This document shows, piece after piece, positions 1 to 64,000 of a stretch of 64,000 nucleotides of DNA. Every line of letters starts with the position of its first letter. Position 1 is the first letter of the stretch. A program made the translations under genes and the position numbers. The notes under the pieces were generated by a model. The model did no database searches. It was not told the DNA's origin and saw nothing but the letters and a program-made list of their open reading frames with translations. The stretch is from Anaerolineae bacterium (lineage in GTDB: Bacteria; Chloroflexota; Anaerolineae; Aggregatilineales; Phototrophicaceae). The stretch covers positions 62,001 to 126,000 of the forward strand of contig JANWYT010000031.1 of assembly GCA_025055175.1 (NCBI GenBank), written 5' to 3'.

Positions 1-394
1 CGCGCAGCGCGCCGTTGGGATGGCTCTGAGCCAGCTTGAGCAGCTTGGCGATGATAGCCTTCTTGTCGTCCAGCTTGCCGCGTTCGACCATGATGAGTTG
101 GGACGTCGGAGGCAGATTGGGCAGAGCCTCCACGAGCTGTTCCAGCGCCACCTTGCCCGCTTCGTTGCAGCTTGCCAGGTAGCTGATGAGGTCTTTGACG
201 ACGACGGTGCGCCGTTCGGCCAAGAAAGGCAGGCTGCGCACCGCTCCCAAGATAGCGGGGACGCTGGTCTCTGAGCCTTCGTAGGTGCTAGTGTTCAACT
301 CATCAGCCTGGGCCAACAGAGCGGCAAGGGCTTCGTCGCGCCCCAACTCGTCTTGGCCATGATAAATCAGGAAGGTTTTCGCGGCTCGGCTCAT
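1..394 (-). CDS. holA: DNA polymerase III delta subunit (HolA), N-terminal part, cut by the left window edge
   Basis: Translating the minus strand from the ATG at 394 gives an open frame of about 131 codons that runs off the left edge without a stop. It begins MSRAAKTFLIYHGQDELGR and continues with AILGAVRSLPFLAERRTVVV and a QLIMVERGKLDDKKA segment. This is the N-terminal ATPase-like fold of the clamp-loader delta subunit: a short start strand, the YHGQDELGRDEAL helix region, the SLPFLAERRTVVV block and the (L)LPPTSQLIMVE strand are typical of HolA. In the clamp-loader complex, delta opens the beta sliding clamp during replication. The gene lies 11 bp downstream of the DUF6391 gene on the same strand and is probably co-transcribed with it. 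The identification is by eye from the N-terminal third only. Confidence 0.8.
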   Translation of the reverse strand, partial: MSRAAKTFLIYHGQDELGRDEALAALLAQADELNTSTYEGSETSVPAILGAVRSLPFLAERRTVVVKDLISYLASCNEAGKVALEQLVEALPNLPPTSQLIMVERGKLDDKKAIIAKLLKLAQSHPNGALR

Positions 395-405
395 CGAGTA
401 GCTCG

Positions 406-942
406 TCAGCCTTTGCGCGTCAGGACGTGATGGAAGACCCAGGCTTGGCCCAGGATACGCAACTCGCGGCGCGTCACGCTGACGAATTCCAGGTCGCCCA
501 TGTCGCCGCTAGTGGTGAAGTGCTTCTGCAAGGCCATGCCGAAGGGCAAGGCGTAGAAGCTGGTGAACATCATGGCCAGCACGACAACAGGGAAGCGCGC
601 CCAAGCGCTGCGCGGCGTCGTCCCCATGAAACCCACTACCCCCACCAGAGCGGCCAGCACGCCACTGGCGACCAAGTTCGTCCCACAGTTGGGATGAACG
701 GCCCAATGGGCCTCGCCGCGCTGGAAACGCCGCAGTGCCTCGCGCACAGCGGCCTCGACGCGCTCCGTTGGCACATCGCCTAACAAGATGAAGCCGCTGG
801 CGGAGCTTGAGCCACTCAGAGTATAGCGTTGACGGTTGAGGATGTGGATGGTGGCGTGTTCCAAGCCATGATTGCGACGAATGCGGCGGATGGTGTCGCT
901 CTCTAGCAGGGGACGCAGCAAAACGGCGGTGGGCTGCAACAT
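406..942 (-). CDS. DUF6391-family membrane protein
   Basis: A protein of 178 residues. The sequence shows a conserved-looking NHGLEHATIHIL block near residues 24-35, a HPNCGTN block near residues 103-109, and two hydrophobic segments (about 110-128 and 138-158) that should span the membrane. I recognise this as the DUF6391 type seen in Chloroflexota and cyanobacteria; no biochemical function is known to me. His, Cys and Asn in the two motifs look like possible metal or active-site ligands, but that is inference. The start at 942 is preceded by a good promoter (991-1020) with a leader of about 40 nt. holA follows 11 bp downstream on the same strand. Confidence 0.7.
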   Translation of the reverse strand: MLQPTAVLLRPLLESDTIRRIRRNHGLEHATIHILNRQRYTLSGSSSASGFILLGDVPTERVEAAVREALRRFQRGEAHWAVHPNCGTNLVASGVLAALVGVVGFMGTTPRSAWARFPVVVLAMMFTSFYALPFGMALQKHFTTSGDMGDLEFVSVTRRELRILGQAWVFHHVLTRKG

Positions 943-990
943 GCGCTTCGTCTTTCAGCATTTCAGCATGTTTGGTGCGATCGATGGTGG

Positions 991-1020
991 ATTGTAACAT
1001 GCAGTGAGGCGTTTTGTCTA
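991..1020 (-). promoter_or_regulatory. Sigma-70-type promoter for the DUF6391-holA unit
   Basis: Read on the minus strand there is TAGACA (1020-1015, five of six matches to TTGACA), an 18-bp spacer, and TACAAT (996-991, five of six matches to TATAAT). This would start transcription near 984, about 40 nt upstream of the DUF6391 start codon. It is the best-formed promoter in the window. Confidence 0.5.
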
Positions 1021-1055
1021 ACCAGCCCTCTCGCTTCGAAGCAGAGGCCGGACGC

Positions 1056-2192
1056 CTATCGTGTCAGCGCCAACAAGCGTCCTAATCGATAAGCCGTCTG
1101 TCGCAGCGAGTCAGCAGTCAGAGCCAGGGCTTCGCTGAGAGGCATGGGGCGTGGGCCGATGGGTAGCACGACGTCGATCCCCAGCGCTGCCAACTCGGCT
1201 TCGTCCAGGTCAGCGCCGACGCTGCCCACCAGGGCCACGCACGGCACGCCAGCTGCTTTGGCGCGCCGCGCCGCCCCAAAGGGTGCCTTGCCGCGCAGCG
1301 ATTGACCGTCTATCTGCCCCTCTCCGCTGATGAGCAGGCCCGCCCCTGCTAAGAACGAATCGAAATGAGCGGCATCTAGCAGCAGCTCCACGCCCGCCTC
1401 GATTCGTCCGCCCAAGATGGTCAGCAGGCCACCAGCCAGCGCACCAGCGGCGCCAGCTCCGTGCATAGCGCGCACGTCCCGACCAGTCGCGCGCGCCAAC
1501 AGGCCGAAGTAGTGATCGAGATGAGCGTCGAGCTGAGCGATTTGCGCGTCGTCCGCGCCTTTCTGGCGAGCGAAGATGTAGGCCGCTCCTTGTGGGCCAA
1601 CAGCTGGGTTGTCTACGTCGCTGGCTAGGATGATCTCGCAGTCGCGCCAGCGCGGATCGAGTCCGCTCAGGTCGACGTTGGCTATCCGCCGAAGTGCGCC
1701 ACCGCCCTGCACCCATTCGGGTCTGTTTTGCGCATTCAGGAAGCGCACTCCCAGAGCTTGAAGCGCACCCGCACCGCCGTCAGTGGTGGCGCTGCCACCT
1801 AAGCCGACGATGAAACGCCGCGCTCCTGCTTCCAGGGCTGCGCGCAGCAATTCCCCTGTGCCGATGGTGCTGGCGCGCCAGGTGTCGTAGTCGGCAGGCA
1901 TAAGCTGGCGCAACCCGCTGGCTTGGGCCATCTCAATCAGGGCCGTGCCATCACTCAAGATAGCATATTCGGCTTGGCAGGGGCGGCCCAGGGCGTCGCG
2001 CACGGTCAAGCTGCGGCGCTGGCCGCCCAGGGCGTGCAAGAAGGCGTCTAGCGTGCCGTCGCCGCCGTCGGCGATGGGCAGCAGGTGTAAGTCAGCGTAG
2101 CCCGCATGGCGCAAGCCGTCGGCGATGGCTTGGGCCGCTAGCGGAGCGCTCAGCGCACCCTTGAAGGCGTTCGGGGCGATGATGATCTTCAT
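1056..2192 (-). CDS. Glycerate kinase (GarK/GlxK type)
   Basis: Transfers phosphate from ATP to glycerate, feeding glycolate/glyoxylate or serine-derived carbon into glycolysis. The 378-residue protein has the family hallmarks: an N-terminal MKIIIAPNAFKGALSA block, an IADGGDGTLDAF block near residue 45, and a VGLGGSATTDGGAGAL glycine-rich block in the first half. The length is normal for the family. An in-frame start 30 bp upstream exists, but GGAGGAG lies 8 nt before the ATG at 2192, and MKIIIAPN is the usual family N terminus, so I chose 2192. It is transcribed divergently from efp. Whether it forms 2- or 3-phosphoglycerate cannot be read from the sequence. Confidence 0.9.
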   Translation of the reverse strand: MKIIIAPNAFKGALSAPLAAQAIADGLRHAGYADLHLLPIADGGDGTLDAFLHALGGQRRSLTVRDALGRPCQAEYAILSDGTALIEMAQASGLRQLMPADYDTWRASTIGTGELLRAALEAGARRFIVGLGGSATTDGGAGALQALGVRFLNAQNRPEWVQGGGALRRIANVDLSGLDPRWRDCEIILASDVDNPAVGPQGAAYIFARQKGADDAQIAQLDAHLDHYFGLLARATGRDVRAMHGAGAAGALAGGLLTILGGRIEAGVELLLDAAHFDSFLAGAGLLISGEGQIDGQSLRGKAPFGAARRAKAAGVPCVALVGSVGADLDEAELAALGIDVVLPIGPRPMPLSEALALTADSLRQTAYRLGRLLALTR

Positions 2193-2272
2193 ACAGCTTG
2201 CTCCTCCACAGTTTTGGCGCATGATTGGCCGAGTCTAGCGCCTCTCATCCTGCGCGACAGCCTGAATTCTGC

Positions 2273-2278
2273 TACAAT
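2273..2278 (+). promoter_or_regulatory. -10 element upstream of efp
   Basis: TACAAT lies 41 bp upstream of the efp start codon in the divergent glycerate kinase/efp gap. I could not find a convincing -35 box at 16-18 bp, so only the -10 is reported. Confidence 0.35.
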
Positions 2279-2318
2279 CCCGCCGATTTGTTGTTTGGGT
2301 TGCCGTAGGGAGGCCTGT

Positions 2319-2882
2319 ATGATCGACGTGAATCAGCTTCGCAAAGGGACGTGCTTCACCAAAGATGGTGAGCTGTACCGCGTGACAGATTACAAACATA
2401 TCAAGACGGGGCGCGGCGGCGCCACGATCCGCGTCACAGTGCGCAACCTGCGCAGCGGCTCGCTCACCGAGATGACTTTCCCCAGTGGCAACGTCGTCGA
2501 GGACATCAGCATTGAAGCGCGACCCGTGCAATACCTGTACGACGACGGCGAGTTCCTGCACTTCATGGACATGGAGACCTATGAGCAGCCTCAACTGCGC
2601 CGCGACATCTTCGGCGACGACATCTTGTATCTGAAGGAGAACATGGAGCTGAAGCTGAACAGCTACCAGGGCGAGATCATCGACTACACACTGCCGACGA
2701 CGATGGAGTACGTCGTCGTAGAAGCAGAGATGGCGGTCGCAGGCGACCGCGCGCAGAATCCGTCCAAGAAGGTCAAGCTAGAGACTGGGCTGGAGATCAG
2801 CGTCCCCATGTTCATCAACGTCGGCGATTTGCTGCGCATTAATTTGGAAGACGGCACGTACATCACTCGCGTCAACAAGTGA
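2319..2882 (+). CDS. efp: Elongation factor P, with Arg at the tip position
   Basis: EF-P binds between the ribosomal P and E sites and rescues ribosomes stalled at polyproline stretches. The 187-residue length and three-beta-barrel layout are normal, ending in LRINLEDGTYITRV. The upstream in-frame extension to 2214 is rejected because MIDVNQLRKG is the canonical N terminus and GGGAGG lies 7 nt before the ATG at 2319. The tip loop reads KTGRGGA, so residue 32 is Arg at the position of the modified Lys34 of E. coli EF-P. That excludes EpmAB-type beta-lysylation at this site. Arg-type EF-Ps are rhamnosylated by EarP in some Proteobacteria; whether any modification occurs here is unknown. The next gene starts 3 bp after the stop, suggesting read-through transcription. 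Confidence 0.95.
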   Translation: MIDVNQLRKGTCFTKDGELYRVTDYKHIKTGRGGATIRVTVRNLRSGSLTEMTFPSGNVVEDISIEARPVQYLYDDGEFLHFMDMETYEQPQLRRDIFGDDILYLKENMELKLNSYQGEIIDYTLPTTMEYVVVEAEMAVAGDRAQNPSKKVKLETGLEISVPMFINVGDLLRINLEDGTYITRVNK

Positions 2883-2885
2883 CCT

Positions 2886-4202
2886 ATGCAGCGCACTGCC
2901 TGGTGGATGGTGGCCCTGCTGGGTCTGGCGCTGCGCTTGGCGCTGGTGTTCAGCCAAGATGTAGAGACTGCTTACCGAGACAACGGTGGTGACAGCGGTT
3001 GGTATCTAGGCAACGGCCTAGCCTTCTATCTCAGGCCTGTCTCTGGCCACACCGCGTTTGACGTTGCCTACGACCGCCGCACAATCCCCACGCCGCCGCT
3101 GTACCTGCTGCTGGTGGGGCTGGCCCAAGTGATCGCTCCCAGCCCACAGGCGGCCTTGTGGCTCATTGGCCTGGCGCAGACGGCGCTCAGCTTGGCGACA
3201 GCTGCGTTGGCAGCGCGCCTAGCCTTGCGCCTGACGCAGCGACGCAGCACGGAGACGCTGGTCTTCGCCTTGCTGGCCCTGCACCCTGCGATGGTCCTAG
3301 AGAGCGCCGCCGTCAGCACCGAAGCGCTCTATCTGTTCTGGATTGTGGCGGCCTTGTGGTGGTGGGCTAACCACGACAACCGCCCCATCGATTACGCCAT
3401 CATGGGTGGGCTACTGGCCTGTGCCACCCTGACGCGCGCTGTGGCTCTGCTTTTTCCTTTGGTCATCGTGCTGCACGGCCTAGCACTAGAGCGGCGGAAC
3501 TGGCGAAAGATAGGCCTGCTGCTGGCGTCTTACGCCGCTCTGCTCTCCTCTTGGACGCTCTACAACCTGCCGGCGGGCCGCTTCATCATCGCCAGCGATC
3601 AATTCACGGCCGCTGTGTGGCGCGGCGCTGTCGACCCTGAGCTAGCCTCCTCGCCAGAACGCGCTGACGCGGTCATCGCGCAGGCGACGGGCTGCACCGT
3701 CAACTGCGGCCCACAAATCTTCGGTGAACAAGCCATCCAAGCTATCCAACAAGACATAGGCAGTTACCTGGTGCGCCGCGCGAACGAATGGCTGAGCGCT
3801 CTGCTAGAGCCGCACGGCGCGCAAACGCTGGGCAATGAGGTCAGCCTGCGCGCCCTGGCTTTGGACGTGCTGCGTAGACCTAACTTCGATACGCTCAGCG
3901 CCTTGCTCAGCCACCCCACCTTCCTGATCGAAGCAGCGTTGTACTTGCTATGGTATGGTGCGTTGCTGCTCATGCTGTGGGGCGCGTGGCGTTGGCGGAT
4001 GCTATGGCGTCTACACGCTCCCTGGGCAGGCTTCATCGCCTACACCCTGGCTATCCACACCGTCATGCTGGCTCTGCCGCGCTATTTCTTCCCGCTGCTA
4101 CCCCTTGTGCTGGTCTTCGCAGCAGCGGCGTTTCATGCTCCGTTCGGCACACCAGAGCTGAGGACTTCGCTTGAGCCGCGCCCACAATCAGCGCAACTAT
4201 AG
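2886..4202 (+). CDS. GT39-like (GT-C) integral membrane glycosyltransferase
   Basis: A 438-residue polytopic membrane protein with about ten hydrophobic segments. A loop after the first membrane span contains RDNGGDSGWY, with acidic residues where GT-C enzymes such as ArnT and the protein O-mannosyltransferases carry their catalytic Asp. Several Arg residues follow short helices, as in GT39 proteins. Such enzymes transfer a sugar from a polyprenyl-phosphate donor outside the cytoplasmic membrane. Donor and acceptor cannot be inferred. It starts 3 bp after efp and is followed 21 bp later by another envelope gene, so these three are probably one transcript. Confidence 0.65.
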   Translation: MQRTAWWMVALLGLALRLALVFSQDVETAYRDNGGDSGWYLGNGLAFYLRPVSGHTAFDVAYDRRTIPTPPLYLLLVGLAQVIAPSPQAALWLIGLAQTALSLATAALAARLALRLTQRRSTETLVFALLALHPAMVLESAAVSTEALYLFWIVAALWWWANHDNRPIDYAIMGGLLACATLTRAVALLFPLVIVLHGLALERRNWRKIGLLLASYAALLSSWTLYNLPAGRFIIASDQFTAAVWRGAVDPELASSPERADAVIAQATGCTVNCGPQIFGEQAIQAIQQDIGSYLVRRANEWLSALLEPHGAQTLGNEVSLRALALDVLRRPNFDTLSALLSHPTFLIEAALYLLWYGALLLMLWGAWRWRMLWRLHAPWAGFIAYTLAIHTVMLALPRYFFPLLPLVLVFAAAAFHAPFGTPELRTSLEPRPQSAQL

Positions 4203-4223
4203 CGGTTTAGGAAGACTGGGATC

Positions 4224-4964
4224 ATGACCTTTACTGCGCGTCTTCGCAGCGTAGGGCCAGCGCTGTTCGTCGGCCTAATCCTGGCCCTGCTGGCCAATTA
4301 CTTCCTCACAGGCACGCTGCCCGTCGCTCGGCAACAGCTTCTGGAAGCCGATGTTTTAGGGGCGCAGTCGCTGACGCTACGTCTGCGAGCCAACACAGGC
4401 CGCGTCGATGTTGTGCCGATGACTTGGACGAAAGGTGACCTGCTGCGCGCCAGCGTCATGCACTATGGCGACTTGCTCTTCCGCGTCACAGGTCGCACCG
4501 AACGGCTTATCATCATCGAAGATCGCTCCAGCCGACCTTTCTACAACCTCACGCGGGCTGAAGACCTAGTTTGGCGAGTACGCATCAATCCTGAGATTCC
4601 GCTCAGCTTGGATTACGCGGCTCAGGCAGCCAGCAGCACCCTAGATTTGCGCGCCTTCCGCTTGCGCGCTCTGACGGCAGAGAGCAGCACAGGCCCGCTG
4701 GTAGCCTACTTACCCAAGCCTGAGACGAGTTACGACGTGGATTGGCGCGGCAGCACAGCTCTGAGCGAGGTCATCTTAGCCCAGGGTACAGCAGCTGAAC
4801 TACGCCTGAGCGCAGCGCACGCGCAAATCATCGGTTTGGAAGACGCAGGCCGAGATGAGCAAGCCCAAGTATGGCGCACGCCCGACTTTGACCCTGGCAG
4901 ACCACACGTCTCGCTGCGCCTGAGCAGCGCAGGCGAAGTACGTATACGCTTCGATCAGCCATAA
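4224..4964 (+). CDS. Membrane-anchored protein with a beta-rich domain (LiaF/DUF4097-like), function unknown
   Basis: A 246-residue protein with one N-terminal membrane anchor (about residues 10-30), followed by a region of alternating hydrophobic strands. The phrases SLTLRLRANTGRVDVV, STLDLRAFRLRALTAES and ELRLSAAHAQIIGLE resemble the repeating strand pattern of DUF4097/toast-rack adhesin-like domains, which are often linked to cell-envelope stress systems. This is resemblance only; no catalytic motif is visible. It lies downstream of the GT-C gene. Its last 10 bp overlap, tail to tail, the end of the histidine kinase gene on the other strand. Confidence 0.5.
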   Translation: MTFTARLRSVGPALFVGLILALLANYFLTGTLPVARQQLLEADVLGAQSLTLRLRANTGRVDVVPMTWTKGDLLRASVMHYGDLLFRVTGRTERLIIIEDRSSRPFYNLTRAEDLVWRVRINPEIPLSLDYAAQAASSTLDLRAFRLRALTAESSTGPLVAYLPKPETSYDVDWRGSTALSEVILAQGTAAELRLSAAHAQIIGLEDAGRDEQAQVWRTPDFDPGRPHVSLRLSSAGEVRIRFDQP

Positions 4965-6511
4965 AAGAGACGAGGCAGGGGTTGGCGCAGCGGCAGCCGA
5001 ATGGTGAAGCTCGTCCCCACCCCCACGCGGCTCGCAAAGCTCAACGTCCCGCTGTGCAGCTCGACCATTTGGCGCGCAATGGCCAGGCCTAGGCCTGTGC
5101 CAGGGATGTTTTCGGTGTTGCGCGCACGATAGAACGGCTCAAATAGGCGCGACTGATCCTCTGGTGGAATGCCAATGCCCTCATCGCGAATTTCTATGAT
5201 GGCCTGTTCACCTTCGCAGCTCAGGCGCAACAACACGAGGCCGCCACGCGGCGAATATTTGATGGCGTTGTTGATGAGGTTGGTCAGGGCGCGGCGCAGC
5301 AGCTTGCGATCGATCTCGGCGCGCAGAGCGGGGAAGTTGCATTCAAACTCAATGCGGTGGGTGTGATGATGGTGGAACTGGAACTCCTCCAGCACATCAC
5401 GGCAGTAGGTGATGAGGTCGCAGTCTTCGGCGGCAATCTGGAAGCCATCGCTGTCGCCTCGGCTGAGGGTCATCACGTCGCCGATCATCTCTTTGAGCAA
5501 ATTCAGTTGTATCTGAATGTTGTCGAGGGCCTGTTCGCGCTCTTCCGGAGTGCTGACGCTGCCGTACTTCTTGAGCATGTCGTAAGAGAGGCTGATCGAC
5601 GCCAGCGGGGTGCGCAATTCATGAGACATCATCGACAGAAGGCGATTCTTGAGAGCGCGCATGTCGCGTTCTTTCTCCAGGGCCAAGCGCATACGCTCTT
5701 GTTCGATGGCCTGCTCCTCCATCTGTTTGCGATAGGTGATGTCTTGAATGATACAGGTGTAAATGCCGCCATCATCTAGGCACAGTTCGCTGAGCGAAAA
5801 ATAGATAGGGATGACGCTACCATCAGCGCGCAGGCCGCGCAGCTCGTGGCCCAGCTCACCATTGAGATGGCGAAAGATCTCCGCGCCGCGGAATTCGCCA
5901 CCCAACAGGCGCACGAGGGGCAAACCCGGCAGCGTATCCTCAGCATAGCCGAAGATACGAGCAGCGGCGCGATTGGCAGTGCGGATGATCCCTTGCGTGT
6001 CTACTGTGATGATCCCATTGTTGACGTTGTTCAGGATAGCTTCAATGCGCCGCTGGCTACGGCTCAGCTCCTGCTGCGCTCGTTTTAGCTCCGTGATGTT
6101 TTGATGAGCGACGATGATGCGCACTCGCTCGTCCCATTCAAAGCGACTGACGCGGGCCACGAACCAGCGCTGCTCAGTCGGGCTGTGGCAGGGGTATTCC
6201 AGCTCAAAATCGCTCAGATTGCCGCGCATAACATCGCGCAGGCCCAGAGCCACCAGCGGTGCTTCGTTGGCGCTGTGCCAAGAAGCTGAGTTGCATATGG
6301 CCAGATAGTTGCTGCCCAGGCCATAGGCACTGCTGCGGGGCAGGCCATTGCAATCGGCGAAGTCGCGCCAAGCTTGGTTGACGGCGATGATTGTGCCGCT
6401 TTCATCTAGGAGGGCAATGTGCGCTGAAAGAGCATCCAGGACAGCCTGGACGAAGCGTTCGGCGTCTGATGATGAATGAAAGGGTTCGTGAGCGTTGGAC
6501 GGCACAAGCAT
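4955..6511 (-). CDS. PAS-PAS sensor histidine kinase, no membrane span
   Basis: A 518-residue soluble kinase. Two PAS domains (about residues 20-140 and 155-270) precede a short coiled coil and a HisKA domain, where MMSHELRTPL places the phospho-acceptor at His297. A HATPase domain follows, with DEGIGIPPEDQSRLFEPF and GTGLGLAIARQM as the G1/F and G2 boxes. With no membrane segment it should read a cytoplasmic signal. An in-frame ATG at 6601 overlaps the pbpC stop (ATGA). I prefer 6511 because GGGGGAA lies just before it and because the extra 30 residues are unlike PAS sequence. A TATACT box at 6549-6544 lies between the two candidate starts. No response regulator is adjacent. Its position downstream of pbpC hints at cell-wall regulation, but that is inference. 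Confidence 0.88.
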   Translation of the reverse strand: MLVPSNAHEPFHSSSDAERFVQAVLDALSAHIALLDESGTIIAVNQAWRDFADCNGLPRSSAYGLGSNYLAICNSASWHSANEAPLVALGLRDVMRGNLSDFELEYPCHSPTEQRWFVARVSRFEWDERVRIIVAHQNITELKRAQQELSRSQRRIEAILNNVNNGIITVDTQGIIRTANRAAARIFGYAEDTLPGLPLVRLLGGEFRGAEIFRHLNGELGHELRGLRADGSVIPIYFSLSELCLDDGGIYTCIIQDITYRKQMEEQAIEQERMRLALEKERDMRALKNRLLSMMSHELRTPLASISLSYDMLKKYGSVSTPEEREQALDNIQIQLNLLKEMIGDVMTLSRGDSDGFQIAAEDCDLITYCRDVLEEFQFHHHHTHRIEFECNFPALRAEIDRKLLRRALTNLINNAIKYSPRGGLVLLRLSCEGEQAIIEIRDEGIGIPPEDQSRLFEPFYRARNTENIPGTGLGLAIARQMVELHSGTLSFASRVGVGTSFTIRLPLRQPLPRLFYG

Positions 6512-6597
6512 AGTTCCCCCTTTGCTTTTCCCTCCTTGCCCAGAGTATAGCACAGTTTTCAGAATCTTCTCATGATTGGCACAGGATGGTTGAAGAT

Positions 6598-9096
6598 TCA
6601 TCTACGGACGTTGTAAGATATGGGGTCTTCTTCTTCGACCACGCGGAAGCTGCGAGCAGCGCTGCGCACCTCTGTACCATCAGCCAGCAGGGCGCGCGCT
6701 TCCAACTCGTAGCTGCCCAGAGCTAGAGGCCACCAAACAGCCCAGGGCGCGGAGTCGCTCTGACCCACTCGCTCTCCGTTGAGCCAATAGCTGACTTGCT
6801 GAGTGTTGGACGGCGCGCCGACTGTGAAGCGCAGGCGTTGAACGTGAGCAGGCAACATGGGCGAGAGTTCAAAGATGGTGTGGGGATCGGGCGAGAGCAG
6901 GCGCAACGGGGCGTCGGCGTCGGGAGCGAGAGCCAGGCCTGCTTGGACAGGAGGCGGCTGAATGCCGTTACGCGCGGCCCAATCGCGAGCTTCTTGAGGC
7001 AGCACCACGTAGACGCGCTCGGTGCGATATTGCGGTGGTGTGTTGTCATCTGCTAGGAAGCCGTTGCGCGCGTCTATCATGAAGCGCTGGTAGAAGTTAT
7101 CGGGTCGGGTGGGCTGCGTACCGTCGATGAACAGATCGCGGCGGGTATGTGGACAGTCAGGCGTAGGCAGCAAGCCGCTCAAGGCGCAGACCTCTGCTTC
7201 GACCAAGCCTTCAGGACGGCGGAAAACCCGCTCTGGTCGGCCCACCAAGACGCGCCGCATGAACAGATTCCAGATAGGGCCAGCGCCGCTGACGCCAGTC
7301 ACCTGGCGCATGGGGGTGTTGTCGGCGTTGCCCACCCACACCCCCACCACCAGATCGGGCGTGTAGCCGATGATCCAGTTGTCGCGGAAGTCGGTGGTCG
7401 TGCCGGTCTTGGCTGCTGCCGGCCTGCCAATGTTCAGCGGGCTGTTGACGCCGAACGCAGGTTGGCGGGCTTGGTTGTCGCTGAGGATATCGGTGATGAG
7501 GTAGGCGACGCGCTCATCTAGCACGCGCCGTCCCAAGCGCGGCGGTGGCGCTTCGTACAAGACGTGGCCATCGCTGCGGCGCACCATGCGGCGGATCATC
7601 TGCGTGTCCACCCACTGACCGCCGTTGGCCAAGATAGCGTAGGCGCGCGTCAGGTCGATCAGACGCACCTCGCCGCCACCGAGCGTGATAGATAGGTCAA
7701 CCTGAGTGTTGCGCGTCAAGCTATCCAGGCCCAAGTCGCCCATGAGCTGGACGAAGCGACTCAGGCCCACTTTCTCTAGCGCGATGACCGCCGGGATGTT
7801 GTAGGACGATGCCAGCGCTTCGCGGATGCTGGTAGGGCCGTGTTCTACTAGGGCATAGTTGGCGGGGGTGTAGCTCTCTAGCTTGCGCGTGACGAACGGG
7901 GTGCGCACATCCAGCAGCACGGTAGACGGCGTGTAAGGATTGGGCTGAGTCGGATCAAAGGCGGCGGCATAGGTGAAGGGCTTGAGGGTGCTGCCAGGCT
8001 GGCGCAGCGACAGAGCGACGTTGACAGCCCCATCAATCGACTCATCGAAGTAATCGGGACTGCCCAGCATGGTGAGAACCTCACCCGTGTAAGGATCGAG
8101 AGCCACCAGGGCCGCGTTGCGAGCATTGGCAGAGACTCGGCGCGAACCGCTGGCGTCGTTTAGATAGGCGAGCTGGCGACGGACGATGGTCTGGGCCACA
8201 TCCTGCCAATTGGCGTCCAGCGTCGTGGTCACGTCCAGGCCCTCGTGATAGAGCAGATCGCCGTAACGAGCTTCTAGTTCCTGCCAGGCGCTCATCACGA
8301 AGTGGGGCGCACGGATGGGGAAGGGAGTCGCGCCGAAGTCTAGCGGGTCGCGTTCGGCGCTGAGGGCTTCCTGAGGGCTGATGAAGTTAGCCTGCGCCAT
8401 CAGGTTTAAGACGACAGCCTGGCGTGCTTTGGCCCGCTCTGGATAGGCCAACGGATTGTAGAAGTTGGCGTTCTGCACTAGGCCAGCCAGCAGAGCGCAC
8501 TCGGCCAACGACAGCGATTCGGCGCTGCGGTTGAAGTAAGCATGAGCAGCCGCTTCTAGGCCGTAGGCCAAGTTGCCGAAGTAGACCTGATTCAGGTAGA
8601 GAGCCAAGACCTGCTCTTTGCTGAGGACGGCTTGCAGGCGCAGCGCCAAGATCATCTCTTTCAACTTGCGCTCCAGGGTGCGCTGCTTCTGACCCAGAGG
8701 ATCGAGCAGCAGCAGGCGGGCGGTCTGCTGAGTGATAGTGCTGCCGCCGGCCAACACTTCACCGCCGCGCAGGTTAATCCAGACAGCGCGCAGCACGCCG
8801 ATGGGATCAACGCCGAAGTGTGACCAGTAGTTTAGGTCTTCGGTGGCGATGAAAGCGTTGATACAGTGCTGCGGTACGCGCTCTAATGGGATTGGCGCGT
8901 TGCGTCCGGCTTGTGGCGCGCTGATCTCGTACAGCAGCGTCCCATGCCGATCATAGAGGCGAGTGCTGGGCAAAGCCAGGCCAGCTGACAGCCGTTCCAG
9001 CGGCGGCAGGTCGTGGGCAATCCAAGCGTATGTCAGGCCCAGCGCAGCCAGCAGACCTCCCAACACACCAATGATGATCTTCGTCCGTCGTCTCAT
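6598..9096 (-). CDS. pbpC: Bifunctional penicillin-binding protein, PBP1C type
   Basis: A peptidoglycan polymerase and crosslinker of 832 residues, anchored by one N-terminal membrane span (about residues 6-28). The GT51 glycosyltransferase domain shows ATEDLNYWSHFGVD with catalytic Glu86, and GGSTITQQ at 117-124. The transpeptidase domain carries all three motifs: STLK with nucleophile Ser369, SYN at 431-433 and KTG at 563-565. A C-terminal beta domain (about residues 720-825, including LRLLSPDPHTIFEL) fits the PBP1C C-terminal family, which is why I call PBP1C rather than PBP1A. The upstream in-frame start at 9177 is less likely, since MRRRTKIIIG is a typical cytoplasmic stub before the membrane span. 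A promoter lies at 9128-9156. The histidine kinase gene follows. Confidence 0.92.
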   Translation of the reverse strand: MRRRTKIIIGVLGGLLAALGLTYAWIAHDLPPLERLSAGLALPSTRLYDRHGTLLYEISAPQAGRNAPIPLERVPQHCINAFIATEDLNYWSHFGVDPIGVLRAVWINLRGGEVLAGGSTITQQTARLLLLDPLGQKQRTLERKLKEMILALRLQAVLSKEQVLALYLNQVYFGNLAYGLEAAAHAYFNRSAESLSLAECALLAGLVQNANFYNPLAYPERAKARQAVVLNLMAQANFISPQEALSAERDPLDFGATPFPIRAPHFVMSAWQELEARYGDLLYHEGLDVTTTLDANWQDVAQTIVRRQLAYLNDASGSRRVSANARNAALVALDPYTGEVLTMLGSPDYFDESIDGAVNVALSLRQPGSTLKPFTYAAAFDPTQPNPYTPSTVLLDVRTPFVTRKLESYTPANYALVEHGPTSIREALASSYNIPAVIALEKVGLSRFVQLMGDLGLDSLTRNTQVDLSITLGGGEVRLIDLTRAYAILANGGQWVDTQMIRRMVRRSDGHVLYEAPPPRLGRRVLDERVAYLITDILSDNQARQPAFGVNSPLNIGRPAAAKTGTTTDFRDNWIIGYTPDLVVGVWVGNADNTPMRQVTGVSGAGPIWNLFMRRVLVGRPERVFRRPEGLVEAEVCALSGLLPTPDCPHTRRDLFIDGTQPTRPDNFYQRFMIDARNGFLADDNTPPQYRTERVYVVLPQEARDWAARNGIQPPPVQAGLALAPDADAPLRLLSPDPHTIFELSPMLPAHVQRLRFTVGAPSNTQQVSYWLNGERVGQSDSAPWAVWWPLALGSYELEARALLADGTEVRSAARSFRVVEEEDPISYNVRR

Positions 9097-9431
9097 TCGC
9101 CATCCCTCAGAGCCTCGGTCTACAACGATTCTAGGGGAAATGGCGGCGCTGGCCAACCTTGCGCAGGCCAGGCGCACAGCAGACGGCAGGCGAGCGTCAA
9201 ATCTCCTGGACGGCTTGGCTGTTTATGATGGCGCGTGCGTTCTGAGAGAAGCGACTGGAGTTGATCGGCTTGCTCAGAAAACCCTTGAAACACGGCACAA
9301 TTGGCGCGCGCCGTCGATCGCGCTTCACACGGTTTGATCCTGAGCGTATGCATGAGAAAACAAGCTAGCAAAAGAGACTGTTTTGGCGTGCCGCTCCTGT
9401 CTGCCCAGACGAGGGGTGGAGCAGGCGCGGC
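9097..9431. other. Intergenic region between the HAD phosphatase and pbpC
   Basis: About 335 bp without a supported gene. Apart from the pbpC promoter near 9128-9156 I see nothing recognisable: no tRNA fold and no clear terminator after the HAD gene. Short open frames here lack family resemblance and ribosome-binding sites. Confidence 0.6.
9128..9156 (-). promoter_or_regulatory. Promoter for pbpC
   Basis: On the minus strand TTGGCC (9156-9151, four of six matches to TTGACA) is followed after 17 bp by TAGAAT (9133-9128, five of six matches to TATAAT). The predicted transcription start is about 25 nt upstream of the pbpC start codon. Confidence 0.45.
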
Positions 9432-10337
9432 CTATTGAGCATCAGAGTCGCCAAGCGGCACATCAGGGGCTGTGGACGAGTCAGGGGCGCCGTCGATGGG
9501 AGTGACCTCAGGCTTCGGCTCTGGGGGCAGTGCAAAGCGTTCGACGGCTTCTGCCACGCCGTCATGATTGTTGTCGGCGACGATGGCCCTGGCCACCTGC
9601 TTGAGCTTGGGCGAAGCATTAGCTACCGCCACCCCCCAGCCCACATACTGTAGCATCTCAATGTCGTTTTCACCGTCGCCGATGGCCATGATATGCTCTG
9701 GTGCGATGGCCAGATCGCGAGCGACGGCCATCACGGCCTTGCCCTTGCTAGCGCCAAAGGGCAGCACCTCGACGTTGATCGACACTGCTGACATGGTGAT
9801 GGTCAGCTTGCCGTTGTGCTGCTGTTCCAGTTGCCAGCGCATGTTGCGCACAGCAGTCGGCTCTGTGCCGACCACCAGCAGCTTGTTAATGCTGAGCGTA
9901 TTCAGGTGATTGACTAAGTTGCCAATTGGCTCGACAGGCGGCTCATGGTAGGCGGCCAGAAAGTCAAAGCGTGAGTCTTTGGCGCGCACCAATAGGCGAT
10001 TGCCGCTGTAAGCCACCACGCCGAAGCCGCGCATTTCGGCGTAAGTGATGACGCGCCGCGCCAGATCAGAGGGCAGGGTTTCTTGATAGCGCAGCGTGCC
10101 ATCGGCGTTATAGACCTGCAAGCCCTGGACGAAGACGCCAGGCGTCCGCAGGCCCAGACGCTCGATCAAGCTGACGGCCGAAGCGCGCGTCTTGCCCGTC
10201 GCCAACACGACTTGAATGCCGCGCGCCATCGCTTTGCGCAAGGCCAACTCGGTGCGGGCGCTCATTTGGTGTTTGTTGTTGAGCAGCGTGCCGTCCAGAT
10301 CGCAGGCGATCATCCGTATGTCGCGTTTTTCGCTCAT
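9432..10337 (-). CDS. HAD-superfamily Cof-type phosphatase
   Basis: A 301-residue member of the Cof/YidA group of HAD phosphatases, which hydrolyse sugar phosphates and related small metabolites. Motif I is IACDLDGTLLNN with nucleophile Asp13 and acid/base Asp15. The C-terminal motif GDGENDIEML is the metal-binding motif IV. The region between is the alpha/beta cap of Cof-type (C2) enzymes. The tail after about residue 275 is Pro- and acid-rich and probably disordered. The start at 10337 follows a purine-rich GAGAGAG stretch; the longer in-frame start lies inside rmlA and is not needed. It starts 16 bp after the rmlA stop, so the two are probably one operon. The substrate is unknown. Confidence 0.88.
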   Translation of the reverse strand: MSEKRDIRMIACDLDGTLLNNKHQMSARTELALRKAMARGIQVVLATGKTRASAVSLIERLGLRTPGVFVQGLQVYNADGTLRYQETLPSDLARRVITYAEMRGFGVVAYSGNRLLVRAKDSRFDFLAAYHEPPVEPIGNLVNHLNTLSINKLLVVGTEPTAVRNMRWQLEQQHNGKLTITMSAVSINVEVLPFGASKGKAVMAVARDLAIAPEHIMAIGDGENDIEMLQYVGWGVAVANASPKLKQVARAIVADNNHDGVAEAVERFALPPEPKPEVTPIDGAPDSSTAPDVPLGDSDAQ

Positions 10338-10353
10338 GGCTCTCTCTCTTGGC

Positions 10354-11430
10354 TCAGATGAGGATGTTGCTGTAGTCGCCCAGGTTGAGCTTGACGCCCA
10401 TCGGTAGCTCGGTGCTGCGCCCCACCCTGGCATGACGGCCAATCAGGCTGTCGCGCAGGATCATGCCGCGTCCCAAGCCGACGACTTCGCTCTTCTCTAG
10501 GATGATACAGCGCTCAATCTGAGCGTCACGCACAGTGACATCGTGGTAAATGCTGGTGAACGGGCCGATGTAGGCGTCTTCGATGACGGCGTTCATGCCG
10601 ATGATGGCCGGGCCGCGCACCACGCTGCGCACAATGCGCGCGCCAGCCTGCACTGTGACGCGCTTGTCGACCTGGGACTGCTCATCAATCTGGGCGCTGG
10701 GATCAAGACTAGGGACGACCTCTTCTAGCACATGGGCGTTGGCTTCCAGCATATCGGTGGGCTTGCCTGTATCAATCCACCAGCCTTGATGAATGTGCGG
10801 ATAGACGCGGTAACCACGCTCCACTAGCCACTGGATAGCGTCAGTGATCTCCAATTCACCGCGCTTGGAGGGCTTGATGGCCTCTACGGCTTCGAAGACG
10901 TGATGATCGAACATGTAAATGCCCACGAGGGCCAGGTTGCTGGGCGGGTCTTTGGGCTTCTCGATGAGCTGCTCAATGCTGCCGTCGGGACGCAGCTTGG
11001 CCACGCCATAAGCTGAAGGATTATCGACCTCTTTCAACACAATCTGGCTGTTCCAATCGCTGGCTGCAAAGCTGCGGATCAGCTCGCCAATGCCGCCCTG
11101 GATGACGTTATCGCCCAAGAACATGACGAAAGGCTCGTCCTGCAAAAAGTCGCGCGAGATTTTGACGGCATGGGCTAAGCCGTCGGGGCTGACTTGGTGG
11201 ATGTAAGTCAGCTTCACGTCCCAGGCTTGGCCGTTGCCGAGGGCTTCTTTAATCTCCGGAGCAGTTTCGCCGACCACGATGCCAATCTCTTCCACCCCAG
11301 CCGAGCGGATGGCTTCGATGACGCGCACTAGCACCGGTTTGTTGGCCACTGGGATGAGCTGCTTGGCCCGCGTGTATGTCAGGGGGTAGAGGCGCGTGCC
11401 TTTGCCTCCGCTGAGGATTAAGCCCTTCAT
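10354..11430 (-). CDS. rmlA: Glucose-1-phosphate thymidylyltransferase, long form with C-terminal beta-helix
   Basis: A 358-residue sugar-phosphate nucleotidyltransferase. The N terminus MKGLILSGGKGTRLYPLT is the nucleotide-binding loop, and KQLIPVANKPV the following conserved block. Residues from about 245 to the end form left-handed beta-helix repeats (VQAGARIVRSVVRGPAIIG, RDAQIERCIILEKSEVVG), as in the long StrD/RmlA-long group. These make dTDP-glucose, the first step towards dTDP-rhamnose and other deoxysugars. rmlD is present in this window at 21963, but rmlB and rmlC are not. UDP-glucose or mannose-1-phosphate specificity cannot be excluded by eye. The gene sits 53 bp after the CpsD-like kinase and 16 bp before the HAD phosphatase. 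Confidence 0.88.
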   Translation of the reverse strand: MKGLILSGGKGTRLYPLTYTRAKQLIPVANKPVLVRVIEAIRSAGVEEIGIVVGETAPEIKEALGNGQAWDVKLTYIHQVSPDGLAHAVKISRDFLQDEPFVMFLGDNVIQGGIGELIRSFAASDWNSQIVLKEVDNPSAYGVAKLRPDGSIEQLIEKPKDPPSNLALVGIYMFDHHVFEAVEAIKPSKRGELEITDAIQWLVERGYRVYPHIHQGWWIDTGKPTDMLEANAHVLEEVVPSLDPSAQIDEQSQVDKRVTVQAGARIVRSVVRGPAIIGMNAVIEDAYIGPFTSIYHDVTVRDAQIERCIILEKSEVVGLGRGMILRDSLIGRHARVGRSTELPMGVKLNLGDYSNILI

Positions 11431-11483
11431 GCGCTGTGCTGCTCCTTGTGAGTCATCCGTCGTTGCGATGAGCGGCTGAGCCG

Positions 11484-12134
11484 CTAGTAGACCTTGCTCT
11501 TTTCGCGCGGGGCATGGGTGAGGACAGCGCCGGCAATGCGCACATTGACTTGTTCGAGAGCTTGGCGCGCGCGCATCACATCGTCACGGCGCGTCCTGCC
11601 GGCCTGTACCACCAACAAGGCAGCATCGGTCTTGAGAGCCAACAAGGCGGCGTCAGTGGCTGCCAGGACGGGCGGCGCATCGAAGAGGATGTAGGTGGCT
11701 TTAGCTTTGAGAATGGCGATGATGTCGCTCATGCGCTTGCTGCTGAGCAGGTCGGCAGGGTTGGGCGGACGTTCGCCGGCGGGCAGCAAAAACAGGTTAT
11801 CTACTGTCGTGCGCAGCAGCGGCGGATTGTGCAGCGCGGCGTTTTCCAACATCATCGTCGCCAGACCCTTGTTTTCCACACCCCACAGCTTGTGTTGCTT
11901 GGGCTGGCGCATGTCGCCATCGACCAAGATAGTGGCATGGCCCGCCTGAGCGAAGGTGACGGCCAGATTAGCTACCGCCTGGCTCTTGCCATCATCGCTG
12001 GCTGCCGACGCCACCACCAGGGTCTGTATCGGCTTTTCGACGCCAGTGAACATCAAATTGGTGCGCAGAGCGCGATAGGCCTCCGCCGCCGCCGAGCGCG
12101 GCTGGGTGAGGGTGATGAGATCAGGCGTCGCCAT
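11484..12134 (-). CDS. CpsD/CapB-type tyrosine kinase domain protein (BY-kinase cytoplasmic half)
   Basis: A 216-residue P-loop ATPase of the MinD/Mrp-related BY-kinase family, which in partner systems controls polysaccharide chain length and export. Walker A is AASDDGKS with Lys50, Walker A-prime is ILVDGDMRQP (69-78), and Walker B is near YILFDAPPVL (about 148-157). The usual PGEGKST form of Walker A is replaced by SDDGKSQ, which still fits the minimal A/G-x4-GK-S pattern. There is no membrane span, so it would need a separate Wzz-like activator; none is in the window. The C-terminal Tyr cluster typical of these kinases is reduced to a single terminal Tyr216, so autophosphorylation may be limited. 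It is the first gene of the unit leading to rmlA and the HAD gene. Confidence 0.82.
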   Translation of the reverse strand: MATPDLITLTQPRSAAAEAYRALRTNLMFTGVEKPIQTLVVASAASDDGKSQAVANLAVTFAQAGHATILVDGDMRQPKQHKLWGVENKGLATMMLENAALHNPPLLRTTVDNLFLLPAGERPPNPADLLSSKRMSDIIAILKAKATYILFDAPPVLAATDAALLALKTDAALLVVQAGRTRRDDVMRARQALEQVNVRIAGAVLTHAPREKSKVY

Positions 12135-12156
12135 GCTCGCTCCTCAGAGTTCAGGT

Positions 12157-12174
12157 CAAGACGGGCCGATTGTA
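12157..12174 (-). promoter_or_regulatory. Putative promoter/operator of the CpsD-like gene
   Basis: Minus-strand TACAAT (12174-12169) is followed immediately by CGGCCCGTCTTG. The same 18-bp arrangement occurs, with two mismatches, before the next glycosyltransferase gene at 14287-14304. The -35 match is poor, which may mean activator dependence or a missed element. Confidence 0.35.
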
Positions 12175-12217
12175 CTCGTAAAAGCGGCTCATCGGGTAGG
12201 GCGCGTCACTGAGTGGC

Positions 12218-14266
12218 TCATCCGACGCGCAACGGCAAGCTGACGTAGGTTGATCCGTCAGGCAGGGCCAGACGCTGCATAGTCAGATAGTCGTAGACGC
12301 CTAGCACCAGACGATAGTCCCCAGGCGCTAGATCGTTGGGCAAGGTCAGCACCAGCGGCTCGCTGATGTACATCTCGTCGGGATCATCCCAGGTGAGCGT
12401 GGGACGCTGAGGCTGAGCAGGTGGTCCGTCTACCTGAGCTAGGACCTCCTCGCGGTCTATCGGATAAAGATGGACGAAGACGGAGTAATTGGCCGTCGGA
12501 GTAGCTTCGCGCGCCCAGAACAGGCGCAGCGATAGGTTGTCTCCAGGGTGCGGGGATGTGCTATCAAGATGGCCTTCATCCGTCCACCAATCCAGGCCCA
12601 GCAGGCGCAGTTGACCGCCCCAAGTCTGCTCTATGGTTTGGTCGAAGTTGCCCAGGCGATAGACATAAGCTGTCAGCGGAGTCTCCGGTTTGCGGGTCAG
12701 GCGATCGTGAAAGTCAGGGTGTGGAGCAAAGGTCTTGACCAAGCGCGCTGCATCGCCCAGAAAAGCCTGCCAGCGCGCTTCTCCGCCCGCCCGTACAATG
12801 TCTTGACTATCGACGATGATGTAGCGGAAGTTACGCGCCATCAGTTCTGTAGGGTTGCTGGCTCGTATCGTCTCCATCGGCTCAGAGAAATACCAGTGAG
12901 GTCGAGAACCCGCATACGCCCCCCAGTAGCGCTCCCACAAGCTAGCGAGGCTGCTCTCCAGCGGAAACAACGTCAGGCTGTCGCCTTCTTCGGGCAGATT
13001 CACGTCGCTCCAATACGTGACGCGATTCACCAAGTGTGGCTTGGCGAAGGTGTCAATTAGCTCGCGATTACCCTGAATCCACCAGCTCAGCAGCGGCACA
13101 GTGCAAGCCAAGAAGACCAGAGGCGCAGCAAGCCAGCCGCGCGCAGTCGCTCGCCAGCGCCCTAGCCCATCCTCAATCAGCCAAGCGATTTGCTGCGCCG
13201 CCAGCCCCCACAGCGCCAACGCCGCAATTCCCAGGGGCAAAATGTGGCGCAAGCGCCAACCCGCTCCCATTGCCACGTAGGACACAGGTGAGCTGAGCGG
13301 CAAGCTGAACAGCAGGAACAACCCCAGCAACCCGACATAGATGAGCGGCACAGTGCGCCAACCGCGCCAGCGCGCCAGTCCCCACGCTGCCGCTCCTGCA
13401 ATCAGCCAGGTTATGCCCCAAGTCCAGGCGGCGTCGCGCGTCGGGCCGAGCGGTGCGAACAGATGATAGGTGTTGTTCAGAATGCGCTCTACGTTCCACA
13501 AACGATCCGCAAAGAAAGGACGATCTGGCAGGCTGAGCAATCTAAAGTTGATCCAGAAGTTGACCGCGCTCAGGAGCGAGACCAAGACATAAGCCGCCCA
13601 CCAGCCCCAGTGAAAGGGCCGCGCGCGGTAGATGAGCAGGGCCAGCAACACAGGCGACACGACAATCGTCAAGAGCCACAGCTTGGTGTAGATAGCGGCG
13701 ATCGCCGCCAGCAGCGACACCATCAGCCAGCGCGGCGAACGACTCATCCAGGCGCGCACACCAGCCCACCAGGTGAACGCACAAGTCAGGAAGAAGAGGC
13801 TATCGGGCAAGGCCAGCATGTCGTGGGCCGTGATGTTGGGCGAGAAGGCCCAAGCGGCAGCAGCCAGCAGTCCCGCCAACCAACCGCCCATCAGACGTCC
13901 CACGTCGCAAAGGAGTGCTGCCGTCCCCAGACTGAAGAACACGCTGGCCAGGCGCAGCAACGGGTAATATTCGGCGATGATAGCGTAGTCGTGGCCCTTA
14001 AAAACATCATGCAAAGTCTGGATCAGCATAGTCATAAAGACGTACAGGCCTTGCAGCGTGCCGTACTTCTCAATCAAAGCTGTTTGATCCGACATGCCAC
14101 GTATGTGATCGCTGTATGCCACATAGACCACCTCATCTGAGTAGTCTATGTAGGGCAGAAAGCGGTCGTACATGCTGAGGCGCAAGGCCAAGCCCAGTCC
14201 AAGCAGGATCGCAGTCAGACCGAACAAGGCCATGCGCAACGACTGAGATTGCAGAACAGCAGTCAT
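12218..14266 (-). CDS. GT39-like membrane glycosyltransferase with C-terminal beta-sandwich domain
   Basis: A 682-residue protein. Residues from about 10 to 410 contain roughly 11-12 membrane spans. The first extracytoplasmic loop reads YIDYSDEVVYVAYSDH, with the Asp-Glu pair typical of GT39/ArnT-like enzymes. From about 420 the chain is soluble: a mixed region, then a final beta domain (about 555-682, including LRLLGLDWW and PGDYRLVLGVYDYLT). In my experience of this phylum that type of domain is often appended to such transferases. The start at 14266 is supported by GGAG 7-10 nt upstream; the longer form adds 25 basic residues with no ribosome-binding site. It lies upstream of the CpsD-like gene on the same strand and is divergent from the next membrane gene. 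The sugar substrate is unknown. Confidence 0.7.
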   Translation of the reverse strand: MTAVLQSQSLRMALFGLTAILLGLGLALRLSMYDRFLPYIDYSDEVVYVAYSDHIRGMSDQTALIEKYGTLQGLYVFMTMLIQTLHDVFKGHDYAIIAEYYPLLRLASVFFSLGTAALLCDVGRLMGGWLAGLLAAAAWAFSPNITAHDMLALPDSLFFLTCAFTWWAGVRAWMSRSPRWLMVSLLAAIAAIYTKLWLLTIVVSPVLLALLIYRARPFHWGWWAAYVLVSLLSAVNFWINFRLLSLPDRPFFADRLWNVERILNNTYHLFAPLGPTRDAAWTWGITWLIAGAAAWGLARWRGWRTVPLIYVGLLGLFLLFSLPLSSPVSYVAMGAGWRLRHILPLGIAALALWGLAAQQIAWLIEDGLGRWRATARGWLAAPLVFLACTVPLLSWWIQGNRELIDTFAKPHLVNRVTYWSDVNLPEEGDSLTLFPLESSLASLWERYWGAYAGSRPHWYFSEPMETIRASNPTELMARNFRYIIVDSQDIVRAGGEARWQAFLGDAARLVKTFAPHPDFHDRLTRKPETPLTAYVYRLGNFDQTIEQTWGGQLRLLGLDWWTDEGHLDSTSPHPGDNLSLRLFWAREATPTANYSVFVHLYPIDREEVLAQVDGPPAQPQRPTLTWDDPDEMYISEPLVLTLPNDLAPGDYRLVLGVYDYLTMQRLALPDGSTYVSLPLRVG

Positions 14267-14286
14267 GAGCGTTCTCCAAGAGCGAA

Positions 14287-14304
14287 CAAGACGGGCCAAT
14301 TCTA
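14287..14304 (-). promoter_or_regulatory. Putative promoter/operator of the membrane glycosyltransferase
   Basis: Minus-strand TAGAAT (14304-14299) is followed by TGGCCCGTCTTG, matching the CpsD-like promoter at 12157-12174 at 16 of 18 positions. No good -35 box is visible at the usual spacing. Confidence 0.35.
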
Positions 14305-14431
14305 GCGATCTGCGCGAGATTAACCAGTGAGCTTTCGGCAAGGGCCGGGGCTATCGCCTGGAATTCATCGAGAGAGATTTGGGATGAGGACAAGCCTTCA
14401 TGCGACAGCTTTGCACTGCTCGTCCTTGCCC

Positions 14432-14461
14432 AGGACAACTCTGCTTCAAAGCGACTATAAT
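14432..14461 (+). promoter_or_regulatory. Promoter for the 14515 membrane protein
   Basis: AGGACA (14432-14437, four of six matches to TTGACA), an 18-bp spacer, and a perfect TATAAT (14456-14461). The start codon follows 54 bp after the -10. Confidence 0.45.
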
Positions 14462-14514
14462 TCGCCCTTGCGCGCAACAAGCGCGTCCATCGATCACCCG
14501 CTGAGAGGTCGCCT

Positions 14515-16185
14515 ATGCGCCGCCTGTTCAACACCTGGGGATTAGCTCTGTTGGCTGTGCTACTGCTCAGCTTGCCCGTCAAGCTAGTCGCTGCTCGTCT
14601 CATGCCCTTCGATCTGGATTACGCGCCAGTGTTGCGCCTGGGCCATGAATTCTTGCGAGGCGAAGGGCCTTTCCCCGTCTACGGCACGCTATCCAGCGTA
14701 GCCGCCTACAACATGCCCATGCTGCCCTGGCTGCAAATCCCTGCCCTGGCCCTGACCGATTCGCCCTTCTGGACTATCCTGCTCACACAGGGTAGCATAG
14801 GGCTGCTCGGAGCGCTGGCCTTGTACGATTTGGGGCGGCGCTGGCACCCGTCGGTGGGCCTGGCGGCGGCGGCCCTGTTCAGCTTCAGCGAGTCGGGGAT
14901 CAGCGGAGCATACACGGCTTGGGCACAGCTCCTGCTGCCCCCTCTTTTCGCCATGACCTACGCCTCGCTTTGGCGCTGGTTCGATGACGGCCCGCGCGCG
15001 GGCCTATGGCTAGCCTTTGGCGGCGTGCTGGCGACGACAGCTTTCATGACTCACTTCAGCGCCATCATGCTTTATCCATCCATGCTAGCGCTGGCCCTGC
15101 TGAAGCGAGCGCGCTGGCACAAGAGCGGCTTGCTGCTGGGCAGTCTGCTCAGCCTGGCCCTACTAGCGCCCTACCTGGCCTTTCAAGCCGAACGCGACTT
15201 CATCGATTTGCGCGCCTTCCTGACACGCACCACTGTCGCCAGCCCTGAGGCCATACAGCAGGCCAGCGCCTACAAACCAGAGAACATCGGCCAGATGCCA
15301 TCAGAATTGCCCGCTGATTTGCTAGAGGATGAGCTGGCAGAGAACGCGACCACGCCCACCGAACCGTCACGCCTGGAGCGCGCTCTGGCTTTCGCACTCA
15401 GCGTGCCGCGCTGGATTGTTCAGGGTTTTAGCCTGGCCTTCGGCTACGGCACGCCTGTCACGGGCCCTCTTTATGCCCTGCTGGCGCTGTTCTTTGGGCT
15501 GGCAGCCCTGGTGGCTCTGGGTCAGGCCATCGTGCGGCTGAATGCGCACCATCGGCTGCTGCTAGACGATGCGGGCCTTGTCTTGGTGGGCCTGTTCGTC
15601 GTCGTTATCGGCCTCATCGCCACGCGGGCTACGCCCGACGTGCAGGCCAGTTACTACAGCGGCCTGGTAGGACTACAGCTGCTGCTGGCAGCTCTGGGCT
15701 TGTGGCATTTCAGCCGCCTGTTGGCTCGGCGCTGGGTGCAGATAGTAGCGCTGCTAGGCTTAGCGTCGGTGGGTCTGCTGGGCTTGGAACGGCTGGATCG
15801 AGTCGCGCGGCACGACGACGCCACATTCACGCCGCAGAATGCCTGGCTCTTGCTGCGCATGGACGAGACCATCGCTTGGATTGCTGATGACTGGCGAGGA
15901 CAGGGCGCGCCGCGCCTTGCTTACGACTTCATGCCGCAGATGAGCGTCTTCTGGTGGGTAGGGGCGTGGCACAGCGTCGATGCGTCTTACCGAATCGGCA
16001 TGAACTATGACTACCTGCTGTGGGCGCGCACGGGCTGGCACAATCCTAACCAGCACCCCTACGGCCACGACGACCAAGCCGACTATCTCATCACCTATCC
16101 AGCCAACCTCAGCCGATACCCACAAGCTGAGATCGCGCGGGCTTTTGGAGCGCTGCGCGTGCTACGCCTGAGAGCAGAGGGATGA
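14515..16185 (+). CDS. Polytopic membrane protein, probable GT-C glycosyltransferase
   Basis: A 556-residue protein with an N-terminal span at about residues 8-28, then MPFDLDYAPVLRLGHEFLRG in the first loop, and about ten further hydrophobic segments up to residue 445. The last 110 residues are soluble. An acidic first loop and a multi-span core fit the GT-C/GT39 type, but the classical Asp-Glu pair is not obvious, so the assignment is weaker than for its neighbours. A purine-rich GAGAGG precedes the ATG, and a good promoter lies upstream. It is divergent from the 12218 gene and convergent with the FAD oxidoreductase gene, and belongs with the surface-polysaccharide genes by context. Confidence 0.6.
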   Translation: MRRLFNTWGLALLAVLLLSLPVKLVAARLMPFDLDYAPVLRLGHEFLRGEGPFPVYGTLSSVAAYNMPMLPWLQIPALALTDSPFWTILLTQGSIGLLGALALYDLGRRWHPSVGLAAAALFSFSESGISGAYTAWAQLLLPPLFAMTYASLWRWFDDGPRAGLWLAFGGVLATTAFMTHFSAIMLYPSMLALALLKRARWHKSGLLLGSLLSLALLAPYLAFQAERDFIDLRAFLTRTTVASPEAIQQASAYKPENIGQMPSELPADLLEDELAENATTPTEPSRLERALAFALSVPRWIVQGFSLAFGYGTPVTGPLYALLALFFGLAALVALGQAIVRLNAHHRLLLDDAGLVLVGLFVVVIGLIATRATPDVQASYYSGLVGLQLLLAALGLWHFSRLLARRWVQIVALLGLASVGLLGLERLDRVARHDDATFTPQNAWLLLRMDETIAWIADDWRGQGAPRLAYDFMPQMSVFWWVGAWHSVDASYRIGMNYDYLLWARTGWHNPNQHPYGHDDQADYLITYPANLSRYPQAEIARAFGALRVLRLRAEG

Positions 16186-16213
16186 AATCAGCGCTTGAGC
16201 GTGCGCTGACGGC

Positions 16214-17536
16214 TCAAAAGCGTGGCTTCTCTTTTTCACCCATCGCGATGCAGGCTGCCAAGCGCGCCAGCTCAACAGCATAATTTGTGCCACGATCCCA
16301 GGGGTAAACCTGCGACATGCTGGCCCAGATGATCCCTGGAAATGGCGTCTGCAAAGGCGGGATATAGGTGCTTTGATAGACCATCGGCACAGGCTGAGCA
16401 TAGGGCGCGCGCCATACCCATGCCTTGCGCACCCAAGACTCGTGGAAGTCGGGGTTGATCTTCTTCAAGGTGGGCAAGAAGCGCGCCACCAGGGCTTCTT
16501 CGCTCATGCGAAAATGCTCGTGGTTGGCCGGCACATAATCGCCGCAGTAGATGAGATGATCGCCGCCGTAGTGGGCTTTGTCGATGTAGTTGGTGTGTTC
16601 TACCAGGGCCAGGAAAGGGAACTGGCTCTCAGCTTTGTTGGGGCTGGTGGCTGGCAAACTTAGCCAATACGTGCCATCAGTCATGAGCGGTTGGCGCAGC
16701 GCTAGCACGACGCAAACGCCGCCAATGCTCTTGAGCTGGCGCATACGATCTCCGTAATCGGTATCGCTCAGGCCCTCCACTAGGCGCAGCATGATCCAGG
16801 GCGAGGTGGTGCTGATGACTCGGTCGTAGGGAACATCATGCTCGTTGACTTTGACAACAGGTTGCAAGCCTTCTTGACGTATCTTACGGATAGGGGTGTT
16901 CAAGTGGATCGTCACGCCCAGCTCGCGCAGGCGCTGAGCAAAAGTATCCATGAAGGTTTGAAATCCACCCACGAAAGTCCCCAGGCGCAGGCTGCGGGCC
17001 ACTACGCGCGCCCACATCCAGGCCATGTTCACCTTGTCGTAATCCTCGGCGAACTTGCCAATCAGCAGTGGCTTGAAGAATTTCTCGTAGCCTTCGCGGC
17101 CCATCCATTGTTGCATCCATTCGTCGGCAGTTACGCGCTCCAGCGGCTTCCAGAACGGCGTGAGCTTGAGGAATGCGCCGCCTAAAGCAAAGCGCAGCAA
17201 GCCCCAGGGACTGAGCGGCAGGCTGAAGACAGAGCCAGGCGTAATTTCGGAGCGGACGATCCGCCCATCGATCCAAAAGCTGGTCTTGGGGCGCGGGAAG
17301 ATGAACTGGTCGCGCAGGCCTAATTCTTCTGCTAAGCTCAGGATGGCTTTATCAGTCTCGAACCAGTGATGATAGAACTTCTCCAGCGACCACTCCCAGG
17401 CCTCGTCGCGGAAGCCGGCAGCCAAGCCGCCCACTTGACCTTCGCTCTCGTAAATGGTCACCTCATGACCAGCGCGGCACAAGTCCCAGGCAGCGCCCAG
17501 GCCTCCTGCCCCTGCCCCTATAATGGCAATACGCAT
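16214..17536 (-). CDS. FAD-dependent oxidoreductase of the amine oxidase/protoporphyrinogen oxidase-like group
   Basis: A 440-residue flavoprotein. MRIAIIGAGAGGLGAAWDL is the dinucleotide-binding fold with GxGxxG, and YESEGQVGGLAAGF is the second conserved block (about residues 32-46). A C-terminal FAD-contacting segment reads IIWASMSQVYPWDRGTNYAV. The family includes amine oxidases, phytoene desaturases and UDP-galactopyranose mutase-like enzymes. In polysaccharide regions, proteins like this are often simply annotated NAD(P)/FAD-dependent oxidoreductase. The substrate is not predictable here. The start at 17536 is set by AAGGGA 6 nt upstream and by the glycine-rich motif falling at residue 7. 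It lies downstream of the kinase gene on the same strand, separated by 110 bp. Confidence 0.8.
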   Translation of the reverse strand: MRIAIIGAGAGGLGAAWDLCRAGHEVTIYESEGQVGGLAAGFRDEAWEWSLEKFYHHWFETDKAILSLAEELGLRDQFIFPRPKTSFWIDGRIVRSEITPGSVFSLPLSPWGLLRFALGGAFLKLTPFWKPLERVTADEWMQQWMGREGYEKFFKPLLIGKFAEDYDKVNMAWMWARVVARSLRLGTFVGGFQTFMDTFAQRLRELGVTIHLNTPIRKIRQEGLQPVVKVNEHDVPYDRVISTTSPWIMLRLVEGLSDTDYGDRMRQLKSIGGVCVVLALRQPLMTDGTYWLSLPATSPNKAESQFPFLALVEHTNYIDKAHYGGDHLIYCGDYVPANHEHFRMSEEALVARFLPTLKKINPDFHESWVRKAWVWRAPYAQPVPMVYQSTYIPPLQTPFPGIIWASMSQVYPWDRGTNYAVELARLAACIAMGEKEKPRF

Positions 17537-17646
17537 GTTCCCTTCTTTCGTCTTGTGTTGTGGCCTGTTCCGAGCCAGGCTGTGCTGGAGGCCAGTGTAC
17601 TTTGGTCTCAAACAAGAGATGAGCTTTCAGAAGTGAGCGGCATCCA

Positions 17647-20358
17647 TTAGTAGGAGCATGCCAAGCGGACGCCGCGACTGCTGTAGCGCTGTTGTGGCTT
17701 GTCTTGACCGCGATGGGCCGCACGCATATTCATGACGTTGTAGCTGCGCCAAGAGCAGCCGCGCAGCACGCGCGGCGAGCTTCGGTCGTTGAAGTTCTCG
17801 TGGGCTTCATCCTGCACATAGGGGTACGGTACGTACAAGCTGCTCGTCCATTCCCAGACGTTGCCCAGCATGTGTAGCGCTCCCACCCAGCTCGCCCCCT
17901 GTTTGAAGCTCTCCACGTCGGCAGGCTGGCCTTTGCTCGTCTCCTCCCAGACTAGACGTTGTTCATCCCAGCTCATCCCCCAGGGATAGCGCCAACGCTC
18001 CACGCCGCGCGCGGCATATTCCCACTCAGCTTCAGTTGGCAGGCGCACGTGCAGCCATTCGGCGACGGCCAAGCACTCAAACCAGTTCACGCCCACCACT
18101 GGATGACGGCCCATCGCAGGATTGTTGTACCATTCCAACGAGCGCTCGGCATCTGGTTCGGCAACGACGCCATGCGCGACAGCAACACGCCATTGATCGT
18201 TCGTCAGTGGGTGGCGGCCGATCCAGAAAGGTCGCTCAAATATCTGGGCGTGGATGGGCTGCTCGTCGCTGTCGGGATGGTCTTTGCTACCCATGTAGAA
18301 GCCCCCTGTTGGCACGAGGCAGAATTCTATCTCTGGCAGAGGTGTGTTGGGAATGATCTCGCCCAAGAAGGTGATGTAGGGCTGCCAATCTCTGTTGCGT
18401 TGCCCACTGAAGTTGCGAGTTTCTAACAGATTGCGCACGCGCTGGCGTCCCAGACGGCGCAACGCGCGGTACTGCTGGTGGATGGCCTGCGGCATAGTGT
18501 CCAGGCGCTGGCGCAGGTTGTGGCTGCGTTCCTGATGACTGTGGGTGGCAAAGATGATCTTGCGCGCCAAGCTGGCTTCTAAATCTTCGACATCCTGGCT
18601 GAGGCTGCGGAGAGCTTGACCTGCGCGGCGGATGGATTGGACGGAACTTGGCTGTCCCAGAGCGGCTAGGGCGTCCTCCAACCTCTGGCAGTCTGCCTCA
18701 GCTTGCGCCAACAGAGTCGCTTCGGCCTGCATACGGCGCTCATACTCTTGAGACAATCGTCCACGCTGAGCCTGGAAGGCGTGGTAGGCATAGGCGTGCT
18801 GAGTCGCGATCAAGTCGATCTGAGCCTGGTTGGATTTGCTGAGGATTGTGCCGCTCATCGCCTCGCTCAAGCGCACCTCTGTGGCACGGAACTGTTCAGC
18901 CAGGGCTTCAGCCATGCGCTCTAGGCTGAAGACTAGTCTGCTGCTTTGGTCGTCCAGCGCTTCAGCCTGGGATAGTTTGGGCAGGTGTTCTTCCATCTGA
19001 GCTTGCCAGTCGGTGTGCGCTTGCAGCAGCGCGCTGAGCTGTCCCTGGATGCTCTGATAAGCCGCCTGGGACAGCTTCCAGCGCGCTTCCGTATCATCTA
19101 ACATGCTCAGACTGTTGGATAGTAGCAGACAGGCATTCTCCAGGCTGTCACGCAGGTTGTAGAGACGCGCAGACAGGCTCTTATCAAGGAAGGGCTGGGT
19201 CTGGCGGGCTTCTATCTGGGCGCGGAAGCCCTCTGATAAGGCTTGCAAGCGGGCTACTTGAGTGCGCAGTTGAGCCAACGCCTCCCAATCTTCGTCTGTT
19301 GCGTCGGTGTTGTGGTCAGGAGCAGATGCAGCAACAAAGCGGCGCACCTTCTCCTCCAGGGCGGCTGCGGGGCTGCCTAAATCTTCGATGACATGACGCT
19401 CTAGGATTTCATAAGTGCTGCGCTCCGCTTCCACGCGCTGAAACTGGCTGTTGGTGCTAGAGCTGGCGCAAATGGTGCGGGCTGTTGCTAGGAATTGCAC
19501 GCCAAGCTGCATGGTCTGAGGGCTTGAAGATGGCAAAAGGCTGGTCTTGGAGATGTCTTGCGCGGCTAGGAACTCTTGGATGAAATCGCGAGCCGACGGA
19601 TAGCGATCTGAGGGCTTCTTGGCGGTAGCGACGCTCAGCACCTCCTGAAGACGTTGACCGATGGCAGGATAGTAGGCGCTGATGTCGGGCAATGGAGCGT
19701 TGATATGCTGCACCATCAGATCATAGACGTTGTCGCTGCGAAAAGGTGCATGCCCCGTCAGCATTTCATACGCCATAATCCCTAGGGCATAAATATCTGT
19801 CTGAGGGCCAAGCGCCCTAGCCTGCCATTGTTCTGGCGCCATGTAGAGCGTCGTGCCGAAAATGCTGCCACTTTGGGTGCTAGGGCGTCCATCAATCTGT
19901 TTAGCCAGGCCAAAGTCGGCTACAATCGCGTAATTCGACTCATCTAGCAGGACGTTGCTGGGCTTTAGATCGCGGTGGACGACTTGACGCTGATGGGCAT
20001 AGTCCAAAGCTTCGCAAACCTGCTTGAGCAGTTGGTTGGTCTGCGCCAAGCTGAGCGGGCCGCGTCGCATCAGATCGGCTAAGCTACCCCCAGCAGCCAG
20101 ATCAGTGACGTAGTAGAACTGGCCTTCGTGCATGTCATAGACGTGCAGGCGGACAATGTGAGGATGATTGAAGCGAGCGATGACTTTGGCTTCGTTCTCG
20201 AAGCGGGCTACCAGTTCTGGAGTGGTCTGGCCGGGCAACATCATCTTGAGAGCAACGTCGCGCTCCAGACGGGCCTGCCGCGCACGATAGACGACCGCCA
20301 TACCCCCGCGACCCAGTTCTGCGAGAATGGTATACGTACCAACGACGCTGCCGATCAT
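17647..20358 (-). CDS. Soluble Ser/Thr protein kinase fused to an FGE-sulfatase domain
   Basis: A 903-residue fusion. Residues 8-265 are a Hanks-type kinase with all key positions intact: GRGGMAVVY loop, Lys38 in ALKMM, HRDLKPSN with Asp130, DFG Asp148-Gly150, and MAPEQW. Residues of about 310-650 are long amphipathic helices, probably coiled coil. Residues from about 665 to 903 form a formylglycine-generating-enzyme/SUMF1-type domain (VPTGGFYMGSKDHPDSDEQP, RLPTEAEWEYAARG, GNVWEWTSS, RVLRGCSW, GVRLAC). There is no membrane span or PASTA repeat, unlike PknB. The FGE-like domain in kinase fusions is usually a binding or structural module, not an oxidase. Targets could include FHA proteins such as those at 25816 and 27520, but that link is inference. 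A perfect TATAAT lies upstream. Confidence 0.9.
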   Translation of the reverse strand: MIGSVVGTYTILAELGRGGMAVVYRARQARLERDVALKMMLPGQTTPELVARFENEAKVIARFNHPHIVRLHVYDMHEGQFYYVTDLAAGGSLADLMRRGPLSLAQTNQLLKQVCEALDYAHQRQVVHRDLKPSNVLLDESNYAIVADFGLAKQIDGRPSTQSGSIFGTTLYMAPEQWQARALGPQTDIYALGIMAYEMLTGHAPFRSDNVYDLMVQHINAPLPDISAYYPAIGQRLQEVLSVATAKKPSDRYPSARDFIQEFLAAQDISKTSLLPSSSPQTMQLGVQFLATARTICASSSTNSQFQRVEAERSTYEILERHVIEDLGSPAAALEEKVRRFVAASAPDHNTDATDEDWEALAQLRTQVARLQALSEGFRAQIEARQTQPFLDKSLSARLYNLRDSLENACLLLSNSLSMLDDTEARWKLSQAAYQSIQGQLSALLQAHTDWQAQMEEHLPKLSQAEALDDQSSRLVFSLERMAEALAEQFRATEVRLSEAMSGTILSKSNQAQIDLIATQHAYAYHAFQAQRGRLSQEYERRMQAEATLLAQAEADCQRLEDALAALGQPSSVQSIRRAGQALRSLSQDVEDLEASLARKIIFATHSHQERSHNLRQRLDTMPQAIHQQYRALRRLGRQRVRNLLETRNFSGQRNRDWQPYITFLGEIIPNTPLPEIEFCLVPTGGFYMGSKDHPDSDEQPIHAQIFERPFWIGRHPLTNDQWRVAVAHGVVAEPDAERSLEWYNNPAMGRHPVVGVNWFECLAVAEWLHVRLPTEAEWEYAARGVERWRYPWGMSWDEQRLVWEETSKGQPADVESFKQGASWVGALHMLGNVWEWTSSLYVPYPYVQDEAHENFNDRSSPRVLRGCSWRSYNVMNMRAAHRGQDKPQQRYSSRGVRLACSY

Positions 20359-20409
20359 GCAAGCTGCCCTTCTCTGTGGCTATCCACGAAGCTTGATTAG
20401 GGTGATTCC

Positions 20410-20415
20410 ATTATA
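20410..20415 (-). promoter_or_regulatory. -10 element for the kinase-FGE gene
   Basis: Perfect TATAAT on the minus strand, 51 bp upstream of the kinase start codon. The -35 region is weak at all usual spacings. Confidence 0.4.
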
Positions 20416-20512
20416 CGCCATGCGAGCGAAACCAACATGACCAAGCCCTCGCCGACTTGGGCCGACGCATCGAACCCACACCAGACCTGTTCTTGGTCTT
20501 CAAATCCGTTTA

Positions 20513-20600
20513 GAACCTTCATCCCTGGCCCTTCTAGCCAAAGGGGAAGGGAAAAAAGCTCCCTGCCCTGAGCGAAGGGGGGATTTGGTGTGAGAAGCGA
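20513..20600. repeat. Degenerate member of a C-run/G-run intergenic repeat family
   Basis: The segment contains CATCCCTGGCCCTTCTAGCC, then AAAGGGGAAGGG, then CCCTGCCCTGAGCGAAGGGG. It can fold by pairing CCCTTC with GAAGGG. The layout (catccctggccc, a hairpin of CCCTTC/GAAGGG, then gggggattt ggtgtgag) resembles palindromic intergenic repeats common in large bacterial genomes. Only one copy is in the window, so its repetitive nature is inference. Confidence 0.35.
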
Positions 20601-20676
20601 AAGAAGCCGCGAGCATCGGTGCGCCTAACCCTGGCTGCGCCGACGAGTCTGCGACATGCTACTCAGCTTTCTGGTA

Positions 20677-20682
20677 TATAAT
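20677..20682 (+). promoter_or_regulatory. -10 element for the 20748 gene
   Basis: TATAAT within GGTATATAATTTACG. Transcription would begin near 20689, giving only a 14-nt leader if the ATG at 20703 were used but a normal leader of about 59 nt for the ATG at 20748. Confidence 0.4.
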
Positions 20683-20747
20683 TTACGTCTGCAAATTATA
20701 GTATGTCTCGGTCATCGCTGGTGAAGTTGGCGACGGAGAAGCTGCTC

Positions 20748-21533
20748 ATGCGCGTTGAACGCTCTGTGTACAAAGAAAATCGCTCCAACAGCGCCTGCCT
20801 GCGCACCAGCTTGGGCTGTGGCTTGCTGCTGGCCCTATCTTGCGCCCTGATGTCGCTCGGCTTCCTGGCCTTCTTGCCACGTCTGCCAGAACTGCTGCTG
20901 CGCGTCAGCGGCTTCGAGAGCGTGGGCCAAACCAGCACCTACATCGCCAGCGCTCCTACGCCCCTGCCCTTGCCGCCACTCAGCAACCCTCAACCTGTCG
21001 CCAGCCGCCTGAGCTTGAACACAGGCAGTGGCACGCAAGCCATCAACCTGGGCGACACCGGCGTGAGGATCAGCCGCGCACAGGCCAACGGCGCACCCGT
21101 TATCCAAATCAGCGCTAGCGAAGCCGACCTGCGCCGCGCTTACCAGCAGCTCATCACCCCTCAGCTACGCCGCGATCCGTCGCTGGCATGGATCGATCTG
21201 GACAGCCTGGCGGTTGACTTGTACAACGGCGGACTGATCGTGCGCGGCGACTTGAACGTCCCACAAGTCGGAATTCGTCAAAATCTGGGCATTGTCTTGC
21301 AATTCACTCCAGAGAACCAACTGCGCTTGGTGGGCCTAGATGTTAACGGGACGTTACTCACGCCCAGCCTAGCCGAGAATGCCAGCCAAGCTAACATCAC
21401 TGAGTTGGTGCGCGAAGTTGAGCAGGCGCTCAACCAGGGCTTGCGCCAGATGAGCGTCACCATCGGCGGCCAGGCCTACAGCCTGTGGCGCATGAGCGCC
21501 AACAGCGAAACCCTGACTCTGCTCTTGCGCTGA
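20748..21533 (+). CDS. Single-span membrane-anchored protein of unknown function
   Basis: A 261-residue protein that I do not recognise. A short basic cytoplasmic tail precedes a hydrophobic segment (about residues 18-42), then a Pro-rich linker (APTPLPLPPLSNPQP). A folded extracytoplasmic domain follows from about residue 95, with ISASEADLRRAYQQLI and LDSLAVDLYNGGLIVRGDLN. Alternating strands and an amphipathic C-terminal helix (ITELVREVEQALNQG) suggest a small alpha/beta lipid- or ligand-binding type fold, but this is a guess. I chose 20748 over the in-frame ATG at 20703 because GGAGAAG lies 7 nt before it and because the promoter leaves almost no leader for the earlier start. Confidence 0.65.
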   Translation: MRVERSVYKENRSNSACLRTSLGCGLLLALSCALMSLGFLAFLPRLPELLLRVSGFESVGQTSTYIASAPTPLPLPPLSNPQPVASRLSLNTGSGTQAINLGDTGVRISRAQANGAPVIQISASEADLRRAYQQLITPQLRRDPSLAWIDLDSLAVDLYNGGLIVRGDLNVPQVGIRQNLGIVLQFTPENQLRLVGLDVNGTLLTPSLAENASQANITELVREVEQALNQGLRQMSVTIGGQAYSLWRMSANSETLTLLLR

Positions 21534-21600
21534 AGCACACAAAGGCGCATGATAGCCGCCCAACGCTATCGACATCACCCAGGGGAGACGAACTGCAATC

Positions 21601-21966
21601 GTGAGTCAGCCGCGTCGCTATGGCCTCGATCCACAGACTTGGCAAGACGCCAAAGCTGAAGTGCGCGCCATCCTGATTGAGACAGCGCGCCAGCGCCAAC
21701 TCATCACTTATGGCCAGATCACCGAGCGCCTGCAATGCTTGCACGCTCACCCTGGCTCTTACGTCTTCACGGCCCTGCTGCGCGAAGTCTGCGCCGATGT
21801 AGAACGCGAAGGCGGCGGCATGGTCTGCGCTCTGGTGGTGACCAAAGCCGACGGCAGACCTGGTGCCGGCTACTGGCGCGGCATGCCCTGTCCTCAGGGC
21901 GATCTGGAGGCTTGCTGGCGCGCCGAATGCGAGGTCGTGTGGGACATCTGGAGCAAGAACCCATGA
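21601..21966 (+). CDS. Small conserved-looking protein of unknown function, GTG start
   Basis: A 121-residue soluble protein starting at a GTG preceded by GGGGAG. Recognisable phrases are QLITYGQITERL (about residues 33-44), SYVFTALLREVC, and GGGMVCALVVTKADGRPGAGYW. The pattern of a threonine-tyrosine helix start, a leucine-rich helix, then G-G-M-x-x-A-L-V-V and P-G-x-G-Y/F recalls a widespread family of small uncharacterised proteins. I cannot name a function. Its stop overlaps the rmlD start (ATGA), so the two are translationally coupled. Confidence 0.65.
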   Translation: MSQPRRYGLDPQTWQDAKAEVRAILIETARQRQLITYGQITERLQCLHAHPGSYVFTALLREVCADVEREGGGMVCALVVTKADGRPGAGYWRGMPCPQGDLEACWRAECEVVWDIWSKNP

Positions 21967-22838
21967 ACAAGCTTTACCTGGTTATTGGGGCAAGCGGACG
22001 TCTAGGCCGCAGCCTCATGAGCCTGTTGGGCGAGCAAGCTCTGGGCGTCGGCATGAGCAACACGAGTCCGACGCTAGACATCACCGATTGGCAGGCGGTG
22101 CGTCGCCTGCTGGAGGAAGTCCGTCCGCAGGTGGTCATTCACGCCGCTGCCTGGACAGACGTGGACGGCTGCGCTCGCGATCCGCAGCGCGCCAGGCTCA
22201 TCAACGGCATAGGGACGCAGCACGTAGCCGCTGCCAGCGCTCGCGTGGGTGCGGAGTTGGTCTACATCAGCACCAACGAAGTGTTCGACGGCCAAGCCCA
22301 GCAACCCTACGGTGAATATGCCCCCTGTGCGCCCATCAACCCCTATGGCTATAGCAAATGGCTGGGCGAACAAGGCGTGCGCGCCGTCCAACCGCGTCAT
22401 TACATCGTGCGCACCGCCTGGCTGTTTGCACATGGCGGCAAGAACTTCATCCAGGCCATCCTGGGGGCAGCGCAGGCAGGCAAGCCCTTGCGCGTCGTCA
22501 TCGATGAAATTGCCAACCCCACCTACAACGATGACTTGGCCGCAGCCATCCTGCGCCTGATTCCGACAGGACGCTACGGCACGTTCCACCTGGTCAACGA
22601 AGGGGCAGTCTCACGCTATGGCTTCGCGCGCTATGTCCTAGATCAGGTCGGTCACAACCAGACGCCCATCACGCCCATCAGCCGCCAGGAGTGGCCGCGC
22701 CCCAGCACGCCTCCTCCGTACGCCGCCCTGGAGAACGCTGCTGCCGCCAGCTTGGGCGTGACGCTGCGCCCCTGGCAGCAGGCGGTCAATGCCTTCCTGC
22801 ACGCCGAGGGCCTGCTCCGAGATGAGGAGACGGCATGA
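21963..22838 (+). CDS. rmlD: dTDP-4-dehydrorhamnose reductase
   Basis: A 291-residue extended short-chain dehydrogenase that makes dTDP-L-rhamnose in the last step of the Rml pathway. The N terminus MNKLYLVIGASGRLGRSL has the GxxGxxG nucleotide loop. The catalytic pair is Tyr128 and Lys132 (NPYGYSKWLGE). WTDVDGCARDPQRARLIN and STNEVFDG correspond to the RmlD blocks, the latter in place of the more usual STDYVFDG. The ATG at 21963 overlaps the preceding stop; the longer frame upstream lies wholly inside the preceding gene and is rejected. Its own stop overlaps the next start (22835-22838). rmlA lies 11 kb away on the other strand. Confidence 0.9.
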   Translation: MNKLYLVIGASGRLGRSLMSLLGEQALGVGMSNTSPTLDITDWQAVRRLLEEVRPQVVIHAAAWTDVDGCARDPQRARLINGIGTQHVAAASARVGAELVYISTNEVFDGQAQQPYGEYAPCAPINPYGYSKWLGEQGVRAVQPRHYIVRTAWLFAHGGKNFIQAILGAAQAGKPLRVVIDEIANPTYNDDLAAAILRLIPTGRYGTFHLVNEGAVSRYGFARYVLDQVGHNQTPITPISRQEWPRPSTPPPYAALENAAAASLGVTLRPWQQAVNAFLHAEGLLRDEETA

Positions 22839-23803
22839 CGCCAGGCTTGCTCTCCATCGTCATCCCCAACTGGAACGGCCAGCGCTTCTTGAAGACTTGC
22901 TTGGATTCTTTGCTATGCCAGACCCACGCGCCGCTGGAAATCATCGTCGTCGACAACGCTTCGTCCGATGGCTCACAGGCCTTCGTCCGCCAGCACTACC
23001 CGCAAGTCAAGCTGGTCGAACTGCCCAACAATCGCGGCTTCACGGGAGCTTGTAACGTAGGCATAGAAGCGGCTCAGGGGGAATTCATCGTCTTGCTCAA
23101 CAACGACACTGAAGTCGACCCGCGCTGGGCTGAAGCCGTCGTGCGGGCCTTCGGCGCTGATGAGCGCGTCGGCATAGTGGCCAGCAAAATGCTGCTCTTC
23201 GAGCAACGCGATCGTATCCACACGGCAGGCGACGGCTTCAGCACCGACGGACGTGCTATCAACCGCGGAGTGTGGCAGAAGGACGTCGGCCAATACGACC
23301 GTGAGGAGTACGTCTTCAGCGCTTGTGGTGGCTCATCTGCCTATCGGCGGGCCATGCTAGATGAGATAGGTCTGCTAGATGACGACTTCTTCTTCCTATT
23401 GGAAGACGTTGACCTGGGTTGGCGCGCCCAACTGGCGGGCTGGCGAGCGCTTTACACGCCTCAGGCCATCGTTTATCATTACCTGTCGGCAACGGGCGGA
23501 GGCGCAACCGCCAGCTTTTACGATGGCCGCAATGCGATCTTCGTGCTAGTGAAGAACCTACCCACTGCGCTGTGGCACAAGCACTGGCGAGCCATCTTGC
23601 GCCACCAGGCCCACCTGGCTTGGGAAGCCCTGCGCGCCTGGCGTGGTCAGGCAGCGCGCGCCCGCCTGCGCGGCATGGCAGCCGCTCTCTGGCATTTGCC
23701 GCGCCTGCTGGCCAAGCGCCGCGCCATCCAGGCTCGGCGTCGCGCCGATTTAGAGACGCTAGAAGCGCTGCTGACGCCTATAGACGCCAGCGGCTCACGA
23801 TGA
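22835..23803 (+). CDS. Family 2 glycosyltransferase, rhamnosyltransferase-like
   Basis: A 322-residue GT-A fold inverting glycosyltransferase. LSIVIPNWNGQRFLKTCLDS and IIVVDNASSDGSQAF are the first two nucleotide-binding strands. LLNNDTEVDP gives the metal-binding acidic motif (about residues 88-97), and FLLEDVDLGWRAQLAGW holds the catalytic ED-W region. The C-terminal 60 residues are rich in Arg and Ala and may be membrane-associated helices. It overlaps rmlD by 4 bp. A rhamnosyl donor is plausible from the neighbour but not proven. Confidence 0.88.
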   Translation: MTPGLLSIVIPNWNGQRFLKTCLDSLLCQTHAPLEIIVVDNASSDGSQAFVRQHYPQVKLVELPNNRGFTGACNVGIEAAQGEFIVLLNNDTEVDPRWAEAVVRAFGADERVGIVASKMLLFEQRDRIHTAGDGFSTDGRAINRGVWQKDVGQYDREEYVFSACGGSSAYRRAMLDEIGLLDDDFFFLLEDVDLGWRAQLAGWRALYTPQAIVYHYLSATGGGATASFYDGRNAIFVLVKNLPTALWHKHWRAILRHQAHLAWEALRAWRGQAARARLRGMAAALWHLPRLLAKRRAIQARRRADLETLEALLTPIDASGSR

Positions 23804-23843
23804 GGCCCAGCGCCTTGATCGGCTCACCACGCGGAGCAAGACC

Positions 23844-24587
23844 TTGACGGCTCAAGACCCCTACCTGTCTATCGTCATCCCGGCGCACAACGAAGAGCGC
23901 CGTCTGCCTCCCAGCCTGGCCAAGATTGACGCCTTTCTGCGCCAGCAGCCTTACAGCGCTGAAGTGATCGTCGTCGAGAATGGCAGCGCAGATCGCACGA
24001 GCGACGTTGTCCGCGAATTTGCCAAAGACCATCCCTATGTGAAGCTGCTAGAGGTGGAGACGCGCGGCAAAGGCTTGGCCGTCAAGGCCGGCATGTTGGC
24101 TGCGCGCGGTGAGTATCGCTTCATCTGCGACACAGACTTGTCCATGCCCATCGAGGAGGTGACTAAATTCCTGCCTCCGCAGCTCGAGGGCTACGATGTG
24201 ATGATCGGCACGCGCGAAGGGCCAGGCGCACGGCGCATCGGTGAGCCAGAACATCGTCATATTATGGGACGCGTGCTGAACGGCATTGTCAAGCTGACGG
24301 CCCTGCCCGACTTTGAAGACACGCAATGTGGCTTCAAGATGTTCACGCGCCGCGCCGCTGAAGACCTGTTCGCTGTACAGCGCATGACGGGCATCGGCTT
24401 CGACGTGGAGCTGCTCTATGTGGCCAAAAAGCGTGGCTACAAGATCATCCCTGTGCCAATCACCTGGTACTTTGATGCCGACTCGCGTATGAAGCTCTTC
24501 AAAGACTCGCTGGGCATTTTGCGCGAAATCTGGGAGATACGCCGCAACTGGCGGCTGGGAGTCTATGAGCCGAAGAAGTCCAAATGA
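23844..24587 (+). CDS. Family 2 glycosyltransferase, dolichyl-phosphate glucosyltransferase-like
   Basis: A 247-residue GT2 enzyme. LSIVIPAHNEERRLPPSL, EVIVVENGSADRTSDVV and RFICDTDLSMPIEE are close in pattern to the dolichyl/polyprenyl-phosphate sugar transferases (ALG5/DPM type). Those load a sugar onto a lipid phosphate carrier for later use by GT-C enzymes such as those nearby. GFKMFTRRAAEDLF and GIGFDVELLYVAKKRGY are the conserved C-terminal blocks. There is no membrane tail. The start is TTG at 23844 with GGAG 7 nt upstream; no in-frame ATG fits. It overlaps rnhB by 23 bp. Confidence 0.88.
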   Translation: MTAQDPYLSIVIPAHNEERRLPPSLAKIDAFLRQQPYSAEVIVVENGSADRTSDVVREFAKDHPYVKLLEVETRGKGLAVKAGMLAARGEYRFICDTDLSMPIEEVTKFLPPQLEGYDVMIGTREGPGARRIGEPEHRHIMGRVLNGIVKLTALPDFEDTQCGFKMFTRRAAEDLFAVQRMTGIGFDVELLYVAKKRGYKIIPVPITWYFDADSRMKLFKDSLGILREIWEIRRNWRLGVYEPKKSK

Positions 24588-25248
24588 CCTGACCGCCAGC
24601 TTGCACCACGAGCGCCGCTTAGCCGAGCAGGGCTATCAGGCAATTGGCGGAGTGGACGAAGCCGGACGCGGCCCGTGGGCTGGCCCTCTGGTAGCAGCCA
24701 TCGTCGTGTTGCCGTTGGCCAACCTCATTTTGCCCCAGGTCTTGCAGGGCGTGCGCGATAGCAAGCAGATGACGGCCAAGCGCCGCGCCGTGGCCGCTGA
24801 GCGCATTCAAGAGGTGGCGCTGGCTTGGGGGGTGGGCATGGTCTCCGCCGCAGATTTAGGCGACATCGGCCACATGACGAAGGCGACCATCGTCGCTTAT
24901 CAGAGAGCCTATGATGATCTGAAGGCGCGCGCGCGCCATGCCGTCCCCGACTTCCTGCTGATCGACTACTTTGCTTGGGAGAGCAGCCCTGCTCCTTGCC
25001 TCAGCTTAGTGCATGGCGATCAGCAGTCGCTCTCGATTGCGGCTGCCAGCGTGCTGGCCAAGACACACCGCGACGCCTACATGCTCAAGCTAGCCAAAGA
25101 TCATCCGCGCTATGGCTTCGAAGCGCACAAGGGCTATGGCACGGCCAAGCACCGCGCAGCCCTACTTGAGCATGGGCCGTGCAGCGAACACCGCATGACT
25201 TACAGGCCAGTCATGGAGGCTCAAGCTAAACGCTTCCCTGACCTCTAG
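24565..25248 (+). CDS. rnhB: Ribonuclease HII
   Basis: A 227-residue RNase HII that nicks at ribonucleotides in RNA-DNA hybrids and at single misincorporated ribonucleotides. The N-terminal GGVDEAGRGPWAGPLVAA motif gives Asp31 and Glu32. Further metal ligands are Asp134 (FLLIDYF) and Asp170 (KTHRDAYM), so all four acidic residues are present. GYGTAKHRAAL is the C-terminal conserved block. It begins inside the preceding glycosyltransferase gene. Its TAG lies in a palindromic CTAG that also provides the stop of the convergent phosphoribosyltransferase gene. Confidence 0.93.
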   Translation: MSRRSPNDLTASLHHERRLAEQGYQAIGGVDEAGRGPWAGPLVAAIVVLPLANLILPQVLQGVRDSKQMTAKRRAVAAERIQEVALAWGVGMVSAADLGDIGHMTKATIVAYQRAYDDLKARARHAVPDFLLIDYFAWESSPAPCLSLVHGDQQSLSIAAASVLAKTHRDAYMLKLAKDHPRYGFEAHKGYGTAKHRAALLEHGPCSEHRMTYRPVMEAQAKRFPDL

Positions 25249-25793
25249 TCGACCCACACAGGCAGATGGCCCAGGGCGATGACGTTGTGCCATTGCGCCC
25301 TATCGCCTTCGGTCAGGATAGCCACCTCGGCCACAACTTCAGCCTCGGCCTTCTGCATGATGAGGCGCATGCCCTGCAGGGTGCTGCCTGTTGAGATCAC
25401 ATCGTCTACCAGGGCCACGCGCCTGCTTTTGATGAGTTGGCGGTCTTTAGCGTCCAAGTAGAGGGTTTGGGGCGCACCAGTGGTAATGCTCAGCGTCTCC
25501 GATTGCAGAGCCTCGCCCATATAAGGCTTATAGGATTTGCGCAGCACCACGTAGGGCAGGCCCATCGTCGCGCTCAGGGCGTAGGCCAGAGGGATGGCTT
25601 TGGCCTCCGCCGTCACTAAAACTTCGATCGGCGTACCTTTAAGGCGTTCAGCCAGGGCTTGAGCAGCCGCCTGCACCAGGGGTGTATCGCCCAGGATATT
25701 CAGGATGGCAATCTTGACGCCGGGCTTAATCTCCATTTTAGTCAGTTCGCGGGTGATGCCGGCGATCTCTATTGTGTAAGTTTCGTGGGACAT
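25245..25793 (-). CDS. Phosphoribosyltransferase, adenine phosphoribosyltransferase-like
   Basis: A 182-residue type I PRTase. The PRPP loop VALVDDVISTGSTL (residues 126-139) is intact, and VLVTAEAKAIPLAYAL and PYVVLRKSYKPYM resemble the APRT/XPRT core. These enzymes convert a free purine base and PRPP to the nucleotide. The purine specificity (adenine versus xanthine) is not resolved by eye, and the protein carries an unusual N-terminal 30 residues, so I give no gene symbol. It is downstream of, and on the same strand as, the VWA-FHA gene (22-bp gap). Confidence 0.82.
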   Translation of the reverse strand: MSHETYTIEIAGITRELTKMEIKPGVKIAILNILGDTPLVQAAAQALAERLKGTPIEVLVTAEAKAIPLAYALSATMGLPYVVLRKSYKPYMGEALQSETLSITTGAPQTLYLDAKDRQLIKSRRVALVDDVISTGSTLQGMRLIMQKAEAEVVAEVAILTEGDRAQWHNVIALGHLPVWVD

Positions 25794-25815
25794 AGTGCAA
25801 TTCCTGTAGAATTGA

Positions 25816-27453
25816 TTAGCTGGACAGCTCGCCCAGGTGGAACATGAGCTTCTCTTCGCCCAGCACGGCCACTTCGCCGGCGCTCAGGCTGTAAGGCTGA
25901 TGGATAGCGCGTCCGCTGATGACGACGCCATTAGTGCTTTGGTTGTCTTCGATGTAGAGCGCCCCATCGACGCGGCGCAGCACGGCATGGTAACGCGAAA
26001 TACCCCTCTGATCGATGACGATCTCGTTATCGGGGGCGCGCCCAATGCGCATGACATCACTTGTCAGGGCGAAAGTTTGGCCGCGCCAGGTGAGGTGCGT
26101 GGGAGGCGTGCCTTGCGCCACGTTTTGGCGCAAGCCACCCTGAGACGCAGAGCCAGGCTTGCGCATATTCTCGCGACCACGAAGGGCCACCGTTGAGCTG
26201 TGGCGGCTAGTCATGCTGTAGTAAGCCTGAGAGGACATGCTCTTGCGCTCATAGTCGTTGTAGGCCTGCGCGCCCTGCTCTAGCTTCTCAGCTTGTTTCA
26301 GCAGGGCAACGCGCTCCTCCAAGAGCTGAGGATCAGAGAGACCAGCCGCTTCGATGGCCTGAGCGACTTCGCGCAAGGCCTGGGTGGCCTCATGGAAAGC
26401 GCCGCGATCCGCCGCACGCACGGCTTCTTGGCGAGCGTTGGCAGCCCGCAGCAGCAGCACTGCTTGTGTCACCTGAACATCAGCCTGAGGCTTGGCTGCG
26501 TCCTGCGCCTGGACGTTGACCATGACAGGCATCTCCTGGACACGATGGTGCGTGCCGCCGTTGTTAATTTCGTCATACTCGAAGCGCAAAGTGGCGATGA
26601 TCTTCTCGCCCAAGCTGCTGAGCGCCGGTATGCTCAGCTCCAGCACTAGCGTCTTCACCTCTTCGCCGTAAACGTCGCCCAGTCGGAATTCTGAGCTGCG
26701 ACCATGATTGCTCATGCTCATAGGATAGGCGTTGAGCTGGCGCACCTGGGTGACTTCGGAACTGGTATTCAGATGGATGACCAAGTTCTGGCCGACGACG
26801 CTCAGCAAGCCGCTGAGTTCCTCCTGGAAGATAGATGGAGCGACTTCAGGCGATTCGATGAAGTAGTATGCGCCGCCGCCAGCCTCTGCCATTGCCATGA
26901 GCAGGTCTTCGTTGAAGTCTTGTCCCATGCCCATCGTCGTCGTCGAAATGCCTTCATCGCGCTTCTGACGCGCCAGTTGCGTCAAAGCCGATGGATCGGT
27001 GATCCCGCGATTGGCCAGGCCATCGCTCATGAGCAAGACGCGGTTGAGCGACATGGGCTGGCTGTGCCTGGCCACCTGCTGGCAGCCTTCCAGCCAGCCG
27101 CCGCTGAGGTTGGTCGTGCCACGCGCGCGCACGCCTTCCAGCAATTGGTGGATGGCGTCTTTGTCGACGACGCGCTCAGCAGCCAGCAAAGTCTCCACGC
27201 GGTCATCGTACAAGACGATGGCTAGACTGTCTTTGGGGGTGAGGTGCTGGACAAGGAACTGAGCCGCCTGACGAGTATAGTCGATCTTGGTGCCAGCCAT
27301 CGAACCGCTGCGGTCGATCACCAGAGCCAAATTCAGCGGCTTGCGCTGACGATCATTCGGGCCAGGGCCAGCGACGAAGCGCGCCATCAGATAGACCTTT
27401 TGGGGTCTTTCAACGGTCAGGACGTCGTAATCGAGCATGAAAGCGGCTTGCAT
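25816..27453 (-). CDS. VWA domain protein with C-terminal FHA domain, cytoplasmic
   Basis: A 545-residue protein without signal peptide or membrane span. A von Willebrand A domain occupies about residues 38-215, with the MIDAS motif at Asp47-x-Ser49-x-Ser51 (VIDRSGSM), a threonine in RGTTNLSGG and a later LMSDGLANRG. A beta domain and a helical region follow (about 220-400). The FHA domain spans about residues 455-545, with RIGRAPDNEIVID, ISRYHAVL and DNQSTNG as the phosphothreonine-binding loops. FHA domains bind phosphothreonine, so this could be a target or effector of Ser/Thr kinases such as the one at 17647. It has its own promoter overlapping the end of the upstream VWA gene. Confidence 0.88.
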   Translation of the reverse strand: MQAAFMLDYDVLTVERPQKVYLMARFVAGPGPNDRQRKPLNLALVIDRSGSMAGTKIDYTRQAAQFLVQHLTPKDSLAIVLYDDRVETLLAAERVVDKDAIHQLLEGVRARGTTNLSGGWLEGCQQVARHSQPMSLNRVLLMSDGLANRGITDPSALTQLARQKRDEGISTTTMGMGQDFNEDLLMAMAEAGGGAYYFIESPEVAPSIFQEELSGLLSVVGQNLVIHLNTSSEVTQVRQLNAYPMSMSNHGRSSEFRLGDVYGEEVKTLVLELSIPALSSLGEKIIATLRFEYDEINNGGTHHRVQEMPVMVNVQAQDAAKPQADVQVTQAVLLLRAANARQEAVRAADRGAFHEATQALREVAQAIEAAGLSDPQLLEERVALLKQAEKLEQGAQAYNDYERKSMSSQAYYSMTSRHSSTVALRGRENMRKPGSASQGGLRQNVAQGTPPTHLTWRGQTFALTSDVMRIGRAPDNEIVIDQRGISRYHAVLRRVDGALYIEDNQSTNGVVISGRAIHQPYSLSAGEVAVLGEEKLMFHLGELSS

Positions 27454-27494
27454 GAGACTGCCTTTGAGGCTAAGCGATAGATGATGACGAGCTT

Positions 27495-27523
27495 ATTGTA
27501 GCATAAAAGCTGACGAGTCTTAA
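27495..27523 (-). promoter_or_regulatory. Promoter for the 25816 VWA-FHA gene
   Basis: Minus-strand TTAAGA (27523-27518, four of six matches to TTGACA), a 17-bp spacer, and TACAAT (27500-27495). The -35 overlaps the stop codon of the upstream VWA gene. Confidence 0.45.
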
Positions 27524-30138
27524 CCATCAAGCGGATCAGACGAGCGATGAGCGCCGCGCCGTGCCGCGCGCGAAGCGCTGAATTGCAACGTCACGCGTTC
27601 ATGGTCTTCGCCGATGATGATCGTCACTGGACGATTGATAGCCAGGACGACCTGCTGCCCCTTGCTGATGCGCTGGTCATCAACGACCGTGCCATTGCTG
27701 GAAGTGTCCGTCAAGACGAAGGTCTTGGTATCAGGCTGGTATTCAATGCTGAAGTGTTGGCGGCTGATAGAGGCATAGTTGAAGTTCATGTGGCCCTTGC
27801 CCTCGCGGCCCACGACGAATTTCTGGATGGTGATCTTCTCTTCTTCGTCGTAGCGCGGATCGTGAGTCGGCCCAAGTACCTTCAAGTAGGCGGTGAACTG
27901 CGGGGACAGCGTCTCTTCTGGGGCGCGCTTGTTGATGGTAGTACGATTGACTGTGCTGCCAAGCTTGCTGGGTGCGCGTCCGCCGCCAGCCATCGTCATA
28001 TCGACCTGCGTCTTGCTGTCTGGGCTGCCTAGCTCGGCTGTGTTCGGCTTGCGCGGACGGTTGGTACGTTGGCTGCCACTCCGTTTCCTGCTGTCGCGCT
28101 TCTCTTCCGCAGGTTCTAGCAGCACACTCAATGTTTGAGGCTGGCGCGAACGCCACACGTAGACGCCTAACAACACTAGCGCCGCCAACAACACAGCCAG
28201 CACCAGCGGGTTGGTGATGATCCCCGCCAACGACTCGGCTAGACCTGGCGTGGGCGGCACATAGACGAATTCTGCCAGGGCTTCTACGCCAATCGGCTGA
28301 TTGTTGATGTCCAGCGGCGTGAGGCGCACACGGTACTTGCCGACTTCCATCAGCTTCAATAGATCATCGCTCAGGGCATATTCGGCAGGCACTCCTTGAA
28401 CGTAGATCGGGTCGGGCATGATGAGCGTCCCTGTCTCGGCGTCGAACAAATCGAAACGCAGACGATCCACGCGAGCCGCGTCAGCGCTGCTGATTTGCAG
28501 GCGCACGCTGCGCTCGCCTCTGGTGTGGATGACGGCCGTGATGCCGATTTGGGGCGGACGCTGGGCTTCGCCATTGGTGAACTTGAGAGGCTGGGCTTCA
28601 GCTTGCAGCGCACCATCGCGACCAAAGGCGCGCACCACGACGCCATACTGTCGGCCTGGCGTCAGGCTGCTGATATCGAAGGTGAGGACAGTGCGGGCTT
28701 GCGCGCCGTCGATTTCTTTAATCATGCCAGGGATGGTTGCTCCGCCGTCCTCGGTGATGGTGACGCGCAGTGTGCCGACCTGTTGCGGGCTAATGACGCT
28801 GATCTCTACGGTCAATTCGCCAGTGGCGGGATTGGGGATGACCTCCAGCAAGCGCACTTGGGGCGGAATGCCGACTTCACCCTGAGGCGGAGCGTGCTTG
28901 AAGTCGTAGTTCAGCACCTCGCCGATGACCTGGTCATCTCTGCCGATGGCTCGCAGGCGCAGGGTGTAGACGGTCTGGGGACGCAAACTAGCATCGCGCC
29001 CCGTGAAGCTGACAACTTCAGGGATACCGCTGCGCTCAAAGCGGAAGACGTCGGTATTCTTCTCCTTATCGACAAGGATCACCTGGAGGCCGACGGCGCG
29101 CCCCGTCCCAATGCTGCTCAGCGTTAGGGTGTAGGTATCGCTGGATTGATCGTAAGCGAAGCCATCGATTTGCAGCTGGAAGGGCTTGAGGTAGTCCTGA
29201 GCAACGCTCAGCTGGAACTCGGCAGGGTTGATGGTCACGCCATCCACTTTGGGCAGCAGTCGGACAGTGTGCGTGCCAGCTGTTGGGTAGAGGAGGAATT
29301 GAGCCTGCCATTGGCTGGTAAGGGCTTCGATGATTCGATTGAACAAGCTGCCCAAGTCGTCCTGACCGCCGACGGCGCTGAGTCCGCCGCTACCGCGGGC
29401 CAAGCTGGCCAACTCACCTTCGTTGATCTGGCCCAGGCCGCTGGCGCTGCTGCCGCGCAGGCCCACTGTGTAAATGGGGACGCGGCGCGCGCGGGTCAGA
29501 GACAGCACCTCGTTGAAGGTGCGCGCGCTGCACGGCATACCGTTAGCCTTCTCGTCGACTCCGTCGGTGAACAGGATGACAGCACGCCGCCCTGCAGGCG
29601 CACCAGCCGCCTTCTCCACCGCTGCGTAGGCAGCATCGTAGAGGCATGTGCCACCGTTGAGGACGGGCAAGACGCGATTGATGGCGTCTGCTGCCTGCGG
29701 ACTGAAATCTTGGAGGAGCTGCACTTGATCGCTGAAGCTGAAGACAGCGAACTGAGCTTTGTCCCGCGCCTTCTCAGCGGCGCTGATGGCCGCGCGACGC
29801 ATATCGGCGTTGGCCGAAGTCATGCTGCCGCTGGCGTCCAGCACTAGCACAATCGATGATGTGCCTTGCGCTTGGGTCACACGACCCGTCGTGGTCTCAT
29901 TGTTGAGCTGCAGAGCTGCCTCGTTCACGCGCGCACTAGCCGCCACCAGCCCACCGCCATCGATGACGTTGAAGAAGACGTTTAGCACAGCTGAGTCGCC
30001 GCCTTCAGCCAATTCGTAAGTACTGATGAGGGTGTTGAGGCCACTGCTCTGAGCGCTTAGGCTTGCGCTGGCTAGGGTCAGGCTCAGCAGCAGGGCTAGT
30101 TGGCGTGTGAGCAACACGCGTAGCCGAGTCTTTCTCAT
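27520..30138 (-). CDS. Secreted-VWA, single-span, intracellular-FHA protein
   Basis: An 872-residue protein with an N-terminal signal peptide (basic stub, hydrophobic core at about 11-25, ending near SLSAQ). An extracytoplasmic VWA domain (about 94-275) has an intact MIDAS at Asp101-Ser103-Ser105. Three or so beta-sandwich domains follow up to about residue 630. A membrane span lies at about 637-662, then a basic disordered linker, and finally an FHA domain (about 755-860) with VVGREGKGHM, ISRQHF and DTSSNGT. The predicted topology places the adhesion-type VWA outside and the phosphopeptide-binding FHA inside, which would couple an external ligand to Thr-kinase signalling. It is followed on the same strand by the second VWA-FHA gene. 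Confidence 0.85.
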   Translation of the reverse strand: MRKTRLRVLLTRQLALLLSLTLASASLSAQSSGLNTLISTYELAEGGDSAVLNVFFNVIDGGGLVAASARVNEAALQLNNETTTGRVTQAQGTSSIVLVLDASGSMTSANADMRRAAISAAEKARDKAQFAVFSFSDQVQLLQDFSPQAADAINRVLPVLNGGTCLYDAAYAAVEKAAGAPAGRRAVILFTDGVDEKANGMPCSARTFNEVLSLTRARRVPIYTVGLRGSSASGLGQINEGELASLARGSGGLSAVGGQDDLGSLFNRIIEALTSQWQAQFLLYPTAGTHTVRLLPKVDGVTINPAEFQLSVAQDYLKPFQLQIDGFAYDQSSDTYTLTLSSIGTGRAVGLQVILVDKEKNTDVFRFERSGIPEVVSFTGRDASLRPQTVYTLRLRAIGRDDQVIGEVLNYDFKHAPPQGEVGIPPQVRLLEVIPNPATGELTVEISVISPQQVGTLRVTITEDGGATIPGMIKEIDGAQARTVLTFDISSLTPGRQYGVVVRAFGRDGALQAEAQPLKFTNGEAQRPPQIGITAVIHTRGERSVRLQISSADAARVDRLRFDLFDAETGTLIMPDPIYVQGVPAEYALSDDLLKLMEVGKYRVRLTPLDINNQPIGVEALAEFVYVPPTPGLAESLAGIITNPLVLAVLLAALVLLGVYVWRSRQPQTLSVLLEPAEEKRDSRKRSGSQRTNRPRKPNTAELGSPDSKTQVDMTMAGGGRAPSKLGSTVNRTTINKRAPEETLSPQFTAYLKVLGPTHDPRYDEEEKITIQKFVVGREGKGHMNFNYASISRQHFSIEYQPDTKTFVLTDTSSNGTVVDDQRISKGQQVVLAINRPVTIIIGEDHERVTLQFSASRAARRGAHRSSDPLDG

Positions 30139-30313
30139 GAGTTGTCACTGCTCCTCACCCAACAGTCCACAGATAATTCAAACTTATTCTAACACGCTCA
30201 GAGCTGTGGATGCACCCTACCAGCTCACAATAGGCTCTGGACGCGTCAGCCTCGCCCTGGTTCGGTGGACAAGCCCAAGCCTGGCGATGGACGCCACAGC
30301 AGGATCAGCAGCT

Positions 30314-31057
30314 TTACCTGAACTTCTTAGACAACACAGCGCGCAGGTTGTTCATGAAGGTATCCATCTCCAGCGGCAAGGGCGGCACTTCAGCGCGTAT
30401 GCCCTTGAACTCTGGCATATGTGGCGCGTCCTGCCCTCCCCAAAAGTCGGTCTGCATAGCTCGCTGACGCGCAAGCCAGCCTTCTACTTCAGGCCCGCCA
30501 CGCCGCCCCCGTGGATCGATCCCGCGCCTATACATTTGGTCGAGCAAGTGAAGATCGTCGCAACCGCAGGCGCTCAAAAACGACCGGACGGAGTCAGAGA
30601 GGATGTTGTCCAGGACGATCAGGGCCATTGCTCTATGCACACAGCGCGGCGCACCGCATTTGCAATTGGCGACTGCAAGCGCGCGGTCTACGATGACTTC
30701 GCCTCCGTGCGCTCTGAAGACTCGCTCTAGACTATCGCCCCGATCATCGAGGAGATCGGCGTAAACTTTAGGGTTCTTCGCCAAATCGTCTATGACGGGC
30801 GACCACAAAGCCTCGTCAAATGACGGCGGTTCAACTCGTATCTGATAGGAGACGTCCTGATGTTTGAGCTTGATTTTGTAGCCCAACTCTTCGATGCTCA
30901 CGCCAGGTTCGTTTCGACGAATTTCCGTCTGGGCCTCGTGATAGATTTGCTGGCCGAAGAAGTCCTTGATGCGCTCAAGCCAGAGTAAACGCCACCAAGG
31001 ACCGCGCCGAAGGAGTGAGATTGGCTTACTATCCATGCTCCTCCCCGTCACTTTCAA
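30314..31057 (-). CDS. SWIM zinc-finger protein coupled to a SNF2 helicase
   Basis: A 247-residue protein. ANCKCGAPRCVHRAMALIVL near residue 131 fits the CxCx(n)CxH SWIM zinc-binding motif. The rest is unrecognised, apart from a helical N terminus and an Arg-rich MYRRGIDPRGRRGG stretch. SWIM proteins are frequently encoded beside bacterial SNF2-type ATPases and are thought to bind DNA or partner proteins. The ATG at 31057 overlaps the SNF2 stop (ATGA), showing translational coupling. An alternative start at 31036 (MDSKPIS) is possible. Confidence 0.78.
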   Translation of the reverse strand: MKVTGRSMDSKPISLLRRGPWWRLLWLERIKDFFGQQIYHEAQTEIRRNEPGVSIEELGYKIKLKHQDVSYQIRVEPPSFDEALWSPVIDDLAKNPKVYADLLDDRGDSLERVFRAHGGEVIVDRALAVANCKCGAPRCVHRAMALIVLDNILSDSVRSFLSACGCDDLHLLDQMYRRGIDPRGRRGGPEVEGWLARQRAMQTDFWGGQDAPHMPEFKGIRAEVPPLPLEMDTFMNNLRAVLSKKFR

Positions 31058-34000
31058 TCGCCCAACAGGCGCAGACGCACCAAGTCGCGCAGCTCAGCGC
31101 TGCTCAGCTCAGTCAGCCACGACTCGTCGCTGCCCACCACCTGCTCAGCCAAGCCCTTCTTGTTCTCAATCAGGTCATCAATGCGCTCTTCTAACGTGCC
31201 GCTGCACACGAATTTATGGACTTGTACCGTGCGCTTCTGGCCGATGCGGAAGGCTCTGTCAGTCGCCTGATCTTCAACTGCCGGATTCCACCAACGGTCA
31301 TAGTGAAAGACGTGGTTGGCTTCGACTAGGTTTAGGCCTACGCCACCAGCTCTCAGCGATAAGATGAACAGACGAGCTTGCGGATCGTCGCGGAAGCGCT
31401 GGATGGCCGCCTCGCGCTTTTTGGGCGTATCGGCGCCATGCAACCACAACGGCTCCGTCTTGAAGACAGCGGCGAGGTGCTGGCGTAGCAGCTCGCCCAT
31501 CTCAGCAAATTGGGTGAAGATCAGCACTTTGTCGCCTTCGTTGGTCTCCTCAATTTCTTCCAAGAGGTCGCACAGGCGCTCCAGCTTGCCCGAACGACCT
31601 TTCAATTCGCTGCCGTCCTTGAGGAAGTGAGCCGGATGGTTGCAGACCTGCTTGAGTTGCACGAGCAGGCGCAGGATCAGGCCACGCCGCGCCATCTGGC
31701 CTTGGGCGCGCTCGATAGCGGCCATCGTATCGCGTACCACCGCTTCGTACAGGCTGGCTTGTTCGATAGTCAGAGTGGCGTAGACACGCGTCTCAATCTT
31801 GTCGGGCAGGTCTTGGATGATGTTGGGATCGGTCTTCATGCGCCGCAGGATGAAGGGACTGGTGAGGCGGCGTAGTTGCTGGATAGCATCTTCGTCCTGA
31901 TGCCGTTCGATGGGGCGAGCAAACTGAGCCTGGAAGGTCTTCTCGCTGCCCAGGTAGCCGCTGTTGAGGAAGTGGAAGATCGACCACAGCTCTGCCAGGC
32001 GATTTTCAATCGGTGTGCCAGTCATGGCCACGCGATAATCCGCCGCCAGCGAACGGGCCACCTGAGCCTGCTTGGTGCTGCTATTTTTGATGTTGTGAGC
32101 TTCGTCTAAGATCAACACTGACCAGGGAATTGGGGAGAGGGTCTCACGATCTCGCGACAGCAGCGCGTAGCTGCTAACCACAACTTCAGCTTGTTGGGCT
32201 GCTTGGCGGAAGGCATCTTTGAGCAGACGATCTTTGCCCTGATGGATGAGGGTTTTGAGAGTCGGTGCAAAGCGAGCCAGCTCGCGCTTCCAGTTCATGA
32301 CGACTGACGTCGGGGCAATGACCAGCGACGGCGTCCTCAGCTGGCCCTGCTGACGCAGATGGAGCAGGAAAGCGATAGCCTGCACTGTCTTGCCCAGGCC
32401 CATATCATCAGCCAAGCACGCGCCTAGGCGATACTGGTATAGGAAACTCAGCCAGGCTAAACCGCGCTTCTGGTAAGGGCGCATCTCAGCCTGCAAATCG
32501 GCAGGTGGTGGCACTTCCTGCAAGGTCTCGGTTTGGCGCAGGCGCTGGAGGACGTTGGCGAACCAGCCTTCGGCCGTCACGCTCTCCACAAACACTTCGC
32601 CCAACTGGCCACTCTCCGTAAGGCCGAGTCGCAGGCTCTCAGCCACAGACATGGGCCGATCCTGCTCAAAGTAGCGCAGGCCGCGCTCCAGTTGTTCAGG
32701 ATCAACCATGATCCAGCGTCCATTGACGCGCAGCAGCGACTGCTTGAGCGCTACCAACTCTTCGTACGCTCGGCGGTCGATCACCTGATCGCCCAACATC
32801 ACCTGAGTTTCAATGCGTAGTAGCTTGTCTAGGCCCAGCATGCCGCTGCTCTCGTCACCTTCGCTCAAGATACGCGCTCGCGCTCTCACCTGGGTTTGAC
32901 CCAGCCTCATCCAATCGGGCAGCAGAACTGTCACCCCGCGCCCTTCCAGCCGCGCCACTCCAGAGCGCAGGAATTCAATAACCTCTTCCTGACTGAGCAG
33001 CACGTAAGGTCGGGCGGGCCAAGCACGACTTAGGATTGGCTCAGCAGAAGACAAGCGCTCAATGATCTTTTGTAGGTTCTTCTGAGCTTCTAAGCGTTCC
33101 TGAGGCTTCATCAAGCTGGTCAACTCGTCTACTGGGATCAAGCGCTGTGGATCGCGTCGATCTTGCAACAGCAGGGTCAGACGCCAGGGCTGCTCGTCAT
33201 CAGCTTCCACAAGGCGCACCTGAAGGCTGTAAGGCTCTGCTTGCCGCCGCCTGTATTCGTCTGTCCAAGCCGAGTAGGCCGTCAGCAGACGCACAGCGTC
33301 AACATGGCCAACGCGCGCGTCAAGGCTTCCATCTCTGACACACAGAGCCTCAGCCCATCGACGGACGACGCCCTGGACGCCCTTCATCAGAACATGGTAG
33401 ACGCTATGGTAGTAGTATTGCTGGCTCAAGACCTCGTGATAAATCAGCTTCTTGAGAAAGAAAGTCGCAAAATTAGTGAGATGAACATCCAGAGGCATCA
33501 ACCCTGCCAGCACAGGATCGGTGCAGGCCAGTGCAGACCAGGGCGCTTGTTGGCAGAAGCGCCTCAGGCATTCCTCTTCTTCTGCCGTGAAGTGCCACGA
33601 GGCCCGAAGACTGCCCGATGGATCGGTGTACAAATGCGGCAAAAAGAGACCACGCTCTATGATCGTCTGCAACCAGCGCGCCAGCTCACTGTACCATAGC
33701 CAAGCGCGGCTCGGCACAAGCTCGGCTTCTTCCAGCTCATCACGCGGCAACAGAAGCAGCTTGTACAGGTTGTGCAATTCGCCGCTGAGCGCTGTGAGCC
33801 GCCACGGCTTGATCTGGGCTTGTGTCGATACCACTTGAGCGATCAGTTCAGGCGAAGGCTGAGGCAAGTCGAGGCTGGGTAAGTAGACGATGGTCTGCTT
33901 GTTCTGGCGAACGTCGCCGACATGCCTTAAGCTCTCCATCGGCCTGTGGCTGGCGAAAGGATGACGAGGGATGGAGTTGGCATCGACATGCAGTTTGCGC

Positions 34001-34074
34001 AGTTTACGCGTCTCAACCCAGATGAAGAGCTTGTTTGTATCAGCGTTGAGCGCGACATGCAGCACATCAGACAT
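31054..34074 (-). CDS. SNF2-family DNA-dependent ATPase
   Basis: A 1006-residue protein of the bacterial SNF2/HepA-like group. Residues 1 to about 500 are an accessory region of the type found in large bacterial SNF2 proteins. The ATPase core has DDMGLGKTVQA with Lys562 (motif I), LILDEAHNIKN with Asp657-Glu658-Ala659-His660 (motif II), and a helicase C lobe ending in a FRIGQKRTVQVHKFV motif VI block. All motifs look intact. Such proteins translocate on duplex DNA and remodel protein-DNA or RNA polymerase complexes; its actual target is unknown. It forms a two-gene unit with the SWIM gene and is divergent from the signalling operon at 34351. Confidence 0.92.
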   Translation of the reverse strand: MSDVLHVALNADTNKLFIWVETRKLRKLHVDANSIPRHPFASHRPMESLRHVGDVRQNKQTIVYLPSLDLPQPSPELIAQVVSTQAQIKPWRLTALSGELHNLYKLLLLPRDELEEAELVPSRAWLWYSELARWLQTIIERGLFLPHLYTDPSGSLRASWHFTAEEEECLRRFCQQAPWSALACTDPVLAGLMPLDVHLTNFATFFLKKLIYHEVLSQQYYYHSVYHVLMKGVQGVVRRWAEALCVRDGSLDARVGHVDAVRLLTAYSAWTDEYRRRQAEPYSLQVRLVEADDEQPWRLTLLLQDRRDPQRLIPVDELTSLMKPQERLEAQKNLQKIIERLSSAEPILSRAWPARPYVLLSQEEVIEFLRSGVARLEGRGVTVLLPDWMRLGQTQVRARARILSEGDESSGMLGLDKLLRIETQVMLGDQVIDRRAYEELVALKQSLLRVNGRWIMVDPEQLERGLRYFEQDRPMSVAESLRLGLTESGQLGEVFVESVTAEGWFANVLQRLRQTETLQEVPPPADLQAEMRPYQKRGLAWLSFLYQYRLGACLADDMGLGKTVQAIAFLLHLRQQGQLRTPSLVIAPTSVVMNWKRELARFAPTLKTLIHQGKDRLLKDAFRQAAQQAEVVVSSYALLSRDRETLSPIPWSVLILDEAHNIKNSSTKQAQVARSLAADYRVAMTGTPIENRLAELWSIFHFLNSGYLGSEKTFQAQFARPIERHQDEDAIQQLRRLTSPFILRRMKTDPNIIQDLPDKIETRVYATLTIEQASLYEAVVRDTMAAIERAQGQMARRGLILRLLVQLKQVCNHPAHFLKDGSELKGRSGKLERLCDLLEEIEETNEGDKVLIFTQFAEMGELLRQHLAAVFKTEPLWLHGADTPKKREAAIQRFRDDPQARLFILSLRAGGVGLNLVEANHVFHYDRWWNPAVEDQATDRAFRIGQKRTVQVHKFVCSGTLEERIDDLIENKKGLAEQVVGSDESWLTELSSAELRDLVRLRLLGD

Positions 34075-34142
34075 AACACGCTTTCATTGTTGATACTGGC
34101 AGTCTAGGCAGCATTCTACGCCAACCAAGAGCCGATTACCAA

Positions 34143-34148
34143 ATTATA
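34143..34148 (-). promoter_or_regulatory. -10 element upstream of the SNF2 gene
   Basis: Perfect TATAAT on the minus strand, 69 bp upstream of the SNF2 start. A second box, TAGAAT, lies closer to the gene near 34120 with TTGGTA 18 bp upstream of it. Either could serve. Confidence 0.3.
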
Positions 34149-34259
34149 ACTTACCTTGTCCACATCGAGACGATCTGTGCAAGTTAAGAGGCACTTTGGA
34201 ACTCAGAGCAACGAGAAAAGCGTAACGACGCCATAATCAAAAAACAATCGTCTACAGTC

Positions 34260-34288
34260 GTGGCAGGACTAGCTATGTCGTCTATAAT
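34260..34288 (+). promoter_or_regulatory. Promoter for the receiver-GAF-kinase-threonine synthase operon
   Basis: GTGGCA (34260-34265, four of six matches to TTGACA), a 17-bp spacer, and a perfect TATAAT (34283-34288). The first start codon of the operon is at 34351, giving a leader of about 56 nt. No other good promoter was seen inside the nine-gene run, whose gaps are mostly absent or under 50 bp. Confidence 0.5.
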
Positions 34289-34350
34289 GGATACAAAACT
34301 CATTGACTCGTCTGACAGCCTTCAACAACCCGTCACTCGTGGGAGCAGTT

Positions 34351-34710
34351 ATGCGCGTATTGTACATAGAAGACGACCCCAACAACCGCCTGCTTGTGCG
34401 CCGAATTCTGATGGCGGAGGGGTTTCAGGTCTTAGAAGCGGAGAACGCGACACAGGGGATCAACTTGGCGCTACAAGACCCCCCCGACCTGATCTTGATG
34501 GACATCAGCATGCCAGGAGTAGACGGTCTGACAGCCACTCGCCAAATTCGCAGCCTGCCCCAGATTGCCCATCTCAAGATCATCGCCCTGACGGCCAACG
34601 CTATGACCGGCGATCGCGAGATGATCTTAAAGGCTGGCTGCGACGGCTATATCAGCAAACCTATTAACATTGATACTTTCGTTGACGAATTGCGTCAGTT
34701 CACAAGCTAG
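34351..34710 (+). CDS. Single-domain response regulator (REC)
   Basis: A 119-residue stand-alone receiver. Acidic pocket Asp8-Asp9, phospho-acceptor Asp51 (LILMDISMPG), Thr81 and Lys103 (YISKPI) are all present, so it should accept phosphate. It has no output domain, like CheY/DivK-type shuttles, which pass phosphate or bind partners. The start at 34351 has GGGAG 6 nt upstream; the longer in-frame start at 34303 lies close to the promoter and adds a non-REC extension. It is the first gene of the operon. A natural partner is the giant kinase encoded at its far end. Confidence 0.9.
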   Translation: MRVLYIEDDPNNRLLVRRILMAEGFQVLEAENATQGINLALQDPPDLILMDISMPGVDGLTATRQIRSLPQIAHLKIIALTANAMTGDREMILKAGCDGYISKPINIDTFVDELRQFTS

Positions 34711-34722
34711 AGGATGTCGCTC

Positions 34723-35145
34723 ATGAGTACTCGTCAACCGATTGACCCCAGCGAAGCCCATGTCCTTGTCGTTGAGGACAACGTCCCCAACTTCGTCCTC
34801 ATCGCGCGTATGCTGGCCTTCATGGGCGTGCAGCGCTGCGAGTGGAAGACTAGCGGCTGGCAGGTGGTGCAGTTTGCGGAGACTCTGCCGCGCATTGACT
34901 TGATCCTGATGGACATTCGTCTGCCCTATGAGGACGGTTACCAAGCCCTGGCCAAAGTCCGCGCCAACCCGCGTCTCAAGGACACCATCGTCTGCGCCGT
35001 CACCGCCGAAGCCAGCGAAGAGCAAATGCGCAAGGCCCAAAAGAGCGGCTTCGATGGCTTTCTGGGCAAGCCGCTCGACCCAGACCGCTTCCCCGATCAG
35101 ATCAGGCGGTTGCTCAGAGGCGAAAACGTCTGGGAGTGGCAGTAA
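34723..35145 (+). CDS. Single-domain response regulator (REC), second copy
   Basis: A 140-residue receiver with Glu18-Asp19, phospho-acceptor Asp64 (LILMDIRLPYEDG), Thr94 and Lys116 (FLGKPLD), so the active site is complete. It differs from the first receiver by a ten-residue N-terminal extension and an odd hydrophobic C terminus (ENVWEWQ) that may be a binding peptide. The start at 34723 is chosen because AGAGG is 9 nt upstream; at the earlier ATG (34714) the same AGAGG abuts the codon. No output domain. It follows the first receiver by 12 bp. Confidence 0.9.
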   Translation: MSTRQPIDPSEAHVLVVEDNVPNFVLIARMLAFMGVQRCEWKTSGWQVVQFAETLPRIDLILMDIRLPYEDGYQALAKVRANPRLKDTIVCAVTAEASEEQMRKAQKSGFDGFLGKPLDPDRFPDQIRRLLRGENVWEWQ

Positions 35146-35191
35146 ATCATCCGACAGCGCTCACGGTTATCCAGACTAAGAAGGCGACGCC

Positions 35192-36805
35192 ATGCTTCAC
35201 CACACCCTCTCACTCATCAGCACTTATCGCGGCTCACGCGTTGAAGACTTCTTGGCGGCCTGCCTGCCTGCGCTGCGCGCCGATCTAGCTCATCTGGCCT
35301 CCATGCGCGCCTACCGCATTGCCCAGGAGGCGCTGGTCGTCTGGTGGTCGTCAGTGGAAGGTGAAGACAGCAACAAACGCTACGAGCTGGACGATCTGCC
35401 TCTGCACCGTCGCGCCATCGCTCAGCGCCAAGTTCAAATGGAAGGTCAGCGCATTGCCCTGCCTTTGATTGGCCACGACATGCTCTATGGCCTGCTAGAG
35501 CTGAACTTCAGCCCTCCTGAAGGCCTGCCTACTCTGGAGAGCCTGTCTCAAGTGACTGATCTGCTCAGCATGCGCTTGGAGAACCTGCTCATCAATCGCC
35601 TGATTGAGCAAGAAATTTCGGCTTCGTCGGCGCTGAACGCTTGCGAAGACTTCAAGCAAGTCGCTGCCGTGATGGCTGACTATTTCATCGGCCCAGGCCA
35701 ATTCATCGCCATCGTCCTCTACGACTATGATGAAGACGGACAGATCATCGGCATGCGCAACGTGGCTACGGCCAACCGTCGGCGCTCCTTCAGCACCGAC
35801 GACATCGTCCCCGTCAGCGCTCAGGTAGCCCAGGCACACCATCAAGTCCTCAGCGAGCGAGGTCAAGTCTTCATCACAGACATCGACAGTGACCCTCTGC
35901 TCATCTCCGCGCGACTCTGGCTCAAACAGCTCAAGATACGCTCTATGTATCATGCAGCCCTGCGCTCTGCCCAGGGGGTCTATGGCTTCATCAACTGGAA
36001 CGACACCCGCGGCATTATCGCCCTCACAGAATTAGAGACGCTGGCTTACAGCGCTCTGGTAGAGCAAGCGGCAGCCGTCATCGAAAGTCGGCGCATCGCC
36101 AACGAACGCTTAGCCTTGCTGGAGGAGAGCCGTCGCCAAACCAACCGTCTGCAAGCCATCACTGCTTTTAGCCAGTCCGTCCAGGTCACCCAGAATATTG
36201 AAGAAATTCTGAGCGCGGCCCTGGACGTCATCTCTCAGCTCCTCAACTTCGACCACGCAGAAATCTTCGGCTACGACCGTACCAGCAGGCGCCTGCGCCT
36301 GGTGGCCCAGCAGTCCTTCGGCAAGCGAGAAGTCTTCAGCGGCGCTGGCCTTGCGATCAATCTAGAAGACGACAGCAGCATTCAACGCGTGTGGGCCAGT
36401 CGCCGAATCCTCAAGGTCGATGACTTGGAGACTTGGCAGGGCTTTCATCCCATGTATGGCAAGCTGCTCAGCATCGTCACTATGCCGGTGGTAGTGAGCG
36501 GTCGTTATCTGGGCGTCGTAGAGCTTGGCAGCGCTAAGCGCTGTGCCTTCAGTGACGATGATGTGAGCGCCCTGTTGCAAATGGCCAATCAGTTGGCTGT
36601 CGCTATCAGCAACGCCGACGCCTATCGGCAGAGCCAGATGACCGCCGCTACCAAGACGCTCATCAACGACATCAGCTCGCGCATTCAGCAGCAGACTGAC
36701 GTTGAGGCTATCCTAGCTACTGCTGCCAGAGAACTGGGGCAAGTCCTTGGGGCCAGGCGGGTGCGTTTGCGCCTGAGTGCCGTGCCAGGAGACAGCCAAC
36801 GCTGA
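35192..36805 (+). CDS. Soluble multi-GAF protein without output domain
   Basis: A 537-residue cytoplasmic protein. Residues of about 70-125 look like the second half of a GAF domain (RIALPLIGHDMLYGLLELN). Two fuller GAF domains follow (about 147-300 and 323-474), joined by a coiled coil (NERLALLEESRRQTNRLQAI). The last 50 residues (LINDISSRIQQQTDVEAILA onward) look like the first helix and strand of another GAF that then stops. No kinase, cyclase or DNA-binding domain is present. GAF domains bind small ligands or mediate dimerisation; no chromophore Cys or cyclic-nucleotide NKFDE motif is evident. It follows the receivers by 46 bp. Confidence 0.82.
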   Translation: MLHHTLSLISTYRGSRVEDFLAACLPALRADLAHLASMRAYRIAQEALVVWWSSVEGEDSNKRYELDDLPLHRRAIAQRQVQMEGQRIALPLIGHDMLYGLLELNFSPPEGLPTLESLSQVTDLLSMRLENLLINRLIEQEISASSALNACEDFKQVAAVMADYFIGPGQFIAIVLYDYDEDGQIIGMRNVATANRRRSFSTDDIVPVSAQVAQAHHQVLSERGQVFITDIDSDPLLISARLWLKQLKIRSMYHAALRSAQGVYGFINWNDTRGIIALTELETLAYSALVEQAAAVIESRRIANERLALLEESRRQTNRLQAITAFSQSVQVTQNIEEILSAALDVISQLLNFDHAEIFGYDRTSRRLRLVAQQSFGKREVFSGAGLAINLEDDSSIQRVWASRRILKVDDLETWQGFHPMYGKLLSIVTMPVVVSGRYLGVVELGSAKRCAFSDDDVSALLQMANQLAVAISNADAYRQSQMTAATKTLINDISSRIQQQTDVEAILATAARELGQVLGARRVRLRLSAVPGDSQR

Positions 36806-36816
36806 GAGAGGCCGCC

Positions 36817-38493
36817 ATGAATCTTTACGAACGCATCTTTGACGTATCACCTTACCTGGGGGAACTCAACCGCGCCCGCGCCCGCTTGATTTACATCATA
36901 AGCTTCATCATGGTGGTTGCTCTCAGCTTATACTTCTTCTTCATCCCTGATTGGGGCGCCGCCAGCCTACAGGATGAAGTGCAAGTGCCGTTAATACAAG
37001 CACTCAACCATCCGCTCCATGTCTTCGTCTTTGCCTCCGTTTACGTGCTGTACATCGCGATCTTCCTTCTCACGCGGCGTGGCTACATGGAGACGAGCGG
37101 TTGGCTCATCCCGCTCGTGTTCTACGTCGGTACGCTCCTCAACGCCTTGATTGATCCCATCAACTTCTCTAACAGCGTCCCCATGCTGACGCTGGTCGCC
37201 TTCATCCTGCTCATGGGTTTCTTCAAAGAGTACAAAGGCCTGGCCGTTGCTCTGCCTGTGGTTGTGATCACTTATGTCCTCGATCCCGGAGATGTCATCT
37301 TCGCTGATCTAGCTAGCTTGTCTTTGCTGATCTTCGGCATCTTCATCCTGGTGACGTTGTATCTGCGCTTCACTCGCATCTCGCGCATGGAAGCGGAAGG
37401 CATTGCTGGCCAGGAACGACTGCGCCTGGCTGAAATCACGACGGCCATTGCGCGCAAAGCTTCAGAGAGGCCCAGCCTAGAAGTTCTGCTGAATTACGCG
37501 CTAGCGCTCATCCGCGACAGATACCCGCAGTTCTATCACGTCCAGGTCTTCCTGATTGACGACAAGCGCGTCCAGGCCCGCCTGGCCGCCAGCACCGGCG
37601 AAGCCGGCCGCATTCTGATGGCGCGCGCTCACGCCCTAACCGTCGGCAGCCTATCTGTCATCGGACAAGTCACTTTTCGCGGTGAACCCATCATCGCCTA
37701 CGCCGACGCGAATAACACCATCCACCGTCCTAACGATGTGCTACCGCGCACGCGCACAGAAGTGGCCTTCGCTATGCGCATTCAAGAAGAGATCATTGGC
37801 GCGCTGGATTTGCAGAGCTTGGAAGTCATTCAACTGGGAGAAGATGAGAAGCAAATCCTCCAATCGCTGGCTGACAGCCTGGCCTTAGCCATCGACAACG
37901 TGCGCCAGTACGAAAATGCCCGCGCGCGTGCCTTAGAAAATCAACGCCTGGCTGAGCAGGCTCGTAGCGCCCTCAACGAAGTTCAGCGCCTCAACAAGCG
38001 CCTGATTGGCCGCGCTTGGTCAGATTACCTGAAAGACAGAGGGCAGTATGGCCTAGAGATTGACTTGGACAGCAACCAAAGCCATCTGCTCCAGGACAGC
38101 ACACCCGCTCTTGATGAGGCCATCAGCGAACGCAAGCTGATCCAACATGGGCGTCAAATTGCCCTGCCATTACAAATCCGCGACCAAGTCATCGGCGCGC
38201 TGGAGTTCGAAGTAGACGACGCCGAAGCGCTGAGCGATGACGACTTGGAAATGTTGCGCGAAGTGACCCAACGCCTGGGCTTGGCAGCCGAAAACGCCCG
38301 CTTGGTCGAAGAGAGCCAGCGCAGCGCCCAGCGCGAAGCCCTCATCAACGAGCTGAGCAGTCGCCTGCAGTCCGCCAACACCGTCGAGACCACCTTGACG
38401 GAAGCAGCACGTGGCCTGCGCGAGACGCTGCGCGCTGAGCGTATCATCATCCGCCTGGGGTCACCCCCCAAGAAGACGGAGGCCCAATCATGA
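36817..38493 (+). CDS. Membrane GAF protein without output domain (copy A)
   Basis: A 558-residue protein. About six membrane spans fill residues 20-195. A canonical GAF domain follows (about 225-370: FYHVQVFLIDDK, ASTGEAGRILMARAH, SVIGQV, IGALDLQS, ALAIDNVRQYE). After a coiled coil with RAWSDYL comes a short GAF-like half domain (about 405-500, with ALPLQIRDQVIGALEFEV). The final 55 residues are the common truncated-GAF tail ending in RLGS. There is no HAMP, kinase or other effector. It begins 11 bp after the preceding gene and its stop overlaps the next start. Role inferred: sensor or scaffold subunit for the giant kinase. Confidence 0.82.
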   Translation: MNLYERIFDVSPYLGELNRARARLIYIISFIMVVALSLYFFFIPDWGAASLQDEVQVPLIQALNHPLHVFVFASVYVLYIAIFLLTRRGYMETSGWLIPLVFYVGTLLNALIDPINFSNSVPMLTLVAFILLMGFFKEYKGLAVALPVVVITYVLDPGDVIFADLASLSLLIFGIFILVTLYLRFTRISRMEAEGIAGQERLRLAEITTAIARKASERPSLEVLLNYALALIRDRYPQFYHVQVFLIDDKRVQARLAASTGEAGRILMARAHALTVGSLSVIGQVTFRGEPIIAYADANNTIHRPNDVLPRTRTEVAFAMRIQEEIIGALDLQSLEVIQLGEDEKQILQSLADSLALAIDNVRQYENARARALENQRLAEQARSALNEVQRLNKRLIGRAWSDYLKDRGQYGLEIDLDSNQSHLLQDSTPALDEAISERKLIQHGRQIALPLQIRDQVIGALEFEVDDAEALSDDDLEMLREVTQRLGLAAENARLVEESQRSAQREALINELSSRLQSANTVETTLTEAARGLRETLRAERIIIRLGSPPKKTEAQS

Positions 38494-40163
38494 GCTTCTC
38501 CAGCCCACGCATCCACGGCCAGGATACCGACGTCCTAGAGCGTCTGCGCTCCCACTTCCTACGCGCTTACTTGGCTATAGCCATCGTTGTCAGCACCGTC
38601 CAGGGCATCGTGTCTTGGGTCATCGACGGGAGCTTCAGACCCCAAAACTATCTGATCGCTCTCTTCGCGATTTTGATGTTCTACTTGGCGCAGCGGGGAC
38701 GTTTCGTCGGCTTCATCTCGAATGTAGCCTTTGCTCTGCCCATATTGGGAATTGTCTTGACCAGCAGCGCGCCTCTCATCATCGCGCTGACCATTGTCAG
38801 CAGCATCGTGCTGCCGCTGTTCACCAACGCCGTTGTCTACGTCCTGGCTTCTGTCGTCATCTTGTTTAGCGCCTTGCGCTTCGACCTGACAACGCCCGGC
38901 GATTTCTCCCTCACCCTGATCGTTGGTACAAGTCTGGCTATGAGTACCATGATCTACGGCTTTACCCGCGATTTGAAGGCCATCACCCGCGACTCGCAGC
39001 GCAGCGCGGAGTTGCTCAGCGCTGCTGCCGCCATCGGCCAGATGATGGCCCAGTACCTCGACTTGAAGTCGCTGCTGGAGCGCACCGTTGATGTCATCCG
39101 CGACAGGCTGGGTTACTACCACGTGCAGGTGTTCCTGGTCAACGAAGCGACGGGCTACGCCGAGCTGGTGGCCAGCACCGGCGAAGCCGGCCGCCAATTG
39201 TTGGAGAAAGGTCACAAGCTGGCTATCAGCTCCAACAGCATCATTGGCCGCGTCGTCCAGGCCACCGAACCCATCATCAGCCGCGAAGCCAACCGCGACG
39301 AAGGTCACGCCTTCAACGAATTTCTGCCCAACACCCGCTCGGAACTGGCCCTGCCACTGATAGACGGCGAGCGCATCATCGGTGCGCTAGACATTCAGAG
39401 CTTGCGTGCCGACGCTTTCACACGCATCGATATTCAGGCCCTCCAGGTCATCGCTAACCAACTGGCCACCACCATCCGCAATGTCCGCCTATTTGAGGCT
39501 CAGGTGCAGAGCGTCAACGAGAACAAGCGCCTGTTTGTAGAGGCCGAGACTAACCTGCGCGAAATTCAGCGCCTGAACCGCCAGCTCACGCGGCAAATCT
39601 GGGAGAACTACACCGCACGCACTGCCGCCGCCAGCGGCGTCACCCTAGATAGCCAGCGCTTCCGCCCTGGCGGAGAATGGTCGGCGCGCATGATCCAAGC
39701 CTGCCAGCGCCGCCGTCCTGTGCAACAGAGCCAGGATGACAAGCGCATCATTGCTGTGCCAATTGAGCTGCGCAACGAAGTCATCGGCGCGATTGAAATT
39801 GAAGTGAGGAGCGACGCGCCTGCTCAGGACATCACCGACATGCTACAAGCCATCGCCAATCGCCTGGCCATCAACATCGACAACGCCCGCCTGTTCGAGG
39901 AGACGCAAGAGGCTACTGCCCAAGAACAGCGCATCAGCGAAATTGTCTCTGGCTACCAGTCGGCACAGTCTGTGAAGGAACTGTTGGAGATCACGCTGCA
40001 AGGTTTAGCAGAAGCCATCGGTGCAGAGGAGGGCAGCATTCGTCTGGGGACGCTGCCCAGCCCCCAAGATGAGCCGAGGATCACGCGCACCATGCCTGCC
40101 CTGCCCAAAGACTCTGCCTCATCTGCTCGTCATAATAATAATGGAGGCTCACATGGAGACTAA
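38490..40163 (+). CDS. Membrane GAF protein without output domain (copy B)
   Basis: A 557-residue paralogue of the preceding protein with the same order: about six membrane spans (residues 25-165), GAF (about 203-335, YYHVQVFLVNEAT, ASTGEAGRQLLEKGHK, LALPLIDGERIIGALDIQS), a coiled coil ending in RQIWENY, a half GAF (about 389-470, AVPIELRNEVIGAIEIEV), and the common tail (QRISEIVSGYQSAQ to IRLGT). The last 37 residues, after the tail, are disordered and Pro/His/Asn-rich. GGAGG precedes the start, which overlaps the previous stop by 4 bp. No output domain. Confidence 0.82.
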   Translation: MSFSSPRIHGQDTDVLERLRSHFLRAYLAIAIVVSTVQGIVSWVIDGSFRPQNYLIALFAILMFYLAQRGRFVGFISNVAFALPILGIVLTSSAPLIIALTIVSSIVLPLFTNAVVYVLASVVILFSALRFDLTTPGDFSLTLIVGTSLAMSTMIYGFTRDLKAITRDSQRSAELLSAAAAIGQMMAQYLDLKSLLERTVDVIRDRLGYYHVQVFLVNEATGYAELVASTGEAGRQLLEKGHKLAISSNSIIGRVVQATEPIISREANRDEGHAFNEFLPNTRSELALPLIDGERIIGALDIQSLRADAFTRIDIQALQVIANQLATTIRNVRLFEAQVQSVNENKRLFVEAETNLREIQRLNRQLTRQIWENYTARTAAASGVTLDSQRFRPGGEWSARMIQACQRRRPVQQSQDDKRIIAVPIELRNEVIGAIEIEVRSDAPAQDITDMLQAIANRLAINIDNARLFEETQEATAQEQRISEIVSGYQSAQSVKELLEITLQGLAEAIGAEEGSIRLGTLPSPQDEPRITRTMPALPKDSASSARHNNNGGSHGD

Positions 40164-41805
40164 CGCACCTCGCCGCCGCTGGTTGAGTCTGCGCGATGTC
40201 TACAGTGATCCTCTGGATCGTCTGCGCGCGCGCAACGTCCTGTACGTCATCTTCACAGCGACCTTCGCTTACAGCCTAGTCGCTGTGATTGCCCTGCTGC
40301 TGAACTGGCTAGGCACGCCTGTCCTGAGTCAGGGCTTCATCTTCGTCGGCCTAATTTTACCCGTGTACGCTGCTTTCACCTGGTTGCTCATTCGTCGCGG
40401 GTTGCTCGGCCCTGCCAGCACCTTGTTCATGTTCATGACCGTTGTCGCTGTTTTCGTCGCGCGCGCTTCCACCGACTCCAACAATGCGCTCGTCCTGGTC
40501 ATGCCTATCCTCATCGCCGCCGTGACGAGCAACACCTTTGGCATCGTAGCCACCGCCATCTTCATCCTGCTCATCAGCGGCTACGATGTCTTCATTCTGG
40601 AAAATTATCCAGCGCGAACGCCACCCAGCCTGTTCTACTTTTACAACGTCGTCTTGCTATCTTTCGCCACCTTCATCGTCCTGCTGATGTCGAATAACTT
40701 GCAACGCTTGTCGGGGTTGCTCTCAGCACAGATCGCGCGCACACGACGCAGCATTGGCCGAGGCACAGTCGGGACGATGGACGAATCCGAAGAGACGCTG
40801 ATCTTGCGCACCCTAGCCACTGTGCGCGAAGACCTGGGCTACAACTTCGCTCAGGTTTTCTTGATCGAGGAAGACCACAAGAGCGCCCGCCGCCTGCTGC
40901 AGATCATGGGCATGGAACAGCTCCAGCTCGGTGAGAGCGTCGATCTCGGTGGTGCGACGGCTGTCGCGGAAGCGATGCGCACGCGCCGCCCCTTCGTCGT
41001 CACCAACCAAAGCAGCGAAGTCCGCCGCCGCTACCTGCTGCCTGGCGCGCGCGCCAGCATAGTCCTACCTCTCATCAGCGGCGGTGAGGTGCTTGGCGCG
41101 CTGGATGTCCAGCAGGAGCGAAGCTCGCGCTGGAGCGATACCGAAGTCGAAGCCCTGGAGTTCGTCGCCAGCCAGCTCGCCAGCGCCATCGCCCAGGCCC
41201 GCCAGTTCCAGCAACTCAATCAGAACATCAAAGACCAAGAAGAGCTTATCCTGCGTCAGCGCCAGCGTCTGCGCGAGCTAGAAAAAGCTGAGAGCATGGC
41301 CGCCTATCAAGCCTGGCAGAACTTCCTACGCGAGGAAGGCGTCGATATGTTCGGCTACAACCTCACCGCTCAGGGCCTGCGCCCCGCCGAAGACTTCAGC
41401 CCAGAAATGCAGGCCAGCATGAAGCGCGGCGAGATCGTCGTTGAGCGACGCGGCGATCAGCAGTGGGCCAGCGTCCCTATCGTCTTGCGCGATCAAGTGA
41501 TCGGCGCGCTCAGCTTCGCCATGCCACCAGGTCAAGTCCTCACCTCGCGCCAATCCGACCTATTGCAAAGCGTCGTTCAGCGCCTGGGCCTAGCCCTGGA
41601 GAACCGCCGCTTGTTTGAACAGAGCCAAGCGCAGGCTCAACGCGAGACCAAAGCCAATGAAATCGCCAGCATTCTGCTCAGCACCACCGACGTCGAGACG
41701 GTCCTCAACCTAGCGGCCGATCAGTTCAATCAGGCCCTCGGCGCCATCCAGACCCGCATCACCCTCACGCCCCCGACTATTGAAGCACACAGGGAGGGTT
41801 CATGA
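40153..41805 (+). CDS. Membrane GAF protein without output domain (copy C)
   Basis: A 550-residue paralogue. About six membrane spans (residues 20-185) precede a GAF domain (about 226-352) that has diverged: the usual ASTGEAG block is replaced by QIMGMEQLQLGESVD, while VLPLISGGEVLGALDVQQ is kept. QAWQNFL precedes the half GAF (about 393-486, SVPIVLRDQVIGALSFAM). The common tail (ETKANEIASILLSTTDVETV to ITLTPP) ends the protein. The start at 40153 is set by GGAGG 5 nt upstream; the ATG at 40141 and earlier in-frame starts lie deep in the preceding gene. It overlaps the previous gene by 11 bp and the next by 4 bp. Confidence 0.82.
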   Translation: METNAPRRRWLSLRDVYSDPLDRLRARNVLYVIFTATFAYSLVAVIALLLNWLGTPVLSQGFIFVGLILPVYAAFTWLLIRRGLLGPASTLFMFMTVVAVFVARASTDSNNALVLVMPILIAAVTSNTFGIVATAIFILLISGYDVFILENYPARTPPSLFYFYNVVLLSFATFIVLLMSNNLQRLSGLLSAQIARTRRSIGRGTVGTMDESEETLILRTLATVREDLGYNFAQVFLIEEDHKSARRLLQIMGMEQLQLGESVDLGGATAVAEAMRTRRPFVVTNQSSEVRRRYLLPGARASIVLPLISGGEVLGALDVQQERSSRWSDTEVEALEFVASQLASAIAQARQFQQLNQNIKDQEELILRQRQRLRELEKAESMAAYQAWQNFLREEGVDMFGYNLTAQGLRPAEDFSPEMQASMKRGEIVVERRGDQQWASVPIVLRDQVIGALSFAMPPGQVLTSRQSDLLQSVVQRLGLALENRRLFEQSQAQAQRETKANEIASILLSTTDVETVLNLAADQFNQALGAIQTRITLTPPTIEAHREGS

Positions 41806-44063
41806 ACCGCAGCAGCTTCAGCTTTCCTCTCAGCAGCAAGTTCCTGATTGCCCTGGGCTTGGTGGCGATCCTGCCCTTCGCAGCTTTCGTGCTGCTGCTG
41901 GCGAACACGCTGACGGCGCTCACTTTCAACAACGTCTCTGCCTACCTCATCGAGTCGACCGCACGCCGCCAGCAGAACATTGAGCGCAACTTCTACGAAG
42001 CCTTGCAGCTCTTCGACAACTTCGTCGGCAATTACACCAACATAGTCGCCATCAATCGCGTCCTAGAGGTCTTCAACCGCCCAGACTCCACGCCAGAGCG
42101 CCAAAACCAAGTGGTACGCGCTTTCGTCGCGCGCGCTCAACTCGACATGCTGAACAACGAACGCCAATTCTTCAACAGCCTTTGGTTGCTCTCGCCCAGA
42201 GGTGAGCTTTTGGCTAGTCAAAGCGTGAGCGGCTTCGACCTGCCGTTCAACCGCTCCGTGACCGATCAGAGACAATCAGAGATTTACACCACTTTGAATC
42301 GGCTGGCATTGCGTGCATTGCCCGATGCCAACCTCAGGCGTGCCGCCGTCGCAACGCAGCGCGACGACGGCCCTAGCATTGAAATCGGCTACGTCATCGC
42401 CAACGAGCGCAGCGTGTTGGGCTACATCGTCGCCGACATCAACATCAACAACGCCATCCTAGCCTTCTTGCGCCCGCAGGACAACCTCTTGGAGGCCTAC
42501 AGCTTCGCCGTCCTGGATGGCAACACAGCCCTGTCCTTGCCCTCTGTCAGCCGCTTGGTGTCGCTCGATAGCAACCTGGTGCGCCAAGCCGTCAGCAGCC
42601 CGCAACAAAGCGGCGTCGCCATCTACACTACCAACACCAGCCCGCCACGCCGAGTCGTTGGCTATGCTGCCCGCGCCCAACTGACGCCTGACCTTGACAT
42701 TTTGCTCGTGACAGAAGTGAGCGATCAGCTTATCAGCCGCCAGGTGACGAATTTTCTTGGCAACATCGCCTTTCCCTTCTTGCTGGGCCTGTTCGTCCTG
42801 TTGGGGCTGGCTTCTGGCCTGCTGAGCCAGATCATCGTGCCACCGCTCAATCAACTGCGCGAAGCCATCCGCGCCATGAACAGCGGGCGCTACGACGCTC
42901 CCATCCCCTCCACTCAGCGCCCCGATGAAATTGGCGGCCTGGCCAACAGCTTCGCCGACATGCGCGCCCAGGTGAGCCAGCTCATCGACACGATGACCAA
43001 CCAGCTCGATGAGCGCCAGCGTGATCTGCGCGTAACCCAGGACATCAGTCGTATCACCACTGAGCAGCGCAACCTACAAAACCTGTTGAACAACGTGGTT
43101 GACTTGATCGTCCAGAACTTCCCAAGCATTTACCACGCCCAGATTTTCCTGTTGGATGCCGAAGGAGAATACGCCGTCCTGCGCGCTAGCACCGGCGAAG
43201 CTGGCCAGAACCTGCTGGCGCGCGGCCACAAGCTGGCCGTGGGCGGCGTGAGCGTCATTGGTCAGGTGACGGAACAGGGCCAGATCGTCATCGCACGCGA
43301 TACTGCGGCCAGCAACGTCCATCGCCAGAACGAATTCTTACCCCAAACGCGCGCCGAGTTGGCCATCCCGCTCAGACTGGGCAGCAAGATCATCGGCGCG
43401 TTGGACGTACAGAGTACCCAGCGCGACAGCTTCCCGCCCGACCAAGTGACGGCCCTACAAACCCTAGCCGACCAGGTCACCATCGCCATCGAAAACGCCC
43501 GCCTCTACGAAGCCTCGCAGCGCTTGCTGGCCGATATTGAAGCCGAGAAGCGCGCGCGCACGGGCAGGGCTTGGCGCGAGTACTTGCGCACCCAGAGGGA
43601 GAGCGTCGCCAGCGTCGGCAACCCTACCGAGACGGATTTCAGCGAGCTGCGCCGCGCAGCTGTGTCCAGCGGACAGCCCGTCGTCGGCGAAGCGACGCCG
43701 CGCCGCACGATCCCCTTCGTCGTCCCCATCCGCTTGCGCGGCCAGACGTTGGGCGTGGTAGAGTATGAACTGAGCGAGCGCGACTTCAATTACAACAAAG
43801 TGCTGCTGGCGGAAGAACTAGTCAACCGCTTATCCATCAGCCTAGACAACGCCCGCCTCTTCCAAGACAGCCAGCGCGCTGCTGAACGCGAACGCCTAGT
43901 CAACGACATCTCCGCCAAGCTGACCGGCCAGACGGACATTGAAGAGATTCTGGAAATTGCCGTCCGCGAGGTCAGCCTCGCCCTGCGCACCCCACAAGTT
44001 GCCCTGCAACTGCACACTGCCAACGGCGCGTCACATCATGTGCCGCAGTCAGATGAAGGATGA
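41802..44063 (+). CDS. Periplasmic-sensor HAMP-GAF protein without output domain
   Basis: A 753-residue protein. A membrane span (about 15-40), an extracytoplasmic sensor region of about 270 residues that looks dCache-like, and a second span (about 318-347) are followed by HAMP (about 344-407, PPLNQLREAIRAMNSGRYDAP). Then come a coiled coil, a canonical GAF (about 437-567, STGEAGQNLLARGHKLA), RAWREYL, a half GAF (about 590-687, VVPIRLRGQTLGVVEYEL) and the common truncated tail (LVNDISAKLTGQTDIEEIL to VALQLH). The layout is that of a chemoreceptor or kinase front end with no effector behind it. GGGAGG precedes the ATG, which overlaps the previous stop. Confidence 0.84.
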   Translation: MNRSSFSFPLSSKFLIALGLVAILPFAAFVLLLANTLTALTFNNVSAYLIESTARRQQNIERNFYEALQLFDNFVGNYTNIVAINRVLEVFNRPDSTPERQNQVVRAFVARAQLDMLNNERQFFNSLWLLSPRGELLASQSVSGFDLPFNRSVTDQRQSEIYTTLNRLALRALPDANLRRAAVATQRDDGPSIEIGYVIANERSVLGYIVADININNAILAFLRPQDNLLEAYSFAVLDGNTALSLPSVSRLVSLDSNLVRQAVSSPQQSGVAIYTTNTSPPRRVVGYAARAQLTPDLDILLVTEVSDQLISRQVTNFLGNIAFPFLLGLFVLLGLASGLLSQIIVPPLNQLREAIRAMNSGRYDAPIPSTQRPDEIGGLANSFADMRAQVSQLIDTMTNQLDERQRDLRVTQDISRITTEQRNLQNLLNNVVDLIVQNFPSIYHAQIFLLDAEGEYAVLRASTGEAGQNLLARGHKLAVGGVSVIGQVTEQGQIVIARDTAASNVHRQNEFLPQTRAELAIPLRLGSKIIGALDVQSTQRDSFPPDQVTALQTLADQVTIAIENARLYEASQRLLADIEAEKRARTGRAWREYLRTQRESVASVGNPTETDFSELRRAAVSSGQPVVGEATPRRTIPFVVPIRLRGQTLGVVEYELSERDFNYNKVLLAEELVNRLSISLDNARLFQDSQRAAERERLVNDISAKLTGQTDIEEILEIAVREVSLALRTPQVALQLHTANGASHHVPQSDEG

Positions 44064-44068
44064 GAGTT

Positions 44069-47000
44069 ATGACCGCGAGTCGCACGCAACTTCCTCCTAG
44101 CGAACGGATTATTCGCCGTATTGCTCCTGTCTTCATCCTCTCTTTAGGCCTCGTCGTCTTGCTGGCGGTGGCCAACGTCGTGTTATCCAACGTGACGCGC
44201 GTGGAGGAAATGCACCGCAACACGCTGGATCGCGCCAACTTCGCCCTCAGCGCCCTGATGGAACGCTACTTCCAGGCGCTCCAATCCATCGCCAACGACG
44301 CTCGTCTAAACACCTTCGCCAGAGATAACGCTGATCCGCGCGCCGCCACCCAGCGCGCTCGTGACGTCATCGCCGGCGATCCTAACACCTACCAGGCCGT
44401 GCGTTACATCAGCAGCAGCGGCAGAGTCGCTCTAGAAGTGCGCAATGTGCGCGGTTTTCCCCAGATCAGCATCGGAGCTACCGTCGGTCTGCAGGCCATG
44501 AACTTCAGGAACGACCTGGCTTACCTGTCAGCGCTCAGCGGCAGCAGCGCTCGTATCTTCATCGGACGCTTCAACTTGCGGACCAGCGAGGACGATCAGC
44601 CGCTGCTCGTGCCGCGCGTCTACTTCCCGTTGTATGCCCCCATCTTCGTCGACGACAAAGTAAGCGGCGTTGTCCAAGTCGAAATCAATGCTGCCGACTT
44701 GCTGAACATCATCAACAACGCCGACGCAACTTTCATGGATGAGCTGCCAGAACGTCACCTCAGCCTGATGATTCGCCCCGATACCTACATCGCTGACAGC
44801 GGTTCGTCCAGCCTAGCCTACTTGAATAGCATAGAAGCCATCAACGGCAACATCAGCAACGACCATGAAAATGCCCATTGGCGCCAGCTCTACCGCCGCC
44901 CCGACCTGATGACAGCTTATGAAGGCGGCCTGATCCTCTCCACTCTGGGACTGAACTTTGGTGGTGCTGAGCCGACTCAATGGCGTCTCATCTTGCAAGA
45001 CAATCTGTTCGTCGCTTATTCTGGCACAACTGGCGTTGCTGCTTTGATGGTGGCTTTCGCTGGAGCAGCTGCTCTGGCGGCGGCCGTCATCACGCGGCGC
45101 GCCATCGTGCCGCTGGTCATGCCGATGGAAGAAGCCGACAAGATGGCGCTGGCCCTGGCCCAAGACGACATCGACGCTCTGGAGAAGAGCGCTGCGCTGG
45201 CCAGCACCACCCCCAGCGGCGAGAGCATGATCGAAACCATCCGCAGCCTGGCCAAACGCATCGAGGCCCTCAATGAATCGCTCAGCCAGCAGATCAACCG
45301 CCGCAACCGCGACTTGCAAGTCGCTGGGCGCATTGGCCGCGAGACGGCCGTCTTGGATGATCTGGATGTGCTGCTCAGGCGCGCCATCAACCTCATCTGC
45401 AACGAATTGGGCTTCTACCACGCCCAAGTCTTCCTATTGGATGACGTAGGGCGCGTTGCACGCCTGGCCTACAGTCGCGGTGACGCCGGCCAACAAATGC
45501 TGGCGCGCGGCCACCAGATCGAGGTCGGCACGAAGACTGTCATTGGCACAGCCACTGCTCAGCGCCGCCCCGTCATCATCAACGATACGCTGGCTCAGCA
45601 AGGCGAAGTCCCCTTCGGTTTCAATCCGCTGCTGCCAGAGACGCGCGCCGAGATGGGCCTGCCGCTCATGATCGGTGACCAGGTCATCGGTGCGCTGGAC
45701 ATTCAGAGCAAGACGCCCAACGTCTTCCTTCAAGAAGAGCTGCCTACCTTCCAACTCCTGGCCGACCAGTTGGCAATTGCCATTTACAACGCTCGCCTCA
45801 AGGCTCAGGCTGAGCGGCGCTACCAGCAGATCAACCGCCTGAATCGCCAGCTCACCCGCCAGGCCTGGGACGTGGCTCGCCGCGAAGCTCAGCTCAAGCC
45901 ACGCTACGGCGCCGAGACCCTAGGGGAAGAGGTCAGCACAGCGCCCATCACCATTCGCGGTGAGGTCATCGGCAGCTTAACCGCCGCCATCCCCGCCGCT
46001 GAACTCGGCGAAGGCGAGCGCATGATCCTCAACGCCGTCGCTGAACGCGTCGCCCTGGCCATCGAAAACGCCCGCCTATTTCAGGAGACGCAATCTGCCC
46101 TGGCAGAGACCTCCACCCTCTATCAGCTCAGTCGCACCCTCAACGAGGCGACCTCTCTCGACGACGTGCTTCAAGCTATCGTCAGCCTCATCGCCCCCGA
46201 CGCCAGCAGCGGCCAGGTCTGGCTGTTTGATGACTACCCACCTGGCAGCGACCCGGAATGGGCGCGCCTGAGCCTGGATTTGCCTTTGCAGCCGCGCCGC
46301 ACCGATCTCATGCGCGAAGACCCTCTCCTGCGCCTAGACAACTATCCGCTGCTCCAAGCTATGCGACCTGACGATGTTTTAGCTATTGAGCGCTTGGAAG
46401 ACGTCGAGCAAGACGCACGCCTGCAAATGTTCCTAGAAGGCGTAGAAGCCGAATCTGCTGTCTTTGTGCCGCTCAACATGCGTGGCATATGGCGTGGCTA
46501 TATCGTCCTGCTCTTTGGGCAACCGCGCACCTTCAGCGAACGCGAGCGTCGCATTTACAGCACCCTCATCGCTCAGGCTGGCGCCGCCATCGACAACCGC
46601 CTGCTACTGCGCCAAACAGAAGAAGCTTTGTCGCGTAACGAAAAGCTCTACGCCGCCAGCCGTATCATCAACACCGCCCTCAACCCGTCCGACCTGGTCT
46701 ACGCCGCTGTCGCCACCACAAACGATCCTTCTATGAGCTTCTGGCTGGCGCTGCTGGAACACATTGAAGGCAGCGATGATCCCTGGGACGTGAACGTCCG
46801 CCTCATTGCTCGTTCTGTCCAGGGCGCTGTTGAGGAGGCTGATGAAGTCCTCAACTTGCGCATTGATCCGAACTCAGCTGTGCGCCGCCGCGAGCCAGAG
46901 ATCGTCGTCGAACCCAATGCAGCCATAACCGACGTACCGCCTCTCGTCGAATGGATGCGTCAACAGGGCCAACGCTTCATGGCTATCTTCCCGCTCTTCA

Positions 47001-50000
47001 GCGAGAACCAGCCCATCGCCCTATTTTTCCTCACTTCGGTGTTGAACTATGAGCTTTCGTCGGAAGACTACGACGTCTATAAGGCTCTCACTGGTCAAAT
47101 GAGTACCCAAATCCAGAATTACCGCCTGTTGGCCCGCACGGAGCAAGCGCTCAATGAGACGCGCCGCTTATATGTAGCCAGCCGCGCTGTCTCTAGCGCT
47201 CAAGATATGCTGGGCATTTACGAAGCTATGGTCGGTCACCTGACCACGCCCTTCCTGCGCGGTGTGGCTGAAGGCACGGCCATCATGCTCTCGCTTTGGT
47301 TCGCCCGCCCCAGCTCGCGCCGAGACGCCCCCAACTTGGAGCTAGTCTACCAATACGTCAGCGATGATCGCCGTCCTAGCATGAGGGTTGGCGAAGTCAT
47401 CGCCCACCAAGACGCGCCCTTCAGTGCCCTCCTGGAAGAATCCGACGATAACTTCCTGCTCTACAAAGACCTGAGCGCTGTCCCTGGCTCGCTCGTCCTG
47501 CGCACAGTTTTGGGACAGGCTCGCATGAAGGCTGCCGCCATCGCCGAACTCAGCACCCGCACCCGCTGGTTCGGCGTCCTCATCTGCCATACCAATCGGC
47601 CTGACTTGCTAGACGAGAGTTACGTGCGCTTCATGCGCGCCATAGCCGATCAGGTCTCCGTCGCCCTCGAAAATCAAACTCTGCTGCGCGAAGCCGAATT
47701 CGAACGCGAGAACCTCAACCAAATTCTCTCCACCCTGCCCGCTGGCGTCATGGTACTCGACCCCGACACCTACCAGCCGATCCAGAACAACCAGCGCGCC
47801 GAAGAGCTGCTGGGCCGCTCTATCGATCAAGAGCAGCCCTTCGCCGCCAAAGCCTATCGCCTGTTCCGCAGCAGCAGCCAGAGCTTCTACCCCGACGATC
47901 AACTGCCTGTTTACCGCGCCAACCGCACTAATCAGGCTGCCTTTGGTGATGATATCGCCGTCATCCGTGAAGACGGCACACAAGTCGATCTGCTCATTAA
48001 TGCTGCTCCTATCTACGACGCCAACGGACGCAAGATGGCCATCGTCACTGCTCTCCAGGACATCAGCAATCTGCGCAGCCTAGAGAACACCCTGCAAGAG
48101 AACCTGCGCGAGACGGTGGCACTTTACGAGACGCAGCGCGCTCTGTCTGAAGCCAACACTCTAGAAGAGGTGCTGGATCGCCTCATCGAACAGCTCAGCA
48201 CGCAGCAGGTCAGCGACGCCTACATCTTACTCGCCCCAGAGACCTCCGAGGACGCCCCTATCCTGGCCCGCTACCTGTTCCGCCCTCTAGACGACACAGA
48301 GGCGCTCAGTCCTCTCCTCAGCGAGTCGCCGATCATCATAGATGACGCTGAAGCTGAAGGGCTAGTGCCGCCCTGGACGCGCCAAGCGTTGGAAAACCTC
48401 CACATCCGTTCTGTCCTCGTCGCGCCGCTGCGCCCCAAGACCCGCTCGCGCGCTATAGGCTGGATTATGTTGACCAGCGACGCGCCGCACCACTTCAATC
48501 CAGAGCAAGAGCGCGTCCTCGGCACCATCAGCGACATGGCGTCAACTGCTCTGGATAACACCTTCCTAATCGCCTCAACCCAGGCTGCTCTCCAGGAGAC
48601 TGCTGCTCTCTACAGCGCTACCGCCACCATCAGTCGCGCCCGCAACCTGGAGGAACTGCGCAGCGCCATGCAAAACGCCATTGAAGCGCTACACGCAGAC
48701 TACTACGGGACATTCCTGCTGACAGAGAGGGGCATCTCTGTGTTGTTCTCGTTTGGCACAGAGCGCCTCAGCGAGCAAGATCACCATCGCTTGGCCCTAG
48801 CCGAGCTTGGCGAGGATGGCCAGGTCTACATCTCCGATCTGAGGCGCGCCACTTCGGGCGAATTTGAGCGCGAAGTCCTCAAGATCGGCGACGTGCAGGC
48901 CGTGGCTGCCGTCAACCTGCGCGCCAAAGACTTACGAGGCGGTCGTCTGTTCGTCGGCTATCGCCAAGTCTACCGCTTCCAGGAAGGTGACATCCGCTAC
49001 TTGAACACCATCGCCGACAGCGCCTCCGTCGTCTTGGACAACATCACTCTGCTCGAACAAATTCAAAGTACGCTGCAAGAGACCAGCATCCTGTACCAAG
49101 CCTCGCGCGCTCTCACCGAGGCCAACTCGCCGGCTGATATTGTGGACGTGATCGTCAACTATCTGATCGAACCCCACATCGACCAAGTGTTCATCGCCCT
49201 GCTCAACCGCCCCACTTGGGACTCGCCATCAGCCCACGTGGAGGTCGCGGCTAGTTGGCACAGCGAAGACGAGATCAACCTCCAGGGCATTATCTTGACG
49301 GCTGAACAGTTCCCCGCCTGGAAGTACTTGGCCAGCGAATCCGTCGTGGTTATCGAAGACGTGGAAGACCCCAACCTGCCGCTGAGCGACATCGAGCGCA
49401 TCAGCATACGCAGCCTAGACACCCGCTCGGTAGTGATTGCGCCGCTGCGCGTGGTCAACCGCGCCATTGGCGCGATCTGGCTTGGTTCGCGCCAAGCTCA
49501 TGATTACACCGACCGCGACGTACGTATCTTCCAGGCCTTCGCCGAGCAAACCTCGCTATCGATGGAAGCGACGCGCCTGCTGGAACAGACAGAGCGCCGC
49601 GCTGCGCAGTTAGAGACGACCGCACAAATCTCCGAGCGCGTCGGCAGCATCCTCGATCTGGACGTGTTGCTGCCTCAGGTGGTAGAGCTGATCCGCGAGC
49701 GTTTTGGCTACGATCATGTCCAGGTATTCATGATGGATGACAACAACGAATGGGCTTTGCTGCGCGCTAGCACGGGCAGAATTGGCCAGGAACTGCTGGC
49801 CATCGGCCACAAGCTCAAGCGCGGCTCAGAGTCAGTCATCGGCCAGGTGACAGCGCGCGGCGAGCTGACCGTTGCCCTAGACACTGCCGACGCCAACGTC
49901 GTCCATAAGCCCAACCCCTACCTGCCGCTCACCCGCTCTGAGCTGGCTCTGCCGCTCAAGATCAAAGGTGAGGTCGTCGGCGCGCTCGACGTACAGTCCA

Positions 50001-52246
50001 ACCAGCCCAACGCCTTCAGCGAAGAGGACATCCAAGCGCTGACGACTCTGGCGGCCCAGATCAGCGTCGCCATCGACAACGCCCGCCTGTACGAAGAAGC
50101 CTTCGCTCGCGCCCAAGACATGTCCTTCCTGTTCGACATCACCAACGCTGCCGCCACCGCCGAGACTCTAGACAAGGCCCTGCGCGAGATTACCCAGCGC
50201 GCCATGATAGCCCTCAACGCCATCAACGCCGTCATTTATCTGCCGCAAACTTACCGCGACTACAAGGACAACACGCTCGTCATGCTCAAGCCGATGGCGC
50301 TGGCTGGCCAAGGGCAACCGCTCAGTGAATTGGCCGAGGTCGCTCTCAACGACAGCGAAAACCTCGTGGCTATCGCTGCGATTGGCCTGCAGCCAACCAA
50401 CGTGCGCAACGTCGAAAAAGAGGTGCGCTACCAACCCATCGCTAGCAACGCTCGCTCGGCCATCCTCATCCCTGTCGCCAGCGCCAACGAGCTGGTCGCC
50501 ATGCTGCTGTTAGAGTCCGCCCAACTCAACGCCTTCAGCCACGACGACCTGACGCTGTTGCTCACCCTGGCTGGCTCAGTCAGCGCGATCATCCAAAACG
50601 GCCTGCTGGTGGAGCAGCTCCAGGCCACCAATGAACGTCTGCGCGAAGTTGACCGCCTCAAGAGCCAGTTCTTGGCCAACATGAGCCATGAACTACGTAC
50701 TCCGCTCAATTCGATCATCGGCTTCAGCCGCGTCATGCTCAAGGGGATCGACGGCCCGTTGACGGAGATGCAGGAGCAAGACCTGACCACCATCTACAAC
50801 AGCGGCAACCACCTACTCAACCTCATCAACGATATCCTCGATCAGGCTAAGATCGAAGCCAACGAGATGACCCTCAAGTTCGCTTACTTCGACATCAAGG
50901 CCGTGATCGAAGGCGTGCGTTCGATCGCCATCGGCCTAATCAAAGACAAGCCGCTGGAGCTGTTCGTCGAAATTGCCCCCAACCTGCCCCAAGCCTACGG
51001 GGATGACTTCCGCACCCGCCAAGTCTTGCTCAATTTGGTGAGCAATGCCATCAAATTCACTCCTGAAGGCAGCGTGACCGTCCGCACCTACCTCACTGAA
51101 GACAGGCAGGGCCGTCCGCGCCTGCGCATTGACGTGATCGACACTGGCATAGGCATTGCCGAAAAAGACCTCCCCATTTTGTTCGAAGCCTTCCGTCAGG
51201 TCGATTCGTCGCTCACCCGCACCGTGGGCGGCACAGGCCTGGGCCTGCCTATCTCCAAATCGTTGGTGGAGCTGCAGGGCGGCGAGCTGCTGGTGTCCTC
51301 GACCGTCGGCGTCGGCTCAACCTTCAGCATCACCATCCCCACCGAGCCAGGCGCAGAGGAGATTTTGGCTCGTCGTCGCGCTCAAAGCCAAAGCCTGAGG
51401 AGCGACGGTCACAGCACTGATACCGCACTCGTACCTCGCCCTGGTGACCCACGCGAGACCCAAAGTGCGCCCAGAGTCGTGCCACCCATGCCAATTATGC
51501 CTGCCAAGCGCGATGTTCTGCTGATTGAAGACAACAAGGATATGGTTGACCAGTTCCGACGAGTCTTACAGCGCCAGGGCTTCGAAGTCCAGACTGCCGA
51601 TCATCCAGCCTACGCCGAAGCGATGGTGGGTCAGCTGCGGCCTACCGTCGTCGTGATGGACGTCAACTTCGCAGATGGTCGTGGTTGGGAGATCCTCAAG
51701 AACCTCAAGAAGCGCGACGACAGCTTCGACATTCCGATCATCGTCAACAGCCTCAGCACGGAGAGCGAACGCGCCTACCAGCTAGGGGCATACCACTTCA
51801 TCCAGCGTCCCTTCACGCCCGATAAACTGGTGGAGGTCGTCCTGCAGGCCGAGGAAGAGAACAACGTCGCTCGTATCGTCGTCATTGACGACCGTCCTGA
51901 AGACGCGCGCTTGATCGAACAACTGCTCAGCGAACGCGGCACTTATCGCGTCTTCGCCGCCAACAACGGCAAGGACGGCATTTCGATGGTGGCCCGCCGC
52001 CGCCCCAGCCTGGTCATCCTAGACCTGCGCATGCCAGAGATGGACGGCTTCGCCGTGTTGAACGAATTGCGCAGCAACCCAGAGACGGCCAAAATTCCCG
52101 TCCTGGTCGTCACTGGCGACCTCAATCTCAGCCAGGCAGAACAGGACGCCCTGGCCAATGTGCGCGTCGTCCCCAAAGCCGAAATCAGCCAGCAGGAGTA
52201 CGAACGCTTCCTGGATGACGTGCGCAAGCACCTCAACGGAAACTGA
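44069..52246 (+). CDS. Giant hybrid sensor histidine kinase with about ten GAF modules
   Basis: About 2725 residues. Order: membrane span (about 15-42), extracytoplasmic sensor (45-312), second span (315-348), HAMP (345-400), GAF (430-575), half GAF (600-675), GAFs at about 690-855, 865-1035 and 1040-1220, PAS (1220-1350), and GAFs at about 1355-1515, 1517-1678, 1680-1850, 1852-2020 and 2022-2190. HisKA follows with His2207 (ANMSHELRTPLNS), then HATPase with DTGIGIAEKD and GTGLGLPISK, then two receivers. Most GAF modules are joined by short repeated signalling helices such as ALAETSTLYQLSRTL. The first receiver has Asp (VVVMDVNFADG) but Arg in place of the conserved Lys (FIQRPF); the second is complete. 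I start at 44069, where AAGGA is 8 nt upstream; 44060 (ATGA overlap) is the alternative. Confidence 0.9.
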   Translation: MTASRTQLPPSERIIRRIAPVFILSLGLVVLLAVANVVLSNVTRVEEMHRNTLDRANFALSALMERYFQALQSIANDARLNTFARDNADPRAATQRARDVIAGDPNTYQAVRYISSSGRVALEVRNVRGFPQISIGATVGLQAMNFRNDLAYLSALSGSSARIFIGRFNLRTSEDDQPLLVPRVYFPLYAPIFVDDKVSGVVQVEINAADLLNIINNADATFMDELPERHLSLMIRPDTYIADSGSSSLAYLNSIEAINGNISNDHENAHWRQLYRRPDLMTAYEGGLILSTLGLNFGGAEPTQWRLILQDNLFVAYSGTTGVAALMVAFAGAAALAAAVITRRAIVPLVMPMEEADKMALALAQDDIDALEKSAALASTTPSGESMIETIRSLAKRIEALNESLSQQINRRNRDLQVAGRIGRETAVLDDLDVLLRRAINLICNELGFYHAQVFLLDDVGRVARLAYSRGDAGQQMLARGHQIEVGTKTVIGTATAQRRPVIINDTLAQQGEVPFGFNPLLPETRAEMGLPLMIGDQVIGALDIQSKTPNVFLQEELPTFQLLADQLAIAIYNARLKAQAERRYQQINRLNRQLTRQAWDVARREAQLKPRYGAETLGEEVSTAPITIRGEVIGSLTAAIPAAELGEGERMILNAVAERVALAIENARLFQETQSALAETSTLYQLSRTLNEATSLDDVLQAIVSLIAPDASSGQVWLFDDYPPGSDPEWARLSLDLPLQPRRTDLMREDPLLRLDNYPLLQAMRPDDVLAIERLEDVEQDARLQMFLEGVEAESAVFVPLNMRGIWRGYIVLLFGQPRTFSERERRIYSTLIAQAGAAIDNRLLLRQTEEALSRNEKLYAASRIINTALNPSDLVYAAVATTNDPSMSFWLALLEHIEGSDDPWDVNVRLIARSVQGAVEEADEVLNLRIDPNSAVRRREPEIVVEPNAAITDVPPLVEWMRQQGQRFMAIFPLFSENQPIALFFLTSVLNYELSSEDYDVYKALTGQMSTQIQNYRLLARTEQALNETRRLYVASRAVSSAQDMLGIYEAMVGHLTTPFLRGVAEGTAIMLSLWFARPSSRRDAPNLELVYQYVSDDRRPSMRVGEVIAHQDAPFSALLEESDDNFLLYKDLSAVPGSLVLRTVLGQARMKAAAIAELSTRTRWFGVLICHTNRPDLLDESYVRFMRAIADQVSVALENQTLLREAEFERENLNQILSTLPAGVMVLDPDTYQPIQNNQRAEELLGRSIDQEQPFAAKAYRLFRSSSQSFYPDDQLPVYRANRTNQAAFGDDIAVIREDGTQVDLLINAAPIYDANGRKMAIVTALQDISNLRSLENTLQENLRETVALYETQRALSEANTLEEVLDRLIEQLSTQQVSDAYILLAPETSEDAPILARYLFRPLDDTEALSPLLSESPIIIDDAEAEGLVPPWTRQALENLHIRSVLVAPLRPKTRSRAIGWIMLTSDAPHHFNPEQERVLGTISDMASTALDNTFLIASTQAALQETAALYSATATISRARNLEELRSAMQNAIEALHADYYGTFLLTERGISVLFSFGTERLSEQDHHRLALAELGEDGQVYISDLRRATSGEFEREVLKIGDVQAVAAVNLRAKDLRGGRLFVGYRQVYRFQEGDIRYLNTIADSASVVLDNITLLEQIQSTLQETSILYQASRALTEANSPADIVDVIVNYLIEPHIDQVFIALLNRPTWDSPSAHVEVAASWHSEDEINLQGIILTAEQFPAWKYLASESVVVIEDVEDPNLPLSDIERISIRSLDTRSVVIAPLRVVNRAIGAIWLGSRQAHDYTDRDVRIFQAFAEQTSLSMEATRLLEQTERRAAQLETTAQISERVGSILDLDVLLPQVVELIRERFGYDHVQVFMMDDNNEWALLRASTGRIGQELLAIGHKLKRGSESVIGQVTARGELTVALDTADANVVHKPNPYLPLTRSELALPLKIKGEVVGALDVQSNQPNAFSEEDIQALTTLAAQISVAIDNARLYEEAFARAQDMSFLFDITNAAATAETLDKALREITQRAMIALNAINAVIYLPQTYRDYKDNTLVMLKPMALAGQGQPLSELAEVALNDSENLVAIAAIGLQPTNVRNVEKEVRYQPIASNARSAILIPVASANELVAMLLLESAQLNAFSHDDLTLLLTLAGSVSAIIQNGLLVEQLQATNERLREVDRLKSQFLANMSHELRTPLNSIIGFSRVMLKGIDGPLTEMQEQDLTTIYNSGNHLLNLINDILDQAKIEANEMTLKFAYFDIKAVIEGVRSIAIGLIKDKPLELFVEIAPNLPQAYGDDFRTRQVLLNLVSNAIKFTPEGSVTVRTYLTEDRQGRPRLRIDVIDTGIGIAEKDLPILFEAFRQVDSSLTRTVGGTGLGLPISKSLVELQGGELLVSSTVGVGSTFSITIPTEPGAEEILARRRAQSQSLRSDGHSTDTALVPRPGDPRETQSAPRVVPPMPIMPAKRDVLLIEDNKDMVDQFRRVLQRQGFEVQTADHPAYAEAMVGQLRPTVVVMDVNFADGRGWEILKNLKKRDDSFDIPIIVNSLSTESERAYQLGAYHFIQRPFTPDKLVEVVLQAEEENNVARIVVIDDRPEDARLIEQLLSERGTYRVFAANNGKDGISMVARRRPSLVILDLRMPEMDGFAVLNELRSNPETAKIPVLVVTGDLNLSQAEQDALANVRVVPKAEISQQEYERFLDDVRKHLNGN

Positions 52247-52294
52247 AACTTGTTCTGGACGCCATTGCCTGCCCACTTAATCAGGAAGCCCATT

Positions 52295-53953
52295 GTGAAG
52301 CAAATCAACGTCGAATGCACCTACTGCCACACTGTGACTGATTTCAAAGGCTTTAAGGGGGAATGCCCCAGCTGCGGCGAAAAACTCGTCGAAGCACGTT
52401 ATGATTTGAGCCAAATTGACGCGGTGAGTTGGATCAACGCTGTGCGTCAGCGGCCCAACAACCTGTGGCGCTATCACGAAGTGCTGCCCATCTACGATAC
52501 GCGCAACATCGTCAGCCTGGGAGAAGGTGGCACGCCGCTCATCAAGGCCGAGCGCTTGGGCAACATGCTGGGCCTCAAGCACCTGTACATCAAAGATGAG
52601 CGGCAAGGGCCGACCGCCAGCTTCAAGGATCGTCAAGCGACAGTGGCTATTAGCGCCCTAGTGGAGATGGGCGTCGAAGAGCTAGTCGTCGCCAGCACAG
52701 GCAACGTGGCCATCGCCTATGCAGCCTACTGCGCGCGCGCTGGCATTCAGCTCTGGGCTTTCTTCCCTCACCTCGCTCCCAACGAAAAAATGCGCGAAGC
52801 AGCCATCTACGGCACAGAGATCATCAAAACCACTGGCACTTATGACCAGACGAAAGAACTGGCTGCCAACTTCGCGCGCACGAAAGGGATCGCCATCGAC
52901 AAGGGTATCAAGAGCGTGGCCGCTACCGAAGCCATGAAGACGATGGCCTACGAAATCGCTGAACAATTGGGCAACCTGCTGCACAACGGCCAGTGCTGGG
53001 TGACGCCCGACTGGTTCTTACAGAGCGTCAGCGGTGGCCTGGGGCCGATTGGCGTGGCCAAAGGCTTCCGTGAGCTGTGTGGCTTCGGCTTACTGGACAA
53101 AATGCCCGCCTTCGGCCTGATCCAGTCCAGCGGCTGCGCGCCGATGGTGGAAGCTTTTCGACGCGGGCAGCGCGTCGCCACGCCCATCGAAGAGGAGAAC
53201 ACCGTCATCGCCACCCTGGCCACTGGCAACCCAGGTCGCGCCTACGAAGTCTTGTTCGATTACGTCCAAGAGAACGGTGGCGACTTCATCGGGTGCAGCG
53301 ACGAGGAGGCTTTTAACGCCATCCGCGTCCTGGCTCGCTACGAAGGCCTGTCGGTTGAGCCAGCCACAGGCGTCACCTTTGCCGGCCTGTTCAAGCTGGC
53401 CCAGATGGGCCGTATCAAGCCCGACGAGGTGGTGGTGGTCAACGCCAGCGGCCACACCATGCCCGTCGAGAAGCGCATTCTAGGAGATCAGTGGCAGAAG
53501 ATCGTCGATATGTCGACTGCGCCCAGAGCGCCTTCTGTCCCAACCGACAATCTGATCGAAGCTGTCGCTCGGATCAAAGAGGGCTTGCGCCGCGTCGTCG
53601 TCGTTGAAGACAACCCGGCGGCTGCTCGCTTGATGAGCCGTATCTTAGAGAGCCGCGAGAACTGCGAGGTCTATCTGGCCACCAACGGCGCTAAGGGCCT
53701 CAGCACCATCCGCGACATCTACCCCGACCTAGTGATTACTGACCTGATGATGCCCGATGTGGACGGCTTCACCCTGATTAAGACTATGAAGAGCGATCCT
53801 GCTCTGGCCAGGATTCCCATCGTCGTCGTCACCGCCAAAGAGCTGACTGTACGCGAGAAAGCCTACCTGGACGAAACTACTGACCTGCTGCTACAAAAAG
53901 GTTCTGTGATCGATGATGGCTTCATCGAAGCCTTGATCCAACGCCTCGACTGA
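52295..53953 (+). CDS. thrC: Threonine synthase fused to a C-terminal response-regulator receiver domain
   Basis: A 552-residue fusion. Residues 1 to about 410 are a PLP-dependent threonine synthase, converting O-phosphohomoserine to threonine. An N-terminal zinc ribbon uses Cys8, Cys11, Cys24 and Cys27. The PLP Lys is Lys111 in TASFKDRQA, and VVASTGNVAIAYAAY and ATGNPGRAYE are substrate/PLP blocks. After a linker (about 410-432) comes a complete receiver domain (about 433-552) with Glu438-Asp439, phospho-acceptor Asp483 (VITDLMMPDVDGF), Thr513 and Lys535. The reading frame is continuous. The start is GTG at 52295 with AGGA 10 nt upstream; the TTG at 52250 lies just 3 nt after the kinase stop. 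The gene lies 48 bp after the giant kinase. Phospho-control of the enzyme is plausible but unproven. Confidence 0.92.
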   Translation: MKQINVECTYCHTVTDFKGFKGECPSCGEKLVEARYDLSQIDAVSWINAVRQRPNNLWRYHEVLPIYDTRNIVSLGEGGTPLIKAERLGNMLGLKHLYIKDERQGPTASFKDRQATVAISALVEMGVEELVVASTGNVAIAYAAYCARAGIQLWAFFPHLAPNEKMREAAIYGTEIIKTTGTYDQTKELAANFARTKGIAIDKGIKSVAATEAMKTMAYEIAEQLGNLLHNGQCWVTPDWFLQSVSGGLGPIGVAKGFRELCGFGLLDKMPAFGLIQSSGCAPMVEAFRRGQRVATPIEEENTVIATLATGNPGRAYEVLFDYVQENGGDFIGCSDEEAFNAIRVLARYEGLSVEPATGVTFAGLFKLAQMGRIKPDEVVVVNASGHTMPVEKRILGDQWQKIVDMSTAPRAPSVPTDNLIEAVARIKEGLRRVVVVEDNPAAARLMSRILESRENCEVYLATNGAKGLSTIRDIYPDLVITDLMMPDVDGFTLIKTMKSDPALARIPIVVVTAKELTVREKAYLDETTDLLLQKGSVIDDGFIEALIQRLD

Positions 53954-54032
53954 GACGGCCTACTAAGCCGAACACTATCCTTTTCTGGCTTGCGGTCTGC
54001 GGGCTGCAAGAGATCAGAGAAGTTGACCAACC

Positions 54033-54449
54033 TCAGGCGCTCTGCTCGTTCTTGCGGCGCGTGGCAGGGTAGATGAGCCGCCGCGCTTCCTCCAGGGTCG
54101 CCACAAAGAAGGTATCGTGCGCTGCCTGCTTGTCGATTCTGGTGGCCGCTTCGAAGATAGACTTCATCATGCCGCTCATGCCCACAAAGGCGATCGGCCC
54201 TCTCTTGCCACCACCAAGCTGAGTGATACGGGTGAACTGAGCTAAGCCCTCGCGGTTGAAGACCGAGCCGCCAGGCAGTTGCAGCCCGCCACGTACGTCC
54301 ACAATCGCGCCAAAGACGCGCTGGCGCTGCTGGCTGATCGTCTTGGCGGTATGCAGCACCGCGAACAGCTCGTCCCACGTCCACGATCCGCTAACTTCCA
54401 TCAGCATCACCGTTTCGGCGTCGTCATCCCAATAAAGTTCAATGCCCAT
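54033..54449 (-). CDS. Small STAS/SpoIIAA-like protein, function unknown
   Basis: A 138-residue soluble protein. An alternating strand-helix pattern (AETVMLMEVSGSWTWDELFAVLHTA, then FGAIVDVRGG, then RGPIAFVGMSGMMKSIFEAA) is like small STAS-related domains, but no conserved phospho-serine site is evident. Similar small proteins occur beside two-component genes in this phylum, as far as I recall, but I cannot name a family. It is encoded on the opposite strand, between the threonine synthase fusion and the REC-kinase. The ribosome-binding site AGGA lies very close to the ATG, so the start is not certain. Confidence 0.6.
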   Translation of the reverse strand: MGIELYWDDDAETVMLMEVSGSWTWDELFAVLHTAKTISQQRQRVFGAIVDVRGGLQLPGGSVFNREGLAQFTRITQLGGGKRGPIAFVGMSGMMKSIFEAATRIDKQAAHDTFFVATLEEARRLIYPATRRKNEQSA

Positions 54450-54648
54450 GTCCTGGTTGCCCTCAAAAACCTCGGCGCAGGCATTGGCCTACGCTGCCCT
54501 TATATCATCGAAAACCTGTGTGATAAACACGCCAACGAGCCATGAGCCACGCCTAAGATAGCTGAATGTTCGATGAAAAAATGTTTTTTTACACTAGGTG
54601 AAGAACGGCTTCTGACTAGGACAACGCTTTTCAGGCTAACCAAAGACT

Positions 54649-54654
54649 ATAATT
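54649..54654 (+). promoter_or_regulatory. -10 element for the REC-histidine kinase gene
   Basis: Perfect TATAAT in AAAGACTATAATTAGG, 65 bp upstream of the start codon. The -35 is weak. About 60-80 bp further upstream is an A6-TG-T7 tract (54575-54590) that could act as an UP-like element. Confidence 0.4.
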
Positions 54655-54719
54655 AGGATGAGGTAGTCACGGCCATCTGCTGTACGCACTAGCATGGCAG
54701 CAGCGACAGGAAATTTGCT

Positions 54720-55826
54720 ATGAAGATTCTACTCATTGAGGACGAGACAGCCTTGCGCGAGAACGTGAGCGAGATGCTGGAGCTGGAGGGCTTCGAAGTC
54801 TACAGCGCTGTCGATGGGCGCGACGGTGTAGAGATAGCTTTGCGCGTCCATCCCGATCTGATCGTCTGCGACATTGCTATGCCAGAGATGGATGGCTATC
54901 AAGTCCTCAAGACTCTGCGCGCTTATGAGGCGACGCTGGCCACCCCCTTCATCTTCCTGACAGCGCGCACGGATCGCTCCGATGTGCGTCAGGGCATGCA
55001 ACTCGGTGCAGACGACTACATCACCAAGCCGTTCAGCCATAAAGAGCTGATGGAGGCTATCCATGCTCGCCTGACCCGCCGTCAAGCTTTAGACGAACAA
55101 GCCAAACGTGATGTAGAGCGTATCAAGCGTGAACTCACCCAGATGGTGAGCCACGAGCTACGGACGCCGCTGGTGTCGATCACGATGGTACAAGAATATA
55201 TTAGCTCTCAGCTTGACCAACTCAGTCGCGAAGAACTGGTTGACCTGCTCAACATCTTGCGCGGAGGCAGCCAGCGCCTCAGCCATCTGGTAGAGCAGAT
55301 GGTCATGTTTACCCAGCTCCAGACCGGCATACTCGATCGCGAGCGCGTCCACAAAAACGCCGTCCTCACCGACTCCTGGACGCTAGTCGTGGCTGGGATC
55401 AACCTGGGACGGCGCTTCGCCTATCGCAACCCCAATCTGTCCATTCAAGCTCAGGAATATGCCCCAGGAGCGCGAGTCCTGTGTCACCCACCAACCATCT
55501 CTCATGCCATTGGTGAACTCATCGCGAATGCTCTGGACTTCTCGGCGGAGGGACAGACGATCAATGTTTATCAGTGGCTGGACGGTCAAACGGTCTGGGT
55601 GCAGGTAGTCGATCAGGGAGCAGGCATGCCTGGTGAACGCCTAGAGGACGCGCTCAAGCCTTTCGTCCAGATCAACCGCGAGCGACAAGAACAGCAAGGC
55701 ATGGGCTTGGGCCTGCCCCTGGCCAAGATGGTCGTCGAAGCACACGGCGGCCAACTCTATCTAGAGTCTGCATTAGGCCAGGGAACGAAGGCCAGCCTGA
55801 GCTTGCCCCTGGCCGAACAGACCTAG
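54720..55826 (+). CDS. Receiver-first hybrid histidine kinase (REC-HisKA-HATPase)
   Basis: A 368-residue soluble protein. An N-terminal receiver (residues 1-120) has Glu7-Asp8, Asp51 (IVCDIAMPEMDGY), Thr81 and Lys103. After a short helix comes HisKA with His145 (QMVSHELRTPL) and a HATPase domain (about 250-365, VDQGAGMPGERLEDALKPF and GMGLGLPLAKM). Receiver-before-kinase proteins usually relay a signal from one kinase into another, so a phosphate from the giant kinase or its receivers could regulate this protein. That is inference from architecture. Its stop TAG shares a palindromic CTAG with the stop of the convergent nuclease gene. Confidence 0.9.
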   Translation: MKILLIEDETALRENVSEMLELEGFEVYSAVDGRDGVEIALRVHPDLIVCDIAMPEMDGYQVLKTLRAYEATLATPFIFLTARTDRSDVRQGMQLGADDYITKPFSHKELMEAIHARLTRRQALDEQAKRDVERIKRELTQMVSHELRTPLVSITMVQEYISSQLDQLSREELVDLLNILRGGSQRLSHLVEQMVMFTQLQTGILDRERVHKNAVLTDSWTLVVAGINLGRRFAYRNPNLSIQAQEYAPGARVLCHPPTISHAIGELIANALDFSAEGQTINVYQWLDGQTVWVQVVDQGAGMPGERLEDALKPFVQINRERQEQQGMGLGLPLAKMVVEAHGGQLYLESALGQGTKASLSLPLAEQT

Positions 55827-56338
55827 CGGCGTTCGCTGCCATCTCTGAAGCTGCCCGTCGGATGGCAGCCCAGGCCTCGGCGGGCGGCTTCCCGTTCCAG
55901 GGCCACGAAGTCGCGCCAATGGCGGTCGTCTGGCTCATACAGGACGGCTTCGGCGTAGCCGCTGGCCACTAGTTCGCGATTGACGAAGACCGAGCCGACG
56001 TAGACGTAACGCAGCAGACGGTCGAAGCGGTCAGTATCGCTCTGGTCGCGGACGAGAGTCACAGTCTGGCCCTCCACCAGGGCGCGATTGGCTTCCAGCG
56101 CTTCTTGATAGCAGACTTCATCCGACTCTGGGGTGTTCACGCCGACGTAACGCACACGCACGCGCTGGCCGCCAAGCTCCACTTCAATCGTGTCGCCGTC
56201 GATGACGCGGCGCACGCGCGCCGTCTCTCCCGACGGTGATGGGCCTACCACTCCTGTTGACACAGGCATACCTGCGTTCAAATCCAAGCCAGAGCAGGCA
56301 GCGAGGAGGGCCGCCAAACAAAGCAATGACAGTCTCAT
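55823..56338 (-). CDS. Thermonuclease-family (SNase-like) lipoprotein
   Basis: A 171-residue protein with a lipoprotein signal: hydrophobic core and LAAC with the lipid-bearing Cys15. Residues of about 39-160 are a staphylococcal-nuclease fold: VIDGDTIEVEL with Asp48 and Asp50, RYVGVNTPE with Arg63 and Glu71, and DRFDRLLRYVYV with the second catalytic Arg. The usual VDTPE is VNTPE, so one calcium ligand is Asn, a variant common in this family. It would cleave DNA or RNA at the cell surface. The start overlaps the preceding gene (ATGA), and the gene is the last of the leftward envelope operon. Confidence 0.88.
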   Translation of the reverse strand: MRLSLLCLAALLAACSGLDLNAGMPVSTGVVGPSPSGETARVRRVIDGDTIEVELGGQRVRVRYVGVNTPESDEVCYQEALEANRALVEGQTVTLVRDQSDTDRFDRLLRYVYVGSVFVNRELVASGYAEAVLYEPDDRHWRDFVALEREAARRGLGCHPTGSFRDGSERR

Positions 56339-57234
56339 GAGCGGCTGCGGGCCGCGCGGGCCAGGACAATGACGCCCATGAGGCCGAAGGCCATCAGCAT
56401 AAACAAGCCAGGATTGCTCGCCAGATCATCCAACAGACCTGTGTCAGGCAAAGCAGGGCCGCCTATGGCAGGCGTCGCGATGGGCGTGCCGCGAATTGTA
56501 CCGCCGATGGGGGTGGGCGTGGGCAAGCCTAGTCCAGCCGGGGTGGGCGTGGGCTGACTGAAGAGCTGGGCCAGGCGCGTGGCCGTCGCTTGCACATCTG
56601 CGATGGATAGGCCACCAGTGACGCGCTCTGGCGTAGGGGTGGCTTCTTCATCCTGCGCCGCAGCGAGCGCCGTTTGGGTGGCCTGGAGCGGCTGCAAAGC
56701 AGCGGCAGTCTGTAGAGCCTGCTGCGTGCTTGCGATGGCCTGCTGCGTGGCGAGGACGAAGACCGCCTGGGCAGTGAAGGTAGCGCCAATAGCCTGGGCA
56801 GTGGCGGTGATGTCTACCGTCGCAGTGGGCGAAGGCGAGGGCGTAGGCGAAGCAGCCAGTGCAGTACTCGTCAGCACAGCAGCAGCAGTGTTGGTAGCAT
56901 CGACGGCGGCGGCTTGGGCCAGCGTCGTAGCGTTGACCTCTGCGATGGCTGTGCGCGTCGGATCAAGCGGATCGACTCCACCGCTGGTCAGGGCGAAGAT
57001 CAGCACGCCAAAGCCCACCAGCAACACCACGATGAGCAGGACAGCTAGGATGATGAAACCTTTGCTCGGCCCTTGACTTTGTTCAATCGTCGGCTCTCGC
57101 TCATCGTCGAGGTCTTCGCTGAAAATGTCCTGGCCGAAGTCGATGTCGCTGTCTGGATCAACATCGCGGCTGTCCCCGAAGAAATCGTCATCGTCATCGC
57201 GCATAAAATCGCGCAGATCATCGTCTTTGGACAT
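56335..57234 (-). CDS. Two-span envelope protein with LPDTG motif near the C terminus
   Basis: A 299-residue protein. The N-terminal 55 residues are strongly acidic (many Asp/Glu), then a membrane span at about 58-82. A Thr/Ala- and Gln-rich extracytoplasmic stretch follows, ending in Pro/Thr/Gly repeats. At residue 262 LPDTG is followed by a second hydrophobic segment (about 276-292) and a basic end (ARAARSRS), the order of a sortase sorting signal. With the first span, the predicted topology is N inside, middle outside. No sortase gene is in the window. Function unknown. It overlaps the nuclease gene by 4 bp and follows the 57289 gene by 54 bp. Confidence 0.72.
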   Translation of the reverse strand: MSKDDDLRDFMRDDDDDFFGDSRDVDPDSDIDFGQDIFSEDLDDEREPTIEQSQGPSKGFIILAVLLIVVLLVGFGVLIFALTSGGVDPLDPTRTAIAEVNATTLAQAAAVDATNTAAAVLTSTALAASPTPSPSPTATVDITATAQAIGATFTAQAVFVLATQQAIASTQQALQTAAALQPLQATQTALAAAQDEEATPTPERVTGGLSIADVQATATRLAQLFSQPTPTPAGLGLPTPTPIGGTIRGTPIATPAIGGPALPDTGLLDDLASNPGLFMLMAFGLMGVIVLARAARSRS

Positions 57235-57288
57235 GCGCCTTCGCTCCCTGATGCCGTGTAAACACTCTTATCATAGACTGAAACGTCG

Positions 57289-58359
57289 CTATCTGCCACT
57301 GACTTCTAAATTCGCTAACGGGATTTGAACGACTTCCCCCAAGCCCAGATCGACGGTGGCACAGGCCACCCGCAGCCCGTTAGGCAGAGTCATCAGGCCA
57401 CGCGGCAGATCGACGACGCGCCCCTGTTGACCGTAATACGGCTCGCGGACGACGCGCACCTTGCTGTTGCGGCGCAGCACAAGGTGCAGATCGACGGCTT
57501 GGGGCGCGTCGCCAGCGCGCGGGATGACCAACTCTGGACGGCGAGCGGCGCTGCGACGCGGCTTGTAGGCGTCGATGATCGCTTGGTAGCTCTCGAACTC
57601 GCGCAGCAGGGCCAGGGCCTGTTCGCTCATCGTCAAATTGCCGAAGCCCTCCGTCAGCAAGACAGCCATCTCCATCGCCATCACGCGCGGGATCAAGTTG
57701 GCGCTCATGCTAGGAGCAATCAGGCCAGCGAAGTTGCGTTCTTCGGCGATGTACAGGGCGCGTTCGCTGATAGGGCGCGTGCTGACGACAATTTCGTTCC
57801 TGTAAGCCTGATCGAGCGAGTCGGGAGACAGAACTTCCACGCCGTCGGCAGGCTCAAGGCGCAAGTAAGCAATGCGCCGCTGATCGTTGCCCCACACTCC
57901 CTGCAAAATCGCCCCGCTGGTGCTGATGCTCAGGCCCTCGTTCCCGTAGATAGCGCTCACTGTGCCACGCACGCCGGCTTCCAACTCAAAGACCTCCGGA
58001 GCAGCCTGCATGATGATCCGCCCGCCGCCTACGTAGACGATCAAGCCGTCAATCGGGGCGAAGATGCGCTTGCCGCGTTTCGGATCGCGACCAGCAATGG
58101 CCGTGCCTTTCTCCACAACGACGCGCTCTTTGACCAGCAACAACTTGCTCAGTTCGGCAGGGTCGTTCAGGCGCAACTCCTGGGCAGCTTCGATGATGAC
58201 GTGCCGACTGGGGACGAAGCCGCGCAGTACCTTATCGCGCACGTCCACTGCGCGCCCCTCGGTCATCAGCACGACGCCAATCGCCTCAGCGGGCAGGCGC
58301 GTCTCGCGCTCAAAGTGGCCCTGAGACGTGATGATCCGTTGCTCTGGGAAGTAGCTCAT
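57289..58359 (-). CDS. Conserved-context beta-rich protein of unknown function
   Basis: A 356-residue soluble protein that I do not recognise. RIFAPIDGLIVYVGGGRIIMQ (about residues 105-125) resembles a lipoyl/barrel-sandwich type strand pair. PYYGQQGRVVDLPRG near residue 310 resembles a KOW-type loop. RNFAGLIAPSMSANLIPR and FESYQAIIDAYKPRRS lie between. It overlaps the MutL-like gene by 4 bp, so the two are co-translated and probably work together, perhaps in an envelope or scaffold role suggested by the membrane proteins around them. No catalytic motif was seen. Confidence 0.65.
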   Translation of the reverse strand: MSYFPEQRIITSQGHFERETRLPAEAIGVVLMTEGRAVDVRDKVLRGFVPSRHVIIEAAQELRLNDPAELSKLLLVKERVVVEKGTAIAGRDPKRGKRIFAPIDGLIVYVGGGRIIMQAAPEVFELEAGVRGTVSAIYGNEGLSISTSGAILQGVWGNDQRRIAYLRLEPADGVEVLSPDSLDQAYRNEIVVSTRPISERALYIAEERNFAGLIAPSMSANLIPRVMAMEMAVLLTEGFGNLTMSEQALALLREFESYQAIIDAYKPRRSAARRPELVIPRAGDAPQAVDLHLVLRRNSKVRVVREPYYGQQGRVVDLPRGLMTLPNGLRVACATVDLGLGEVVQIPLANLEVSGR

Positions 58360-60407
58360 AGCAAGTCTCTCAAGTCCATGTCGTCATCCAACGGCGCGGT
58401 GGCGCGCTTTTTGCCCGTCTGACCTTTGGCCGCCCCGTCTGGAGCAGAAGGTTTTTCGCCGATTAAGGCGGCGAATTCATCTTCCAGATCATCGTCGTCG
58501 CTGCGGGTGACGACGGTGGTCTTCTTGGCTTCCTGGGTTGTCCTGCGCCCACGCCCCTTGTCTGGTTTGGGCGCGCTGCTGAACAAGCGACGGCGGCGGC
58601 GCGGCTGCTCCCCGCGCAAGTCATCCAACACGTCATCTGCGTTGGAGGTTGTCTCGTCGTCCTGATGGGTGGAGACCATCAGCCATTCGGGCGGAATCTC
58701 AGGGGCGGGCCGATCAGTGGCTTCGTGATACCACAGGGGCAGTTGAGCCGCGCGCGCAGCCAGGTCTTGAGCAGGCACGAAGGCTCGTCCGCGCGCATCA
58801 ATCAGGATTCCGCCTTCGCCGCCCTCTAGCTTCAAGCGCAGGCGCGTCTCGCGGCCCACGCGCACGCCTCGGCTGGTCGTCAGGACGATCTCCAGATGGG
58901 CATTGGCGGGCAGTGGCAACGAGAGCAAATGGCCGCCCTTGACTTCGGCGCGCAGCGTCTCGCCGTCCTCAGTCTTGATCTTCAAACGAGCAGCGCGGCG
59001 CTCAGGTGCGATGTTCCCATGCAGGCTAACCAGGACGCCCAGGCGCGTGAAGGCCGTCTCGCTCACTTGGACGAAGGCGGCGCTGTTGACTTGGGCTATC
59101 GCCCCCAAGGTGGCAGCAGCGCTGTAGGGATCGGCGTAAACTTCAGCTATGCCCAGAGGTTGCAAACTGTCGGCCAACAAGAGCAAGCTGTGGAAGGCAT
59201 CACCCGTGCGCGTGAGAGTAGAGCCGCAGGCGAGGATCCGCTGCGGGGCAAAGCCCTGCCGTGGCGTGAGCTGGACTTCAGCCATCAGAGCGCGTAAATT
59301 GGCGCGGGCCAAGCCGTGTTCCAGGTAGAGTTCCCGCAAGGTCACAGGGATAGTGGCAGGTCGTAGCGATTTGTTCAGGACGTAATGCTGAATTTCGTAG
59401 GGCTGAGGGTGGAAAGGCAACCAGGCCGCGATAGCTGCTTCTCCTACGTCTTCCCAGGCTGTGTCGGCGCTATGGCCCTGGCCCAGGCGAGCATCGGTGC
59501 GCAGTTGCAGCGTGCCGCCCTCGGCGTAAGCCACCGAAGCAGAGGCACTGCCCAGGTCGACCAGGGCCACACTTTGACCATGAACCCGCTGTATATATTG
59601 GGCTAGCAGCGCGTAGCTCTCGGCGCTAGGACGCAGACCGACAGCGCTCAGGCGGCCCAACGCCGAGAAGCGTCCGTCGCGACGCTTGAAGAAAGCGTCA
59701 TAAGCAGTGGCAATGGCGCTTTGCGCCCCATCCAGGCTCATCGTCCCGACGGCAGGCATGAGGTTGGACGTGAGGATACACTCGCACAGGCCCTCAAAGC
59801 GCTCGGTCACCTCTTCGGCCAGGGCCTGGTTGCCGCCATAGACGATGACGGGTCGCTGATTGCGATCGATCAGGGCGACGGCGAACTGTACCTCCTTCAC
59901 CAGCTTGGCCAGGCGTTCTTGAGCGCCTCCCTCTGTGCCACCCACGATCAGGATCAGGTCGGGACGGCTGAGGATGATGGCGTTCAGGCGCTGCTCTTCA
60001 TCGCGTCCGTCCATCAGGTGGATTTGCTCCACGATCTCCACTGTAGTGCGACTGAGGGCGCGCCGCGCCGCCAACAGGCTGGTTTGGGGCAACAGACCCA
60101 CTAGCAGAGCGCGTAGGGCGCGGCCTGCACTAGTGGTGGCGATGAAAGAGTCGACGCCGCTGCGGTCTTCGCGCTCTGGCGTGATGATTCGGTTGTTCTC
60201 GTCCAGCAGGTTGCGCACTCCGTTCTGAGCCATCTCGCGTAGTTGGCGGCGCAAGCCCACGAGGACATCGTTGATGGGCGCGCCGATGGTGGTCAGGCCT
60301 TCGCTGCGGGCGATGATGCGATACTCATGGTCTACCACGTCCAGCAGCAGGACGCGCGTCCAGACGCTGCCAAATTCTGCCCCCAACAGGGCGCCGCTCG
60401 TGGTCAT
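58356..60407 (-). CDS. MutL (glutamate mutase L)-like ASKHA-fold protein
   Basis: A 683-residue protein related to the MutL family (Pfam MutL), which is named after a protein encoded with glutamate mutase in clostridia. It has two actin-like phosphate loops, GAEFGSVWTRVLLLDVV near residue 8 and VALVDLGSASASVAY near residue 275. An adenosine-type block, ILACGSTLTR, is near residue 393. Here there is no mutE/mutS gene beside it, so a role with glutamate mutase is unlikely. The C-terminal 110 residues are an acidic and basic low-complexity tail (RRRRRLF, DDDDLEDEF). It sits in an operon of membrane proteins. ATP binding is plausible; the function is unknown. Confidence 0.8.
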   Translation of the reverse strand: MTTSGALLGAEFGSVWTRVLLLDVVDHEYRIIARSEGLTTIGAPINDVLVGLRRQLREMAQNGVRNLLDENNRIITPEREDRSGVDSFIATTSAGRALRALLVGLLPQTSLLAARRALSRTTVEIVEQIHLMDGRDEEQRLNAIILSRPDLILIVGGTEGGAQERLAKLVKEVQFAVALIDRNQRPVIVYGGNQALAEEVTERFEGLCECILTSNLMPAVGTMSLDGAQSAIATAYDAFFKRRDGRFSALGRLSAVGLRPSAESYALLAQYIQRVHGQSVALVDLGSASASVAYAEGGTLQLRTDARLGQGHSADTAWEDVGEAAIAAWLPFHPQPYEIQHYVLNKSLRPATIPVTLRELYLEHGLARANLRALMAEVQLTPRQGFAPQRILACGSTLTRTGDAFHSLLLLADSLQPLGIAEVYADPYSAAATLGAIAQVNSAAFVQVSETAFTRLGVLVSLHGNIAPERRAARLKIKTEDGETLRAEVKGGHLLSLPLPANAHLEIVLTTSRGVRVGRETRLRLKLEGGEGGILIDARGRAFVPAQDLAARAAQLPLWYHEATDRPAPEIPPEWLMVSTHQDDETTSNADDVLDDLRGEQPRRRRRLFSSAPKPDKGRGRRTTQEAKKTTVVTRSDDDDLEDEFAALIGEKPSAPDGAAKGQTGKKRATAPLDDDMDLRDLL

Positions 60408-60411
60408 AGGC

Positions 60412-61017
60412 TTAGCCTCCCCCGAAGATGGTGCTGAGCTGACCAGTCAGGATGGCCAGGCTGGTCAGGATGGCTGCCCCGTAGAGCGCTCCAAGCGTCA
60501 CCACGACAAAGCCCTGACCGAGGGCCATCAGGCCACTGAGCAAGCGCGGGCGCGTCAGCGCGCCGTCAGGGCGACGACGGACAGCGTACTGGAAGTACAT
60601 CAGCGAGCTGACGACGCCGACGAAGATCAGCAGCGTCTCAGCCAAGCCATTAGGCGAAGGCGTGGCTGTCTGGGCCATCAAGGGCAGCAGCGTGCCGCTG
60701 ATGGCGCCGATCAGGGCAACGGCTGAGCCGACGGCGATCAGCAAGGCCAGAGCTAGGTTGCTGATGGGCGTGAGGAAGCGCAGCGGCTTGAGCAGCAGCA
60801 GAGCCACCAAGATCAGCCCACCGATCAGCAGCAGCGCGTTCAGCGGATCGCCATCGACCAGCGGCAGGATGACGCCTTCGACGGTGGCAATCACGGTGAA
60901 GGCGGCCGCCAGACCGACGAAAGCGTACATGGCTAGGCGGAACAGCCAATTATCGCCCAGCAGGTAACTGAGGACGATCAGACTGAGGGCGAAGCTGAGC
61001 AGGGTCTCCAAGCTCAT
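60412..61017 (-). CDS. Six-span integral membrane protein, function unknown
   Basis: A 201-residue protein with about six hydrophobic segments covering nearly the whole length (starting [19 protein letters not shown]) and short polar loops, the longest near residues 147-160 (RRRPDGALTRPR). No transporter signature is recognised. It begins in a 4-bp overlap with the SH3 protein gene and ends 4 bp before the MutL-like gene, so all are one operon. It may anchor the SH3 protein and the MutL-like protein at the membrane; that is inference. Confidence 0.7.
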   Translation of the reverse strand: MSLETLLSFALSLIVLSYLLGDNWLFRLAMYAFVGLAAAFTVIATVEGVILPLVDGDPLNALLLIGGLILVALLLLKPLRFLTPISNLALALLIAVGSAVALIGAISGTLLPLMAQTATPSPNGLAETLLIFVGVVSSLMYFQYAVRRRPDGALTRPRLLSGLMALGQGFVVVTLGALYGAAILTSLAILTGQLSTIFGGG

Positions 61018-64000
61018 GAGCGCCTCCGACGGATGAGCGTGCGGATCAGGACGTACAGGTTCGAGAAACCAATCATGAAGACAGCCGCCAGCGTGGCCAG
61101 GGTGAAGGCGCCGTAGCGGATGCTGCCCGATGTGGCCTGGTCAGTCGGGCCTCCGAGCAGCTCAGGAGTGCTTTCAAGACTGGGAGTGGGCGTAGGCGTC
61201 TGAGTAGGACGCGCAGTGGCCGTCGGAGCGGGCCTGGTGGGCGTGCTGCTGGCGAGTGCTTCAGTGGCTTCAGTGGGGGTACTGGTGGCGAGCGTAGCTA
61301 AAGGCGTAGAGCTAGCTGCTACACTCAGCTCGCTGATAGGCCGCTCAGCAATCTCTACGACGAAGGCTTCTAGCCAAGCTAACTGGCCATCGGGCAGCAC
61401 CACTTGCCACCAGCTTTGGTCGGCGTTGGGGCGCAGTACGCGCAGCACGACCCCCTCATCCAGCGTACTGACGACGCTGCCGCTGACTTCAGGCTGATCC
61501 AGCGCTTCGATCGGGCCTGCGACGATGACGCGCGCCGTCAGGATGTTAGGCGCTGTGGCGGTAGCTTGCTGAGATGGGGAGCGCAGCTTAGCCAGGCGCG
61601 ACGGCTGTGGGGCGCTACTACGCCGTTCGAGGTCTTCTGGCGGGCGTTCTTCGAGGCGCACCAGGCCGGCGGAGACCCAACCCACGCGCCCATCAGGCAG
61701 GATGATGTTCACCCAATCGCCTGCATCGTTCGTCCTCAGGACGCGCACCAGCGTTCCGCGCGCGATGCGCGTGACGATAGCTGCCTGGGTGCTGGGCAAT
61801 TCGCGCACGTTCAGGTTGTCGGCGGTGACGATGGCCACCAGCACAAGCTGCGGGCCGAGCGGCGTAGCCGTGACTTCCGTCGTGGGGGTGAAGGTAGGCG
61901 AAGGCGTGAAGGTGGGCGGCAGGGTGGGGCGAAGCAGGGCTGTCGGCGTGGGCAGCGGCGTGTTGCTGGGGGTCAGACTGGGCGTCGGCGTGTCGGTGGC
62001 CAGCGGCGTCTCGGTGGGCGTGAGCGTGGGCGTGCTGCTGGGCGTAGGGCTGAACAACGGCGTCTGCGTTGGCCTAGGGGTGTTGGTAGGCGTCGGCGTG
62101 TTGGTGGCCGTAGGCGTAGGCGTGGGCAGGATCGCCTGAGGGTTGAGGGCGCGCAAGAGGCGGTCGTAGGCCAGAGCGTCGCCGATCCCCACCAGGTAGC
62201 CGCTGACGTTGGGGCTGCTGACCAGATAAGGCAGGCTGAAGGGCAGAGCCGAATAGCCGACAGCGACTACGAAGGGCGCGCGAGTGTTGGGCGACACCTG
62301 TTCTAACCAGGCGCGCACTTGCTCGGCGTCTTCGCTGATGAGGATGATCGCCGCCAACTGATCCAGCGAGTCTAGAGACAGGCCACTAGGCTGGCCTTCG
62401 TAGGTCTTGCTGAAGAAGGTGCGCGGATCGCGGGCCATGTTGCGCAGGCCAATTACCCCACCCGTCAGGTAGGGCGCACGGACGATCTGCAAGCCCTCCA
62501 GGTCTGCCAGCAGCGCAGGAGCGCGCAGGGCTGCCACCGCATTGCTGCTGACGATGATTGGGCGCAAGCGCTTAGCCTGCAAGTGGCGGAACAGGGCTAG
62601 CGTCAAGCCATCCAACTCTTGAGAAGCGCCCGCCCCGTATTCCAGCGCCACCAGCACCGCGTTGCCAGCAGCCATCATGTCCAGGCGGACGAAGGCGCTC
62701 ATGCCATTATCTTCCTGGCTGAAGCTGGTTGGCGGCTCGCTGACCGAGACGTTGAGGGCGACGGGCGTCATAGCGGCCATCAGCAGGATGAGGGCCACCA
62801 ACAGGCGGCCCAAATCAGGCAGGCGGCGGGCGCGCCGCTGGGGCGCAGGGCCTTTGAGGATATCTTCGATCACCTGGGCGCGCTCGGCTTGTAGCGGGCT
62901 GAGGCGCAGGCCGAGGGCAGCGCTGTGGGCGCGCAGCGGATCAATCAGAGTGGCCGAAGCCAGCGTCGAGGCCATATCAGGGACGAGTTCCTGTAAGCTG
63001 GATGGGCTTTCCGCTTCTCCGCGCGAGGTACTAATGTTGAGGCCCATCTGGTGCAGAGCCTGCAAGCGTTCGTCCAGCGTCTCAATTGGTCGATCTTGCT
63101 GGGTGCGCACCAGGGCAGCGGCGCTGCGCTGGCGGCTGGGAGCGCTGGCAGCAGCGCGCAGGGCGCGCACCAGCTCGTTCTCATCTTCTTCGGCGGGGAC
63201 AGTGGGCATGGCCGCGCGGCGCGCCGAGGGCGTGGGCGGCTCAGCGGGGCGATCCGCGCTCAGGGCCAACAAAGCGTCTAGGTCAACCTCGGCTTCTTTG
63301 GGCGACTGAGCTTCCGTCTGAGCAGCGGGCTGTTCACCCAGCGCACCGAGCAAATCGTCCAGATCGTCCACTAGGCTCAGCGGCTCGTTCATCGCTTCAG
63401 CGCTCGATGGTGGACTGCTGCTCATGTCGCTCAGCAGGGCGTCCAAGTCGTCCAGCGTCAGCGAGGGCTGTTCTGTGCGCAGCTCATCAACATCAAAGTC
63501 AGCGCTGGCAGACCGCAACCATTCAGTGTCCACAGTTATGTCGTCAGGCGCAGGGACGCTGGCGTCTTTTCCGCGCTCAGCGAGCGGCCCAGTCTGCGGC
63601 AAAGAAGTGATCGTCTGTATGCTGCTCAGCCAGTCAGGTTCAGGGTCGCTGATGTCCTGGCTCAGACTTTCATCGAAGAAGCCCCAGTCGCTCTCCTCGC
63701 GGGTGCTACCCAGCGGCTCGGACTGAGCCACGAAGCCCCAGTCGCTCTCGTCTTGGGTGCTGCCTAGCGGCGGCGCAGCATCGAAGAAGCCCCAGTCGCT
63801 CTCATCTTGGGTGCTGTCTGGCGGCGCAGCTTGGGCCATGAAGTCCCAATCGGAGTCGCTGAGGGCAGCCTGCGGCTCAGCCGCACCCAAGTCATCAGGG
63901 ACATCTTCGCCCAAGTCGGCCATCCAACTCGGCAGCGCGGGTTCTGCTGTAGATTGTTGGGATACAGCGCCGAAGTCGTCGGGCAGGTCGGCCATCCAAT
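61014..64000 (-). CDS. Large two-span protein with two bacterial SH3 domains, N terminus cut by the right window edge
   Basis: At least 994 residues are visible and the frame is still open at the window edge. A start codon at 63995 is unlikely, because the codon before it reads Trp and WMADL recurs about 23 residues later, so the repeat continues upstream. Visible parts: acidic repeats with SDWGF units, a disordered region, and a membrane span in the middle ([17 protein letters not shown]). An extracytoplasmic alpha/beta region follows, then a Thr/Pro linker and two SH3-like domains ([14 protein letters not shown] and then [14 protein letters not shown]). A last membrane span ([20 protein letters not shown]) is followed by a basic tail. 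SH3-like domains of this type bind wall or glycan. It is upstream of the six-span gene. Confidence 0.8.
61870..62130 (-). repeat. Low-complexity Thr/Pro-encoding stretch
   Basis: The plus strand is an almost continuous run of GGCGTNGG and GTGGGCGT words. Translated on the minus strand it gives repeated TPTPT and PTxTP units, an extended extracytoplasmic linker between the membrane-proximal domain and the SH3 pair. It is prone to slippage and misassembly. Confidence 0.7.
63654..63869 (-). repeat. Four 54-bp tandem repeats in the SH3 protein gene
   Basis: The word GCCCCAGTCG recurs at 63681, 63735 and 63789, and a variant (GTCCCAATCG) at 63843, each 54 bp apart. Each unit encodes 18 residues with an ESDWGF or SDWDF core and an acidic/Pro linker. 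The three inner copies are nearly identical, pointing to recent tandem duplication. Confidence 0.85.

Follow-up and report, generated by a model that had tools for sequence, protein, structure and literature searches.

Almost all two-component systems exert their effect by way of transcription or second messengers. The locus described here raises the question of what a response-regulator receiver does on an enzyme that resembles threonine synthase. The window, i. e. the whole stretch of DNA analysed (64,000 nucleotides from an Anaerolineae bacterium, assembly GCA_025055175.1, contig JANWYT010000031.1), contains a single unbroken frame that joins a zinc ribbon and a PLP fold-type II domain to an intact receiver. 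The features of this gene are:

52283-52288, + strand: Shine-Dalgarno-like AGGAAG, 6 nt 5' of the GTG start (from the sequence)
52295-53953, + strand: ThrC-like PLP enzyme/receiver fusion, 552 aa (frame, Pfam, alignment)
52316-52375, + strand: zinc-ribbon cysteines C8, C11, C24 and C27, invariant in 87/87 fusions
52511-53452, + strand: PLP fold-type II (PALP) domain, residues 73-386 (PF00291, E 2e-68; model closest to solved threonine synthases)
52625-52627, + strand: Lys111, the lysine for the PLP Schiff base, corresponding to K61 in the T. thermophilus threonine synthase (87/87)
52901-52939, + strand: remodelled motif of the substrate pocket, KGIKSVAATEAMK (residues 203-215; NSxNxxRxEGQK in threonine synthases)
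53471-53587, + strand: interdomain linker, residues 393-431, model confidence mostly low
53588-53950, + strand: receiver domain (REC), residues 432-552 (PF00072, Response_reg, E 5e-18 at 434-535)
53741-53743, + strand: Asp483, predicted phosphorylation site (87/87)

A preliminary description of this DNA had claimed one uninterrupted frame with a zinc ribbon, the PLP lysine Lys111 and a receiver with every catalytic residue. All of this was borne out: the four cysteines, K111 and the receiver residues E438/D439, D483, T513 and K535 are present and conserved. It had also raised the question of a chimera at 53500-53620. An assembly chimera or frameshift is ruled out, as the same fusion is carried by all 87 aligned sequences, which come from many separate assemblies and are 45-76% identical. 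The GTG start lies 48 nt past the stop of the upstream kinase gene and no promoter-like site was found in 52100-54100, an absence that gives weak evidence of co-transcription.

The alignment shows which parts of the protein are under constraint. The zinc cysteines, Lys111, Asn137 of the STGN loop, Asp439, Asp483 and Lys535 do not vary in any of the 87 fusions, and the glycine loop G247/G248/G250 is invariant too. Receiver position 513 is always Thr (71) or Ser (16) and position 438 is Glu (69) or Asp (18); the acidic pair, the phospho-Asp, the T/S and the Lys of a receiver are thus all found. Several residues special to the family, among them R103, Q114, S246 and P251, never vary in the fusions. 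Conservation is highest in the PLP domain (mean pairwise identity 66%), followed by the receiver (53%) and the linker (40%). The AlphaFold model of the fusion has a mean pLDDT of 83.5; the comparison with solved structures covers the enzyme half, and the receiver is assigned from its sequence.

The taxonomic spread of the architecture, which the preliminary description had proposed to check, turned out to be wide among relatives. A pattern scan of 84,980 species genomes, which is also what covers occurrence beyond Chloroflexota, found the fusion at more than 70 loci, labelled almost without exception as Anaerolineae or Chloroflexi. Among 301 genomes sampled from the phylum, those with the fusion comprise 26 of the 38 others in the window's class and seven in other classes, one of them Herpetosiphon aurantiacus 114-95T. 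Two contigs carry other labels (L028, Bacteroidetes; L039, Pleurocapsa). These bins are probably mislabelled or contaminated, since their fusions are Anaerolineae-like (63-65% identity).

Is the enzyme half a threonine synthase? Threonine synthases (ThrC; TIGR00260; PDB 1v7c, 2d1f, 6cgq, 2c2b) are the closest solved structures to the model (VIA Z 37-44, 24-34% identity). They share with it the PLP fold-type II, the catalytic lysine in SFKDR, the ASTGN loop and a Ser or Thr at the PLP ring nitrogen; position 385 is S/T in 28/28 fusions compared. The differences concern the substrate side. In the T. thermophilus enzyme (1v7c), T88, N154, S155, R160 and N188 are reportedly the ligands of the substrate phosphate; these numbers agree exactly with the residue letters. 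The four solved threonine synthases and the canonical ThrC of the window's own genome keep all five, whereas 0 of 28 fusions keep any of them, having V/A at T88, mostly R/K at N154, G at S155, mostly A at R160 and G at N188. The conserved substrate motif NSxNxxRxEGQKT is lost and the GNxGN loop has become SGGxGP. Hence the term full threonine synthase, as used in the preliminary description, was an overstatement: the fold and the PLP site are complete, but the residues for the substrate phosphate are gone. In fold the enzyme half is threonine-synthase-like; its PLP site is complete and its substrate pocket remodelled. Such a pocket could still take an anionic substrate, because the replacement residues include basic ones. 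Degeneration to a pseudoenzyme is disfavoured by the invariant catalytic residues.

The window protein scores 163-165 bits with TIGR00260 against a cut-off of 167.1; the other fusions score 125-189, some of them 168-189, and as several thus pass narrowly this cut-off does not decide. The best NCBIfam match is PRK08197 (NF006050; 275 bits, curated cut-off 303), a type of 'threonine synthase' that has the same zinc ribbon and PALP domain but stands alone. Its closest-matching members examined, unlike the fusions, have an arginine at the position of R160. Another relative of threonine synthase, cysteate synthase CapA2 (PDB 9k3c; VIA Z 42, 24% identity), catalyzes a different reaction; it has no receiver, and the fusion scores 113 with TIGR03844 against a cut-off of 325. 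A branch with 100/100 support and a stem of 2.3 changes per site sets the 28 fusions compared apart in the tree; the nearest relative of this clade is uncertain because of long branches.

Canonical ThrC is encoded elsewhere in the window's genome (C33), so the fusion is not the organism's sole housekeeping threonine synthase. A DNA pattern for the canonical threonine-synthase motif was found in 19 of 30 fusion-bearing genomes. Matches above the TIGR00260 cut-off occur in 11 of 12 genomes searched (the exception is G125), some of the 11 passing only through PRK08197-like stand-alone copies or the fusion itself. Separate ThrC copies are thus present in most fusion-bearing genomes tested.

The fusion could nevertheless be a regulated isozyme that converts phosphohomoserine to threonine and holds the phosphate by the new basic residues R/K203 and R/K206, with the transporter described below exporting threonine or homoserine like RhtA. 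The nearest structures, the TIGR00260 scores just below or above the cut-off and the frequency of basic residues at position 203 would fit this. We consider it unlikely, given the replacement of all five T. thermophilus pocket residues in every one of the 28 fusions, the presence of canonical ThrC and the separate, long-stemmed clade.

Which kinase might act on the receiver is suggested by the neighbouring genes:

44060-52246, + strand: sensor kinase, 2728 aa, with GAF repeats, a weak PAS match, HisKA, HATPase_c and two C-terminal receivers (Pfam)
54720-55826, + strand: REC-HisKA-HATPase_c protein downstream of the fusion, with an architecture like that of the second kinase of the conserved gene set

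Of the 85 loci with enough flank, 68 have a gene for a GAF-rich hybrid kinase (HK) immediately upstream of the fusion, and in 41 of 83 a second HK gene comes right after it. The gene order kinase, fusion, REC-kinase, EamA recurs in loci of very different degrees of divergence. This position of the HK and the invariant receiver chemistry lend good support to a functional link between the fusion and its neighbouring kinase. The upstream HK is a candidate cognate kinase by genetic linkage, as distinct from phosphotransfer. The earlier idea of a kinase-regulated threonine synthase thus finds support in its first part, the kinase link, but not in its second, in view of the ThrC at C33 and the lost motif. 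Compared with the other receivers of its locus, that of the fusion is most often closest to the C-terminal one in the large upstream kinase (46 of 86 loci; the mean identity of same-locus best matches is 37%), which is compatible with an origin by duplication from that kinase.

Some observations on the surroundings may be added. In the 44060-52246 kinase, which has many GAF domains, the first C-terminal receiver seems to be without the usual lysine (YHFIQRP) and the second has it. Between the fusion and the next kinase lies a 138-aa ORF (54033-54449, - strand) with no Pfam or NCBIfam match. Further downstream, a MutL/GlmL-family protein (PF13941; 58356-60407, - strand) adjoins two proteins, at 57289-58359 and 56335-57234, both without a Pfam match.

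The fourth member of the set, an EamA-family transporter, is found downstream of the fusion in 43 of 75 loci. Within the class, its subfamily is present in 25 of 26 genomes with the fusion versus 0 of 12 without it (Fisher p 5e-9, a value that ignores relatedness), and both states, fusion and EamA present or absent, occur inside one family (f5). The two genes lie at most 400 bp apart on the same strand in 21 of 25 genomes. The window's genome has the set in two places: kinase and fusion lie in the window, whereas the REC-HK and EamA form an intact pair at C4:170.3-172.8 kb, 51% and 67% identical, respectively, to the proteins of the L001 operon. The closer match to the second kinase of the set is G000:C4:171508-172752 and not 54720-55826. 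Divergent (B-type) paralogues and Herpetosiphon have no adjacent EamA. As judged from gene content and order, the A-type fusion, to which the window's belongs, is inherited together with the kinase and a specific transporter within the class.

Because the enzyme and EamA are the only non-signaling proteins of the conserved set, they appear to be its natural output, and the most economical interpretation is that the signal passes from the kinase through the receiver to the enzyme, while EamA transports product or substrate. The gene product would then be a metabolic-enzyme response regulator. Asp483 of its receiver would accept the phosphate, most likely from the GAF-rich hybrid kinase directly upstream, and this would alter the activity or assembly of the attached PLP domain, which may work on an amino-acid-like substrate other than, or besides, O-phosphohomoserine. 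The dedicated EamA transporter would carry the product or the substrate across the membrane, the direction being a matter of interpretation. We favor this phosphorelay-controlled PLP enzyme tentatively, giving it a little less than an even chance. The B-type paralogues and Herpetosiphon, which have no EamA beside the fusion, and the fusions that pass the TIGR00260 cut-off speak against it. A more specific version, in which the hybrid kinase directly switches the synthesis of an amino-acid-derived compound that the dedicated EamA exports, as a module widespread in Anaerolineae, is rather doubtful. Such a compound could possibly be a secreted signal or a protective metabolite, made on demand without a transcription step.

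Conservation of the PLP lysine is no proof of turnover, because PLP-binding regulatory domains such as those of MocR/GabR keep it as well. By analogy to the aminotransferase-like domain of these regulators, information could flow in the opposite direction, from metabolite to kinase: the PLP domain would bind an amino acid as aldimine without net turnover and report its level to the phosphorelay. The frequent position of the fusion between two kinases, its lack of a DNA-binding output, the remodelled pocket and the existence of paralogues with two tandem receivers (PALP-REC-REC) would all suit a sensor. However, the full set of residues for PLP chemistry is invariant in what is the most conserved part of the protein, and close co-inheritance with a transporter is better suited to an enzyme product. 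We regard the sensor as somewhat unlikely, though as the likeliest of the alternatives.

The window's genome itself contains such a PALP-REC-REC paralogue, 47% identical to the fusion (C14). At G000:C14:50558-52159 (L087 6070-8418, - strand) this two-receiver fusion is followed by genes that encode a single-domain receiver, a GNAT acetyltransferase and an astacin-like peptidase. L070, L092 and L093 likewise have, near the fusion, a gene from the cluster to which the GNAT gene belongs. B-type fusions of other genomes often have a stand-alone PRK08197-like threonine-synthase-like gene nearby, as in L088, L089, L090, L091, L105 and L096. In G016, G061, G069, G077, G125 and G241 the B-type fusion is closely followed by such a stand-alone enzyme. 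This arrangement in several genomes would be expected if the fused domain were an inactive or weakly active paralogue that controls the stand-alone enzyme in mixed dimers. Yet for most fusions of the window's type no such neighbor was seen, and the active-site residues are fully conserved, making this the least probable explanation, and a very improbable one. The favored reading remains an enzyme under phosphorelay control.

The fusion is not without parallel. Receivers on standard metabolic enzymes recur with narrow distributions in archaea (Galperin and colleagues, PMC5847659), e. g. the glycosyltransferase-REC protein MTH_548, which has in common with the fusion a receiver on a metabolic enzyme and a restricted distribution. 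Thus the claim that no precedent exists was too broad, receiver-enzyme fusions being a recognized rare class; for the specific architecture, a threonine-synthase-like enzyme with a receiver, the searchable literature yielded no description. MTH_548-type response regulators carry a different enzyme, whereas the fusion occurs in much of a class and has kinase and transporter partners that are conserved. It therefore belongs to a recognized kind, within which its enzyme type, not found in the literature searched, its broad occurrence and its constant partners set it apart.

In much of a bacterial class, and in the cultured predator Herpetosiphon aurantiacus as well, an amino-acid-type PLP enzyme has retained a receiver. 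The results suggest a different function for those genes of these genomes that are likely annotated as 'threonine synthase'. As the fusion is co-inherited with a kinase and a transporter across one bacterial group, a signaling pathway probably controls a metabolic enzyme directly here, and with these partners direct phosphorelay control of metabolism becomes testable.

Follow-up and report, generated by a model that had tools for sequence, protein, structure and literature searches.

A MutL-like protein and its partner P356 form the conserved core of a putative envelope machine in Chloroflexota

The window, by which we mean the whole 64,000-nucleotide stretch of DNA analysed here, carries near its end six open reading frames that lie head-to-tail on one strand and overlap or are separated by short gaps (Table 1). 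The reading frame with the SH3 domains (61014-63995 in the window) is truncated by the window edge and at full length encodes 1138 residues; upstream of it lie open reading frames for a 220-residue multi-span protein, a 262-residue DUF6754 protein (PF20539, 1.4e-18) and an 86-residue product. The earlier note had described a six-gene leftward operon, and the close packing of these same-strand genes is real, but the limits of the unit shift: the SH3 gene is cut by the window, two more operon genes (multi-span and DUF6754) follow beyond it, and the nuclease gene falls outside. A scan for promoters and terminators gave the same result as shuffled sequences.

Table 1. Genes of the MutL-P356 locus, with positions in the window.
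Feature	Position	Strand	Remarks
Big bitopic scaffold protein, 1138 aa	61014..64000	-	start ~430 bases outside window
TM1, 201-aa six-span membrane protein	60412..61017	-	six hydrophobic spans
MutL-like ASKHA-fold protein, 683 aa	58356..60407	-	PF13941 profile match
P356 (356 aa)	57289..58359	-	barrel-sandwich hybrid (NqrA/RnfC N-terminal type), middle alpha/beta region, C-terminal KOW domain
LPDTG protein	56335..57234	-	acidic cytoplasmic N-terminus, membrane span, Thr-rich stalk, LPDTG motif, second span
SNase-family lipoprotein	55823..56338	-	PF00565 E 3.8e-12

Our comparison covered a sample of 301 Chloroflexota genomes and 97 loci, of which 84 are operon-type. One gene order recurs family- and order-wide: DUF6754, a six-span protein, the big bitopic protein, a second six-span protein, the MutL-like protein and P356. 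The four membrane partners occur jointly in 48/84 loci, with median gaps of 3, 6, -4 and 5 bases, and homologues of the scaffold and of TM1, which has no Pfam family, are each present in 34/34 loci of the window's own family or order. By hhalign, homology was not significant between DUF6754 and the extracellular domain of the scaffold (P 0.035, probability 1.4) or between the two six-span proteins (P 0.28). The LPDTG protein is a lineage-limited accessory, as a two-span protein with an LPxTG-like tail follows P356 in 36/82 loci. It is a predicted sortase substrate, with an LPxTG motif, a C-terminal span and a basic end, in a genome with three sortases above cut-off; no cleaved signal peptide is evident, and its N-terminus resembles a cytoplasmic anchor. 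The SNase lipoprotein gene, found in 1/97 loci, its own, is co-directional and incidental.

The assignment of the MutL-like protein to PF13941 made in the earlier note is well founded (E 5.4e-44, 151 bits against a cut-off of 27), and the gene is the sole match above cut-off in its genome. The ASKHA core spans profile positions 2-447 and is followed by an extra C-terminal beta region and an acidic tail that are not seen in GlmL. A sequence search against solved structures returned five weak matches (E 0.17 or worse). In comparisons with structure models built on four sequences (pLDDT 66.8 and 59.3), the MutL model matched FtsA at Z 12.7 (248 aligned, 4.8 A), acetone carboxylase at Z 12.4, PilM at Z 11.3 (233 aligned, 4.2 A) and diol dehydratase reactivase at Z 10.7, so that FtsA and PilM are no better as fold matches than acetone carboxylase; residues 95-243 of the model recall receiver domains, flavodoxin and a B12-mutase small subunit. 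Among 70 operon-type rows of the alignment, conservation is high at D11 (65), G13 (68), T17 (66), D284 (63), G286 (66) and G395 (69), positions that we take to be the phosphate 1 Asp/Gly/Thr, phosphate 2 Asp-x-Gly and adenosine Gly motifs of the ASKHA fold. The window protein carries Glu11, where 65/70 rows have Asp. Trp329 is kept in 64/70 operon-type rows and is not one of the leading residues in the GlmL rows. The MutL-like protein of the shared gene set is a putative ATP binder. Since the model matches point to an actin-like fold, the earlier description of an actin-like ATPase is fair as a statement about fold only.

Searched alone, the P356 of the window has no Pfam match, and the earlier note had left it unrecognised; its relatives now give it an identity. 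Among 32 of them, at an E-value limit of 1, 16 match NQRA_N, 15 RnfC_N and 14 KOW, with best E-values of 2.9e-5, 6.4e-7 and 4.4e-4, respectively. The KOW domain is of the Spt5/NusG type both by profile (1.5e-9 to Spt5) and by model (Z 8.3, 54 aligned, 1.3 A), and the barrel model matches RnfC (8ahx_C, Z 8.0, 62 aligned, 2.8 A) and NqrA (4u9o, Z 7.8). Foldseek returned nothing at E 0.001 or better. The list of structural matches (VIA) is taken up by the KOW domain, so that it bears on that domain and not on the middle region, for which a DRTGG-like reading is conceivable.

These two proteins are the core of the system. They are neighbours in 76/84 operon-type loci, far above chance, with a median gap of -4 bases, and the pair is also adjacent in Bacillota (Symbiobacteriaceae); in four Chloroflexia-like loci P356 does not adjoin MutL. 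The earlier note had held that its reading would fall if gene neighbourhoods were not conserved; they are conserved, and this objection falls away. PF13941 is present in 122/301 genomes, and a strong P356 accompanies it in 110/122 (p 3.5e-23 over the 301 genomes, kinship ignored); DUF6754 occurs with MutL in 65/67 cases (p 4e-29, on the same footing). The membrane and wall-binding proteins, which had been named as the partners of MutL, are not core components, as a common arrangement in other Chloroflexota families consists of MutL and P356 only, or of these two plus a soluble zinc-ribbon protein. No relatives were found on plasmids, and the 13 pattern matches and one weak protein match on viral contigs included none convincing as a relative (two weak P356 scores, 0.0034).

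The claim that the gene stands apart from glutamate mutase is borne out. Methylaspartate mutase E subunit (PF06368) gives nothing above cut-off in the genome (best 2.7e-4), and MutE occurs in only 5/301 genomes, three of which carry P356, with no enrichment (Fisher p 0.64); a link to this enzyme is thereby rejected. The protein scores far under the NCBIfam cut-offs for NF040745 and TIGR01319 (69.4 bits against 475 and 44 against 204) and is not a GlmL equivalog. Genuine GlmL genes fall into a clade of their own and lack P356, which was found in 0/7 GlmL-type or odd loci. In our tree the six GlmL rows group together at 100/100, with Symbiobacteriaceae joining them, the operon type stands apart, and one odd row (L099) lies outside.

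The scaffold protein consists of an acidic cytoplasmic tail with tryptophan motifs, a membrane span, an extracellular domain, two SH3_3 domains (1.3e-15), a second span and an Arg-rich end. Across the 97 loci, 51 of the 1236 open reading frames of at least 150 residues contain at least three P-x-W-[LMV] motifs, and all 51 lie on the same strand as MutL, directly 5' of it or one gene further. They comprise 43 big proteins and 8 soluble proteins missed by the big-protein profile. The 394 P-x-W-[LM] motifs in 51 proteins all precede the first span, with none after it; the fuller form in the tail of the big bitopic protein is [LV]-P-x-W-[LM]-R, and an array may reach about 60 copies. In some lineages that lack the membrane genes, a soluble zinc-ribbon protein upstream of MutL carries the same repeats. 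The array is not universal: the window scaffold has two strict motifs among 12 tryptophans, the big proteins of two f26 loci (L084, L085) have just 23-30 residues ahead of the first span, two loci (L046 and L111) have no motif, and no motif-array gene adjoins MutL and P356 in the loci that hold this pair only (e.g. L131, L132, L136, L137) or in Symbiobacteriaceae.

We propose a model in which a cell-envelope machine would rest on a two-protein cytoplasmic core, with MutL and P356 acting as a pair. The former has an actin/ASKHA fold with an inserted flavodoxin- or receiver-like domain, the latter its barrel-sandwich hybrid and KOW domains. In many lineages the [LV]-P-x-W-[LM]-R repeats of the bitopic tail, bound by MutL or P356, would recruit the pair to the membrane, where the big bitopic protein, DUF6754, the multi-span protein and TM1 may assemble into a complex that has an extracellular domain; the zinc-ribbon protein may serve as the scaffold in other lineages. 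By analogy with PilM on PilN and FtsA on FtsN, cycles of ATP binding could drive a change in MutL that gathers or releases partners on the multivalent tail. This model, with an actin-fold ATPase docking on repeated tryptophan motifs, is a credible possibility to which we give somewhat less than an even chance. The broader proposal, that MutL-P356 is the engine of a phylum-wide envelope machine outside the known secretion, pilus, division and redox classes, with scaffold and membrane parts swapped between lineages and the engine and motif kept, is advanced tentatively.

Several other roles can be envisaged for the pair. MutL could act as a reactivating chaperone in the manner of GlmL or diol dehydratase reactivase, swapping a damaged cofactor or remodelling a single client, be it an enzyme or a membrane complex, while P356 serves as carrier or clamp. 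The shared Pfam family, the reactivase fold match, the likeness of residues 95-243 to a B12-mutase subunit and the frequency of barrel-sandwich domains in cofactor carriers are consistent with this, as is the grouping of the P356-bearing Symbiobacteriaceae copies with GlmL (100/100); the neighbourhood holds no conserved client enzyme, however, and nearly all carriers are without glutamate mutase, and we regard this role as unlikely. A signalling unit, in which the extracellular domain senses the state of the envelope and relays it along the tail to the MutL-P356 pair, with the KOW domain exerting an effect on transcription or translation, appears rather improbable. The Spt5/NusG likeness would fit, as would the response-regulator or hybrid-kinase genes that follow P356 in Chloroflexia-like loci (L125-L129, L142), but KOW domains also serve as simple barrels that bind protein or RNA, and the kinase link is confined to one group of families.

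The strong form of the earlier reading, a cytoskeletal element polymerising like MreB or FtsA and guiding wall enzymes in growth or division, would draw on FtsA as the top model match, on a genome without an FtsA or PilM match, and on SH3 and LPDTG parts that suggest the wall in the window's own family. Outside that family the SH3 domains seem dispensable and the inter-span part of the big protein is often only about 230 residues; wall-synthesis genes are not among the conserved neighbours, and FtsA occurs in 284/301 genomes and coexists with MutL in most, which excludes MutL as its substitute. We therefore consider a cytoskeletal role distinctly improbable. Least probable is a redox or ion-pumping complex of the Rnf/Nqr kind, with P356 as RnfC/NqrA, the six-span pair as RnfA/RnfE and the bitopic proteins as RnfG: the operon does encode two six-span proteins, but the likeness of P356 is limited to its N-terminal barrel, TM1 of the window is cysteine-free, no flavin or iron-sulphur Pfam family was found among the operon proteins, and the P356 core is also found where membrane genes are missing.

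Our searches of an open-licence library yielded nothing on DUF6754, on 'glutamate mutase L' in Chloroflexi or on a MutL-P356 system, and on the strength of these searches the system looks like an undescribed envelope machine and not a part of glutamate fermentation. In most of its Chloroflexota carriers, the gene that annotations commonly call 'glutamate mutase L' belongs to something else, and the operon gives a common context to DUF6754, two six-span families, the big scaffold and P356, which has no Pfam family of its own. The PxWL array is a candidate docking site and directly testable. If our model is correct, the Chloroflexota, a phylum with a little-understood cell envelope, would gain a new conserved envelope system, and the actin-fold proteins an example that acts on a multivalent linear motif.

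GlmL, the glutamate mutase accessory protein, shares the Pfam family and ASKHA core of the MutL-like protein, which differs in its separate clade, P356 partner, extra C-terminal region and lack of a glutamate mutase. DUF6754, of which the 262-residue upstream protein is a member, is a family without an assigned function. RnfC and NqrA have the N-terminal barrel-sandwich hybrid domain in common with P356, which differs in its C-terminal KOW domain, and no other Rnf/Nqr part was recognised in the operon. The zinc-ribbon chaperone Ruc (Rv0991c), which acts with DnaK, likewise combines a zinc-binding protein with an ASKHA ATPase; this likeness is one of description, and the parts of that account considered here report no PxWL array (PMC7448276). 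FtsA and PilM bind the cytoplasmic tails of bitopic proteins (PMC7613929; PMC5805733). The genome gives no match to PilM_2 (PF11104) at E 0.001, where 9/14 controls were positive, or to SHS2_FTSA (PF02491), and the MutL-like protein thus lacks the latter domain; no sequence homology was found between the partners in PilM or FtsA systems and those in the operon. As in the PilM-PilN pair of the type IV pilus platform and in FtsA-FtsN, an ASKHA-fold protein is combined with a bitopic partner that bears a linear motif, here of putative docking function, in its cytoplasmic N-terminus; in contrast to these systems, the motif forms a long array and not a single site, and P356, DUF6754 and the six-span proteins are added to the assembly.

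The MutL-like gene of the window belongs to a conserved operon in which it is paired with a gene for a 356-aa partner (P356). All six leftward ORFs described in the earlier note are present, and they almost certainly mark a genuine, conserved gene unit; the note underestimated the operon, which is bigger, more widely spread and less linked to wall binding than claimed. The window comprises bases 62001-126000 of a 150,660-base contig, one of 37 in a 3.38 Mb assembly that is 89% complete. Read beyond the window end, the SH3 ORF encodes a bitopic scaffold of 1138 aa (the big protein), and 5' of it on the same strand lie a 220-aa multi-span ORF (M220), a 262-aa DUF6754 ORF (PF20539; 67 bits, cut-off 27) and a small ORF of 86 aa, with which the operon probably begins. 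Two hydrophobic spans are predicted in DUF6754 (43 of 48 sequences) and the big protein (45 of 53), and six in M220 (43 of 48) and the 201-aa protein TM1 (38 of 52); the full set of four accompanies MutL in 48 of 84 loci. P356 is followed in 36 of 82 P356 loci by an acidic two-span protein whose tail is LPxTG-like, and the window's own genome encodes three sortases. The nuclease lipoprotein (SNase), previously counted as an operon member, was seen in the own locus alone among 97 compared.

Coordinates of features in the window and in two compared loci
Location	Position	Strand	Feature
Window	35192-52246	+	Consecutive GAF-domain ORFs (five ORFs scanned); the last encodes a 2728-aa hybrid histidine kinase containing two receiver domains and numerous GAF domains
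Window	58356-60407		MutL-like protein
Locus L034	10852-11112		Small ORF (86-160 aa) with conserved core, just 5' of DUF6754; also in 12 other loci
Locus L099	4233-8027		1264-aa protein, strong PF13941 match, without P356, very long tree branch

Within the own family and order, 52 of 61 genomes carry PF13941, the MutL family. Profiles built from 34 neighbourhoods of this group, own locus included, recovered MutL, TM1 and the big protein in all 34, P356 in 32, and M220 and DUF6754 in 31 each, with identical gene order throughout, gene-calling noise aside. The three loci without the upstream pair M220 and DUF6754 (L057, L058, L066) all stop at contig ends; of the two lacking P356, L037 stops 136 bases past MutL and L046 has no such stop. 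The wider comparison across Chloroflexota proposed in the earlier note upholds this conservation: among 97 loci (L034-L144, viral ones left out), 84 carry an operon-type MutL, and P356 lies directly 3' on the same strand in 76 of these (median gap -4). Of the eight exceptions, L037 and L074 are contig ends; the others are L046, L075 and L089-L092, four Chloroflexia-like loci in genomes that hold P356 at another site. Labels of this kind, 'Ktedonobacteria-like' included, are tentative guesses based on the size and content of the genomes. P356 occurs in none of seven loci with an odd MutL or one of the type of GlmL, the glutamate mutase accessory protein.

In a single sample of 301 Chloroflexota genomes, PF13941 was found in 122, DUF6754 in 67, FtsA in 284 and P356 in 184 at E 1e-3, or 173 once 11 weak matches were dropped. 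MutL and strong P356 occur together in 110 genomes (Fisher p 3.5e-23) and DUF6754 and MutL in 65 (p 4e-29), kinship being ignored in both. Twelve MutL genomes are without strong P356: G138 and G235 have GlmL only, G241 has an odd MutL protein, and the others are G014, G062, G173, G229, G276, G286, G290, G303 and G324. A further 63 genomes have P356 and no PF13941 match; these probably carry a divergent MutL, because a purpose-built profile places MutL next to P356 in 14 of 20 P356-centred loci. In the remaining six, all Chloroflexia-like (L125-L129, L142), P356 is separated from MutL and precedes response-regulator or hybrid-kinase genes.

The pair extends beyond Chloroflexota into Symbiobacteriaceae, where one MAG (L070) has four MutL genes and each of three relatives three or four; the three copies with enough sequence on their 3' side all have P356 next. 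At L070, L072, L073 and L074, a homoserine dehydrogenase gene precedes one of the pairs and an M50-like membrane protein gene another. In a 60-row MutL tree, arbitrarily rooted and with several long branches flagged, the six GlmL rows group together (100/100), and this clade joins four Symbiobacteriaceae rows (100/100), away from the Chloroflexota operon type. The long, odd L099 row falls outside both the GlmL and operon-type groups and is possibly another MutL subfamily. The glutamate mutase subunit MutE was found in 5 of the 301 genomes against 122 for PF13941, and the window protein (PF13941, 5.4e-44; one copy over cut-off in its genome) scores far under all NCBIfam GlmL cut-offs. The lack of linkage to glutamate mutase noted earlier is thus borne out, and the gene unit is very probably unrelated to that enzyme.

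The MutL model (pLDDT 66.8, pTM 0.65; tail disordered past residue 569) gave 208 Foldseek matches in the PDB at E <=0.001, with a hydantoinase-like enzyme and acetone carboxylase at the top, followed by PilM, Ppx, FtsA and others. VIA Z-scores were close (FtsA 12.7, acetone carboxylase 12.4, PilM 11.3, diol dehydratase reactivase 10.7) and therefore distinguish no one subfamily. Residues 95-243 alone resemble receiver/flavodoxin-like folds (CheY, Z 11.3, 114 aligned, 2.5 A) and a B12-mutase small subunit (Z 10.3). Nucleotide-site residues are retained in most of 70 rows; at residue 11, the phosphate-1 position where Asp is near-universal (65 rows, Glu in three), the window protein has Glu, and ATP hydrolysis in this species may differ as a result. 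Neither FtsA (PF02491) nor PilM_2 (PF11104) was matched in the 89% complete own genome; a missing contig may explain the absence of FtsA.

For P356, a Pfam scan of 32 relatives (E-value limit 1) matched NQRA_N in 16 (best 2.9e-5), RnfC_N in 15 (6.4e-7) and KOW in 14 (4.4e-4), and the 32-row profile matched Spt5 KOW domains (1.5e-9) and NqrA (0.008) in the PDB, together with an apparently spurious lysozyme entry (1.1e-6). An AlphaFold2 model built on four sequences (mean pLDDT 59.3, pTM 0.44) aligned in VIA with Spt5/NusG at residues 289-356, the KOW region (Z 8.3, 54 aligned, 1.3 A), and at residues 51-121 with RnfC 8ahx_C (Z 8.0, 62 aligned, 2.8 A) and NqrA 4u9o (Z 7.8, 63 aligned, 2.8 A); Foldseek gave no match at E 0.001. 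The profile matches weigh more in these domain calls, because such Z-scores are reached by common arrangements.

A tryptophan motif array may link the core to its neighbours. At least three strict motifs (P-x-W-[LMV]) occur in 51 of 1236 ORFs (>=150 aa) drawn from the local neighbourhoods of MutL or P356 rather than whole genomes; all 51 are operon genes located immediately 5' of MutL or one gene further off, and comprise 43 big proteins and eight soluble proteins (L075-L081, L105). Across them, 394 motifs precede the first predicted span and none lies beyond it. The consensus is [LV]-P-D-W-L-[RS] in big proteins and L-P-[ESD]-W-[LM]-R in soluble ones. Against composition-shuffled tails, a looser pattern was well over chance in most cases (L089, 62 against a mean of 3.7; L090, 42 against 2.9; L107, 9 against 0.6) and not significant in the window big protein (2 against 0.7). 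A zinc-ribbon-like cysteine pattern begins all seven soluble proteins examined (L075 left out) and several big proteins; Pfam gave a zinc-ribbon match in the L105 protein under its cut-off (2.3e-4) and none in that of L076. The array thus persists as its carrier passes from a soluble to a membrane-anchored protein, and for this reason we think that the motif docks the common MutL-P356 core; its absence from L046, L084, L085, L111, the minimal loci and Symbiobacteriaceae counts against such docking.

The operon's parts are known folds, and our searches of open-licence literature found no description of them as a system. Parallels do exist: FtsA binds the ~32-residue cytoplasmic tail of bitopic FtsN in its IA-IC cleft, as PilM does the PilN cytoplasmic tail (PMC7613929), and the pocket of PilM accepts a motif at the N-terminus of PilN that is highly conserved (PMC5805733). 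By analogy with these two pairs, we tentatively suggest, as a possibility we hold with some doubt, that the PxWL array would serve as a binding site for MutL, or for P356, that this would gather many copies of the core beneath the membrane complex, and that nucleotide state would set the strength of the grip. The PilN motif contains Leu-Pro-Trp-Arg and would resemble the L-P-x-W-L-R of the array.
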